Below, piece by piece: positions 1 to 40,177 of a stretch of DNA of 40,177 nucleotides. The number at the start of each line of letters is the position of its first letter. The first letter of the stretch is position 1. The stretch is from a virus. Position numbers and translations under genes: made by a program. The notes beneath the pieces were generated by a model. That model made no database searches and was not told where the DNA came from. It was given only the letters and a program-made list of their open reading frames with translations. The stretch is from the IMG/VR virus record IMGVR_UViG_3300009149_000104, positions 1 through 40,177 of that record, one strand, 5' to 3'.

Positions 1-297
1 GAATTGAAAATAGACAATAGGAATACCACGTTCTCCTTTCTTAACATTTCCACCAAGTTCTTTAGCTTGATTATAAGTAAGCCAATACGGTGTAGCTCTA
101 TCTTCAAGTAATGCCTCAAAGAAGTTACAACCTTTATATACTTTCTTACTTATAAAATTTTGAGGATAACCGAATTGAACGGATTTCCAAGGTTTTTTCC
201 AAGGGATTTCCCCTTGTTCTAATTTTTCTAGTATCTTGTCAGTTAGCTGTTGATATACGTCAATTTTAGCTTTCTTTTTAAATGTTTCAATCTTCAT
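1..297 (-). CDS. ArdC-like antirestriction protein, N-terminal domain (partial, runs off left edge)
   Basis: Minus-strand reading frame open from the ATG at 297 to the window edge, 99 codons. The visible protein has the layout of the ArdC N-terminal ssDNA-binding domain: a start-proximal helix followed by GEIPWKKPW, then a YKGCNFF segment, then YWLTYNQAKELGGNVKKGE. In ArdC-family proteins this domain is followed by a zincin-type metallopeptidase domain, which would lie outside the window. ArdC proteins of plasmids and phages protect incoming DNA from restriction. Several in-frame ATGs lie further upstream, inside an acidic repeat of the preceding gene, so the exact start is uncertain. The gene overlaps the zinc-ribbon gene by 11 nt, which suggests coupled translation. 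Family assignment is from motif recognition; whether the protease domain is present cannot be seen. Confidence 0.8.
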   Translation of the reverse strand, partial: MKIETFKKKAKIDVYQQLTDKILEKLEQGEIPWKKPWKSVQFGYPQNFISKKVYKGCNFFEALLEDRATPYWLTYNQAKELGGNVKKGERGIPIVYFQF

Positions 298-436
298 CTT
301 CATCATCATCTTCATCATCATCATGTCCTGCTGGATTATGAATTTTATATCCGCATTCACAATAAACGATAGTTGGATTTTCTTTGTCCTTACCGAAATT
401 ATCCCCACAATCGGGGCATCTTAAATCTACTGCCAT
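287..436 (-). CDS. Small zinc-ribbon protein with acidic tail (49 aa)
   Basis: A 49-residue frame starting at ATG 436. Residues 7-10 are CPDC and residues 26-28 are CEC, which fits a zinc-ribbon knuckle pair. The C-terminal 11 residues are almost only Asp and Glu, encoded by a GAT/GAA repeat. The end overlaps the start of the ArdC-like gene by 11 nt. A minimal Zn ribbon with an acidic tail could be a small nucleic-acid-mimic or transcription-associated protein, but no specific function can be assigned. The start lies 17 nt after the stop of the NUMOD1 gene, and the leader is AT-rich without a Shine-Dalgarno site, as is usual for Bacteroidota. Confidence 0.7.
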   Translation of the reverse strand: MAVDLRCPDCGDNFGKDKENPTIVYCECGYKIHNPAGHDDDEDDDEDED

Positions 437-453
437 ATCATTAATTTTAATTA

Positions 454-858
454 TTAAAAATCGTGGTCATACCACTTTGTTTGTTTGTTTACTATTTCTA
501 CATAATCTTCTTCATACTTAAATATATAGCCTCCAGAATGTTTTCTTTCTCCTTTACAACAGCGCTGAATATTAGAGCCACTTACTTCAAGTACTCTTTT
601 AGCTACAGCTATAGAACTAAATTTAAATACTCTTCCATTAGCTTCAACACTTGTAGCTACAACAGCTTTTTCCCTCTTAGGTGTAACTGTAAATCTTCTT
701 AAAACACTAAGAGATGTTCCAATATCTAAGATTTCTCTATCTATTCTTATTTTCTTTTTTTGAGAAAGCTCAAGATATTCTTCTGAATCAGTATAAATAC
801 TTAATTTAAAGAAGTATACTTCAAGGTCATAACACGTATAAATACTAAATCCTAACAT
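454..858 (-). CDS. NUMOD1-type DNA-binding protein (134 aa)
   Basis: The start is taken at ATG 858 rather than an earlier in-frame codon at 888, because 858 follows the recurring hairpin and AT-rich leader found before many genes on this strand. Residues about 70-118 match the NUMOD1 pattern: a VEANGRVFKF strand, FSSIAVAKRVLEVSGSNIQ (helix-turn-helix-like), then CCKGERKHSGGYIFKY. NUMOD1 modules normally accompany GIY-YIG or HNH homing endonucleases and bind DNA through the HTH. No nuclease motif is visible in the N-terminal 65 residues, so this is either a stand-alone DNA-binding protein or a remnant of a homing endonuclease. It is the last gene after the PRTRC cassette. Confidence 0.65.
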   Translation of the reverse strand: MLGFSIYTCYDLEVYFFKLSIYTDSEEYLELSQKKKIRIDREILDIGTSLSVLRRFTVTPKREKAVVATSVEANGRVFKFSSIAVAKRVLEVSGSNIQRCCKGERKHSGGYIFKYEEDYVEIVNKQTKWYDHDF

Positions 859-875
859 AATTTTGATTTTAAATT

Positions 876-897
876 CAGAGAGCAACAAAGCTCTCCG
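876..897 (-). repeat. Recurring leader hairpin (copy 1)
   Basis: CAGAGAGC-N6-GCTCTCCG, 7 of 8 pairs, in the leader of the NUMOD1 gene that starts at 858. It belongs to the hairpin family described under findings. Confidence 0.55.
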
Positions 898-901
898 AAT
901 A

Positions 902-1654
902 CTATATTTTTATTGGTTTTGTAATACAAGTTGATAGATTCACATATCCACCTTGATGAGTTATTCGATATTTGGTCAATAATGTCCAAATAAGGTTCAT
1001 TCCGGTACTTACCAAAACTGAATTAATAAATAAATCTTGCTTTAATAATGCTTCCCTGGTACTACAACTTGGTGCATCAATATCCTCATTTTTCTCCATA
1101 TCTGAAAACATTTGGAGAACATTTTTTAAGAAATCTACGTTGCTTGGCTTAGGTTGTTCAATATAATTAGATCCTAATACAAACTGTCCAAAATCTCTAC
1201 CATTACCAAAGTCTAACCAATAATAGGGAGTATTAAAATCAGATAATGAAAAAACTCCAATAGCTGCAATTTTTATTTCCTTTCTTGCTTTTACATTATC
1301 AACACAAGAAATAACAATATTAGTGCCTTTCCATACTCTTTTATGGAATTTTTCAGTTACAGCTCTCCAATCTAAACCATAAAATCTATTTAGCCTTGTA
1401 ATGGCTACTACAGATTTATATTGTCCTAAATCAGCTTGAGAGAACTTTTGCCTACCAATATTAGTTTGTTCAATCTTATCATCATCAATAGCGTACACCA
1501 TTAGACCAGGATGATTTAATTGTTGCAAACTACAATGTATTTTTGCTAAGTCGTTTAAGACTTGCGTTCCGTTACCACCTACACCTACTACTGTAACAGT
1601 AATAGGATGTAGAGGTTCCATAAAATATTGTGGTGCATAGTGATAATTAATCAT
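902..1654 (-). CDS. PRTRC system ThiF-family E1-like protein
   Basis: A 250-aa ThiF/E1-fold protein of the PRTRC cassette. Visible motifs are the Rossmann nucleotide-binding loop GVGGNG (residues 24-29), the acidic strand end IDDDKIEQTNIGRQ (D57-D59, N65, R68, Q69) typical of E1/ThiF ATP sites, and CVDN (117-120), where the Asp would bind Mg-ATP. PSCS at 196-199 (C197), followed by a conserved-looking KQDLFIN segment, is a candidate catalytic cysteine. By family, such proteins adenylate the C-terminus of a ubiquitin-like protein and may pass it to a cysteine; the partner would be PRTRC C at 4534-4737. The start overlaps the stop of the 46-aa gene (ATGA), so it is probably translated by coupling. 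Family identity is strong; the activity is inferred. Confidence 0.9.
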   Translation of the reverse strand: MINYHYAPQYFMEPLHPITVTVVGVGGNGTQVLNDLAKIHCSLQQLNHPGLMVYAIDDDKIEQTNIGRQKFSQADLGQYKSVVAITRLNRFYGLDWRAVTEKFHKRVWKGTNIVISCVDNVKARKEIKIAAIGVFSLSDFNTPYYWLDFGNGRDFGQFVLGSNYIEQPKPSNVDFLKNVLQMFSDMEKNEDIDAPSCSTREALLKQDLFINSVLVSTGMNLIWTLLTKYRITHQGGYVNLSTCITKPIKI

Positions 1655-1791
1655 TGTACTTTATATAATTCAGCAGCTTCCTTCATAATAGAAATTACAG
1701 TTATCATTAATTCATGATTACGTAATACATCATTAAAATCAGCCCAATCATTATTTTGTGATATTAAATCTAAACATTCTTGATAATTCAT
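1651..1791 (-). CDS. Small protein between E2-like and E1-like genes (46 aa)
   Basis: A 46-residue frame from ATG 1791 that overlaps both neighbours by the ATGA arrangement: its start overlaps the stop of PRTRC B, and its stop overlaps the start of the ThiF gene. This double coupling is good evidence that it is translated. The sequence looks helical, with NDWADFNDVL and a C-terminal ISIMKEAAELYK amphipathic segment, and has one cysteine (C6). I do not recognise a family. Its position suggests an accessory or bridging peptide of the E1/E2 pair, which is inference from context only. Confidence 0.65.
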   Translation of the reverse strand: MNYQECLDLISQNNDWADFNDVLRNHELMITVISIMKEAAELYKVQ

Positions 1792-2477
1792 ATTAAATCC
1801 CCTATAGTTTTATTAGTAGCTATCAATACATTCTTATCGAATGGTAGCTTACCTTTGATTTGACGATTAATGAAAGTGGTAAGATTTCCTACAATCGGAC
1901 TCTCTCTATTTAAGTGAGAGAATTTAGATTGAAAGAACGCATCTTCCCAAGTTTTCATTATTTTACTTACTTCTTTTGAATTATTAACTTTAGCATTTCC
2001 CATACATACCTTTCCACCACCATAAACATTATGAAATGGTGCATCATATAGTATAGTATCTTCATTAGGATTATTAGTTTTAATAGCCCAAACTGATAGA
2101 TTTGTTCCTTTTAACCTAAATACCAATGCTGGTAGCTTCATTAAGCCATCTTTACATAATCCCTTAGTAAAAGATAAATTCCTTTCAGATGCTTTAATAT
2201 ACCATATTACTGTAGGTTCTGCATTTTCATTATTAAATGCTAATAAGTTTTTAGGAAGTAAACCTTTGCAATATGTTTTTTCTAATGCTACTGGATCTAT
2301 CTTCTCTAATAATTCTGCCAATAGTTTTTTAGTCAGAGGAACTCCCTCTAACATTTGATAGCCATTACTACTTTTCTTTATTTTCCTTGATTCCAAGTAA
2401 TTTTGATTAGAATCACCTTGTTGGTAAACAATAATCGCAGCTGCAGGAACAAAGTCTTCTTTTATAATATTATTCAT
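1788..2477 (-). CDS. PRTRC system protein B (E2-like)
   Basis: A 229-aa protein matching PRTRC protein B, predicted from earlier comparative work to have a ubiquitin-conjugating (E2/UBC-like) fold. The key segment is PALVFRLKG (116-124), then a strand SVWAIK, then the APFHNVYGGGKVCMGN signature at 146-161. C158 sits where E2-like PRTRC B proteins keep their presumed catalytic cysteine, and H149/N150 recall the HPN-like element before it. It would receive the activated PRTRC C modifier from the ThiF protein. It overlaps the 86-aa gene upstream by 8 nt and the 46-aa gene downstream (ATGA). Family assignment is strong; thioester chemistry is not demonstrated here. Confidence 0.88.
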   Translation of the reverse strand: MNNIIKEDFVPAAAIIVYQQGDSNQNYLESRKIKKSSNGYQMLEGVPLTKKLLAELLEKIDPVALEKTYCKGLLPKNLLAFNNENAEPTVIWYIKASERNLSFTKGLCKDGLMKLPALVFRLKGTNLSVWAIKTNNPNEDTILYDAPFHNVYGGGKVCMGNAKVNNSKEVSKIMKTWEDAFFQSKFSHLNRESPIVGNLTTFINRQIKGKLPFDKNVLIATNKTIGDLI

Positions 2478-2730
2478 AAAAATCTTTCATTATTTTATCA
2501 GCATAATAAAATGTTGAACTTTCTTCAAGATAGTTCTTCATTTCACGCCTCTCGTTTTTATCAAATATTTTTACTTCTCTTTCATTGGTAGTCTTATAAT
2601 CACAAAGAACTACTTTTAATACTTGATTCTTGTGTACAGTTACTTTTACTGTACCATAATAGCAACACTCTCCAATATGGTAAGTCTTGCTTTGTTTACC
2701 TGTTAATTTTACTTCTTCAATTCCGAACAT
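2470..2730 (-). CDS. Hypothetical protein in PRTRC operon (86 aa)
   Basis: An 86-residue protein overlapping the genes on both sides (14 nt upstream, 8 nt downstream), hence tightly coupled in the cassette. It begins with a strand-rich half (HIGECCYYGTVKVTVHK), with adjacent cysteines C22 and C23, and ends with a charged helical half. I do not recognise a family. It lies where other PRTRC cassettes may carry additional components, between proteins F and B. Confidence 0.7.
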   Translation of the reverse strand: MFGIEEVKLTGKQSKTYHIGECCYYGTVKVTVHKNQVLKVVLCDYKTTNEREVKIFDKNERREMKNYLEESSTFYYADKIMKDFYE

Positions 2731-3181
2731 GTGGTTGGTTTTTACATAAATAATCTCTTACTGTAAATAATATTTCATAAGAGCTATCATATCCAGCTCT
2801 TGAACAGTAAGTTTTAACGTGCTCATAATCATTATCCCTACCTTTAGTAAGAATATAACCATGAATAATTTCTCTATCTCTATTAAAATGTCTTACTTTA
2901 TAAAGAATATGTTTTGATTCTCTGTCAGCCATTGAAACATGATCTCTCATACAAGTAGGAATATTTTCATTGAAATTTTTAGTTAAATCCCAATTCTGTA
3001 AATATCCTAATGGCCTATCTTCAAATCCATTATGATTATCAGTATAAGCTCTAATACAGGCTCCATTTAATGTGTTAGCTACAATGTTTCCAGTACTAAT
3101 AATATTAGTCTGTTTATCAAAGGTTTTATGACCTGTATTAATTTTCATTTTATTGGGATTTTCCCATTCAATTTTTCTCAT
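2717..3181 (-). CDS. Hypothetical protein in PRTRC operon (154 aa)
   Basis: The start is set at ATG 3181 (MRKIEWEN), because the upstream part of the open frame runs through the leader hairpin at 3203-3226. The protein is alpha/beta-looking and polar, with a central ACIRAYTDNHNGFEDRPLGY segment and the pattern HFNRDREIIHGYILTKGRDN. It has no metal-binding HxH...D JAB motif and no nucleotide loop, so it is not the missing PRTRC protein A by motif. Function unknown; its place between PRTRC F and B suggests a cassette component. Confidence 0.7.
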   Translation of the reverse strand: MRKIEWENPNKMKINTGHKTFDKQTNIISTGNIVANTLNGACIRAYTDNHNGFEDRPLGYLQNWDLTKNFNENIPTCMRDHVSMADRESKHILYKVRHFNRDREIIHGYILTKGRDNDYEHVKTYCSRAGYDSSYEILFTVRDYLCKNQPHVRN

Positions 3182-3202
3182 AGGGTGTAGTTTTATTAAT
3201 AA

Positions 3203-3226
3203 CAAAGAGCCACTAAGGGCTCTCTG
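3203..3226 (-). repeat. Recurring leader hairpin (copy 2)
   Basis: CAAAGAGC ... GCTCTCTG (7 of 8 pairs), 22 nt before the ATG at 3181 and just after the stop of the PRTRC F gene at 3229. The following leader is TTATTAATAAAACTA-like, as in other copies. Confidence 0.55.
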
Positions 3227-3228
3227 TA

Positions 3229-4341
3229 TCAATATAGTCTTGCAACTTCTTGTAAATTATTCAATAGGTATATCCATTCATAAGGAAAATAAGATTCTTC
3301 TTTATCTTCTTCATTCATTTCTATCCATCTAAACGGTAGTGCTCCATAGTTTTCCCAATTTATTTGAGTATTCTGACTATCGTACCGAGAATAAGGGTCA
3401 TCATCATCCTCATATCTCCATCCAATAGCACAATAATCTGAGGGCATTACTGGACATCCATCATTAAATTCTTCTTCAGTAGCGTGGTAAAAATCCCAAA
3501 ATTTAGTTTCAGGATATTTAGCAAGTAACTTTAAAGCATTTTCAATAAATTCTTTACAAGATTTTTCTTTGTTGTTTTTAGGCTTGAATAGTTTATAAAG
3601 CTTCATATTAAAAGATGAGCCTTTAATATCATTCTCAACTATTTTGTAATTACCAGTTTTATATTCCTTTATATAATCCTTGTAAATTCTAATAGCTTTT
3701 TTATCTCTATCCGCACCTTTCATTTCAAGCATTTCTCTCAACTCTTCTTCAACCATTTCGTCTGTATAATCATTATCAGCATTCCAAAAACAAGGAACAT
3801 TAAATTGACCATGTAAAAGACCTATTATTCCTACCATTAAATCATACAGCATAGGATTTTCTTCTTTAATTGTAGGATAGAAATCTATACCTACAGAATG
3901 TCCTCCTTCTGCTATCTGATAATCATACATTCTTTGAATACCCTCATCTTCTATTGACCATATTGCTTCGCTATGAATTTCTTCATAACAACGGAACATC
4001 CAGTCAAGGAAATCTATTGGATCTGTATTCTCATTAAATGATTTAGAGTGTAGGAATATAGATATATCATCTTTCATTATTGGATATAACTTTTTAATCA
4101 AATCAATAGGACTTACTCCATTTTGGAACAAACCTTTTTCATTTAAGTAATCCAATTTTAAAGACTTTATATCTCTTATACTATTGGTTGTAAGAAAATT
4201 GACATAGGTAATACTCTTTCCTTTTGCTCTCCTATTCCTTGTGATAGGTTGCTTTTGGTTTCTTCGAGAATTATTGATACTATTGAACTGTGAAATGCTT
4301 TGTCTATCTTGTTTTTTCTTTTTGCGGGTTTCTGTTTGCAT
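3229..4341 (-). CDS. Probable PRTRC system protein F (370 aa)
   Basis: A 370-aa protein in the position expected for PRTRC protein F, after E and C and before B and ThiF, with a fitting length. The first 45 residues are very basic and Gln/Arg/Lys-rich; the rest is acidic and aromatic, with a tract CAIGWRYEDDDD near residue 305-317 and a C-terminal YFPYEWIYLLNNLQEVARLY region. I see no enzymatic motif. PRTRC F has no known function. The assignment rests on order, length and general appearance rather than a signature motif. A short out-of-frame ATG-ORF at 4176-4370 overlaps its start and is not called. Confidence 0.6.
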   Translation of the reverse strand: MQTETRKKKKQDRQSISQFNSINNSRRNQKQPITRNRRAKGKSITYVNFLTTNSIRDIKSLKLDYLNEKGLFQNGVSPIDLIKKLYPIMKDDISIFLHSKSFNENTDPIDFLDWMFRCYEEIHSEAIWSIEDEGIQRMYDYQIAEGGHSVGIDFYPTIKEENPMLYDLMVGIIGLLHGQFNVPCFWNADNDYTDEMVEEELREMLEMKGADRDKKAIRIYKDYIKEYKTGNYKIVENDIKGSSFNMKLYKLFKPKNNKEKSCKEFIENALKLLAKYPETKFWDFYHATEEEFNDGCPVMPSDYCAIGWRYEDDDDPYSRYDSQNTQINWENYGALPFRWIEMNEEDKEESYFPYEWIYLLNNLQEVARLY

Positions 4342-4369
4342 ATGAAATCGTAAAATTGGTTAGCATTCA

Positions 4370-4531
4370 TTATTCATTAATTTTTAAGTTTAGATAATCT
4401 TGTACCATATGGCATTCAGAACTATGTCCAATTTTTTCACGAACATAATCTTCCCATCCATTTTGAGGTTCATCTAAAACTTCTTCTACTATTACTTCTC
4501 CGTTTTGATAATCTAAAATAGTTAGCCACAT
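4370..4531 (-). CDS. Small acidic protein between PRTRC C and F (53 aa)
   Basis: A 53-residue frame starting 2 nt after the stop of the ubiquitin-like gene. It opens MWLTILDYQNGEVIVEEVLD (a beta-hairpin-like start) and ends in a polar helix containing EKIGHSSECHMVQDY. Tight spacing on the upstream side and good protein-like composition support translation. I do not recognise a family. Confidence 0.65.
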   Translation of the reverse strand: MWLTILDYQNGEVIVEEVLDEPQNGWEDYVREKIGHSSECHMVQDYLNLKINE

Positions 4532-4533
4532 AT

Positions 4534-4737
4534 TTATCCTTTTGTTCCTACTGATGTAGTAAATTCATATTGTAATGCATCATTTACAACAGTTGGTCCT
4601 GTTACGTGAGCATTTGTTAGCTCTGGATATTGATTAGAATAAAAATCAAGCACATCGTCTTTCGATATACTTTCATTTGGATCCTCCAATACAACATCTT
4701 TATGTTTAAATACTCTTTTTAGTTCTGTTACCTCCAT
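4534..4737 (-). CDS. PRTRC system protein C, ubiquitin-like modifier (67 aa)
   Basis: A 67-residue protein with the recognisable PRTRC C layout: TELKRVFKHKDVVLEDP (residues 4-20), then the helix with YSNQYPELTNAHVTGP (33-48), and the end YEFTTSVGTKG. This family was predicted to adopt a ubiquitin-like beta-grasp fold. The C-terminus is G64-T-K-G67, so a terminal glycine is exposed without processing, as needed for activation by an E1-like enzyme. One nucleotide separates its start from the stop of PRTRC E, and the E2-like and E1-like genes follow downstream on the same strand. Identity is strong; conjugation to targets is an inference from the family and neighbours. Confidence 0.92.
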   Translation of the reverse strand: MEVTELKRVFKHKDVVLEDPNESISKDDVLDFYSNQYPELTNAHVTGPTVVNDALQYEFTTSVGTKG

Positions 4738-4738
4738 C

Positions 4739-5878
4739 TTATCCTAATATTTCAATATTATTACTTGCTGGAGCTATTGGAGCTTCAGCTTTAACTTCTG
4801 CATTAAAATCCTTTTCACGTTGCAACATTTCTTGATGCCTCATCTCCTTTTGTACTTGTTCTTCCTCAGCCATTTCTTGCATATCCGATTTAGGTTCTTC
4901 AATAGGAGTAGCACTTGGCTGAGTTGCTGCAGGATTATCTGCTATAGTTTCTGGATTGAATACTAACCAAGAGTTTAATCTTATAATGTATTCTTCCATA
5001 GGCTCCATATCCATTCTTGTAGGCTTAGGAGTTCCAGCTAAACTAACAGGTTTATTATCTGAAGTTATTTGACTAACTTGAGGCGCTACTACAATATTTT
5101 CTACTATTGTAGGCTTCATACCTTCAGGATTGTTATCGTAAAGCTTAACTTCTGGAATAATATCTGCAACAACGGGAACAACAACTGGAGCAACCACAAC
5201 ATCAACAGGAGCAACAAATGCTTCAACTTTCTCTTGTTTTTCAGGAGAAATAGTTTCAGGAGTTGCCAATGCTGGACCTTGATTTGTTTGAACTAATATA
5301 TTGGCCTCATCAATTATTTGAGGTTCACCAGTTTTAACTAATTCTTCTTGAGCTTTTTCAATAATTGGATCAGCCTTTACTTCTTCAACTACTGCAAATA
5401 TATCAGGAGCAGTTTCTGCCTTATGTTTAGCTAATAAATCAAGAGCCTTTTTGTACTCTGGTGCAATTTTCAATGCTGCCTCAATTTTCAATACTGCTGC
5501 AGGAATCTTATCTTCTTTAATTAGCTTGTCTGCTTCATCTAAGAATTTATCTGCTTTATCAGTAAGTTTCTTAGATTCATCTTTCTTAGCCTTAGTAATA
5601 GCATTATCTGCTTCTGTTTTTTCTACTGCTCTTTCAAATTGAATAAGATTTGTAGATATTCCTGATACTTTTTGTAACGGTTGTTGAATTATTCCTGCAA
5701 ACTGTGCATCTAATTCTTCAGCCGTACCTTTTAATAAAATAGGAGTAATATTACCTTTCGCTTCATCCTTACAAGTAAGTTGAGGAAACACAGATACTAC
5801 CAATCCTGTTTCATTTTTACTGATTACGATATTTAAATTCATACCGACTAAGTGTTGTTCAATACTTTTAAAAAACAT
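4739..5878 (-). CDS. PRTRC system protein E (379 aa)
   Basis: The start is set at ATG 5878 (MFFKSIEQHL), the typical PRTRC E beginning; an upstream extension to 5917 would run through the hairpin leader. Residues 1-70 are the conserved head, with NIVISKNETGLVVSVFPQLT and ILLKGTAEELDAQFAGII. A Lys/Asp/Glu helix region follows (about 75-140), with a TPR-like ALKIAPEYKKALDLLAKHK element. A long Val/Pro/Glu low-complexity linker (about 145-330) and a Glu/Gln/Met helix near the C-terminus complete it. It is the first gene of the E-C-F-B-ThiF block. Its role in PRTRC is unknown; the long flexible linker suggests a scaffold or a modification target. Confidence 0.85.
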   Translation of the reverse strand: MFFKSIEQHLVGMNLNIVISKNETGLVVSVFPQLTCKDEAKGNITPILLKGTAEELDAQFAGIIQQPLQKVSGISTNLIQFERAVEKTEADNAITKAKKDESKKLTDKADKFLDEADKLIKEDKIPAAVLKIEAALKIAPEYKKALDLLAKHKAETAPDIFAVVEEVKADPIIEKAQEELVKTGEPQIIDEANILVQTNQGPALATPETISPEKQEKVEAFVAPVDVVVAPVVVPVVADIIPEVKLYDNNPEGMKPTIVENIVVAPQVSQITSDNKPVSLAGTPKPTRMDMEPMEEYIIRLNSWLVFNPETIADNPAATQPSATPIEEPKSDMQEMAEEEQVQKEMRHQEMLQREKDFNAEVKAEAPIAPASNNIEILG

Positions 5879-5903
5879 ATTTATAATTTTAGGTGTATAA
5901 TAA

Positions 5904-5929
5904 CTAAAGAGCCACAATGGGCTCCTTAG
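5904..5929 (-). repeat. Recurring leader hairpin (copy 3)
   Basis: CTAAAGAGCC ... GGCTCCTTAG, 9 of 10 pairs, in the leader of PRTRC E. A tandem TTAGTAAGGTA-like duplication follows at about 5926-5947. Confidence 0.6.
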
Positions 5930-5950
5930 TAAGGTACTTAGTAAGGTATT

Positions 5951-6616
5951 CTATCTACCTTCTAATTCATATTTAGCCATGCTTCCATTGATATAACATT
6001 TAGCATTTTCTTTAATGAGTTTTAACCTTTCAGTTTTAGTAGCTATAGACTTAGCTAACTCTCCACCTACTTCATCAATAACTCTTGCTAATGCCAAGGC
6101 TTTCAATTCAGTGAAATCTCTTAATTCATCCCCCCAACGTGCAACAACATATCGCTTTACGTTAGTTTCATAAGCAATGCCATCATTTTCAGGCTGAGCC
6201 TTACATTCTTCTTTAGTATCGAAATACCTTGTAGAATTATCCTCATTTTTAGAATTGTTGTAATACTGAGAAGTAATTCCTACAACAATAGGATCTGGTT
6301 GCTTATCATCAGCCCAAATCATTATTCTATTAAAGTGTTTCTCTTTTACTGAGAATGCAATTTGTTTTAATATTTCTAATGGAATAGCTGTATTCTTATA
6401 ATCTTTAAAATTAGTCTTATTTGGACATAGGGTTTCATATACTCTTTCCATTCCTTCGTTCATGTATGGATAGGGTATTGGACTATTATCTCCTGTTGAG
6501 AGTCCTAATTGACCTTCCATTCCTAATTCTTTTGCTGTTGCTTTCCATTCATCTAATGATTCTACATCAAATGCAATGTCTGAAAGCTCTTTGTTAAACA
6601 TATTTTCTACCATCAT
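5951..6616 (-). CDS. Hypothetical phage protein (221 aa)
   Basis: A 221-aa soluble acidic protein directly upstream of the PRTRC cassette. Two ATGs stand at the start (MMVENMF), preceded by a TAAATTTG box (6637-6644, minus) 20 nt before the ATG. Central features are IMIWADDKQPDPIVVGI and RYVVARWGDELRDFTELKALALARVI. No catalytic motif is evident. It resembles a small-molecule or protein-binding early phage protein, but I cannot name a family. Confidence 0.8.
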   Translation of the reverse strand: MMVENMFNKELSDIAFDVESLDEWKATAKELGMEGQLGLSTGDNSPIPYPYMNEGMERVYETLCPNKTNFKDYKNTAIPLEILKQIAFSVKEKHFNRIMIWADDKQPDPIVVGITSQYYNNSKNEDNSTRYFDTKEECKAQPENDGIAYETNVKRYVVARWGDELRDFTELKALALARVIDEVGGELAKSIATKTERLKLIKENAKCYINGSMAKYELEGR

Positions 6617-6636
6617 TTATTGGGTTTTAGTTAATA

Positions 6637-6644
6637 CAAATTTA
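6637..6644 (-). promoter_or_regulatory. Possible -7 promoter box
   Basis: TAAATTTG on the minus strand fits the Bacteroidota TAnnTTTG element, 20 nt before the ATG at 6616. No convincing -33 TTG is seen at the right distance, so this is weak. Confidence 0.35.
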
Positions 6645-6646
6645 AA

Positions 6647-6677
6647 CAAAGAGCACCAAAGAACGAAGTTCTTTAGT
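6647..6677 (-). repeat. Recurring leader hairpin (copy 4, variant)
   Basis: CAAAGAGC begins the block and a second stem ACCAAAGAAC-GAA-GTTCTTTAGT (9 of 10 pairs) follows, between the genes at 6699-7061 and 5951-6616. Confidence 0.5.
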
Positions 6678-6698
6678 ACCCTAAGTTATCCTCTTTTG

Positions 6699-7061
6699 TT
6701 AAGAGGTTCCTCCACCCAATATTGTGTCAATTCCATTTAGATTCCTACTGATAGCATTTACTCTCGCATTGATGCTTTCTCTATAATCATCTAAGTCTTT
6801 TTGTGTCGTAGCTATAAAATAGCCATCTGAAGTTGCCACAATATTTCTAATGATTCCTGTTGATCTAATAAAATTCAATATCTTTCTCAATCGAGGTCCA
6901 GATATTAAATGTCCTTCAATTCTTAGTTGCTGACACATTTTTGCATTTTTAATTGCGTTCTGTTTACCAACTCTTTTAACTATTCCTTGTATTACTCTTG
7001 GAACAATTTTCTTTTCTTGGTCTGTTAATTCGTGAGTATATAATTCCCAATTGATAATCAT
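6699..7061 (-). CDS. Probable winged-helix/HTH protein (120 aa)
   Basis: A 120-aa basic protein whose start overlaps the stop of the RadC-like gene (ATGA). Residues about 45-90 read as a winged helix: QLRIEGHLISGPRLRKIL (HTH-like), NFIRSTGIIRNI, then a wing ATSDGYFIATT. The C-terminal part is a helix ending in a GGGT tail. Such domains are common in phage early proteins that bind DNA or recognise a partner. The coupling with the JAB-like gene suggests that the two act together. No named family is recognised. Confidence 0.75.
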   Translation of the reverse strand: MIINWELYTHELTDQEKKIVPRVIQGIVKRVGKQNAIKNAKMCQQLRIEGHLISGPRLRKILNFIRSTGIIRNIVATSDGYFIATTQKDLDDYRESINARVNAISRNLNGIDTILGGGTS

Positions 7062-7507
7062 AATATTCCTTCGTCTGTAAATGAATAAAACTTATCTGCA
7101 GTTACAATAATATGGTCCAACAAATCAATTCCAATTGCGTGACAACCAGCTTTAAGCTCTTTTGTTATAGAAATATCCATATTACTTGGATTGAGATTTC
7201 CGCTTGGATGATTGTGTGATATAATGATTGATGTAGCTCCAGTATTTAAAGCTGTTACTAATACCATTCTTTTATCAATTATGGTTCCTGTAATACCACC
7301 TTGGCTAACTTTAAACCAACCAATAGTATTATTCACTCTATTTAAAAATAGAACTATAGCGCTTTCACAATATTCAATGGTATCAGCATCATAAAGTTTT
7401 TTCAATAAATCATATGAAGTTCTGGAGTCTGATATTTTAACTCTTTGGGTTTCACCTGATTTATATTTTAATGTTATTTCCGGTAATTTACTTTTAAGTA
7501 AAGTCAT
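7058..7507 (-). CDS. RadC/JAB (MPN) domain protein
   Basis: A 149-aa protein made almost only of the RadC/DUF2466 JAB domain. The metal motif is intact: E48 in CESAIVLFLNR, then SHNHPSGNLNPSNMD with H98, H100, S102 and D111, followed by LLDHIIV and a YSFTDEG end. JAB/MPN domains in ubiquitin-like systems are Zn-dependent isopeptidases that trim or remove the modifier. The RadC group's own activity is not firmly known. The helix-hairpin-helix region of full-length RadC is absent. In this window it is the only candidate for the deconjugating component of the nearby PRTRC cassette, where canonical cassettes have the JAB-type protein A. It overlaps both neighbours by ATGA junctions. Confidence 0.88.
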   Translation of the reverse strand: MTLLKSKLPEITLKYKSGETQRVKISDSRTSYDLLKKLYDADTIEYCESAIVLFLNRVNNTIGWFKVSQGGITGTIIDKRMVLVTALNTGATSIIISHNHPSGNLNPSNMDISITKELKAGCHAIGIDLLDHIIVTADKFYSFTDEGIL

Positions 7508-7710
7508 AGTTCAACGATTCTACATTCATCAGCTAAATCATCAATAGATATTTTTGTTCTAATAACTACCTCTTTGTAGTAATATCCTTGAGCCCTATAT
7601 TTATCTACGAACATACGAATAGCTTGTTCAGCTTCTTCCTTGTTTTCGTATTGCTTTAGAACTTCTATTGGCATACCATCAGGTCCTATTACTATAGATT
7701 TATTTGTCAT
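7504..7710 (-). CDS. Hypothetical protein coupled to RadC-like gene (68 aa)
   Basis: A 68-residue protein whose TGA overlaps the ATG of the RadC-like gene. It starts MTNKSIVIGPDGMPIEVL and contains an amphipathic helix ENKEEAEQAIRMFVDKYRAQ followed by a strand YYYKEVVIRTK. Function unknown; the overlap suggests stoichiometric expression with the JAB protein. Confidence 0.75.
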   Translation of the reverse strand: MTNKSIVIGPDGMPIEVLKQYENKEEAEQAIRMFVDKYRAQGYYYKEVVIRTKISIDDLADECRIVEL

Positions 7711-7731
7711 ATTATTTAAGTTTTAATCATT

Positions 7732-7986
7732 TTATGATTCTTGTCTCCAGTCCCAAGGTTCCATATCATCAAATGCATCACGAAAATCCATCTCATCGTG
7801 CATCATTTGGGCTATGTCTCCTCTTGGTTGAAGAAATTCTTGCAAGCGTATCTTTTCGGCATTAGCTTTAGCTGTTTCAATGTTGCGGAGTACCATCTTG
7901 AATGCATTGCGGACGTGGTTATCATCCATATCATCTACATTCATTTTTTTACCGTCTTTGGTTGTCCAATATACGTCTTTACTCAT
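7732..7986 (-). CDS. Hypothetical protein (84 aa)
   Basis: An 84-residue highly charged protein (MSKDVYWTTKDGKKMNVDDM) with a helical middle and an acidic, Met/Asp/Trp-rich C-terminus. The opening 'Y/WTTKDGxxM.i.dM...Hl.n' pattern is common in small phage proteins of unknown role. Its start overlaps the stop of the 50-aa gene upstream. Confidence 0.75.
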   Translation of the reverse strand: MSKDVYWTTKDGKKMNVDDMDDNHVRNAFKMVLRNIETAKANAEKIRLQEFLQPRGDIAQMMHDEMDFRDAFDDMEPWDWRQES

Positions 7987-8135
7987 AAGTCTTTAATTAA
8001 GTCCTCAACCTTATTATTCATATCGATTCTAATACGATTTACTTGAGAACGATTGTGCATTCTATTTAACATAATGTTTAAATAATGAGAAATCATATAG
8101 AAATCTTCTCTTGCTTTACTAAATGTTTTTATCAT
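7983..8135 (-). CDS. Small helical basic protein (50 aa)
   Basis: A 50-residue frame starting at ATG 8135, with its TGA overlapping the ATG at 7986. It is mostly helical (KAREDFYMISHYLNIMLNRM, then RSQVNRIRIDMNNKVEDLI). It has the leader hairpin at 8163-8187 and an AT-rich leader before it, which supports expression. No family recognised. Confidence 0.65.
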   Translation of the reverse strand: MIKTFSKAREDFYMISHYLNIMLNRMHNRSQVNRIRIDMNNKVEDLIKDL

Positions 8136-8162
8136 TTTATATTATTTAGGTGGTTAATAAAA

Positions 8163-8187
8163 AGAGCATCTAAAAGTAGGTTGCTCT
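8163..8187 (-). repeat. Recurring leader hairpin (copy 5)
   Basis: AGAGCA ... TGCTCT stem, 28 nt before the ATG at 8135, within the shared leader arrangement. Confidence 0.45.
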
Positions 8188-8383
8188 GTATTAAAATTAA
8201 GTATAAATATTCTATTGGCCCCAAAGCACTTATGTGTGCTCACTGTCGTATGTTTATAGTCTAAAATAACTGATTCATAAGGGGGTTTATTTCCAATGTG
8301 TTTTTATCCCTTCTCCTTATGATGCAGTTAATTCCAGCCAATTCGGTAATACAAGTTATACCTTCTCAGTAGAATATTTAATA
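8188..8383 (-). ncRNA. Candidate non-coding RNA or leader between two hairpins
   Basis: About 200 nt between hairpins at 8163-8187 and 8384-8412 has no usable start codon followed by an ORF on the minus strand. It contains an 8-bp inverted repeat TCATAAGG ... CCTTATGA around 8272-8320 and a small GCAC-N6-GTGC hairpin near 8226-8240. It sits where every other interval in this gene train holds a gene. A structured transcript is possible; nothing identifies a known RNA family. Confidence 0.3.
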
Positions 8384-8412
8384 CTAAAGAGCCACAAAGT
8401 GTCGCTCTTTAG
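8384..8412 (-). repeat. Recurring leader hairpin (copy 6, perfect 9-bp stem)
   Basis: CTAAAGAGC ... GCTCTTTAG, 9 of 9 pairs, 7 nt after the stop of the lipoprotein gene. Unlike the other copies, no gene follows directly on the minus strand. Confidence 0.65.
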
Positions 8413-8419
8413 TTATTAT

Positions 8420-8860
8420 CTATTCAATACTGGCTGTACTATTGTATTCAATCTTAGTCTGAAAGGTATAATCGCCCTCTTCATTTTGATACATACAAGC
8501 ATTTCTCTCTTTACTGCCATCGAAATCTATATCAACATATTCAAGATATGCTCCAGGATCTCCCGATTTAATATGAATAACCTTAGTCTTTCCTTCATCA
8601 CTAACAAATACTATTTGATAGTTAAGATTAGTGGCCAATCGCATTCGGTATTTAGTAGATATTTTCTTGGTATCTACTTTGGTCCAATCATCAGAACTAT
8701 CATCTTGACTATAAACAGTGATGTCTGCATTATGGTCATTTACTATATTACCTTTAATTTTAAGGTAATCATTACTTGATTGGGCTGAGCAACTGCCTAC
8801 TAAGACTGCTCCAAAAATTAATAATACGGCAAATATTGCCATTGCATTTTTTACTTTCAT
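8420..8860 (-). CDS. Predicted secreted protein or lipoprotein (146 aa)
   Basis: The start is set at ATG 8860 (MKVKNAM), after the hairpin leader; a 13-residue upstream extension is unlikely. An N-terminal basic patch is followed by the hydrophobic core AIFAVLLIFGAVLVGSC. LVGSC is an acceptable lipobox for a Bacteroidota lipoprotein, with SAQSS after the Cys; cleavage after CSA by signal peptidase I is the alternative. The rest is beta-rich and acidic (DYLKIKGNIVNDHNADITVY; YLEYVDIDFDGSKER). A phage-made surface lipoprotein could act in superinfection exclusion, which is inference. No family recognised. Confidence 0.75.
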   Translation of the reverse strand: MKVKNAMAIFAVLLIFGAVLVGSCSAQSSNDYLKIKGNIVNDHNADITVYSQDDSSDDWTKVDTKKISTKYRMRLATNLNYQIVFVSDEGKTKVIHIKSGDPGAYLEYVDIDFDGSKERNACMYQNEEGDYTFQTKIEYNSTASIE

Positions 8861-8888
8861 AATTAAATGATTTAAGTTAATAATAAAT

Positions 8889-8942
8889 TCAAAGAGCAAT
8901 GAAGCCCTTTGAAATGAAAGCAGTGACTCTTTGATATAAATA
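8889..8942 (-). repeat. Recurring leader hairpin (copy 7, with alternative pairing)
   Basis: CAAAGAGC at 8889-8896 can pair with GCCCTTTG (8903-8910, 7 of 8) or with CTCTTTG (8936-8942, 7 of 7). These are two mutually exclusive stems in front of the lipoprotein gene. Confidence 0.5.
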
Positions 8943-8956
8943 TCTCAAGTATGTTC

Positions 8957-9292
8957 CTATAGTTTAACCGAATTGATTCCATCTCCAAATATATCTGAAG
9001 CTCTCAATACAATTCCATTGTAACTAAACATTAAATACTTATCTCTAACAAATGGTTTAACCCATACGCTAAAATTCTTTTCTTTGGGTGCAAAGAAATT
9101 TGATGCTAATTGTATTCTAACTCTCTTGATATAATGCCCTTGCATCTCTACCATTGCATTACCTCTACGATTTACCCTATAGAGTAGGTTATTCATTAAT
9201 TCACTTCCAATCGTTGGTTTACGGCTTTTTATTTTAACCGATTCCACACATTTTAGGCTGTTTTCTTCGAGTAATTCCATTAATTTGCTCAT
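8957..9292 (-). CDS. Hypothetical protein (111 aa)
   Basis: A 111-residue basic protein. The N-terminal helix (MSKLMELLEENSLKCVESVK) is followed by a strand-rich part with NFFAPKEKNFSVWVKPFVRDKYLMFSYNG. The leader ATTATTAACTTAAAACTA matches that of neighbouring genes. Function unknown. Confidence 0.75.
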   Translation of the reverse strand: MSKLMELLEENSLKCVESVKIKSRKPTIGSELMNNLLYRVNRRGNAMVEMQGHYIKRVRIQLASNFFAPKEKNFSVWVKPFVRDKYLMFSYNGIVLRASDIFGDGINSVKL

Positions 9293-9359
9293 TGTCCATA
9301 GTTTTAAGTTAATAATTTCCCTCTCACGATTCTTACAAAAGATGTATATAATAATACTA

Positions 9360-9644
9360 TCACAAATACCTATTCTGTACTTGCCTATGTATTTCTTGAA
9401 TTAAAAATGGATCACTAATAATATCTTTAATATTCCAAACATTTAATCTTAAATAATATTTCCATCTTTTTATTTTGTGCTTTTTCATCCAGTCTATTGT
9501 TTCTAAACTTACTCCCGGATTGTTCTCAAGCCTTTTAATGTAGATAGCTAACTGGATATTCCAATCATCTGCAAGTCCATTAACATAACCTACTCTTAGT
9601 ATTGTAAATAACAACACAACTAACACTATTGTAAACTCTACCAT
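9360..9644 (-). CDS. Small membrane-anchored protein (94 aa)
   Basis: Residues 3-22 form a hydrophobic segment (EFTIVLVVLLFTILRVGYVN) consistent with one membrane anchor, followed by about 70 polar, basic and Trp-rich residues. It has no lipobox. It is the gene immediately after the strong terminator at 9721-9754, so it may have its own promoter, but no clear TAnnTTTG box is visible. Function unknown. Confidence 0.7.
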   Translation of the reverse strand: MVEFTIVLVVLLFTILRVGYVNGLADDWNIQLAIYIKRLENNPGVSLETIDWMKKHKIKRWKYYLRLNVWNIKDIISDPFLIQEIHRQVQNRYL

Positions 9645-9720
9645 CTTTTAATTCTTTAAGTAAATAATTGATTTCAGTCTTTCCTTTGGCTTAACTACTT
9701 TAAACCAACATACCCTAATT

Positions 9721-9754
9721 AAAAAACGAGCCTACTAAGTTGTAGTAGGCTCGT
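9721..9754 (-). terminator. Rho-independent terminator (minus strand)
   Basis: Perfect 12-bp stem ACGAGCCTACTA-AGTTG-TAGTAGGCTCGT followed, on the minus strand, by six T residues. It ends the unit containing the 214-aa gene and therefore divides the leftward genes into at least two transcription units. Confidence 0.9.
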
Positions 9755-9762
9755 TTGTGTTA

Positions 9763-10407
9763 TTAAAGTTTAGGCTCGTTAATAGAAACAAGTTGTTGAA
9801 AACCACGAGTGGTATCCATTTTTGTTTCTAAATAGAATGTTTCTCCAACAAATCCCTGCAACGCAGTTATTAAATTGGTAATGTATTCTTTAGGATTAAC
9901 AAATCTGATAGCAACACGAGTATTGTTATCATCATCAGCCCAAATAAATGTTACATCATCTCCATAATTAGCTCTAATTACTGCTAATTGTTCGTTAGTT
10001 GTAAATTCAATAGGTGCTAACATTGGTGTACCGTCTGCATTCATTAAAGCAACTCCATTTTCATCTGCTACAGGTTGTGCAACATATTCAACAGGATTAC
10101 CTAATTGCATAAATAATGCTTTAGCTTGTTCATTTTTAGAATGTTTAGCTATGTAAACGATTTTACCAAATACTCTTAAAAATCTTGCTCCCTCTGACAT
10201 ACTCACGTATTCATTATGACCATAAGATTCATCATTTGGTTTAGCTTTACTTTGGAAGCTAATTAATGCACAATCATTACCTTTCTTAGATAAATGAGGC
10301 ACTACTGCTTTAATTGTTGCTAAACCATTTGGCATAGATACTTTAGTTGTGTCTGAAGTGTTAGCTAATGCTCCTGCTCCAGAAAAAAATGCATTTAAAT
10401 CTTTCAT
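9763..10407 (-). CDS. Hypothetical early protein, possibly nucleic-acid-binding (214 aa)
   Basis: A 214-aa protein starting MKDLNAFFSG after a 15-bp-stem leader hairpin. Codon choice is rich in GCA/GCT and the product looks soluble and beta-rich: ATIKAVVPHLSKKGNDCALI, FLRVFGKIVYIAKHSKNEQA, then DDVTFIWADDDNNTRVAIRF. The strong hairpin leader and strong terminator suggest an abundant transcript, as for phage ssDNA-binding proteins, but no OB-fold signature or acidic tail is evident, so no function is assigned. Confidence 0.8.
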   Translation of the reverse strand: MKDLNAFFSGAGALANTSDTTKVSMPNGLATIKAVVPHLSKKGNDCALISFQSKAKPNDESYGHNEYVSMSEGARFLRVFGKIVYIAKHSKNEQAKALFMQLGNPVEYVAQPVADENGVALMNADGTPMLAPIEFTTNEQLAVIRANYGDDVTFIWADDDNNTRVAIRFVNPKEYITNLITALQGFVGETFYLETKMDTTRGFQQLVSINEPKL

Positions 10408-10436
10408 TGTATTTTATATTAGTTTATAATAAATTC

Positions 10437-10472
10437 AAATAGCCACAAAGCACAATCGCTTTATGACTATTT
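10437..10472 (-). repeat. Recurring leader hairpin (copy 8, 15-bp stem)
   Basis: AAATAGCCACAAAGC ... GCTTTATGACTATTT, 13 of 15 pairs, 30 nt before the ATG at 10407. This is the longest stem of the family. Confidence 0.65.
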
Positions 10473-10477
10473 ATTTA

Positions 10478-10582
10478 CTATCCAAATAGTATCTCTAACT
10501 CGTTAATAGTTAAATCACAATCTAATAAATACTGTTGTCTTGCTATATCTTCCATTGGTATGAAGTTTATGTTATTCAACAT
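10478..10582 (-). CDS. Very small protein (34 aa)
   Basis: A 34-residue frame, MLNNINFIPMEDIARQQYLL then DCDLTINELEILFG, starting just after a leader hairpin and ending 5 nt before the next one. The hairpin-gene-hairpin spacing and the well-formed acidic helical sequence are the only evidence. Function unknown. Confidence 0.5.
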   Translation of the reverse strand: MLNNINFIPMEDIARQQYLLDCDLTINELEILFG

Positions 10583-10591
10583 TAAATAACA

Positions 10592-10612
10592 AAGAGCCCA
10601 AAAGAACTCTTA
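10592..10612 (-). repeat. Recurring leader hairpin (copy 9, weak stem)
   Basis: AAGAG(C) ... (A)CTCTT, 10 nt before the ATG at 10582. Confidence 0.4.
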
Positions 10613-10626
10613 GATATTTATAAAAC

Positions 10627-10863
10627 CTACAATAGTTTAAATTCAACAATAGTTCTTTGTTCTTCAAATGTATCGTTAGGAAATTCTAATAAGAATATAA
10701 TTTCTTTGTGCCCATATTCTTCTTGAATTATATTAGTACTAATAACATGTTCAGGATATAATTCAAAAAAGAATTCAATATAATGATTAATTAAATCATT
10801 AAGATTAGGACTAATAAAATATAGGTCAACATGATGGTCTTTTTCTAAAGCATAATAAATCAT
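10627..10863 (-). CDS. Hypothetical protein (78 aa)
   Basis: A 78-residue acidic protein (MIYYALEKDHHVDLYFISPN; FLLEFPNDTFEEQRTIVEF). It is the first leftward gene after the 1-kb gene-poor region and has a perfect leader hairpin at 10887-10908. Function unknown. Confidence 0.75.
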   Translation of the reverse strand: MIYYALEKDHHVDLYFISPNLNDLINHYIEFFFELYPEHVISTNIIQEEYGHKEIIFLLEFPNDTFEEQRTIVEFKLL

Positions 10864-10886
10864 AATTTATAGTTTTAATTAATAAT

Positions 10887-10908
10887 CAAAGAGCAATAAA
10901 GCTCTTTG
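10887..10908 (-). repeat. Recurring leader hairpin (copy 10, perfect 8-bp stem)
   Basis: CAAAGAGC-AATAAA-GCTCTTTG, followed on the minus strand by ATTATTAATTAAAACTA and the ATG at 10863. This is the best match to the family consensus. Confidence 0.65.
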
Positions 10909-10960
10909 GATAATTACTCATTAATTATCAAATGCAACCAACATTATGTGGCTAACATAT

Positions 10961-11294
10961 CGTGTGTTTATTATTGTACTGCGATAACACACGACTAATC
11001 GTTATCAGTACTCAATCAAGGCATATACTCCTTGATAAACAATGGCATAGAATTGAATTATTCCAATCCCCCCTCCTGTGCATAGTTTACGTCTACAAAT
11101 CGGATTCCGTTTACATCATTTCGAGATGGTTAGCTTTGCTCTGTACTAACAAGTGATTTTGGCCATACATCACGTCTGATGCACAATCACTTTAATTATG
11201 AAATAAACTACGTATCATAACCTACGTTGTACTGTGTTATATAACTACTATCTAACCGTTACTCGTTAGATACAGACGTACATAGTTTTATTTC
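10961..11294. repeat. Series of inverted repeats (multi-hairpin region)
   Basis: Stems seen: CGTGTGTT/AACACACG (10961-10993), overlapping CGATAAC/GTTATC (10982-11006), ATCAAGG/CCTTGAT (11015-11036), AAGTGATT/AATCACTT with a nested CATCA/TGATG (11151-11192), and an outer GAAATAAA...TTTTATTTC pair enclosing TCTAAC/GTTAGA (11200-11294). The first two overlap and exclude each other. Confidence 0.6.
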
Positions 11295-11326
11295 AACTAT
11301 TACCTGCAATGATTAAATTAATAATC

Positions 11327-11362
11327 AAATAGCCTAAAAGAACTTATGTCTTATACTCTATT
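11327..11362 (-). repeat. Weak copy of the leader hairpin (copy 11)
   Basis: CAAATAGCC followed after 25 nt by CTATT, with an ATTATTAATTTAATC leader on the minus strand as in other copies, but no start codon follows; instead the multi-hairpin region begins. Confidence 0.35.
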
Positions 11363-11371
11363 CGTATGCAA

Positions 11372-11442
11372 TCGTTTGTAGTCGTTTGTAGTCGGATAAC
11401 ACCATTCTAATACACCTATCCGAATGTAGTCGTTTAATGTCG
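11372..11442. repeat. Iteron-like repeats with flanking palindrome
   Basis: TCGTTTGTAG is repeated in tandem at 11372 and 11382, with a third related unit TGTAGTCGTTT at 11425-11435 and a TGTCG at 11438. A TCGGATA/TATCCGA inverted repeat (11392-11423) lies between them. Short direct repeats of this kind often bind replication initiators. Confidence 0.5.
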
Positions 11443-11528
11443 TATATTAATACAATGCTAATCAATTACTTACAATCCTACTTAACATAATAACTTGCAA
11501 CTGTCACAAATATCGACTAACTTCGTCG

Positions 11529-11545
11529 TCTAAGACTGTCTAAGA
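11529..11545. repeat. 17-bp direct repeat, left copy
   Basis: TCTAAGACTGTCTAAGA; one mismatch to the copy at 11874-11890. Each copy itself contains two TAAGA units 10 bp apart. Confidence 0.6.
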
Positions 11546-11873
11546 CAACACAAGCCAATCGCCCACAACTGATACATTCTCAACAACATCAAACAACAAC
11601 ATTTCCTACACAACACTAACATAGTTATTCATACCATTTACATAGAGGAAAAATAGTCCTCCTGTCCTCTTGGTAGAGAGTTAAATGATATGAAATGTGA
11701 ACGAATAGCAGTAAAGGAATTGATTTTGGTTTCATTTTTGAATATGAATTAAGAATTAAGGGGGCTATGTTTCTTTTTTGATTGGGGTATGGGGTTTAAT
11801 AGTAGATAGTCTTCTCTCTCTTCTCATCCATCAATAAAATAATCTTTTAATTATATAGTGCAACGGATACTAT

Positions 11874-11890
11874 TCTAAGACTGTTTAAGA
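11874..11890. repeat. 17-bp direct repeat, right copy
   Basis: TCTAAGACTGTTTAAGA, followed by another TATAAGACTAT at 11894-11904, just before the first rightward gene. Confidence 0.6.
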
Positions 11891-11939
11891 AAGTATAAGA
11901 CTATGGGGTGGATTGTATCTTTTTATTATCTTTGGTTGT

Positions 11940-12152
11940 ATGAATACGTGGCATAATTTGATATGGGGTATTGACATTCAGGAGAACGGGGGGTTGTTTT
12001 ATGTAAAGGTATGGGCCAGGGGTAGTTCGGAACCGGAGTATGGTTATTATTATCACGAGTGGGTTATGTATGATAGGGAGGAAGTTTTTGCGTATGCTGA
12101 TTGGTGTGATATGTATTGTGATGGGATGATTCATAGTTTATTAATAAAATAA
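11940..12152 (+). CDS. Possible small protein rich in Trp/Tyr/Asp (70 aa)
   Basis: A 70-residue frame from ATG 11940 to a TAA at 12152, with a sensible amino-acid mix (GSSEPEYGYYYHEWVMYDRE; YADWCDMYCDGMIHSLLIK). A TTG start 27 nt upstream is possible but less likely. A TATCTTTG box at 11927-11934 lies 5 nt before the ATG, similar to the spacing seen at other genes here. It is the first rightward frame after the gene-poor region. Family unknown, and translation is not certain. Confidence 0.5.
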   Translation: MNTWHNLIWGIDIQENGGLFYVKVWARGSSEPEYGYYYHEWVMYDREEVFAYADWCDMYCDGMIHSLLIK

Positions 12153-12156
12153 TAAT

Positions 12157-12164
12157 TACATTTG
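12157..12164 (+). promoter_or_regulatory. -7 promoter box TACATTTG
   Basis: TACATTTG matches the Bacteroidota TAnnTTTG element and is 24 nt before the ATG at 12189, which would leave a short leader. No clear -33 TTG. Confidence 0.5.
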
Positions 12165-12188
12165 GTATTCAATTTAAAACAAATAGAT

Positions 12189-12464
12189 ATGGCTAAGCAA
12201 CAATTAAAAAGTAAAGCATCTACTCCTGCGAAGAAGGTGGCATCAGGAACAAATAAGTATTTAACATCTAAGAAAAAGAAGGCTGTATTAAAGAAGGAGA
12301 TTAGTAATGCGAAAGTTAATCTTACTGCGGCTGCTAAAACTACAGGGTATAAGCCTAATTCTCCGAGTGCTAAGAGATTAGCTAAAGCTACAAGTACTGC
12401 GAAGACATATGGTGCGGCTACTGGCAAGAATATTATGACAGGAAAGAGACTTAAAAAGAAATAG
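12189..12464 (+). CDS. Lys/Ala-rich histone-H1-like basic protein (91 aa)
   Basis: The start is ATG 12189 (MAKQQLKSK), not the TTG at 12162, which lies inside the promoter box. The protein is dominated by Lys, Ala, Thr and Ser (TPAKKVASGTNKYLTSKKKK; SPSAKRLAKATSTAKTYG), resembling H1-tail-like DNA-compacting proteins or virion-packaged basic proteins. A strongly basic, low-complexity chain of this kind probably binds DNA or RNA. Two nucleotides separate it from the next basic gene. Specific function unknown. Confidence 0.75.
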   Translation: MAKQQLKSKASTPAKKVASGTNKYLTSKKKKAVLKKEISNAKVNLTAAAKTTGYKPNSPSAKRLAKATSTAKTYGAATGKNIMTGKRLKKK

Positions 12465-12466
12465 AT

Positions 12467-12661
12467 ATGGCTGTAGGTAAACCAAAAGTAACGACTAAGA
12501 CTACTAAGAGTGGTGTGGTTAAAAAGAAGAGTACTGGTGCTGGATATAATTTAAAGCAGAAAACTAAACCGAGTGGACAGCAGAAGATTAAGGGTTCTGT
12601 GACTACTAAGAATAAGAAGTACACTGTACGTAGTAAGGGAAAGGTTAGGAATGTACTATAA
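12467..12661 (+). CDS. Small very basic protein (64 aa)
   Basis: A 64-residue Lys/Thr/Gly/Ser-rich protein (KVTTKTTKSGVVKKKSTGAG; YTVRSKGKVRNVL) in tandem with the 91-aa basic gene. The composition suggests a nucleic-acid binder. The terminator at 12699-12738 follows. No family recognised. Confidence 0.7.
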   Translation: MAVGKPKVTTKTTKSGVVKKKSTGAGYNLKQKTKPSGQQKIKGSVTTKNKKYTVRSKGKVRNVL

Positions 12662-12698
12662 CTAAAAGATACTCTAACAGTGTAATGCTGTAGATTTT

Positions 12699-12738
12699 AA
12701 AACTCCCTAATATGATTGATATCTGTAGGGGGTTTTTT
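12699..12738 (+). terminator. Rho-independent terminator
   Basis: AAAACTCCCTA ... TAGGGGGTTTT stem with a run of six T, 38 nt after the basic-protein gene pair. Confidence 0.8.
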
Positions 12739-12754
12739 ATTTAAAATATTTTAT

Positions 12755-12762
12755 TACATTTG
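12755..12762 (+). promoter_or_regulatory. -7 promoter box TACATTTG, 4 nt before start codon
   Basis: TACATTTG-CTGA-ATG. With the usual distance from the -7 box, transcription would begin at or next to the A of the ATG at 12767, giving a leaderless message. Confidence 0.6.
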
Positions 12763-12766
12763 CTGA

Positions 12767-13111
12767 ATGACTAAGACTAATGATATATTTTTTGGAGTGG
12801 TTACTGTAATGCTTATGGTATTGAGTTTCTTTGTTGGATCTATTATTGAACAGAATAGTCACGCAGAAAAAGAATTAGATAGTTGGAATACGATTGAGAT
12901 TCAGCAAGCTCAGTTGGATATGTTTAATTACAATGCTGATTACAATGCAATGTTTAACTTGAAAGCTAAAGAGGTTACGGAATTTTGTAGACCTTGCTCG
13001 ACTAAGCTATCGGCTATTCAATTAAGATTGGATTCTATAGAAAATTATAAAGGCAAATTGGTGGTACCCAATTCCGGGTATCGAAATGACAGGAAAGTTC
13101 GCAGCCAATGA
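12767..13111 (+). CDS. Membrane-anchored periplasmic protein (114 aa)
   Basis: Residues 8-26 (FFGVVTVMLMVLSFFVGSI) form one N-terminal membrane segment, followed by a polar, helical extracytoplasmic part with Gln/Asn-rich heptad-like stretches and a CRPC pair (C74 and C77) that could form a disulfide or bind metal. This topology is found in spanin-type (Rz-like) lysis proteins, but that is only a guess from layout. It sits between a terminator and the tRNA gene, with its own leaderless-type promoter. Confidence 0.7.
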   Translation: MTKTNDIFFGVVTVMLMVLSFFVGSIIEQNSHAEKELDSWNTIEIQQAQLDMFNYNADYNAMFNLKAKEVTEFCRPCSTKLSAIQLRLDSIENYKGKLVVPNSGYRNDRKVRSQ

Positions 13112-13123
13112 AAGAAGACATAT

Positions 13124-13197
13124 CGTGGGATAGAGCAGTTGGTTAGCTCGTGGGGCTCATAACTCCAAGGTCGATGGTTCGAGTCCATCTCCCGCTA
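13124..13197 (+). tRNA. tRNA-Met (CAT), initiator type
   Basis: A 74-nt cloverleaf: acceptor CGTGGGA/TCCCGCT, D stem GAGC/GCTC, anticodon stem TGGGG/CTCCA with loop CTCATAA (anticodon CAT at 13158-13160), T stem GATGG/CCATC with loop TTCGAGT, discriminator A at 13197. Initiator hallmarks are an unpaired first acceptor position (C1 against T72), the A11-T24 pair in the D stem and G-rich pairs 29-31 of the anticodon stem (with one G-T). CCA is not encoded. Confidence 0.93.
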
Positions 13198-13200
13198 CAT

Positions 13201-13233
13201 AAAAAACCTCATCAGAAATGGTGGGGTTTTTTT
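13201..13233 (+). terminator. Terminator after tRNA
   Basis: AAAAAACCTCATC / GGTGGGGTTTTTT stem with a seven-T tail, directly after the tRNA gene. Confidence 0.7.
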
Positions 13234-13245
13234 ATATGTTATTAT

Positions 13246-13279
13246 AAAAAAGCCCCTTTCTTTCGATTGGGGCTTTTTT
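13246..13279. terminator. Bidirectional terminator
   Basis: AAAAAAGCCCC ... GGGGCTTTTTT, perfect 11-bp stem with A and T runs on each side. It lies between the rightward tRNA unit and the leftward Tad2-like gene and can serve both. Confidence 0.9.
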
Positions 13280-13320
13280 GTTAGTTAAAATTTGAATTTA
13301 TTATTAACTACATCGTTTCT

Positions 13321-13857
13321 TTATTCTAATATTATCCAATCTTCAGCTAAAGCATCTGAACCACTTGGAGCCCACATAGCTACATCACTTTGAGCTGTAT
13401 ATAATTGGAAGTATGGTCTATAAACTAATTTAGTTCCTTGAGGAATATCGTGAGCTTTTTGAGTTGCCTCATTAACCTCAACACCTTCTGGGTAGCCAGG
13501 CATTATTACAGCATACATATTTTTACCATTCCATCCACTACGAGCAATTTTCTTTCCTTTCTTTGCTTCTGCTATAGCCATGCCAAAAGTTAAATTTCCT
13601 GACTGTCTATACGATTCATCAAATACATATTTAGGAGACATTGAAATATATCCAGCATGGTCATCATGGTTTGGTTTGTTTCTTTCGTCTGCTTCATATT
13701 CTACTAAATATACAAGTTCAGAAGGATCTTCTGATTCTGGCATGGACCACCCACGATATTCATTGTATTCAGCTTTAGTCATTGGTTCAGCTGAACGTTT
13801 TACTAATTTAGTTCCTATGTGCTGTATCATTGTTGCAGCAATTTTATTTTCACTCAT
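13321..13857 (-). CDS. Tad2-like (DUF2829) protein, putative anti-Thoeris sponge
   Basis: A 178-aa protein in two parts. Residues 15-86 are a phage-type N-terminal module (MTKAEYNEYRGW; LVYLVEYEADERN; GYISMSPKYVFDESYR). Residues about 88-178 are the DUF2829 domain: LTFGMAIAEAKKGKKIARSG, WNGKNMYAVIMPGYP, YRPYFQLYTAQSDVAMW and LAEDWIILE. DUF2829 is the fold of Tad2, which binds the cyclic ADP-ribose-type signal of the Thoeris defence and blocks it. Whether this homologue binds that molecule cannot be told from sequence. It is the last gene of a leftward set and is followed by the bidirectional terminator. Confidence 0.85.
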   Translation of the reverse strand: MSENKIAATMIQHIGTKLVKRSAEPMTKAEYNEYRGWSMPESEDPSELVYLVEYEADERNKPNHDDHAGYISMSPKYVFDESYRQSGNLTFGMAIAEAKKGKKIARSGWNGKNMYAVIMPGYPEGVEVNEATQKAHDIPQGTKLVYRPYFQLYTAQSDVAMWAPSGSDALAEDWIILE

Positions 13858-13877
13858 TCTATATAAATTTTTATTGG

Positions 13878-14141
13878 TTACTTGGCTTCGACCTTAATGG
13901 TCTTTTTCTTTTTTGGTGCTTTAGGTATTGGCATCCAGTGTGTAATTTTAAAGTCTTCATAAGGTTCCATTTCTCTTGTAGCAAACCAATGAGGGGGGTG
14001 GTCGGTATGTGCTGGGTCTATACATCTTTCCCAACGTTGAACACTTGATTCATATCCATTAAAGAAACCATCACCTGTAACCCATACGGTTACACCTGGT
14101 TCCGGTAATTCAAATTCTACATCTATCCATTTCATAAGCAT
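13878..14141 (-). CDS. DUF551-domain phage protein (87 aa)
   Basis: The pattern WIDVEFELPEPGVTVWVT at the start and FKITHWMPIPKAP at the end is the DUF551 signature found in many small phage proteins of unknown role; a basic KKKKTIKVEAK tail follows. The start may be ATG 14141 or the third codon (ATG 14135), since the family often begins M-x-W-I. It overlaps the 102-aa gene upstream by 10 nt. Confidence 0.85.
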   Translation of the reverse strand: MLMKWIDVEFELPEPGVTVWVTGDGFFNGYESSVQRWERCIDPAHTDHPPHWFATREMEPYEDFKITHWMPIPKAPKKKKTIKVEAK

Positions 14142-14440
14142 ATATCTATTTGTTTTTGTTCTCGCTCTTGTAAAGCGTTAAATTCTTTTTCTGTTAATCC
14201 AAATAATTTTATCACATTATTTAGTTTTTCGATATTATCAATAACCACAATCATACAATGAACTCTTAGTGTTGGATAAAAATCTTCACCTTCACCGTAT
14301 GCTCCACAATGATGTTTTTCTATTGTGAAAACTTCCATCTGAGCCCAAAACCAACTATATGATGATATACCATTGGTTTTTTTTCTGTAGTTTTTATCTT
14401 TCCGAAATCCTAAATCTTTTAAAGTTTTATCACTTATCAT
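14132..14440 (-). CDS. Hypothetical protein (102 aa)
   Basis: A 102-residue protein (ISDKTLKDLGFRKDKNYRKK; MEVFTIEKHHCGAYGEGEDF; HCMIVVIDNIEKLNNVIKLF) with an N-terminal charged part and an alpha/beta C-terminal part. Similar small phage proteins begin with a 'lkdLGF...' motif. Function unknown. It lies 3 nt after the small membrane-protein gene and overlaps the DUF551 gene. Confidence 0.75.
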   Translation of the reverse strand: MISDKTLKDLGFRKDKNYRKKTNGISSYSWFWAQMEVFTIEKHHCGAYGEGEDFYPTLRVHCMIVVIDNIEKLNNVIKLFGLTEKEFNALQEREQKQIDICL

Positions 14441-14443
14441 AAT

Positions 14444-14587
14444 TTACCAATTATCGTTTTTATTATATCCCAATGATATTGAGATAATTATTATTACCAT
14501 TGACACTATTAAGAACCAATGTATTTCTATTGACAGTATTGTGAACATGATTATTAATATTAATAATCTACTTTGAACTTCTATCAT
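14444..14587 (-). CDS. Small two-helix membrane protein (47 aa)
   Basis: A 47-residue frame of almost entirely hydrophobic residues: LLILIIMFTILSIEIHWFLI and VSMVIIIISISLGY, i.e. one long or two short membrane helices, then a polar NKNDNW tail. It is tightly placed (3 nt) before the 102-aa gene. It could be a holin-like or other phage membrane peptide; nothing identifies which. Confidence 0.6.
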   Translation of the reverse strand: MIEVQSRLLILIIMFTILSIEIHWFLIVSMVIIIISISLGYNKNDNW

Positions 14588-14615
14588 TAATCTTTAGTTT
14601 CATCAAAATTATAGT

Positions 14616-14930
14616 TTACTTTACCATGAGCGCTAAGTATTGTATGTTAGTTATCTTTACAAAAAAATCTTCTCGCTTTCCTTTTATCGAACTACTACGC
14701 CATAAACGTATAACATCTTTTTCGTGCATTCTTTCTGTTGGATGAAGATTCTCATCATTTAAAACCATTACCGTAGACTTTACCCGAGCTTCCTTAATTA
14801 TTTTTATTTTCTGAGGACGAGTAGATCGGATATATTTAGCTTCATCTTTCTTTGCGTAATAAACAATAGTACAATCTACAAGATAAATACCCGGCTTATA
14901 CCCTTCCTTATATATTCTTTTTAATTCGAT
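14616..14930 (-). CDS. Hypothetical protein with apparent ATC start (104 aa)
   Basis: An open frame of protein-like composition (KRIYKEGYKPGIYLVDCTIV; MHEKDVIRLWRSSSIKGKRE; DFFVKITNIQYLALMVK) with no ATG, GTG or TTG near its beginning. A TATATTTG box ends 4 nt before an in-frame ATC (14928-14930), exactly the box-to-start spacing of the ATG-started leaderless genes here. The first in-frame ATG is at 14768 and would give only 50 aa. Either ATC is the start, or the start codon has been lost by a point change and the gene is decayed. Function unknown. Confidence 0.5.
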   Translation of the reverse strand: MELKRIYKEGYKPGIYLVDCTIVYYAKKDEAKYIRSTRPQKIKIIKEARVKSTVMVLNDENLHPTERMHEKDVIRLWRSSSIKGKREDFFVKITNIQYLALMVK

Positions 14931-14934
14931 AGAG

Positions 14935-14942
14935 CAAATATA
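14935..14942 (-). promoter_or_regulatory. Leftward -7 promoter box TATATTTG
   Basis: TATATTTG on the minus strand, 4 nt before the in-frame ATC at 14930. It diverges from the rightward box at 14986. Confidence 0.5.
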
Positions 14943-14949
14943 GCAAAAT

Positions 14950-14970
14950 AAGTGTACTTTTAATACACTT
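14950..14970. promoter_or_regulatory. Palindromic operator candidate between divergent promoters
   Basis: AAGTGTA-CTTTTAA-TACACTT, a perfect 7-7-7 inverted repeat lying between, and close to the -33 regions of, the two divergent promoter boxes. A dimeric repressor or activator site is likely; the winged-helix product of 14998-15318 is the nearest candidate binder. Confidence 0.6.
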
Positions 14971-14985
14971 ATTAAAATAAATGTC

Positions 14986-14993
14986 TACATTTG
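14986..14993 (+). promoter_or_regulatory. Rightward -7 promoter box TACATTTG, 4 nt before start codon
   Basis: TACATTTG-TCTT-ATG; predicts a leaderless message for the gene at 14998 and is the first promoter of the late-direction block. Confidence 0.65.
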
Positions 14994-14997
14994 TCTT

Positions 14998-15318
14998 ATG
15001 AGGCTTCACAAACATTATAAAGAAAATCCGTTTAAAGATGAGGTTGGATTAAGATTAGGAATGGAAGAAACAATAACAATATCAGAATTAAGTAAGACAG
15101 CAATGAAGTTGTACTTATTTATAAGAGAATACTCCTTTAGAACTAAAGGCTATATTGTATTTGATTTTGCTATGGCTAAAGGTTTGTGTGGTTTTAAACA
15201 GAACAAATCTGTTTATAATGCGTTAAATGAATTAATCGATAAAGAAATTATTGCTGATAGTAAAGACTCCTTAGAGTATTATTACAATCCAAGATTTATT
15301 AATAATGAAAAAGAATGA
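14998..15318 (+). CDS. Winged-helix DNA-binding protein, likely regulator (106 aa)
   Basis: Residues about 30-95 form a replication-initiator- or regulator-type winged helix: LSKTAMKLYLFIREY (first helix), a hydrophobic strand, AKGLCGFKQNKSVYNALNEL (recognition helix region), and a wing IIADSKDSLEYYYNP. It is the first gene rightward from the divergent promoter pair, with a palindrome just upstream, so an autoregulator or late-gene switch is plausible. Initiator-like use at an origin cannot be excluded. Its stop overlaps the next start. Confidence 0.7.
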   Translation: MRLHKHYKENPFKDEVGLRLGMEETITISELSKTAMKLYLFIREYSFRTKGYIVFDFAMAKGLCGFKQNKSVYNALNELIDKEIIADSKDSLEYYYNPRFINNEKE

Positions 15319-15536
15319 TTATGGTAATTAGATTAGGAAATGATTTGTTAAGTGTGGATGGATTGACCGTTTACCGACCAAAGAATGATGTAAATTGGTT
15401 TGCTTGTAACAGAAAAAGAATTGGTACAATTCGATTACAAGCCTTATATTTGTTTTTACTTGAAGAAGACAAAGAACGTAGAAAACGATTTGAATTTTAT
15501 GTGGATAAAATAATTAACAAACTAATTTATAATTAA
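15315..15536 (+). CDS. Hypothetical protein (73 aa)
   Basis: A 73-residue basic protein overlapping the winged-helix gene by ATGA; a second ATG two codons in (15321) is an alternative start. Contents: VIRLGNDLLSVDGLTVYRPK, a short WFACNRKRIG strand pair, then a helical LEEDKERRKRFEFYVDKI tail. No family recognised. Confidence 0.65.
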   Translation: MIMVIRLGNDLLSVDGLTVYRPKNDVNWFACNRKRIGTIRLQALYLFLLEEDKERRKRFEFYVDKIINKLIYN

Positions 15537-15537
15537 A

Positions 15538-15687
15538 ATGAATAATAATCAAAAAATGGCATTCGCTATAGCTGCAGAAGAAGAAAATAGAGCAGCAAGA
15601 AGACCAAAAGCAAAAAAGAACCCAAGCAAAGGAAAGGGTACGATGAAGCCGGTAAGCCGAAAAGGTAAATCAAAATTTACGTATTAA
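15538..15687 (+). CDS. Small Lys-rich protein (49 aa)
   Basis: A 49-residue frame (MNNNQKMAFAIAAEEENRAA, then basic RRPKAKKNPSKGKG), with its TAA overlapping the ATG of the next gene (TAATG). The coupled position and basic composition support translation. It may bind nucleic acid; it resembles the two Lys-rich proteins near 12.2-12.7 kb only in composition. Confidence 0.65.
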   Translation: MNNNQKMAFAIAAEEENRAARRPKAKKNPSKGKGTMKPVSRKGKSKFTY

Positions 15688-16229
15688 TGTATAATGAACT
15701 TATAAATATCGATACTGATGGGAACGTGTTTTTACTCGACAACTCAATAGCGTTGATGCCTAAGATGTGGGAAGTTTATAAGGATAAATACTTAGGTAGT
15801 AATATGGTAAAATACATAGTAGGTATGTATGATTACAAATCTCCTTTCCGTAGATTGCCTGAGGAAGAAAGAATGAGCAGAGTAGCTTATTCTATTTATA
15901 GTAAGGATAAGGCAACAAGAGTTAGTGACAAACTTGTTGGAGAGGCTGTTGAGGAATATCTTAAATTACAATACGACCCGTTGATTGACCAATACAATAC
16001 GATGGGTGAGCAAATGTATAAGATGAATAAGGTTTATAAAGAAATGACTCCTACAGAGAAAAACCTTGAAGAAATGAGTAAGATGCAAGACCAGATGGGA
16101 AAAGCTGCTATATCGAGAGATAAGATTAAGGACCTAATACTTAAAGATCAACAATCAGAAGTAGTTATAAAGGGAACGGGTACCGAAGACTTTAGTATCT
16201 TTGAAGAAGATCAACTCATAGGTAAGTAA
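15687..16229 (+). CDS. Putative terminase small subunit (180 aa)
   Basis: A 180-aa helical, acidic protein directly upstream of the large terminase, sharing one base with it (TAATG). It has a YLKLQYDPLIDQYNTMGEQM segment and a long charged helix (residues about 100-155) suited to oligomerisation. Position before TerL suggests the small terminase subunit, but the usual N-terminal HTH is not obvious, so an accessory virion role is the alternative. Confidence 0.5.
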   Translation: MYNELINIDTDGNVFLLDNSIALMPKMWEVYKDKYLGSNMVKYIVGMYDYKSPFRRLPEEERMSRVAYSIYSKDKATRVSDKLVGEAVEEYLKLQYDPLIDQYNTMGEQMYKMNKVYKEMTPTEKNLEEMSKMQDQMGKAAISRDKIKDLILKDQQSEVVIKGTGTEDFSIFEEDQLIGK

Positions 16230-18211
16230 TGATAGAGGCTAAGAAATATTCTCCTGTTATTTTCGATAAGAATTTAAAGGATTATAATAAGTTAAGAAAA
16301 AATACGTCTGAATATTTTACGTTTTGGAAAGAACAAAAGCGAAGATTAAACGAAGGCTATAAACCAACAGGTGGTTCTTGGATTCCGGGCAACTACTATT
16401 TCTATTTAAATTTCTCGAAAATACATGGATTAACTCCTAGTGCAAGACGTAAATCTATGATTGCTCCAATTTATCGTGACCAAGATCACGAGTACTATCA
16501 AGAAGTACATTGGGCTAAATATGGTGATGGTAAGGATAATAAAGGTGGGTATGGAATTATTGTATTAAAAGCAAGACGTAAGGGATTCTCCTTTATGAAT
16601 GCAAATATTTTGTTACACGAATGGACTTGTCATTCTCATTCTGAAAATGGATTAGGTGCTCAACGTGAAGATTATGTTCAGGATTTTAGAAAGAAAATGC
16701 TACTCTCTTACAATGAGTTACCACCTCAACTAAGGAATAAGATACTTCATAATAATGAAGAAATCTTTATGTCTGGCTATAAGGAGAAAGAGGATGGTAT
16801 TTGGATAGAAAAGGGAATGAAGTCAATAATTCATTTCAGAGTAATGGAGAAGCCTAATGCGTTTAGGGGTGTATCTCAAAATTATATGGTATTCGAGGAG
16901 GCAGGAGAGTTTCTTAAATTGAAGCGTTCATATCAATCTTCTGAGGATTGTTTTAAAGAAGGTGATGTTTATTTTGGTACACCAATCATTGGTGGAACTT
17001 CTAATGCTATGGAGGTTGAGTCTGATGATTATATGGATATGTATTATAATGCTGCTAACTTTAATCTAAAGCCAGTATTCATTAAAGCATCTAAAGTATT
17101 TGGTAGTTTCTTTGATATGAGTACGGGAATATCTGATGTAGCTGGAGCTGATAAGTTTATTAAGGCTGAGGCAGAAAAACGTAAAGCTACGGGAGATTTA
17201 CAATCTTACTATTCCTACTTACAGGAAAACCCTTTGGAAGTAGAACACGCTTTCTTTAAGTCGGGTAAAACTCCATTTGATTTAGAGAAGATTAATAAAC
17301 AAATATCCAACATCAATACTAATCCTAATTTTCAAAGAGTACAGAAAGGAAATTTAGATTGGCCTAAGACTAAAGAGGGTAAGGAAATATTTGGTGGTAT
17401 GCCTGAGTTTGTGTTGGATGATGGCTCTGTTGACGAGAAAGACCATAACAATGAATTGTTTCCATTTGAAATTGTAGAACAACCTCTTGTTGGAATTAAG
17501 AATGCGCATTTATCTGCGGTAGATCCATATCATATTGATGATGATTTGGAAGAAATGAAGAAGAAAGCATCAGACCAAAAAGATAGGTCACTTGGCTCTA
17601 TGTGTGTGTATCGTAGATTTATTTCTCAGAATACCATTGGAGAATTACCAGTTGCTTTTTATACTGATAGACCATACTCTAAAGAGAAGTTCTATGAGAA
17701 CTGTTTGAAGTTGGCTATCTTTTATGATTCTCAGATATTAGTTGAATATAACGATGATGGATTCCTTAAATACTTTCAGCAACACAAAATGACAAGGTAT
17801 TTAAAAGAAAGACCACGTTCTGCTGATAGTCCTTGGACACAAGCGACAAATAGATATGGTATTCATATGAAGTCTTTTCAAAAGAAATTATTAACAGAGC
17901 TTGTTGATGAATACGTTAAAAAACATTGGGAAGATATATACTTTTTGAAACTATTGAATGAGTTATCCGTTTATGGCGTAAAGAATACGGATAGGGTGAT
18001 GGCATTTGGTATGGCGCTGATTCATGATATGGATGCGACTAAAAAGATTTACGATAAGGCTGACGATGAAAAGATAGAAAGAATGGAGGGATTGCCCGAG
18101 TTTCAACGAAATAATGATGGAGGTGTCATAACGATTAATACGACAAATAAAAATATTTTTGATAATACGAAAAGAAACCCTACTTTTGATTACAATTTTG
18201 ATACTGAATAG
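16229..18211 (+). CDS. terL: Terminase large subunit (660 aa)
   Basis: The DNA-packaging motor: N-terminal ATPase and C-terminal nuclease. The ATPase has GIIVLKARRKGFSF (109-122), a phage-type deviant Walker A with Arg/Lys, and YMVFEEAGEF (219-228), a Walker B with catalytic acidic pair. Upstream, GGSWIPGNYYFYLNFSKIHG (48-67) is a motif common in TerL proteins of this class. The nuclease domain has HLSAVDPYHIDDD (427-439), giving the first metal-binding Asp (D432). A second acidic cluster (VEYNDDGFLKYF) follows near 510-522. It lies between the putative small subunit and the portal, the standard packaging order. Confidence 0.93.
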   Translation: MIEAKKYSPVIFDKNLKDYNKLRKNTSEYFTFWKEQKRRLNEGYKPTGGSWIPGNYYFYLNFSKIHGLTPSARRKSMIAPIYRDQDHEYYQEVHWAKYGDGKDNKGGYGIIVLKARRKGFSFMNANILLHEWTCHSHSENGLGAQREDYVQDFRKKMLLSYNELPPQLRNKILHNNEEIFMSGYKEKEDGIWIEKGMKSIIHFRVMEKPNAFRGVSQNYMVFEEAGEFLKLKRSYQSSEDCFKEGDVYFGTPIIGGTSNAMEVESDDYMDMYYNAANFNLKPVFIKASKVFGSFFDMSTGISDVAGADKFIKAEAEKRKATGDLQSYYSYLQENPLEVEHAFFKSGKTPFDLEKINKQISNINTNPNFQRVQKGNLDWPKTKEGKEIFGGMPEFVLDDGSVDEKDHNNELFPFEIVEQPLVGIKNAHLSAVDPYHIDDDLEEMKKKASDQKDRSLGSMCVYRRFISQNTIGELPVAFYTDRPYSKEKFYENCLKLAIFYDSQILVEYNDDGFLKYFQQHKMTRYLKERPRSADSPWTQATNRYGIHMKSFQKKLLTELVDEYVKKHWEDIYFLKLLNELSVYGVKNTDRVMAFGMALIHDMDATKKIYDKADDEKIERMEGLPEFQRNNDGGVITINTTNKNIFDNTKRNPTFDYNFDTE

Positions 18212-18226
18212 ATACTTATAATACGT

Positions 18227-20416
18227 ATGGATTTTCCTCAACAGAATATTCCTGATAAAGACAAAACAGAAGATTGGCACAGAGATAACATCTTAGCCAT
18301 CATGTCTTATCATAAAGGCTACCAGAGCTTTATTGATTCAAGGAAAAAAGACCACGAGAATTATTTAATAGCTAATGGTGAGTTTGACCATAAACAATTT
18401 GAGTATGTTACAAATATGTATGGGCTAACTTCTCCTGCTCGATTTGTTAACTATCCAATGATAATGACAAAATTAGATTTATTAGCTGGAGAGTTAATTA
18501 GTCAACCTTTACAGTTTACTGTAAGTGTTGTCAATAGAAATGCCGTAAGGAAGAAGAATGAAGAAAAAATAACCTTAGCTGCTGAGGTGGTATTAAGACC
18601 TATACGTAGAGAAATTGAACAAGCATTAGGAATGCCAATTCCAGATGAAAATGTAGGGCAAGAAGTTCCTGAAGATGTAGCAAGATACCAAAAACTTAAA
18701 TTTAGAAATGCTATTGAAGAAATGGTGCATGTTGGATTGGTGTTCTGTATTCAGCGTTGGGATTTAAAGCAAACATTCAAAAGAGGTTTCTATGATTTAG
18801 CAATTACAGGAAAAGAATTTTATCGAATATACATCAAACAAGGGGATCCGTTTGTTGAAAGAATAGACCCTCGATGTATGATTTATGATTTAGGTCAGCA
18901 AAAAGAAAGTCTTGTTGATTCTAAGTATGCTGGTACTGAAAATTGGTACACAGTAAATGAAATAATGGATAGGTATGGTGTAGACTTATCTAAAGAACAA
19001 GTATATTTCCTTGAGAAATTACAAAACAATAGTTCTGCTAATGATTCAAGTGATACACTTTCTTTAGATGCTTATACTAATACAAATGGTACAGACTTAA
19101 AGATTCGTGTTTTAGACTTTCAGTGGAAAAGTATTAGAATGCTTAAACATAAAGTTTCTCCAAATGAATTTGATGAAACTACTCCTTACTTAAAGAAAGT
19201 AAAAGATACTTATAAGGCTAAGGCTGGTGAAGAAATAATATCTAAACCAATTACAGAAGTTCGTCAAGGTATTTTGGTTGGACACGATATGATGCTTAAT
19301 TGGGGAAAGAAACCTAATCAAATCAGATACGAAGAAAATTATGCCAACACAAGTATGGATTTCTTTGGAGCTATCAAGGGAAATCTTAATGGTCAAACAT
19401 TATCAGTAGTAGATTCATTAAAAAATGTTCAGATATTATTAAATATAGTAATGTATCAAATAGAATTAGCTATGGCTCGTTCTGGTGGTAAATCTATTGT
19501 GTATGATGTATCTCAAAAACCTAAAAATATTTCATTAAAAGATGTGTTTTACCACGCTAAGAATAGTGGTTTAATATTGATTAATAATAAAGCGGAAGGA
19601 ATGCTACCCAATGGGTTTAATCAATTCCAACAAGTAGATTTTACTCTTAGTCAATCTGTTGCTCAGATGATTAATCTTAAAGCAATGCTTGAAGATACTG
19701 CTGATAGATTAACAGGTATTAGCGCTTCTCGTGCTGGTGTTCAAAAGAGTGGAGATTTAGTTGGTGTTACAGAAAGAAATGTAATGCAATCTACTTTAAT
19801 TACTGCTCCTTTATTTGATATACATTATCGTTTAGTAGGGGATGTGCTTCAAGGTCTTGCTGCATTAATGAAGCCTGCTTGGGGTAAAGAAGGTCGTATG
19901 GCTAATATCTTTGGAGATATGGGTATGCAGACTTTTAAGATTGACAAGTCTGTTGGTTTAGAAGAGTATGGAATATTTATAGAGAATAGTGGAAAAGAAG
20001 TACAGCGTAAACAAGAGATGATGGGGTTACTCGAAAGATTTTCATCTTCTGGAAATGTTGATCCATTAGCTATTATTAAAGCTGTTAATGCAGAAGGTTC
20101 AAGTGAGGTTGAGTCTATTTTAACGGATGGACTTCAAGCTGTTAGAGATCAACAAGCAAGTATGGAGGAAAGAACTGTCGCTGCTCAAGAAGAAGCTAAT
20201 AGAATTAATGAAGAGAAAATTACAATGCCTCTTGAAGTTCAGAAACTTAAATCACAAACTGATATTCAATTAAAAGAAATGGAACTTAGTGGTAAGAGTC
20301 AATTACATAATAATGAATTAGAGCATAAGGAAAATATGCAAGAAGAAAATAGAAATGCTGAGTTGGACCAATTAATGTTATCTGAATCTGGTGAAGAACA
20401 AGAAGTTGAAGATTAA
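18227..20416 (+). CDS. Portal protein (729 aa)
   Basis: A large portal of the podovirus/crAss-like type. The N-terminal third has NMYGLTSPARFVNYPMIMTK and LLAGELISQPLQFTV, matching the portal pattern 'Y..i......l.Ge...rp'. A middle part has FYDLAITGKEFYRIYIKQGD and PRCMIYD, and a C-terminal helical region is rich in Glu, Gln and Lys (about 600-729). Portals form the dodecameric ring at the packaging vertex. It is followed closely by the scaffold-like gene. The role is well supported by order, size and pattern. Confidence 0.85.
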   Translation: MDFPQQNIPDKDKTEDWHRDNILAIMSYHKGYQSFIDSRKKDHENYLIANGEFDHKQFEYVTNMYGLTSPARFVNYPMIMTKLDLLAGELISQPLQFTVSVVNRNAVRKKNEEKITLAAEVVLRPIRREIEQALGMPIPDENVGQEVPEDVARYQKLKFRNAIEEMVHVGLVFCIQRWDLKQTFKRGFYDLAITGKEFYRIYIKQGDPFVERIDPRCMIYDLGQQKESLVDSKYAGTENWYTVNEIMDRYGVDLSKEQVYFLEKLQNNSSANDSSDTLSLDAYTNTNGTDLKIRVLDFQWKSIRMLKHKVSPNEFDETTPYLKKVKDTYKAKAGEEIISKPITEVRQGILVGHDMMLNWGKKPNQIRYEENYANTSMDFFGAIKGNLNGQTLSVVDSLKNVQILLNIVMYQIELAMARSGGKSIVYDVSQKPKNISLKDVFYHAKNSGLILINNKAEGMLPNGFNQFQQVDFTLSQSVAQMINLKAMLEDTADRLTGISASRAGVQKSGDLVGVTERNVMQSTLITAPLFDIHYRLVGDVLQGLAALMKPAWGKEGRMANIFGDMGMQTFKIDKSVGLEEYGIFIENSGKEVQRKQEMMGLLERFSSSGNVDPLAIIKAVNAEGSSEVESILTDGLQAVRDQQASMEERTVAAQEEANRINEEKITMPLEVQKLKSQTDIQLKEMELSGKSQLHNNELEHKENMQEENRNAELDQLMLSESGEEQEVED

Positions 20417-20436
20417 TAGAAAAAATTATATATTTG
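20406..20436 (+). promoter_or_regulatory. Promoter TTG-N20-TATATTTG
   Basis: TTG at 20406-20408, a 20-bp spacer and TATATTTG at 20429-20436 match the Bacteroidota -33/-7 consensus well. It overlaps the end of the portal gene and would drive the scaffold and capsid genes with a 20-nt leader to ATG 20457. Confidence 0.65.
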
Positions 20437-20456
20437 TATAAACTAAAGAAAAAGAT

Positions 20457-21518
20457 ATGGCTGAAGAAAATGAAATAATTACAAGTGAGAACGCAGAGGC
20501 GGCTCAAGTAGTAGATAAAGAGATAGAAATTATACCAGAAGTAGAAGAAGCGTTAGTAGATGATAAAAAGGATGAGTTTGATGTAAATGCTTTTTCAGAT
20601 ACATCAGTTCCAGTTAAGAAGGAAGATGTTGTTGTTGAAGATGAAGATGATAATCCTAATGAAGATATATTGGATTGGGCTTCTTATGATGAAGAAGATG
20701 TAAATGTTGAGAAAGAAAAAGAAGCTGTAGTTGATAGTGTAGTTGAAGAGGTTCCTATTATACCATCTACAGATGGATTTAAAGCGGTAGCTGATGAGTT
20801 AGGCTTAAAGTTTGAAACAGTTGATGAATTAAAACAACATCTAATAAATGTTGAAGAAGAAAATAATAAGTTAAGAGCAAGTTCTGGTAGCGGTGCAACA
20901 AATGAAACAGTAACTAAACTTACTAATTTAAAGAATAAGGATAGCGAGGAGCTTGTTAGACTTAGTTTAGAGAAGCAAGGGTTTACTGGAGAAGAATTAA
21001 CCGATGCAGTTGATAAGTATATCGACAATGGAATGCTCGAAATAGAAGCAAAAAAAATTCGGAATACTATTGACAATGCCATAGTATCTGAACAAAATAA
21101 AATAACACAATCTACTGTCGAAGCTGATGCAATGCAACAGAAGGAACACGATGAAAGTGTTAGAAAACTTGGGGAACATATTAGTAAAACTGAAACAATG
21201 TTTGGTTTATCTATAGCTAAAGACAAAGAAAGCTTAGCAAAAGTTCAACAAGGACATTTAAAATATATCTCAAGTGGAAAATTCATGGAGGATGTATTTA
21301 AAGATGATGCAAGTTTATCTGAAGCTGCTTGGTTTGTGAAAAATAAAGACACAATCATTAAGGCAATTTCAAATAAAAGTTTACAACAGGGAAAACAGGC
21401 AATCTTAGATGATATAGGTGAGCCGGAAGTTATTAAGACACAAAGATTTAAAGATGTGGAAACGGATTCATTCGATCCTAAAGCTTTTACCTTTGGTCAA
21501 ATTAAAACTAAAAATTAA
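20457..21518 (+). CDS. Putative capsid scaffolding protein (353 aa)
   Basis: A strongly acidic N-terminal half (Asp/Glu/Val-rich, residues 1-110) followed by helical, coiled-coil-like regions (LKQHLINVEEENNKLRA; EELVRLSLEKQGFTGEEL) and a small C-terminal basic end. Position between portal and major capsid protein plus this composition is typical of assembly scaffolds. No protease motif is visible. It carries its own promoter inside the end of the portal gene. Confidence 0.7.
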   Translation: MAEENEIITSENAEAAQVVDKEIEIIPEVEEALVDDKKDEFDVNAFSDTSVPVKKEDVVVEDEDDNPNEDILDWASYDEEDVNVEKEKEAVVDSVVEEVPIIPSTDGFKAVADELGLKFETVDELKQHLINVEEENNKLRASSGSGATNETVTKLTNLKNKDSEELVRLSLEKQGFTGEELTDAVDKYIDNGMLEIEAKKIRNTIDNAIVSEQNKITQSTVEADAMQQKEHDESVRKLGEHISKTETMFGLSIAKDKESLAKVQQGHLKYISSGKFMEDVFKDDASLSEAAWFVKNKDTIIKAISNKSLQQGKQAILDDIGEPEVIKTQRFKDVETDSFDPKAFTFGQIKTKN

Positions 21519-21537
21519 TAACTAAAACCTTTAACAA

Positions 21538-22911
21538 ATGAAATTTCATAGTGGAACATACGGGAAAGAAACCCAAGAATCAAATGCTTTAGTAACAAAC
21601 TTATTAAAGTATCCGGAAATTGCTAAAACATTAATTAGACAATATCCTCAATACTCGCTTAACTATTTCCTTGACGGAACAAGTAGATTTGCGAAAGAAG
21701 AATTAATCGGAGAAAATGCATTTAGATGGCCAATCTTAGGAAGATTGAACAGACCTTCTACTTGTACTGGTGTTCTTACTGGAACAGGTGTAGGTAACTC
21801 TACATTTACTGTTGAATTTGAAGAAAACTATTTTAACCCTAATGATGTGGTTAGATTTGCTGATGAGTCACAAGCGATTGTAATGGGTGAGCCTGTTCCT
21901 TCTGTTGGTGGTTATACTTTCTCTTTCATCTTACAAACTAATGATCCTCTTGCTGTAATTACTGCAGGTGCAATTGTTGCTGGTTTAACAGCTAACACTG
22001 TTGGTTCTGCTTTCCCTGAAGGGTCTGATAGAGGTTATGAAAATCACGTTTACCCAGATTGGTACATTAACCATATTGGTATTGCAAGAAAATCTAAATC
22101 AATCACTGGTTCTGCCTTGACTGATGTTACTTGGATTGAAAACAATGGCCAAAGAGTATGGTTCTTTACTGATGAGAAATTGATGAGAGAAGAGTTTCTT
22201 TACCAAAAAGAACTTGATTCTTGGTATTCAACTTCTACAATGGATGCGAATGGTAACTCTACAGTTATTGGAACTGATGGTAAGGCTATCGTAAAAGGTG
22301 ATGGTGTTCTTAGACAAATTGATGCTGCTAACGTTGATACTTATAACGGTCAATTGACTGAAAAAAGATTAACTGATTTCTTAGCTCAATTACAATTGAA
22401 CACAGGAAACCAAAATGCTCATTGGATGGTATTTACTGGTACTGCTGGTAAAGTTGCATTCCACGAAGCAATGAAAGACTTAGTTTACCCTGCGGGTAAC
22501 TTAGTGTATGATGCTCAAGTTGGAGCTGAAACTGAAATTGGTGTAAACTTTACGTCTTACAACGCTTTAGGTTCTCGTTTAACTTTGGTACATAACTCTT
22601 TATTCGATGATCCGAATTTACATGGAAACAACATTGACCCAGTTAGTGGTTTCCCAAAAGAGTCTTTCAGAATGGTATTCTTAGATATGGGAACAACTGA
22701 TGGTGTTTCTAATATCGAAAGAAAAGTGAAAGGTGCTGCAGGAATTGATAGAGGTATGATTATTAAATATATCTCTGGAATGGTAAATCCATTTAACCAA
22801 GGTCAAATGGAGGCTGCAAACTCAAGAGATGCGTTTACTTGTGAGATACTTTGTGAATCAGGTATCATTGTAAGAAACCCACTTTCTTGTGGACAATTAG
22901 TATTTGCTTAA
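21538..22911 (+). CDS. Major capsid protein (457 aa)
   Basis: A 457-aa protein located after the scaffold, with an HK97-fold-like layout: an N-terminal helical arm (residues 1-60), a beta-rich central part with inserts, and the C-terminal domain with IDRGMIIKYISGMVNPFNQG. The N-terminus reads MKFHSGTYGKETQESNALVT. Its codon use differs from neighbours: AAC, TTC and TAC are common here, while neighbours prefer AAT, TTT and TAT. That is consistent with translational selection on the most abundant virion protein. No signature motif proves the fold; order and codon bias are the main evidence. Confidence 0.85.
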   Translation: MKFHSGTYGKETQESNALVTNLLKYPEIAKTLIRQYPQYSLNYFLDGTSRFAKEELIGENAFRWPILGRLNRPSTCTGVLTGTGVGNSTFTVEFEENYFNPNDVVRFADESQAIVMGEPVPSVGGYTFSFILQTNDPLAVITAGAIVAGLTANTVGSAFPEGSDRGYENHVYPDWYINHIGIARKSKSITGSALTDVTWIENNGQRVWFFTDEKLMREEFLYQKELDSWYSTSTMDANGNSTVIGTDGKAIVKGDGVLRQIDAANVDTYNGQLTEKRLTDFLAQLQLNTGNQNAHWMVFTGTAGKVAFHEAMKDLVYPAGNLVYDAQVGAETEIGVNFTSYNALGSRLTLVHNSLFDDPNLHGNNIDPVSGFPKESFRMVFLDMGTTDGVSNIERKVKGAAGIDRGMIIKYISGMVNPFNQGQMEAANSRDAFTCEILCESGIIVRNPLSCGQLVFA

Positions 22912-22943
22912 TTAATTATTAATAATACTTATATTTTAGAAAA

Positions 22944-23645
22944 ATGGAAAATGTTAAAGAGCCTGTTACTAAGGCAAGGATTAAGGAATTATGCGGTGAG
23001 GCACCCCCTGAAGGGAATGTCGAAATTCGTTTAAAAGACCCTAAAAGGACAGGTACTATTACAGTTCGTGGTTATACAGATGCCAAAGGAAGATATCGAC
23101 CTTTCGTTGACCAATACGGAAACGAAAGGGTTAAGAAATTTTCTCGAACAGTATATTTAGATATGAAGGAATTGGATGATAGGCTTACCTATGAACAGGT
23201 AAGACTTCATCCCCTTTATATTAATGGTCCAAGACCAGTACTTGTAATTGTTAACCACGAATCTGATGCAGATGCTTATGTTGCATTAAAAGATAATGAA
23301 GCGAAAGCAATGACTGTTATTCAAGCTCTTGAGGGAGATGAATTGAAGAATTTTGCAAGAGTGCTTTTAATTAAAGTTAAACCTGGTAGTTCTGACAAAG
23401 TTATAAAACGTAGTATTTATGATGTTGCCGAAACTAATCCGGGATTAGTTCTAAACGAATGGAATGACGATTTACGTGAACTTAAAGTTCTTATACGAAA
23501 AGGAATAGAGTCAGGTATGTTTGAGGTTAAACATGGTAGATATACTTACCAAGGGCAACTGATGGGTGCGACTTTTGAACAAGCAGTAGATTGGCTTAAA
23601 GACAACGATGATTTAGTTCCATCAATGCGTAAAACATTAAAGTAA
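22944..23645 (+). CDS. Virion-associated hypothetical protein (233 aa)
   Basis: A 233-aa basic soluble protein between the capsid gene and the connector-type genes. It starts with a short helix (KARIKELCGEAPPEGNVEIR), then GTITVRGYTDAKGRYRPFVD and a YLDMKELDDRLTYEQVRLHP segment. Its C-terminal part has an EVKHGRYTYQGQLMGATFEQ stretch that looks like a winged or zinc-free ribbon domain. It could be a capsid-auxiliary or head-completion protein; nothing decides it. Confidence 0.7.
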   Translation: MENVKEPVTKARIKELCGEAPPEGNVEIRLKDPKRTGTITVRGYTDAKGRYRPFVDQYGNERVKKFSRTVYLDMKELDDRLTYEQVRLHPLYINGPRPVLVIVNHESDADAYVALKDNEAKAMTVIQALEGDELKNFARVLLIKVKPGSSDKVIKRSIYDVAETNPGLVLNEWNDDLRELKVLIRKGIESGMFEVKHGRYTYQGQLMGATFEQAVDWLKDNDDLVPSMRKTLK

Positions 23646-23646
23646 A

Positions 23647-24288
23647 ATGACTATAATCGAAATGCAAGATGAATGTGATTTGCTTTTAGACAAAGCTAAT
23701 TCTCCTTGGTACAGTAGTACAGAGAAGGATAAGTTTTTAAATAGAGCTCATCATGAATATGCTGAAACTCGATATAAGTTTTTTGAACAAGATGAGCGTA
23801 CTCGTAAGGAGCTATTACCTTTAGTTAGAAAATCTACAGGAGTAAATACCTCAACAGTTAATTATTCCACTATAAAAGACTTTATGTTTACATTAAGTTT
23901 AAGTGGTGTGTTTAATAAGCCTTGTGGTAATGGTACTTCGGTAGAAAAGATTTCTCCGCTTCAAATTGATGATGAGGCTGAAATTCAAAAGGATCCGTTT
24001 AATAAACCTGCAGATGATAATCCGTTATATACTGAGGAGAATGATGGCACTAATGATGTAGCATTAATCTTGTCAGATACAACTCCGTTATCATATGTAT
24101 TAAAATATCTTCAAATACCAAGAACTGTATTTAGAGATATTAATAATCCTGCTAACAATATTGATTCAAATATGCCTATATTTACTCATGATGAAATTGT
24201 TAATATTGCAGTAAGGATGATGATGGCTAATACTGAACAACAGTTAAATTATCAAATGCAACAAAGCGAAATAAATCAAGAAAATTAA
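23647..24288 (+). CDS. Putative head-tail connector / adaptor protein (213 aa)
   Basis: A 213-aa protein that starts 1 nt after the previous stop. The N-terminal helix (MTIIEMQDECDLLLDKANSP) and FLNRAHHEYAETRYKFFE, followed by a beta-rich middle and a C-terminal helical HDEIVNIAVRMMMANTEQQL, resemble adaptor or ring proteins found after the capsid gene in crAss-like podoviruses. Family assignment is by layout, not by a firm motif. Confidence 0.55.
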   Translation: MTIIEMQDECDLLLDKANSPWYSSTEKDKFLNRAHHEYAETRYKFFEQDERTRKELLPLVRKSTGVNTSTVNYSTIKDFMFTLSLSGVFNKPCGNGTSVEKISPLQIDDEAEIQKDPFNKPADDNPLYTEENDGTNDVALILSDTTPLSYVLKYLQIPRTVFRDINNPANNIDSNMPIFTHDEIVNIAVRMMMANTEQQLNYQMQQSEINQEN

Positions 24289-24300
24289 AAAAATATTACA

Positions 24301-24672
24301 ATGGAAAAAGTAACTTATAACAAAATACAATTAATGGCCTTTACTAAAAAAGAATTGGCTACTATTGATTTAAGTTCTGGAATTGACATGAAGTTAAAGA
24401 AAGATGTTATTGTTAAAGAAATGCTAAAGGTTCAAAAATCTGAGATAGAAGCGACAAAGGCTCAACCAGAAGTAACAGAAACCGTAGCAATTGAAGAAAC
24501 AACTACTGATGAATCTACTGATACTGTTAATGAAGAAGTAGCCACTCAATTAGAAAGTGAAGCTCCTATTGAACAAGTTGAGGGAAATGTAGAAGAAGTG
24601 GAAGAGGCAGTTAGCTCTGAAAAGCCTGTATTCCATAGACCTGTAAGAACGAGAAATCGTATGGGCTTTTAA
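24301..24672 (+). CDS. Acidic low-complexity virion-region protein (123 aa)
   Basis: A short N-terminal helical head (YNKIQLMAFTKKELATIDLS), then about 60 residues dominated by Glu, Thr and Val, and a basic end FHRPVRTRNRMGF. The composition suggests a disordered spacer with a capsid-binding tail. No family recognised. Confidence 0.65.
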   Translation: MEKVTYNKIQLMAFTKKELATIDLSSGIDMKLKKDVIVKEMLKVQKSEIEATKAQPEVTETVAIEETTTDESTDTVNEEVATQLESEAPIEQVEGNVEEVEEAVSSEKPVFHRPVRTRNRMGF

Positions 24673-24705
24673 TTAACAATAGTTTTAACTTAAAAATAAA
24701 AAATT

Positions 24706-25401
24706 ATGTCAAGAAATGGACGTGCCGTTATCGCTCTATTAAATGGAGTAGGTAATCTTCCGGCTTTAACTGCTGGAAAAATCAACGTAACTGAAAAGTT
24801 TTCTGTTGATCAATCAGAATTAAAAAGTAAAATCTCTATCGCTCAGGTAGTAGGTGTTGCTGGGTATTTAACAGTAACGTTTGCTAATGCTTACGCTGTA
24901 GGAGATAATGTATCTTTGACTATTACTTCTAATTTGACTTCTCGTCAATTATTTAGAAAGAAATATTCACATACAGTACAAGCAGGTTTAGCAACTGTAA
25001 CAGATATAGCTAATGCATTTACTGCGATGATTTTAGCGGATGTAAACAATCCATTAAATTCTCCTTATGCTTCAGTATCTAATATTGCGGGTGTAATGAC
25101 TGTTACTCAGTTTGATGATGATAAAAGAGGTTTAGTTGCTTATACTTTTACTGATAGTGCTGCTGGTACTATTGTAAGTGTTCCTACTGCAACTGTAATT
25201 TCAGAAGGTCAGCCATCTGATTTAGTAGACAAAGGTATTCCTGCTGGAGATATTACTGCTGCTAATTACACTACATTAAGAATTGTATTTCACCACGAAG
25301 TGGCAATACCATTCATTGATTCTGCTGGTGTAACTGCAAGTGAAATCTATTGGTATGGAACAGTGGCTCAAGCTGCTGCATTGGCTGCGTTAATACCGTA
25401 A
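24706..25401 (+). CDS. Beta-rich virion protein, possible head decoration (231 aa)
   Basis: A 231-aa Ala/Thr/Val-rich protein with the beta-domain VAGYLTVTFANAYAVGDNVS ... YSHTVQAGLATVTDIANAFT (residues about 48-100), similar to a domain inserted in the 397-aa protein at 26669-27862. The C-terminal AAQAAALAALIP is Ala-rich. Its place at the end of the head block, just before a terminator, and its beta composition suggest a decoration or head-fibre protein. This is inference. Confidence 0.6.
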   Translation: MSRNGRAVIALLNGVGNLPALTAGKINVTEKFSVDQSELKSKISIAQVVGVAGYLTVTFANAYAVGDNVSLTITSNLTSRQLFRKKYSHTVQAGLATVTDIANAFTAMILADVNNPLNSPYASVSNIAGVMTVTQFDDDKRGLVAYTFTDSAAGTIVSVPTATVISEGQPSDLVDKGIPAGDITAANYTTLRIVFHHEVAIPFIDSAGVTASEIYWYGTVAQAAALAALIP

Positions 25402-25423
25402 CTAATTAAATATTATTTATTTC

Positions 25424-25456
25424 AAAGGTGGTGGTCCAAAGCCATCACCTTTTTTT
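25424..25456 (+). terminator. Terminator separating head and tail blocks
   Basis: AAAGGTGGTGG-loop-CCATCACCTTT stem followed by seven T residues, 22 nt after the stop of the 231-aa gene. It is the only clear terminator inside the late block. Confidence 0.85.
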
Positions 25457-25463
25457 AATTTTA
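25456..25463 (+). promoter_or_regulatory. Promoter-like box TAATTTTA before the tail block
   Basis: TAATTTTA-CACT-ATG directly after the terminator, with the same 4-nt spacing as other leaderless-type starts, but with A instead of G at the last box position. It would restart transcription for the tail genes. Confidence 0.45.
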
Positions 25464-25467
25464 CACT

Positions 25468-26166
25468 ATGCCAACATTAGACCAATATGCATTTAATATT
25501 AGAAACATTGCTCGTGGAGGGCAAGGCGATTCTGATGATGAAAGATTAAACATCAAGCAAGTTCGTTTTTGGATAAATGGATATAGAGCTTCTGGTATCT
25601 TTGAAATTACAGATTATGGAAAGGATATTGACCCTCAGTTAGTTCAAGACTTAGGTGTTATTCCATTAGTTGAAGTAGATAAAGCAGATAGTGAATGTCC
25701 TGATGTTGAATGGGGTTGTAAAATTAAAAAGGTGGTCCTACCTAAATTGGTTGATTTTCCTGACCTAAGAGCATTATCTTATGTTGGAAAGATTAATAAA
25801 CAATCTCCTTTCGTTGTGAATTTTCCCGACACTGCTAATTATAAGGCAGCTACTCGATTTGGTAAATTATCTAATCGTTGTTTTCTTATTGGACAAAATT
25901 TATATGTTATCTTAGTAGGAGATGATATTGATATGCAGTATATAAATGTTCGTGGAGTATTTGAGCAACCTCAAGAAGTTGTTGGTTATTCTACAGAAGG
26001 TTGTGAGCCAAGATGTTTTGACCCAGCAGTAGATGATTATCCAATGCCTGCTCGATTGTATGAATATACATTGACTAAGATATTAAGGAATGAATTGAAT
26101 TGGACTGCTCAGGCTGTTAATGATGAATTAAATAATGGAAGATTAGATAATGCGAAAATTGGATAA
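25468..26166 (+). CDS. Putative tail/ring structural protein (232 aa)
   Basis: A 232-aa protein beginning MPTLDQYAFNIRNIARGGQG, with QVRFWINGYRASGIFEITDY and VELE-poor beta segments (KIKKVVLPKLVDFPDLRALS), DIDMQYINVRGVFEQPQEV, and the C-terminal DDYPMPARLYEYTLTKILRN. Proteins with this start and layout are found in the connector-ring part of crAss-like phages. It is the first gene after the head/tail terminator and overlaps the next gene by 17 nt. Confidence 0.6.
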   Translation: MPTLDQYAFNIRNIARGGQGDSDDERLNIKQVRFWINGYRASGIFEITDYGKDIDPQLVQDLGVIPLVEVDKADSECPDVEWGCKIKKVVLPKLVDFPDLRALSYVGKINKQSPFVVNFPDTANYKAATRFGKLSNRCFLIGQNLYVILVGDDIDMQYINVRGVFEQPQEVVGYSTEGCEPRCFDPAVDDYPMPARLYEYTLTKILRNELNWTAQAVNDELNNGRLDNAKIG

Positions 26167-26665
26167 CCATGGTAGGTATACTCTTTACGGAGTGTATGAA
26201 GAATGTCAAGAGGATATTACTTTAGAGCTAAATAAATTTCCAAAAGGTGTTATAAAAAGTAAAGAAATAAGTTATAGGGTATTTGCGATGGTTGTTAGAA
26301 TGTATTTTATCATTGCTTTTGAGGTATTGATTAAAGGGGTTAGTGTTCCATTATTAAATAAATTTGGAATATTAAATGTAGTTAAGGCACAGTGCATTAG
26401 ATACAATCCATTTAGAATATCTTTTTATAAAGATGAATTAGGGAAGGTTATAAGAAAAAAAGTTAAAATTAAAACTAAATCTGGTTACTGGTATTTTGTT
26501 TTCTGGGATGCTCCTAAAAAATTAAGACAGTATCGATTTAATATTAATATAAAATATAAAAGAGCATACATGAAGTTAGTTGAAGATGGTTACGATTATC
26601 TTGATTATACTTTAGATGGATATGGAAGGAATGCTTCAACTGATTATATACAACATATAAAATAA
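26150..26665 (+). CDS. Hypothetical virion-region protein (171 aa)
   Basis: A 171-aa basic protein overlapping the previous gene by 17 nt. The middle is hydrophobic (YRVFAMVVRMYFIIAFEVLI) and the C-terminal part very basic (KKVKIKTKSGYWYFVFWDAP; INIKYKRAYMKLVED). It is probably a connector or ring component by location. No family recognised. Confidence 0.6.
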   Translation: MRKLDNHGRYTLYGVYEECQEDITLELNKFPKGVIKSKEISYRVFAMVVRMYFIIAFEVLIKGVSVPLLNKFGILNVVKAQCIRYNPFRISFYKDELGKVIRKKVKIKTKSGYWYFVFWDAPKKLRQYRFNINIKYKRAYMKLVEDGYDYLDYTLDGYGRNASTDYIQHIK

Positions 26666-26668
26666 GTT

Positions 26669-27862
26669 ATGGGTAATACTAAAAATAAAATTTCATTAAA
26701 TCGGGTAATAGGTAATGTTATCGGTAATCTTGGTTTAAAGGTTACTAATAATATAAAAGATGATTTTTCTCGTTGGGCTTGTGAAGGAGAAAGCAAGATA
26801 GGTTCTACTTCATCTTATAGGCATCAAGAGTGTGAATTGACAATTAGAAATCGTAAAGCATCTCTTCCTCCAAATTTTGCTTATTTAGAAGCTATCAAAA
26901 TTGGTAATAAGATTATCAATACAACTGAGCGCTCATTTAGATTATTTAATAAAGGATTTAAAAATCCTGCAGTAGATCCGTCTAATTTTATTGGTGGACA
27001 GAAAATTACAAATGTTCCAGGTGTACCGTTAGTTATTTTAGTATCATTTACGGGTGTTTTTGCTATTGGAGATTTAATAACTGTAACTGTTACTATAAAT
27101 AATTGTGGTTCAATTAATTCAAATACATTTAATTATCTTGTTCAAGGAGGCGATACGCTAACTACAATTGCTTTAGCTCTTGCAACACAAATTAATGCTA
27201 TTGGAAATATTGGTTATACTGCTATTTCGGGTAATGGAACTTTATTTATAACTGGGGATAGTCCTGATTTTGGATTTAATGTTGCTTTATTTACTGATAG
27301 TGTTACGGGTTTTGTAGCTCAATCTGTTTATCAAGCAAGAGTTCCTTCTAAAAAGAATACTGTTGATTTAAATAATACCAATACAAATCCAATACTACAT
27401 TCTAAGAATTTAGCTAATGGAGCTGTTGCGGAGTTGAATACGGGCTTATTGTCTGATGGAGGAAGTGGAGGGTTAGATTCTCTTAGTTCTTACGGATATG
27501 ATTACAGTAACAATTCTGCTTCTGTATTCTCGGTAGATAATGGATGTATTAATTTTAATGCCTTAGACAATACCAAGATAGGTATTTCTTATATGGATAT
27601 AGAATTAGATAAAGAAGGATGGCCTCTAATATCTGAAACTCACGAAGATGCTATAACTGCATATCTAATGTTTATGTATTTAAGTGTAGGATTTTATAAT
27701 GGTAAAGTTGCACAATATATTCATAAGACTGCTGAAACAAGATGGTTTGATTTATGTGGACAAGCAAGAGGTGATGATGAATTACCTAATGCAGAAGAAT
27801 TAAAATACTTAGCTAATCTATGGATGCAATTGGTGCCATTACCAAGTCCTGAAATCTTTTAA
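26669..27862 (+). CDS. Putative ring/tail structural protein with inserted beta-domain (397 aa)
   Basis: The N-terminal part (IGNLGLKVTNNIKDDFSRWA; CELTIRNRKASLPPNFAYLE) and C-terminal part (SETHEDAITAYLMFMYLSVG; TRWFDLCGQARGDDELPN) resemble connector/ring proteins. Between them, about residues 120-220, sits an inserted beta-domain with VSFTGVFAIGDLITVTVTIN and the GDTLTTIALALATQINAIGN helix, which resembles the domain of the 231-aa protein at 24706-25401. The gene precedes the giant stabilisation protein. Confidence 0.6.
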   Translation: MGNTKNKISLNRVIGNVIGNLGLKVTNNIKDDFSRWACEGESKIGSTSSYRHQECELTIRNRKASLPPNFAYLEAIKIGNKIINTTERSFRLFNKGFKNPAVDPSNFIGGQKITNVPGVPLVILVSFTGVFAIGDLITVTVTINNCGSINSNTFNYLVQGGDTLTTIALALATQINAIGNIGYTAISGNGTLFITGDSPDFGFNVALFTDSVTGFVAQSVYQARVPSKKNTVDLNNTNTNPILHSKNLANGAVAELNTGLLSDGGSGGLDSLSSYGYDYSNNSASVFSVDNGCINFNALDNTKIGISYMDIELDKEGWPLISETHEDAITAYLMFMYLSVGFYNGKVAQYIHKTAETRWFDLCGQARGDDELPNAEELKYLANLWMQLVPLPSPEIF

Positions 27863-27864
27863 AT

Positions 27865-30800
27865 ATGAGTCAAGGAAATTCGTCAATGAATATTTTTGGT
27901 GGTGGAATGACTGGTGATACAGACATTCTAAATACTGATAAGTCTACTTATAGAGATTCTATGAATGGACGTATAATGTTTAATAAGGATGGTACTTATT
28001 CTTGGGTAACTGAGAATGGAACTAAGACTTCTTTTGTTTTATCTCCTAATAACGGCTTGGATGTCCGTCAATATAAAATATTAGGGAATACAGGTAATGA
28101 TAATATTAGAATTATTTGGTCCACTTTTGAAGATCCAAATCCTTTATTATCTAATACTGAAATTGGAATCTTCTCAATTAATGAATCTGGTATTGGACAA
28201 TATAAAACTTTGTTTAATGATGCAAATGATCCTAATGGAGATAAGTTTGACTTACTTTATAAGAATCAAATTGAAGCTCGTTTTCTTTATGAAAACCCTA
28301 AGATAATAAGATGTTATTGGGTTGATGGGATTGCTATTGATAGCAATAGACCAAGAACATTTACAATGAGTTTTGACGGAAATCTCGCTACTCCTAATGG
28401 AAATGAATCTGATGTAGTTGCGTATTCAATAGCTTCTCCATCTGTATTTTCAATGAATAGTCAAACCAATTTTAGAATGGGAATGATTAAGTATGTTAAA
28501 AATGTAGGTGGTGGATTGCTTGCTGGGATATATCAATATACTTATAGTTTAGGTACAAAGGAAGGGTATAACACTCCTTGGTACCCTATTTCTCGTAGAG
28601 TTGTTGTTGTTAATGCTCAAGTAAGTAATGATAATTGGCATCAATATCAATTTAGTTCTGTTGGGGTTTCAACAAGTAAGGGTAATCAAATTCAAGTAAA
28701 AGGAATTGACCAACGATATGATAGGATAAGAATTGCTTATGCATATTCTCAAACAAATTCTGTAGTGACAGAAGCTAAAGTATTTCTTCAAGCAGATATT
28801 ATCAAGGGTGTTGGTGGCGATGTTCAGTTTTATGATCACGTAGGAAATGTTGGAGAACCTTTATTGCCTTCTGAAATAGCTGATACATTTAGTGGAATGG
28901 TTGGCGCTAAAACACTTAATATTAAAGATGCTTCATTATACTACGGAAACATTAAAGAAAATATTTTACAAGAGTTTGATTTAGAGCCTATCCTTGAAAA
29001 TTTAACAATACGTCCTATGTATAAGGATATGCGTTCTGATGAAGGTCAACCAAATGGAGCTCTTACTTCTCCAATAACACATCAATATCCTAAGACTGGA
29101 ATAACTCAATTACAACAGCATAGTGCCGTAGGTGGTGTGGAAGATTATCAAATTGTAAATGATTATGTTAATTACAAGGGTACTCAAATAGATCATTTAA
29201 TGCCCGGATTTTTTAGAGCAGAAACATATAGACTTGCTATTGTATTTTTCGATTTACTTGGATTTGAATCTTTTGCATTTCATTTAGGTGATTTACAATT
29301 TCCTAATCAAACAGCAAGTGAATTTAAGTGGGATAGAGTAAGAGAAGATGGAACTATCCAGTCTTACGTAAGTGGTCCTAATGAAATAGCTGATGCATGG
29401 CCAACAAATAACTATAATTATCAAGGATTTAGAAGTCCAAAAGTTTTAGTTGGAGATGTAGGTCAAGATTATAGTGGGGAAATTGCTGGAGATAGAGCAG
29501 TTTGCCATTTAAGAGTAATGGGAATTAAAATTGGTGGTATAGATATTACAAGTATTAAACATCTAATTAGTGGATTCAAGATTGTTAGAGCCTCAAGAGA
29601 TAAAACAATTTTACTACAAGGAGCAATTATGCCTTGTGTGGGAACTACTGATAATGAAGATGGACCAGTAACACTTCCTTTACCTTCAACAAATCAAAAC
29701 TTTTATGATTTCACTCAAGGGTCTGCTCCTAATAATACTACCATAGGAAATGGTAATCAAATGCAATTGGATTTATTCTTAGCTTATAATCATGATGGAA
29801 ATAATTTAGAAAATAGATTTTATATTAGACCTAATGGTTCTGTATTGTATGCTCCTGCGTTAAATTTTGGAACATCATCTTTACCTTCATTAAACAGTGA
29901 AGATCAAGTAAAGATAATTGGATGTGCTTGGGATACATATAATAATGGTGGTGGGTCTCCAATTTTGTACAAAGCTACTGCTTCATACATGTGGTATGGA
30001 AGACAATATAATACTTGGAATACTTGGCATTACAATGGACAATCAGACAACCCTTGGCCTCGATATGAATCATATATGGATGGTGTTGTTACTACAGCAT
30101 TATTAAATCCAAGAGGATTTATAGAAGATTGGGGAGGAACAGGTACCAGACTAAATAATGATGTAAGTGCAAGAGAGGGAAGTAATAATCAAACTCGTAG
30201 AGCTCATGGTGCTTTTGAATCCTTATATCTTCAGCATGGAAACTTTGTAGGTCAACCATTATCTGATCCTTCAACCTATTGCTCTCAAGCTATGTTTAAG
30301 AATGGTAATAGAGAAGATAGTGGTTATCCAGGTGGAGCATACAATTCAATTGGTGTAGCATTTATGGGGCATTTACTTTTTAATTGGGTAAGACCTAATG
30401 TTTCTCCTTATGGTGGATTGACTTTAAGTTCTTTAGAGCAGACTATATTTTATGGAATGGGTCATTTTCAACCCGTTAACAACCCTACATTTGATGCTCA
30501 AGGTATGCCCCTTGATGATAAATTTAATGATATAGAAATATATGGGGGAGATTGTTTTTTAGATTATGTTTCTCAAATGAGAATGTACCCTTATTCTAAA
30601 GACCTTAAATCTGATGATTATTCTGATGGTCGTATTTGGCCTTGGGAAAATGAATTTAATCATACATTAAGATTTGCTGGAAGTGAAGGTGGAAATGGAA
30701 CAGATAAAATGTTGGTATGGGCTAATGTTATGGCTCGTGATGGAGATACAAGGGGTGGTGGAACAAGTTATCCCGGCTCTAAATGGGGGGTTTATAGTGC

Positions 30801-32346
30801 GGATGAAGTAGATGGTGTAAATGAGGGAGTATTTGAAGAGTTTAATATTAATGGTGTTTTAAATTTTGCAGAAATAATTGTATTCTTTAATCCTAAGCCT
30901 GTTAACTTTTTAGCTAATGATATATTTCCTGTTCGTTGGAGATATAGTCCTACTAAATTATACGGAGATACTATCGATACTTGGAGAACATTTCAGGTAA
31001 ATGATTTTAGAGATTTAAATGGAGTTTATGGGGAGATTACAAGTTCCTTATATATCTTCAATCAAATATACTCTTGGCAAGTTTCAGCCTTTGGAAGATT
31101 AAGAGCTTCTGATAGAGCATTAATTGAATCACAACAAGGGGGAACTTTAAGTACTGGTGTGGGTGATAAATTAGATGGCGTAGATTATATATCTACTGAA
31201 TTTGGTAATCAGCATCAATGGAGTTTGTTTAGCTCTGATAAAGCTGCTTATTGGATTGATGTAAATAAACGTAAGATAATAAGGTTTGCTCAAGATGGAC
31301 AAAATCCTTTATCCGATGTTAAAGGAGAGCATCAGTTTTTAGAACAAGAATTACCATTATATGAGAACTATGATAACCCAGTATTAAATAGAGGTATTCA
31401 TGGTGTTTTTGATTATGGGAATAATGAAGCTATATTTACTTTCAATAGAGATAGAACAATTTATCTTCTTGGTTCTCAATTGTCTACTATAATTTCAAGA
31501 AGTAGATTTGGAAAAACTTATGATCCGTTAATTGTAGAGCAAAATCAAACTGCTATTATTTCTATTCCTTTATCGGGTGGTGGTATTGAATTACCAATGG
31601 GTAATGTAGATGCTGGTGTTAATGAGAATACAATAATGTATTTATTTATTAAGCCTGATTCTGTTCAAACTTCTTGTAAGGTTTACAATATAGATAAGGA
31701 TAATAATAAAATATTATTATTTACAGCACAAGCAAAAACATACTATAAAATTTATAGACATGGACTTAACGATGCGTGGCTATATGAGGAAGTAGATATT
31801 GATGAAACAACTCCTCATAAATCAAGTCTTACATATAATGAATATGGGGATTGGTTTGTATCTTATCATTCTTATTCTCCAACTCATTATATTGGAACTA
31901 AGTTTGTTGTTACTTCTCAAGATTCTAAAGGAGAGTATGAGTTAGCTAATCAGATTCAAATTCACGATATGGGATTGAAATCAAATTTCATTTCATTTTC
32001 AACTAAATCATACGTAACTGTTTCAGTGAATGAGTCTCCAATGATTTCTAAAGCGTTTGATTCTTTAAGAATAAATTGTAATGAAGATGGTAACATTAAA
32101 CTTGATAAGATATTAATGTTAACAGAAACTCATTTTTATTTTATGGATATGGCTACTGATAGTAGAAAGAAATATTTAGAAGATATATTAAGAGTTCCTT
32201 TAAGATCGGAAACTCAAGACGATAGAATGAGGGGTAAACATCTTTCATTAACTCTTGAGTTTAAGAACTCAAGAAGTTTTTTAATAGATTATAATGACAG
32301 AATTACTAACTTAGTAACTTATTTTAGACCGTCAAAAAGATTTTAA
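27865..32346 (+). CDS. Tail stabilisation/hub protein, P22 gp10-like (1493 aa)
   Basis: A giant beta-rich protein beginning MSQGNSSMNIFGGGMTGDTD then RDSMNGRIMFNKDGTYSWVT, the opening typical of gp10-like tail-stabilisation (tail needle/hub) proteins in crAss-like phages. Downstream are many Tyr/Trp/Asn-rich strands and a segment YDRIRIAYAYSQTNSVV at about 285-301 that is usual in the beta-propeller-like region of this family. A C-terminal LRVPLRSETQDDRMRGKHLS precedes the end. It would form the main body of the short tail. Role by family resemblance and size; the fold is not proven. Confidence 0.75.
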   Translation: MSQGNSSMNIFGGGMTGDTDILNTDKSTYRDSMNGRIMFNKDGTYSWVTENGTKTSFVLSPNNGLDVRQYKILGNTGNDNIRIIWSTFEDPNPLLSNTEIGIFSINESGIGQYKTLFNDANDPNGDKFDLLYKNQIEARFLYENPKIIRCYWVDGIAIDSNRPRTFTMSFDGNLATPNGNESDVVAYSIASPSVFSMNSQTNFRMGMIKYVKNVGGGLLAGIYQYTYSLGTKEGYNTPWYPISRRVVVVNAQVSNDNWHQYQFSSVGVSTSKGNQIQVKGIDQRYDRIRIAYAYSQTNSVVTEAKVFLQADIIKGVGGDVQFYDHVGNVGEPLLPSEIADTFSGMVGAKTLNIKDASLYYGNIKENILQEFDLEPILENLTIRPMYKDMRSDEGQPNGALTSPITHQYPKTGITQLQQHSAVGGVEDYQIVNDYVNYKGTQIDHLMPGFFRAETYRLAIVFFDLLGFESFAFHLGDLQFPNQTASEFKWDRVREDGTIQSYVSGPNEIADAWPTNNYNYQGFRSPKVLVGDVGQDYSGEIAGDRAVCHLRVMGIKIGGIDITSIKHLISGFKIVRASRDKTILLQGAIMPCVGTTDNEDGPVTLPLPSTNQNFYDFTQGSAPNNTTIGNGNQMQLDLFLAYNHDGNNLENRFYIRPNGSVLYAPALNFGTSSLPSLNSEDQVKIIGCAWDTYNNGGGSPILYKATASYMWYGRQYNTWNTWHYNGQSDNPWPRYESYMDGVVTTALLNPRGFIEDWGGTGTRLNNDVSAREGSNNQTRRAHGAFESLYLQHGNFVGQPLSDPSTYCSQAMFKNGNREDSGYPGGAYNSIGVAFMGHLLFNWVRPNVSPYGGLTLSSLEQTIFYGMGHFQPVNNPTFDAQGMPLDDKFNDIEIYGGDCFLDYVSQMRMYPYSKDLKSDDYSDGRIWPWENEFNHTLRFAGSEGGNGTDKMLVWANVMARDGDTRGGGTSYPGSKWGVYSADEVDGVNEGVFEEFNINGVLNFAEIIVFFNPKPVNFLANDIFPVRWRYSPTKLYGDTIDTWRTFQVNDFRDLNGVYGEITSSLYIFNQIYSWQVSAFGRLRASDRALIESQQGGTLSTGVGDKLDGVDYISTEFGNQHQWSLFSSDKAAYWIDVNKRKIIRFAQDGQNPLSDVKGEHQFLEQELPLYENYDNPVLNRGIHGVFDYGNNEAIFTFNRDRTIYLLGSQLSTIISRSRFGKTYDPLIVEQNQTAIISIPLSGGGIELPMGNVDAGVNENTIMYLFIKPDSVQTSCKVYNIDKDNNKILLFTAQAKTYYKIYRHGLNDAWLYEEVDIDETTPHKSSLTYNEYGDWFVSYHSYSPTHYIGTKFVVTSQDSKGEYELANQIQIHDMGLKSNFISFSTKSYVTVSVNESPMISKAFDSLRINCNEDGNIKLDKILMLTETHFYFMDMATDSRKKYLEDILRVPLRSETQDDRMRGKHLSLTLEFKNSRSFLIDYNDRITNLVTYFRPSKRF

Positions 32347-32348
32347 TT

Positions 32349-33233
32349 ATGGCAGTATTTTCAAGCACACAAGAATTAGAGCAACAAGACCAACATAGTA
32401 GATTTAAAGCACAGACTGGTTGGAAGGCTGCTGCTATGGCCCCATTATTTAAGCGAACAGGAAAGAAAACTAACTTTAATAAAGCATTAAGTTTTGTTCC
32501 AGGAATGGGTCTTGCTACAAATTTAGCGGGCAGAAATTTAAGTTCAGGATCTTCTGCCAGCGAGGTTATAAAAGGACAGACTAAAGATGAAATGGGTGCT
32601 GCTGTTGGTGATTTAAAATTAGGTGCAGAAGCATTTATGGCTCTTGGTGGGGCTAATGCTATTGGTGTTGGTATGCAAGGAGCAGGTGCGGGAGGTGGAG
32701 CAACAAAAGTTGGTTCTGCATTATCGGGAGCAATGGGAGGTTCTGCAAAGACAGCGAGTGCTGCTACAAAAATGGGTGGTGGTTTATTTGGTAAAGCAGG
32801 AACTAAAGGTTTAGGTGAGTTGGGAGGTGCTACTAAAGCTGGTGCATTTATATCTAAATTAGGTGGTGGTGTAAGTAAAACTGTTGCTCAAGGAGGAACT
32901 TCAATGTTTGCAGATAAAGCTGGTACTGCATTAACGGATAAAATCGCATCGGAAGGAAAGCAAAAAGTAATGGATCAAATGAATACTGATTCAGAAGGAA
33001 TGACAGAGGAAGAAGTACTACAAATGTCTGAGTCTGATTATTCTGCTGAAGCAGATAGTGGAGGTAGTGCCGATGCTATTGGTGAGGCTGGAGATGCCCT
33101 TGCAATAGTTCCAGTACTTGGCTCTGCTTTAGGTCAGGTTTCAGCACACATGAAAGTTAATCAAGGATATGACGATTCAGCTAAAAAAATAGCTAATAAA
33201 ACAACTCAAGGTAATGCATCATATAGAGTGTAA
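32349..33233 (+). CDS. Gly/Ala-rich internal (ejection-type) virion protein (294 aa)
   Basis: A 294-aa protein with long Gly/Ala/Lys stretches (LGAEAFMALGGANAIGVGMQ; AGAGGGATKVGSALSGAMGG) that resemble glycine-zipper membrane-inserting segments, and a more polar acidic part near residues 215-250. Placed after the tail hub and before the lysozyme protein, it fits a podoviral ejection protein that crosses the membrane. Inference from layout. Confidence 0.6.
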   Translation: MAVFSSTQELEQQDQHSRFKAQTGWKAAAMAPLFKRTGKKTNFNKALSFVPGMGLATNLAGRNLSSGSSASEVIKGQTKDEMGAAVGDLKLGAEAFMALGGANAIGVGMQGAGAGGGATKVGSALSGAMGGSAKTASAATKMGGGLFGKAGTKGLGELGGATKAGAFISKLGGGVSKTVAQGGTSMFADKAGTALTDKIASEGKQKVMDQMNTDSEGMTEEEVLQMSESDYSAEADSGGSADAIGEAGDALAIVPVLGSALGQVSAHMKVNQGYDDSAKKIANKTTQGNASYRV

Positions 33234-33238
33234 TTGTT

Positions 33239-35656
33239 ATGGCAGAAAAAACTAAACAACAAAAATTTTACGATAAATACTATTCAATGGTTGCGGATAG
33301 TGTTAAAGGAACAGGGTTGTTTCCTGAAACTGTTATTGCTCAAATGGCTATTGAAAGTAATTGGGGAGAGAGTGGACTAAGTTCAAAGCATAATAATTAT
33401 TTTGGAATAAAAGGAAAGGGAGTTAACATGGCTTCTGATGAAGAAGTTGGAGGAACTAAAGTTAGTAAAAAATCTGATTTTAGAACTTACAATTCAGTAG
33501 AGGATTCTGTTAAAGATTATATAAATGTAATAAAAACACAAGGTGGTGGAAAGACTTATGCTGATGTGCGTAATGCTAAGACACCTGAAGCTCAAGCAGA
33601 AGCATTAGGAAATTCTCCATATGCTACTGGTTCTAAATATGGAAATTCTATTCAAAGTACAATTAAAGCTAATAAACCTTATACTACAACTGATGTTGAA
33701 TTAAAAGTTAAATCCAATACCATGAATGATAATACAATAAGCATAAAAGAAAGGGTAAAAACTTCTAAACAAAGATTAGAAGATAAGAAAATGGAAGTTT
33801 GGAAAGCTAAAGATAAAATTATAACTGATTTTCAACGTGGCGAAGGAAATAAGAAAGATCGTTTTGCTCAATTGGTTAGAAAATCTAAGAAGGATGGGTT
33901 ATCAAAAAATGAAGCAATAGAAGCTAATAACATAGTTCAAGAAGCAAATTCTGTTTATAATGGTGGCGCTGAATTTAGTAGGATGAAAGGAGCTTTAATG
34001 AACGATATAGCGTATCCTTATTTTAGAGATGAATATAACTTAAAACAAATTGAAGGTAAAACAGCTTTAGAAGAAATGCAATCAAAAATTGCCCTTGGAA
34101 AAGGTGAGGATAAAGATAGATACCAAAAAGAATATGAACTTGCTACGGCTGAATTTGAAAAAAATTACGGAGAAAGCAGTGAGGCTTCACAAGCTTTAAA
34201 AGAATTTGATGAAACTCATAAGAAGTATGATGAAGAAGTAGCTGCAGGAAAGGGTGGTTCAACACAATCGCAAGCAAATAAGATTGGAGGATATGATTTT
34301 TCTACAGGAAGTGCAACTCCTGGTGTTACTCCACAAAGATTCTTAACTGCTATGGGAGGAATTGGTGGTAATTTTGAGGCTGTTGAAGAAATAATTCCTA
34401 AAGAAACAATTCCTCCAGTTGAAGCAACTGATGATGGAAGTGGTGGTAAAGGTAAAGGAAAAACAAAAACAGAATCTCGAGTTGATGATGTAAATCCTGA
34501 AACTGGTGAAAAAATTAATTATGATAAATATGGAAAACCTATAACAGATTTAAAAGCTAATATGGAAGCTGATCAAAAAGCATTAGATGATTACAATGCT
34601 ATCGAATCAGAAAAATTTAATTTTGAATACGCTCCTGATAATCAGTCTGATAATGATGTGTTTGGAAATATTGTTGATGTAGGACGTGGTATTGCTGGAA
34701 TGATGGGGGCAACAGAAGATGTTCCTACTTATGAAAGAGGAGGTATGTTTAAGCAAGCAATGGGTGAAGCTGAACGTATGCGTAATGAAGGTTTATCTCC
34801 AGAAGAAAAAGATTATAGAAATAGACAATCTGAAACTGCTTATGCTTATAATGTTAAGAATATTCGTAGAGGTGCGGGAGGAAGTGCTGGTGCGTATTTA
34901 GGAAATGTTCAAAGTGCTGCTGCAGGTCTTTATGATGAATATGGTAAGACTGCTGCAACTGATGAAGCGGCACGTAGGTTAAATAGACAAAACTTTCAAG
35001 GGATGGCTTTACAGGATGAGTCGATTAATAGACAAATCTTCCAAGATGATTTATCTCAAACGATGATGACTAAAGAAGCGGGTGCTGGATTAGTTCAGGA
35101 TGCTATAACTAATATGAAAGAAAGAAATGACTATAAAAAACAATTTGGAAAGGATAGTCCTTATTATAATTATATGCGTGCTAAAACAGAAGATACTGAG
35201 TCAAGTGCTTTCTATAGAGATAAGGCTGATGCTGATAGGGTAAACAAAGCAAGATCAGATTATGAATATCGAGCTGAAAAATCTAAGAATGCTTATAATG
35301 AATCTAATAGATTAGCTCCTGGTGAAGAAAAAATTGTTGAAAGTAATAATGAACCACAAGTTTCTGATGCAGATGTTTTAGGTAATAGTTCTGGAGTTGA
35401 ATTAGTTAATTCTGTAACAAGCCCAAGAACTGCTGTTAATAAAGAAACTGGTCAATTAGAAAAACAAAGTACATTTTCTCGTGGAGAACCACAAGACGTT
35501 GCTTCAATAGAAAAACCTACTGCGGGCAAATCAACTATAAAGGCTTCTGAAAATAGAAAAAGAGCTAATGAAATTACAACAGCTATGGAGGCGTTAGAAC
35601 CTGATGATCCAAAGTTTGAAAAATTATCTAAAGAACTTGAGTCTTTAAAGTATTAA
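33239..35656 (+). CDS. Virion protein with GH73-type peptidoglycan hydrolase head (805 aa)
   Basis: Residues about 5-145 carry a GH73 (FlgJ-like) N-acetylglucosaminidase domain: VIAQMAIESNWGESGLS with the expected catalytic E39, HNNYFGIKG, the FRTYNSVEDSVKDYINVIKT region, and ALGNSPYATGSKYGNSI. The remaining 650 residues are polar, helical and Lys/Glu-rich with a GSGGKGKGKTKTE linker, i.e. an ejected structural body. It would locally open the cell wall during DNA entry. It sits between the Gly/Ala-rich and the 542-aa ejection-type proteins. Confidence 0.8.
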   Translation: MAEKTKQQKFYDKYYSMVADSVKGTGLFPETVIAQMAIESNWGESGLSSKHNNYFGIKGKGVNMASDEEVGGTKVSKKSDFRTYNSVEDSVKDYINVIKTQGGGKTYADVRNAKTPEAQAEALGNSPYATGSKYGNSIQSTIKANKPYTTTDVELKVKSNTMNDNTISIKERVKTSKQRLEDKKMEVWKAKDKIITDFQRGEGNKKDRFAQLVRKSKKDGLSKNEAIEANNIVQEANSVYNGGAEFSRMKGALMNDIAYPYFRDEYNLKQIEGKTALEEMQSKIALGKGEDKDRYQKEYELATAEFEKNYGESSEASQALKEFDETHKKYDEEVAAGKGGSTQSQANKIGGYDFSTGSATPGVTPQRFLTAMGGIGGNFEAVEEIIPKETIPPVEATDDGSGGKGKGKTKTESRVDDVNPETGEKINYDKYGKPITDLKANMEADQKALDDYNAIESEKFNFEYAPDNQSDNDVFGNIVDVGRGIAGMMGATEDVPTYERGGMFKQAMGEAERMRNEGLSPEEKDYRNRQSETAYAYNVKNIRRGAGGSAGAYLGNVQSAAAGLYDEYGKTAATDEAARRLNRQNFQGMALQDESINRQIFQDDLSQTMMTKEAGAGLVQDAITNMKERNDYKKQFGKDSPYYNYMRAKTEDTESSAFYRDKADADRVNKARSDYEYRAEKSKNAYNESNRLAPGEEKIVESNNEPQVSDADVLGNSSGVELVNSVTSPRTAVNKETGQLEKQSTFSRGEPQDVASIEKPTAGKSTIKASENRKRANEITTAMEALEPDDPKFEKLSKELESLKY

Positions 35657-35664
35657 AAAATTAA

Positions 35665-35672
35665 TATATTTA
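35665..35672 (+). promoter_or_regulatory. Promoter-like box TATATTTA, 4 nt before start codon
   Basis: TATATTTA-CACT-ATG, the same TTTACACTATG arrangement as at 25456; last box base is A, not G. Possible internal leaderless start. Confidence 0.4.
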
Positions 35673-35676
35673 CACT

Positions 35677-37305
35677 ATGGCAGATTGGGGATTATACTCA
35701 GCATTAAGGGGAACTGACAACTGGGCTCAACGCAGACAGGATAAGGCAATGAATATGCAAATTGTTCAACAACAATCTGCAGATGAAGAAAAGAAAACTC
35801 AACAATCAATGTTGGCTGAGGAAAACATCAATGCCTATTTAAATGAAATGGCAGCTATTGATGTCTTACCTGAAGACCAAGAAAGAATTAAAGAGGTTGA
35901 AAGAAGTTCACGTCAAAATATTATTGAAGGTATTGCAAGAAATAATGGTGATTTATCTCGTTATGTTTCCTCTGGTGGTATTACTGAATTGAACGAATAT
36001 AAAAATTCAATCTTACAATCGGGAGAAGTTAAAACTGCTTTATCGAATAAAGAAAACATGGCTAAAATTATAGCTGATAAACAAAGAGGTAATCGTTGGT
36101 TTGCTCCTGTTGAAACAGATGTTCCTCAATTTAAAGAAGGAGAGCCAGTACTTGATGAAGATGGTAATCAGGTAGTTAAACCTACCAAATTAACTATAGA
36201 CCAACAAATAGGACTTTATAAAAGAGGAGTTATTAAACAAATTAATTATAATGGTTCTGAAGAAAAGAAGGATATTAATGCAATGTCTTTCAAGGGTACG
36301 TACAAAGACCACAACAATCCTACAGGGCCAAATGAAGTTACTGCTTCTGATATTATGTTTAAAGCTATGGCTGATGGAGCAAGTGAAGAGTATGCTAAAC
36401 ACTTGGCTAACACATATGTAGAACGTTGGAAAGCTGGCAAGGAGAAAGGAATGGATTTATCTTGGAAATGGAAGTCAATGTCTGAGTTAGAAGAACAAGG
36501 ACTGAAGGCTGAAACAATTTATAAAACTGCAAAAGCTGCTGCCGCTATTGGAGCAACGCAACCTCAACCGGGATATGATGATGAATATGGTAGAGCATTA
36601 AGTGGTAAAGGGCATAATCCTGAATCTGCAAGAGCTACTGAATGGAAAAATCCAGATGGAAGTGTAGGTTCAAAAGATTATAATACACATACAGTTTCAA
36701 ATTATGAATTAAAAGAAATAGCTTCTCAATTAGGTTTAAATTTTGATAAGTTAAATGGTGAAGAAACAAGAGATAAAGATAATAATTTAATAGATGCTGA
36801 TAAAATTTTAAATCCAAAACGATTAGCTGATAGCAGAATCTATTCTCCAAGAACAGGAGAAATGATAGATTTAGGGACTTCTAATTATACAGTAACAAAT
36901 GTAGAGCCTAAAGTTCATAGAATAAATGGAAAGTCTTATTTACAAGCTACTATATATACTCATGAGCCAGCATTAGAACAAGGAGGTGCTTTAACATTAA
37001 AAGATGCTTCGGGAATTGCTCAAACAGTTGGAGAAATTGGATCTGGAAACATTCATAGTGAAACAGGGTTTGACCATATTACTGCGGGATGGAAAGGATT
37101 AGTTAAAGATTTAGGTGGTGGAGATTGGGGTGATGATAATTATGAGGTAACTGCTTTTATTCCATTAAACGATTCTCCTACTGCGAGAAAGAAAGGAACA
37201 GAAAAATTACAAGGTACAGGAAAGCAAATGGATAGTGATGTTCGAGGAACAGGTGGTGGTGGTGGTGTCACAAGAGATGCTTTTAGAAATTATTACGAAG
37301 AATAA
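35677..37305 (+). CDS. Putative ejection/cargo virion protein (542 aa)
   Basis: A 542-aa soluble helical protein, starting MADWGLYSALRGTDNWAQRR and followed by Gln/Glu/Met-rich helices (NMQIVQQQSADEEKKTQQSM). A middle part contains FMxKAMADGASEEYAKHLA-like helices and a C-terminal end has a Gly-rich RGTGGGGGVTRDAFRNYYEE. The location after the lysozyme-bearing protein and before the giant protein suggests a head-internal protein delivered with DNA. No family recognised with certainty. Confidence 0.6.
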   Translation: MADWGLYSALRGTDNWAQRRQDKAMNMQIVQQQSADEEKKTQQSMLAEENINAYLNEMAAIDVLPEDQERIKEVERSSRQNIIEGIARNNGDLSRYVSSGGITELNEYKNSILQSGEVKTALSNKENMAKIIADKQRGNRWFAPVETDVPQFKEGEPVLDEDGNQVVKPTKLTIDQQIGLYKRGVIKQINYNGSEEKKDINAMSFKGTYKDHNNPTGPNEVTASDIMFKAMADGASEEYAKHLANTYVERWKAGKEKGMDLSWKWKSMSELEEQGLKAETIYKTAKAAAAIGATQPQPGYDDEYGRALSGKGHNPESARATEWKNPDGSVGSKDYNTHTVSNYELKEIASQLGLNFDKLNGEETRDKDNNLIDADKILNPKRLADSRIYSPRTGEMIDLGTSNYTVTNVEPKVHRINGKSYLQATIYTHEPALEQGGALTLKDASGIAQTVGEIGSGNIHSETGFDHITAGWKGLVKDLGGGDWGDDNYEVTAFIPLNDSPTARKKGTEKLQGTGKQMDSDVRGTGGGGGVTRDAFRNYYEE

Positions 37306-37316
37306 TAAAATTATCT

Positions 37317-40177
37317 ATGCCAGAAAAAATAATACATGAAGCAAGTGCTACTGAACCAACTATAACCTTAGATACTAAGGCTGAACAAGTTGCTAAAGAT
37401 AATGCTAAGGAAGAAAGATTTGCAGAAAAATCTAAGCGTACTTTGGAATATTTCAATGATATGGATAATCCTGAGTATGATGATGTTGAGAAAGATATCT
37501 TAGCTACTGGTGTATCTATTCCTGAATTTAAGAAACAATGGATTGAATCTATTGATGCTATGTCTGGTGATGAAAATGAATCGATTTCTGGCTCAATGGC
37601 TCCCGATGAAAGTTACAGTAATGTTTATGACTTTAAAAATAGTGTGTGGGATGATTTCGCTACACACTTTCAGCAAGGAATGAATAGAGTTGGTTTTGGG
37701 CTTGGGGTTGTTATTCCGGGAATTGCTGCTGCAGTACCAGGAGAAGAATCTGAATTTGTTACTGATTGGATTGAGGGAATGACCGAGTGGTATGAGGAAG
37801 CAGAAGAAAGAACAAGCAATCAATCTAATCAATCATTTTTTGAAACTGGAAATATAAGAGCATTTGCCGGTGGTATGGGTAGTGGATTAGCTTCTATGGC
37901 GCCAATGGTATTATCTTTTGTTCCTTATGTTGGAAAGGCTGCGTATATGGCAACTACATTTTCTGATGTGTTTGGTTCTGTTTTATCAAGTGGTAGAGAA
38001 AATGGACTATCAATAGAAGAAGCATCTCAAATGGCTTTAGTATTATCTGTACCTATTACTGCTTTAGAGAAAGTCGGAATGCAAGGGGTTACTAATCCAA
38101 TGAAAAAAGGAGCTGTTAAATACCTTGAGAAAGGAGCAATAAATACAGCGATTAAAAAGGTAGCTCAAAAAGGAGGAACACGTCTTGGATTAGAAGAGTT
38201 TAAGGACATTGTTAGTGTTGGTGTAAAAGACATTGGAAAAAAAGCATATGCTAAACGTAAGGTTGGAAACATAGCTAAGGCATTTGGACATGGTGCTGGC
38301 TCTGAAGGATTTACTGAAACATTACAATCGATACTTGAGCAGTCGGGAGAACAAATATGGGATAATTATTTTGCTGATGAAGATGCAAAGGTAGGGGAAG
38401 GTAAGTACGGAACAGATTACAGGAATCCTCAATTTTGGTTACAAGCCGCAGAGGAAGGGTTTTATGGTGCTATTTTAGGTGGTGTTATGTCTGGTGGTGG
38501 ATCTGCTAAAAATGGATTAAAAGAACAATCTGCTTATCATTATGTTAGAACATCATTAGAAAAAGGAAAGCCTCAGAATATTAAAGCATTAAAGAATTAT
38601 GCTGCAAAGCAAGAGGCCAATGGTTCTATGTCTAAGGATGAACTTAATAATTTTGTAGATAAGGTTGACCAAATGGTTAAGTATGAGAAGCAAATGTGGC
38701 ATAAAATGGATAGCCCTAATGCTAAATATCAGTCTTATAATCAAATGGTTACAAGAGATAGAGCTTCGGAAGTATTAGAATCTCCTTGGTTAGAAGAACA
38801 AAATACAAACTATCCTGAAAAGAAAAGTCAAATTTCAGAACTATTAACTGAGATAAGAAATGATTCTGAAAAAGTAGTTCAAGCAATAAGTAATGCTGAT
38901 GAACAAGTTATTGAAGCAAGAAAAGAACATAATAGTAAAGTAAGTACAAAACTTGAGAAAGCATTATTTACTCCTAAAGAAAAGTATCATTACAATCCTG
39001 TTAATCAAAATGAGATTGCTCCAAATTTAGCGGCTAATATTAAAAAGGTAAATGAAATGTTGCCTAAAGAATTAAGGATTGATCCTTTAAATAATGAGCA
39101 AGCAAATAATGAGGGTAAAATTCAAACTATTAAAGATGGTAAATCAATAGTTCCTGAAAAACCTTTTGGTAATGTTTATAAAGCTAAGAATGAAGATGGT
39201 GGTGAAGTTGTTTTAACTGAAATGGCATTAAGTCCAGATGGTAAAACAGAAATCATTGAAGCATTTGAAGAAGCAATTAACGCTTCTCCCGAACAAAAGG
39301 CAGCTATTATTGAACGTATTGGTAATAAATTTGGTATTGATAAAAATGCAATTTCTCATATTTATAATAATCCAGAAATAACAGAAGATGGATTAACTGA
39401 AATAAAGAGTGAAGAAGATGAGGTTGAAGAAACCGAAACTACTCCAAAGGAAGATGTAGATGAAGAATTTGATTCAGAAAAAGCATATCAAGAATTAGAT
39501 AAAAAATTAAAGGAAGAGTTTCCGGAATATGATTTAACTAATATTAAAGAAGCTAATGTAGGTGGAAGTATTCAATATGTAGATAAAAATAACAAGCCTA
39601 TTCCTGGAGAAGTTTTAGATCGTATTGAGGAAATTAAAGAGGAGGTATTTGGGTCAACTATTACTGAAGAAAAAGTCGCAGAAGAAGTTGAAGAAACAAC
39701 TGTAGAAGAAAAAGGTGCTCTTGAAGAATTACAAAAAATTGCAAATGAAACTGGTAATGAAATAAGTAGTATTTTAGAAAGTAAAAATTTAAAAAATACT
39801 ATTACTTCTTTTACGAATACTAATTTAGAATCATACAATGCCAAGAGAAATTTATTAGTTGATGATATAAAATTACTTGTTGATGAGCATGGTACAGATA
39901 ATGCCTCTGTTGAGGATTTTATGAAAACTCAGGGTAGCACATTAATAAAGGAGGTTTGGAGAAAGCATCCAGCAGAATTTAATAAAATACTTTCTTTATG
40001 GACTAAAGGAAAGGCCGCTAAGGAGTCTTTGAAAAAAGAAACAACAAAAGCTGAAAGCCAAAAAGAACAAGAGCAAGTAGACGTTACTAACGTGGTTAGT
40101 AACGAGGAACAAGCAGAGATAGATGAAGATGTAGCTCGTAATACTGATGCAGAGAATCGTAAGATGAATGCTTTAAA
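37317..40177 (+). CDS. Giant virion-internal protein, N-terminal 953 codons (runs off right edge)
   Basis: An uninterrupted frame from ATG 37317 to the window end. Residues about 115-220 contain two hydrophobic, Gly-rich segments (RVGFGLGVVIPGIAAAVPG; GMGSGLASMAPMVLSFVPYV then GKAAYMATTFSDVFGSVLSS), suited to membrane insertion. A further Gly-rich GFYGAILGGVMSGGGSAKNG lies near 380-400. The rest is a long acidic helical chain (Glu/Lys/Asn). Very large ejected proteins of this kind follow the lysozyme gene in podoviruses and crAss-like phages. Full length and any C-terminal enzyme domain lie outside the window. Confidence 0.7.
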   Translation, partial: MPEKIIHEASATEPTITLDTKAEQVAKDNAKEERFAEKSKRTLEYFNDMDNPEYDDVEKDILATGVSIPEFKKQWIESIDAMSGDENESISGSMAPDESYSNVYDFKNSVWDDFATHFQQGMNRVGFGLGVVIPGIAAAVPGEESEFVTDWIEGMTEWYEEAEERTSNQSNQSFFETGNIRAFAGGMGSGLASMAPMVLSFVPYVGKAAYMATTFSDVFGSVLSSGRENGLSIEEASQMALVLSVPITALEKVGMQGVTNPMKKGAVKYLEKGAINTAIKKVAQKGGTRLGLEEFKDIVSVGVKDIGKKAYAKRKVGNIAKAFGHGAGSEGFTETLQSILEQSGEQIWDNYFADEDAKVGEGKYGTDYRNPQFWLQAAEEGFYGAILGGVMSGGGSAKNGLKEQSAYHYVRTSLEKGKPQNIKALKNYAAKQEANGSMSKDELNNFVDKVDQMVKYEKQMWHKMDSPNAKYQSYNQMVTRDRASEVLESPWLEEQNTNYPEKKSQISELLTEIRNDSEKVVQAISNADEQVIEARKEHNSKVSTKLEKALFTPKEKYHYNPVNQNEIAPNLAANIKKVNEMLPKELRIDPLNNEQANNEGKIQTIKDGKSIVPEKPFGNVYKAKNEDGGEVVLTEMALSPDGKTEIIEAFEEAINASPEQKAAIIERIGNKFGIDKNAISHIYNNPEITEDGLTEIKSEEDEVEETETTPKEDVDEEFDSEKAYQELDKKLKEEFPEYDLTNIKEANVGGSIQYVDKNNKPIPGEVLDRIEEIKEEVFGSTITEEKVAEEVEETTVEEKGALEELQKIANETGNEISSILESKNLKNTITSFTNTNLESYNAKRNLLVDDIKLLVDEHGTDNASVEDFMKTQGSTLIKEVWRKHPAEFNKILSLWTKGKAAKESLKKETTKAESQKEQEQVDVTNVVSNEEQAEIDEDVARNTDAENRKMNAL
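40082..40104. repeat. Perfect 10-bp inverted repeat inside the giant gene
   Basis: CGTTACTAAC-GTG-GTTAGTAACG. It lies in frame within an acidic stretch of the giant protein; a short CGTTACT also occurs in the gene-poor region near 11258. Confidence 0.6.

Follow-up and report, generated by a model that had tools for sequence, protein, structure and literature searches.

A stretch of 40,177 nucleotides from the IMG/VR virus record IMGVR_UViG_3300009149_000104 (the window hereafter, meaning the whole of this stretch) carries at positions 902–7507 a set of PRTRC genes whose products resemble the E1, E2 and modifier proteins of ubiquitin-like conjugation. The locus raises the question of whether such a system works in a phage and which process it serves. 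An earlier sequence-only reading proposed a pathway for conjugation and removal of a modifier, perhaps directed at host, virion or defence proteins. In the passages on operon type 6d by Iyer, Burroughs and Aravind (2006; PMC1779556), PRTRC/type 6d was predicted as a ubiquitin-like system. No paper giving PRTRC/type 6d a function was found in the literature search.

Virus and gene set

The window is a contig of a crAss-like phage. The families by which Crassvirales are recognized were all found in it: profile searches gave a major capsid protein (PF23898, 184 bits) and a muzzle protein (PF25731, 318 bits), and the crAss-type portal and terminase were assigned as phrog_6547 and phrog_6681. The terminase, portal, scaffold-position and major capsid genes lie on the plus strand (16229–22911). 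The genome, previously described as virion-carrying, can therefore be called crAss-like. These four families are shared with Flavobacterium FpV4-like and gut crAss-like phages; the major capsid protein is just 27–29% identical to those of the named phages listed.

The named genes of the set were all found where the sequence-only reading had placed them, on the minus strand, to which the coordinates in the following sections refer. Also on the minus strand is a gene for a 214-residue early-module protein (9763–10407) that is conserved in the clade (homologues in G018, G019 and L206–L210) and gave no PHROG match.

Predicted conjugation core

The E1-like PRTRC ThiF (902–1654) matched TIGR03736 with 222.9 bits (cut-off 144.75). 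Direct inspection located the GxGGxG motif (residues 24–29), D57, N65, R68/Q69, K80, D119 and the catalytic C197, all of which are invariant across nine aligned phage and plasmid homologues. The nearest solved relatives are the E1 enzymes of NEDD8 and ubiquitin.

The E2-like PRTRC B (1788–2477) matched Prok-E2_D (PF14460) with 114 bits (cut-off 25) and scored 131.3 bits against TIGR03737, marginally below the cut-off of 131.45. The active-site residues P147, N150, C158-x-G160 and H188 are present in the window protein, and P147, N150, C158 and G160 are invariant among 70 homologues. The active site could be aligned with eukaryotic E2 enzymes in a profile comparison (hhalign 69.5%, E = 4.2e-5; reversed control 0.4%). 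An AlphaFold (AF2) model of B had a pLDDT of 91.7 and an order of strands and helices that fits an E2; a structure search with this model gave no PDB match at E 0.001.

PRTRC C (4534–4737) is a 67-residue ubiquitin-like modifier that ends in VGTKG with a free glycine. It matched TIGR03738 (75.8 bits, cut-off 45.95) and Prok_Ub (PF14454, 94 bits), and a C-terminal glycine is found in 143 of 146 homologues. A beta-grasp fold is predicted for C from its Pfam Prok_Ub membership; profiles of ThiS, MoaD and ubiquitin showed no similarity to C, and the PDB contained no sequence match. From the families and residues of the three proteins, we infer a chemistry in which ThiF would activate C and pass it on to B.

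The earlier descriptions of ThiF (C197), B (C158) and C (free glycine) were all confirmed. The HMM search that the sequence-only reading had proposed as a check placed ThiF, C and E above their TIGR cut-offs and B just under that of TIGR03737 and over that of Pfam.

E, F and the small reading frames

PRTRC E (4739–5878) was correctly located by the earlier reading (TIGR03741, 54.6 bits, cut-off 37.95; PF19556, 105.8 bits). The probable start is the ATG at 5878 rather than the TTG at 5917. The protein comprises a conserved N-terminal domain, a TPR-like hairpin (inferred by eye) and a long tail of low complexity.

F (3229–4341), mostly alpha-helical, had been named only as probable. It is of the Bacteroidota type: an iterative HMM search gathered 154 proteins that occupy the F position of Bacteroidota PRTRC loci and grouped the window protein with them. 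The name is upheld in this positional sense; the window F gave no match to the TIGR03742 model. No profile match relates Bacteroidota-type F to non-Bacteroidota F at a detectable level. The AF2 model of F (pLDDT 83.8) matched nothing in the PDB.

Four further open reading frames lie within the cassette. One of 46 residues, taken from the ORF list (1651–1791), overlaps B and ThiF, and the gene at this place differs among relatives. Two others, of 86 residues (2470–2730; no convincing family match) and 171 residues (2717–3232; no family match), were not found in more distant relatives. The fourth, of 53 residues (4370–4531), lies between C and F; G018 has a homologue (35% identity) in the corresponding position.

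Removal of the modifier

The RadC/JAB protein (7058–7507; PF04002, 120 bits) is intact as claimed, with E48, H98, H100 and D111 (HxHPSG) confirmed. Its gene lies three genes upstream of E, and it belongs to a JAB family other than that of PRTRC A. Among 42 PRTRC virus records RadC was found in five, and the 71-kb relative G018 has none. It is an accessory outside the conserved cassette, and a general part as cognate deconjugase was rejected on the 5/42 count.

The cognate JAB protein, PRTRC A (TIGR03735), was present in one of the 42 records and in none of the window, G001, G002, G018, G019 and G021. Nor is it annotated in the Bacteroidota plasmid loci, and it therefore appears unneeded for the Bacteroidota form. 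C proteins with a C-terminal tail are limited to systems that have PRTRC A. With C produced in its mature form and no cognate JAB present, the protease appears dispensable here; the pairing of free-glycine C with JAB-less systems and of tailed C with some JAB-bearing ones offers a simple reading of the role of the JAB protein. Of the pathway first proposed, the gene set for conjugation is supported, with all its residues intact and under purifying selection in a virus with crAss-like virion genes; the removal half is not supported, given the rarity of RadC and the absence of PRTRC A from the clade contigs.

Conservation and spread

The cassette is fixed next to DnaB–HU–Sak4 in the clade. In a blind test starting from the clade DnaB, ThiF was carried by 14 of 14 contigs having at least 1.5 kb upstream. 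The order E-C-F-B-ThiF is common to 117 loci, and dN/dS (NG86) was mostly 0.06–0.35 in those pairs for which dS could be measured. These observations establish which genes make up the cassette, their residues and order, and the selection on them; gene order, catalytic residues and low dN/dS together indicate a functioning system. A relic or chance assembly was rejected on the same three grounds and on the blind test.

Beyond the clade, PRTRC was found in further phage contigs that carry terminases; the three phage records that matched ThiF include no crAss-like record. In the ThiF tree, viral and bacterial rows are mixed and the clade proteins fall into two or three clusters. A recent single transfer from a bacterium was tentatively rejected on this pattern, which long branches make uncertain. 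The literature search found no relevant paper on phage PRTRC or on crAss-like phages with ThiF or ubiquitin; a Sinorhizobium plasmid paper was set aside because only a plasmid name is shared. The cassette had been called unusual in a phage. This has to be qualified: it is present in every clade contig that reaches the place, in other phage contigs and in the cultured phage BgVeeders33.

Possible link to the sliding clamp

The recurrent non-core neighbours of PRTRC are replication genes, with DnaB at 36 loci and the clamp at 28 by clustering. A clamp HMM raised the latter to 31 loci, in 21 of which dnaN shares the strand of E and lies 0–33 bp upstream. On the ThiF tree, explaining this adjacency at 20 tips takes no fewer than 14 changes. 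An annotated dnaN is also close to PRTRC in five non-Bacteroidota plasmids; a search of the main crAss-clade contigs gave no clamp gene. Because phage early genes tend to sit together, replication genes would turn up nearby to some extent in any case.

Peptides resembling the clamp-binding motif (definition and binding biology in PMC11139829) were sought in E. With a broad, literature-based pattern, picked after the motif had been spotted by eye, they occurred in 29 of 88 non-redundant Bacteroidota-type E proteins, against 5.5 (sd 2.3) in shuffled sequences and five for the mirror pattern. In the tails alone the count was 25 (2.2 expected), and for the strict canonical motif it was seven (1.2 expected); the broadest pattern, including hexamers, was not enriched. 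No excess was seen in F, B, ThiF or DnaB. Among non-Bacteroidota E proteins the strict motif occurred in none of 14, though several end in ..LF. Most distinct clade E proteins carry Qxx[LMI]F (those listed, except the window and L189); the window E has APDIF at residues 157–161, a degenerate motif position without the Gln, and lacks the motif proper.

The dnaN adjacency and the motif enrichment suggest a link between PRTRC E and the replication clamp. On the best reading, an E1–E2–modifier relay would be docked by E on the clamp.

Proposed mechanism

We tentatively favour, at somewhat less than an even chance, a self-contained ubiquitin-like conjugation relay that serves phage DNA replication, with E docking on the replisome. 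ThiF would adenylate the already exposed Gly67 of C and then hold C as a thioester on C197. C would be handed to C158 of B, which would attach it to target proteins, with E and F as adaptors. Recruitment to the replisome would fall to E, which in a large part of the family would use a clamp-binding peptide that docks on the beta sliding clamp; the clamp would be the element's own where the operon has dnaN and the host's in the crAss-like clade. The likely targets would be the clamp or proteins gathered there, and the tag would shift the exchange of polymerases or partners to the advantage of the phage. Both the docking of E and the targets are proposed on the basis of neighbouring genes in relatives and the motif statistics of their E proteins. 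The host, virion and defence proteins suggested earlier as targets gained no specific support, the same evidence pointing to replication proteins.

Modification of PCNA controls polymerase and partner exchange in eukaryotes. PRTRC may, as a more speculative and rather less probable proposal, be its bacterial counterpart: tethered by E, it would tag the clamp or clamp-bound proteins, thereby taking over DNA replication, and would form part of the core replication module in crAss-like phages. If this is true, ubiquitin-like control of the replication clamp exists beyond eukaryotes, run by viruses and plasmids. The fixation of the cassette in the crAss-like replication module, its presence in a cultured phage and its recurrent pairing with dnaN pose for PRTRC a concrete question of clamp binding by E and of the clamp, or what sits on it, as the target.

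Alternative functions

The strongest alternative, which we regard as unlikely, is counter-defence: the cassette would tag and disable host defence proteins early in infection, with ArdC and a DNA methyltransferase as further anti-defence genes beside it. The N-terminal part of an ArdC antirestriction protein (1–408, minus strand; PF08401, 96 bits) runs off the window, a full-length ArdC is present in L002 (11162–12175), and in part of the clade ArdC follows shortly downstream of ThiF; a DNA methyltransferase gene is also near the cassette. The spread of PRTRC across plasmids, bacterial genomes and phages would suit a tool with which mobile DNA settles. However, G021, G019 and the majority of other PRTRC loci gave no ArdC next to ThiF, whereas replication genes recur, and PADLOC showed no defence-system signature beyond weak generic E1 similarity.

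It is less probable again that the tag is placed on proteins of other phages or plasmids to guard the niche of the carrier. The Bil system tags virion proteins. Anti-phage conjugation of ubiquitin-like proteins exists (CBASS, PMC10097602; Bil as summarized in PMC11354881), and many plasmids carry PRTRC. In the crAss clade, however, the cassette is fixed in the replication module and not in a variable region, and the recurrent neighbours include no effector or sensor partner.

We give little credence to sulphur or acyl carrier chemistry, in which ThiF and C would act like ThiF/ThiS on a small molecule or nucleotide and B would be no ligase. ThiF does match thiamine-type adenylyltransferases as well, nucleotide modification occurs in some phages, and C lacks a profile match to ubiquitin. 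Yet the TKG end of C is unlike the GG of ThiS/MoaD, and B, with its E2-like N...CxG active site, is never missing. Apart from one radical-SAM cluster (12 loci), the scan of recurrent neighbours showed neither sulphur-transfer nor biosynthetic enzymes.

A partition or maintenance aid from plasmids, with the ParB-linked role of the PRTRC name and minor for lytic growth, is similarly improbable: PRTRC ParB adjoins the cassette in many Pseudomonadota plasmids, but it is unseen in the clade cassettes (none among ORFs and family matches near the window cassette) and in Bacteroidota plasmid loci, and in phages purifying selection acts on the cassette.

Comparison with known systems

Conjugation by bacterial E1, E2 and ubiquitin-like proteins is also found in Bil, CBASS Cap2/Cap3, DUF6527/multiubiquitin and E1–E2–JAB systems, often on mobile DNA. 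Their E1 and E2 families and architectures differ from those of PRTRC. The window ThiF showed weak E1 similarity at most to PADLOC and NCBIfam models of these systems.

The closest counterpart is the Bacteroidota form of PRTRC (NCBIfam TIGR03734–TIGR03742), on plasmids of Tunicatimonas and Parabacteroides and in B. thetaiotaomicron VPI-5482 (BT2645, E; BT2648–BT2649, B and ThiF). It has the same proteins, order, catalytic residues and GxKG end of C, and no PRTRC A or ParB was seen beside the cassette in either. The phage version differs in lying in a crAss-like genome, fixed beside DnaB/Sak4, with extra small ORFs inside; its ThiF is 38–44% identical to the plasmid forms.

Type 6d, as described in the cited passages of PMC1779556, lists B. 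thetaiotaomicron and shares with the window a C-terminal-glycine modifier, an E1, an alpha-helical protein (F) and an E2 that has a downstream His instead of the usual one. It includes an adjacent JAB with a JAB-N domain, a family that the phage version lacks; those passages draw no link to replication or the clamp.

The tailed phage BgVeeders33 (OK665841), from an isolated Burkholderia gladioli host, has E, C, F, B and ThiF with a DnaB gene, like the window, in a record without a PRTRC label. Unlike the window it is Mu-like-tailed and not crAss-like and carries PRTRC A, and its C continues for 62 residues after GTKG.

Virus and genome layout

The record is that of a virus of 40,177 bases. Its plus-strand half carries crAss-type terminase and portal genes, a major capsid protein (PF23898, 184 bits) and a muzzle protein (PF25731, 318 bits), and on these grounds the virus is assigned to the crAss-like phages; the capsid protein shares 27–29% identity with those of the named phages listed. 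The early genes, the PRTRC cassette among them, occupy the minus-strand half. A tRNA-Met (CAT) lies at 13124-13198 (+), close to the boundary between the early and late blocks. Positions 1-15700 hold 23 terminator-like hairpins against 5.1 expected, a strong excess, and several minus-strand hairpins between early genes have a common GAGC...GCTCTTT-like core, as if the region were divided into short transcription units. The small protein encoded between ThiF and ArdC, at 454-888 (-), has an I-HmuI-like NUMOD domain and may be what is left of a homing element, or its targeting part. Two contigs from one other sample (L002 and L004, metagenome 3300024262) between them match this phage, one half each, at 99–100%; L002 reaches about 14 kb beyond the left end of the window, the extra part consisting of replication genes.

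Cassette genes and predicted chemistry

The PRTRC ThiF, B, C and E proteins proposed from the sequence-only reading were all matched by curated models; E probably starts at the ATG at 5878. In ThiF the E1 nucleotide site and C197 are retained, and neither varies in an alignment of nine homologues from phages and plasmids; of 168 homologues, 163 have GxGGxG, 166 have NxxRQ and 165 have the cysteine motif. In B, P147, N150, C158 and G160 are invariant among 70 diverse proteins and H188 is conserved in at least 90%. Profile comparison with eukaryotic E2s (69.5%, E = 4.2e-5; reversed control 0.4%) aligned N150 with the HPN asparagine and C158 with the catalytic cysteine. C ends in glycine in 143 of 146 loci. 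A confident AlphaFold model of B gave no significant PDB match and C could not be tied by sequence to known beta-grasp proteins; folds are assigned by family membership. Judged from these residues, the conjugation chemistry looks intact.

The 370-residue protein at the F position (3229-4341) was not matched by TIGR03742. With this protein as the sole starting point, iterative profile searching gathered 154 members, almost all of which occupy the F position in PRTRC loci of Bacteroidota, and it is therefore taken as a Bacteroidota-type F. Profile comparison with F of non-Bacteroidota plasmids and phages was not significant, and by sequence the two types would be either unrelated or diverged beyond telling.

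A fixed trait of a crAss-like clade

The PRTRC cassette is a fixed trait of a crAss-like phage clade. Capsid relatives were found on 54 IMG/VR contigs. Contigs of the clade that reach the place have the order E-C-F-B-ThiF, followed by DnaB, an HU-like protein, a Sak4-like annealing protein and a protein at the SSB position. A scan from DnaB, in which PRTRC was not sought, recovered ThiF in every contig that had 1.5 kb or more of upstream sequence (14 of 14); this sample is modest, several contigs being already known from the ThiF or capsid scans and one (L282) coming from the phage of the window itself. Within the clade, ThiF identity goes down to 46–47%, and dN/dS for close pairs is mostly 0.06–0.35, near-zero-dS pairs being uninformative.

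Upstream of E, the 71-kb relative G018 encodes a 428-residue protein (4802-6088 of locus L088) without a Pfam match; other clade members have different genes there. Two Bacteroidetes MAG contigs (L109 and L131) carry C-F-B-ThiF-DnaB and resemble fragments of a phage or prophage that were sorted into bacterial bins.

Removal arm

The RadC protein at 7058-7507 (-), read from the sequence as the removal enzyme of the pathway, has intact JAMM residues, as a residue check confirmed. The removal arm itself is not supported: RadC (11 matches among the PRTRC loci surveyed) is present in five of 42 PRTRC virus records and is missing from G018, and PRTRC A, the JAB protein of the described system, is in one of the 42. 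Among the loci compared, C with residues beyond the glycine occurs only in systems bearing PRTRC A (L299, L302, L304, L266 and phage BgVeeders33), and A-less systems make C with the glycine exposed. We infer that PRTRC A matures the tailed C and that the phage requires no maturation step. Untailed C also occurs in three A-bearing systems, so maturation would not be the sole role of A.

Replication neighbours and the sliding clamp

Every gene lying up to 8 kb from 164 PRTRC loci was clustered, families not being chosen beforehand. Outside the core, the commonest cluster was DnaB (36 loci), next came the DNA polymerase III sliding clamp (28 loci), and then a topoisomerase, mostly in bacterial loci. 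An HMM placed the clamp in 31 loci; in 21 its gene ends 0–33 bp ahead of E on the same strand, a kind of adjacency requiring at least 14 changes for 20 tips on the ThiF tree. Public annotation places a clamp gene near PRTRC in Xanthomonas, Azospira, Pseudoalteromonas and Aeromonas plasmids, and 3.6 kb away in a Pseudomonas plasmid.

The motif by which partners bind the clamp is Q-aliphatic-x-[L/M]-[F/L], frequently located in a disordered or C-terminal tail. Its second position is permissive, and without the glutamine binding is weaker but not always lost (PMC11139829). Clade E proteins have QVDMF, QVDLF, QVDIF, QPDMF, QEDLF or QGAIF, mostly at about residues 150–170. The motif was spotted before counting: Qxx[LMI]F is in 29 of 88 non-redundant E proteins against 5.5 (s.d. 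2.3) in shuffles and five for a mirror pattern. In the tails alone it numbers 25 against 2.2 expected, and Qx[DS][LMI]F 20 against 0.6. The strict canonical form numbers seven against 1.2 and the widest is not enriched. No excess was found in F, B, ThiF or DnaB, and the motif is absent from all 14 non-Bacteroidota E proteins tested. The signal is strong for the E family and weak for the window's own E, which has APDIF.

The E1-E2-Ubl relay is probably the chemistry of the cassette. Docking on a clamp is a near-even possibility, leaning against. The whole account, the best supported of those considered, is offered tentatively: with E docking it on a sliding clamp, the relay would operate at the replication fork, and the clamp or proteins bound to it would be tagged. 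Its main rival is a counter-defence role for the cassette.

PRTRC in other phages and elements

A 2006 paper had already predicted the operon, as type 6d (PMC1779556), and no description of it in phages was found in the open-access literature. What is new is that the cassette is fixed in a crAss-like clade and also occurs in a cultured phage, that the JAB arm is missing and C has a feature to match, and that there is a link with the sliding clamp. ThiF relatives are encoded by 203 IMG/VR contigs, of which 80 were kept and 42 PRTRC virus records examined. Terminase_6N was matched in ten of these and one more (G084) is crAss-like; the remainder may include some plasmids or integrative elements that were entered as virus records.

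In the cultured Burkholderia gladioli phage BgVeeders33 (OK665841), genes for capsid, tail, terminase and DnaB are accompanied by E, C, F, B, A and ThiF (25952-30438), which its record calls 'hypothetical protein' or 'dinucleotide-utilizing enzyme' without PRTRC names. Its C extends 62 residues past GTKG. In the 217-kb Bacillus phage KLEB27-3 (L060, 3476-5726) a protein noted with a PRTRC_A domain adjoins a ThiF-family gene, the product of which is 27.7% identical to the window ThiF. In a Tunicatimonas plasmid, a second ubiquitin-like system of multiubiquitin, ThiF and DUF6527 (L106, 15059-17259) lies some 7 kb from the PRTRC cassette.
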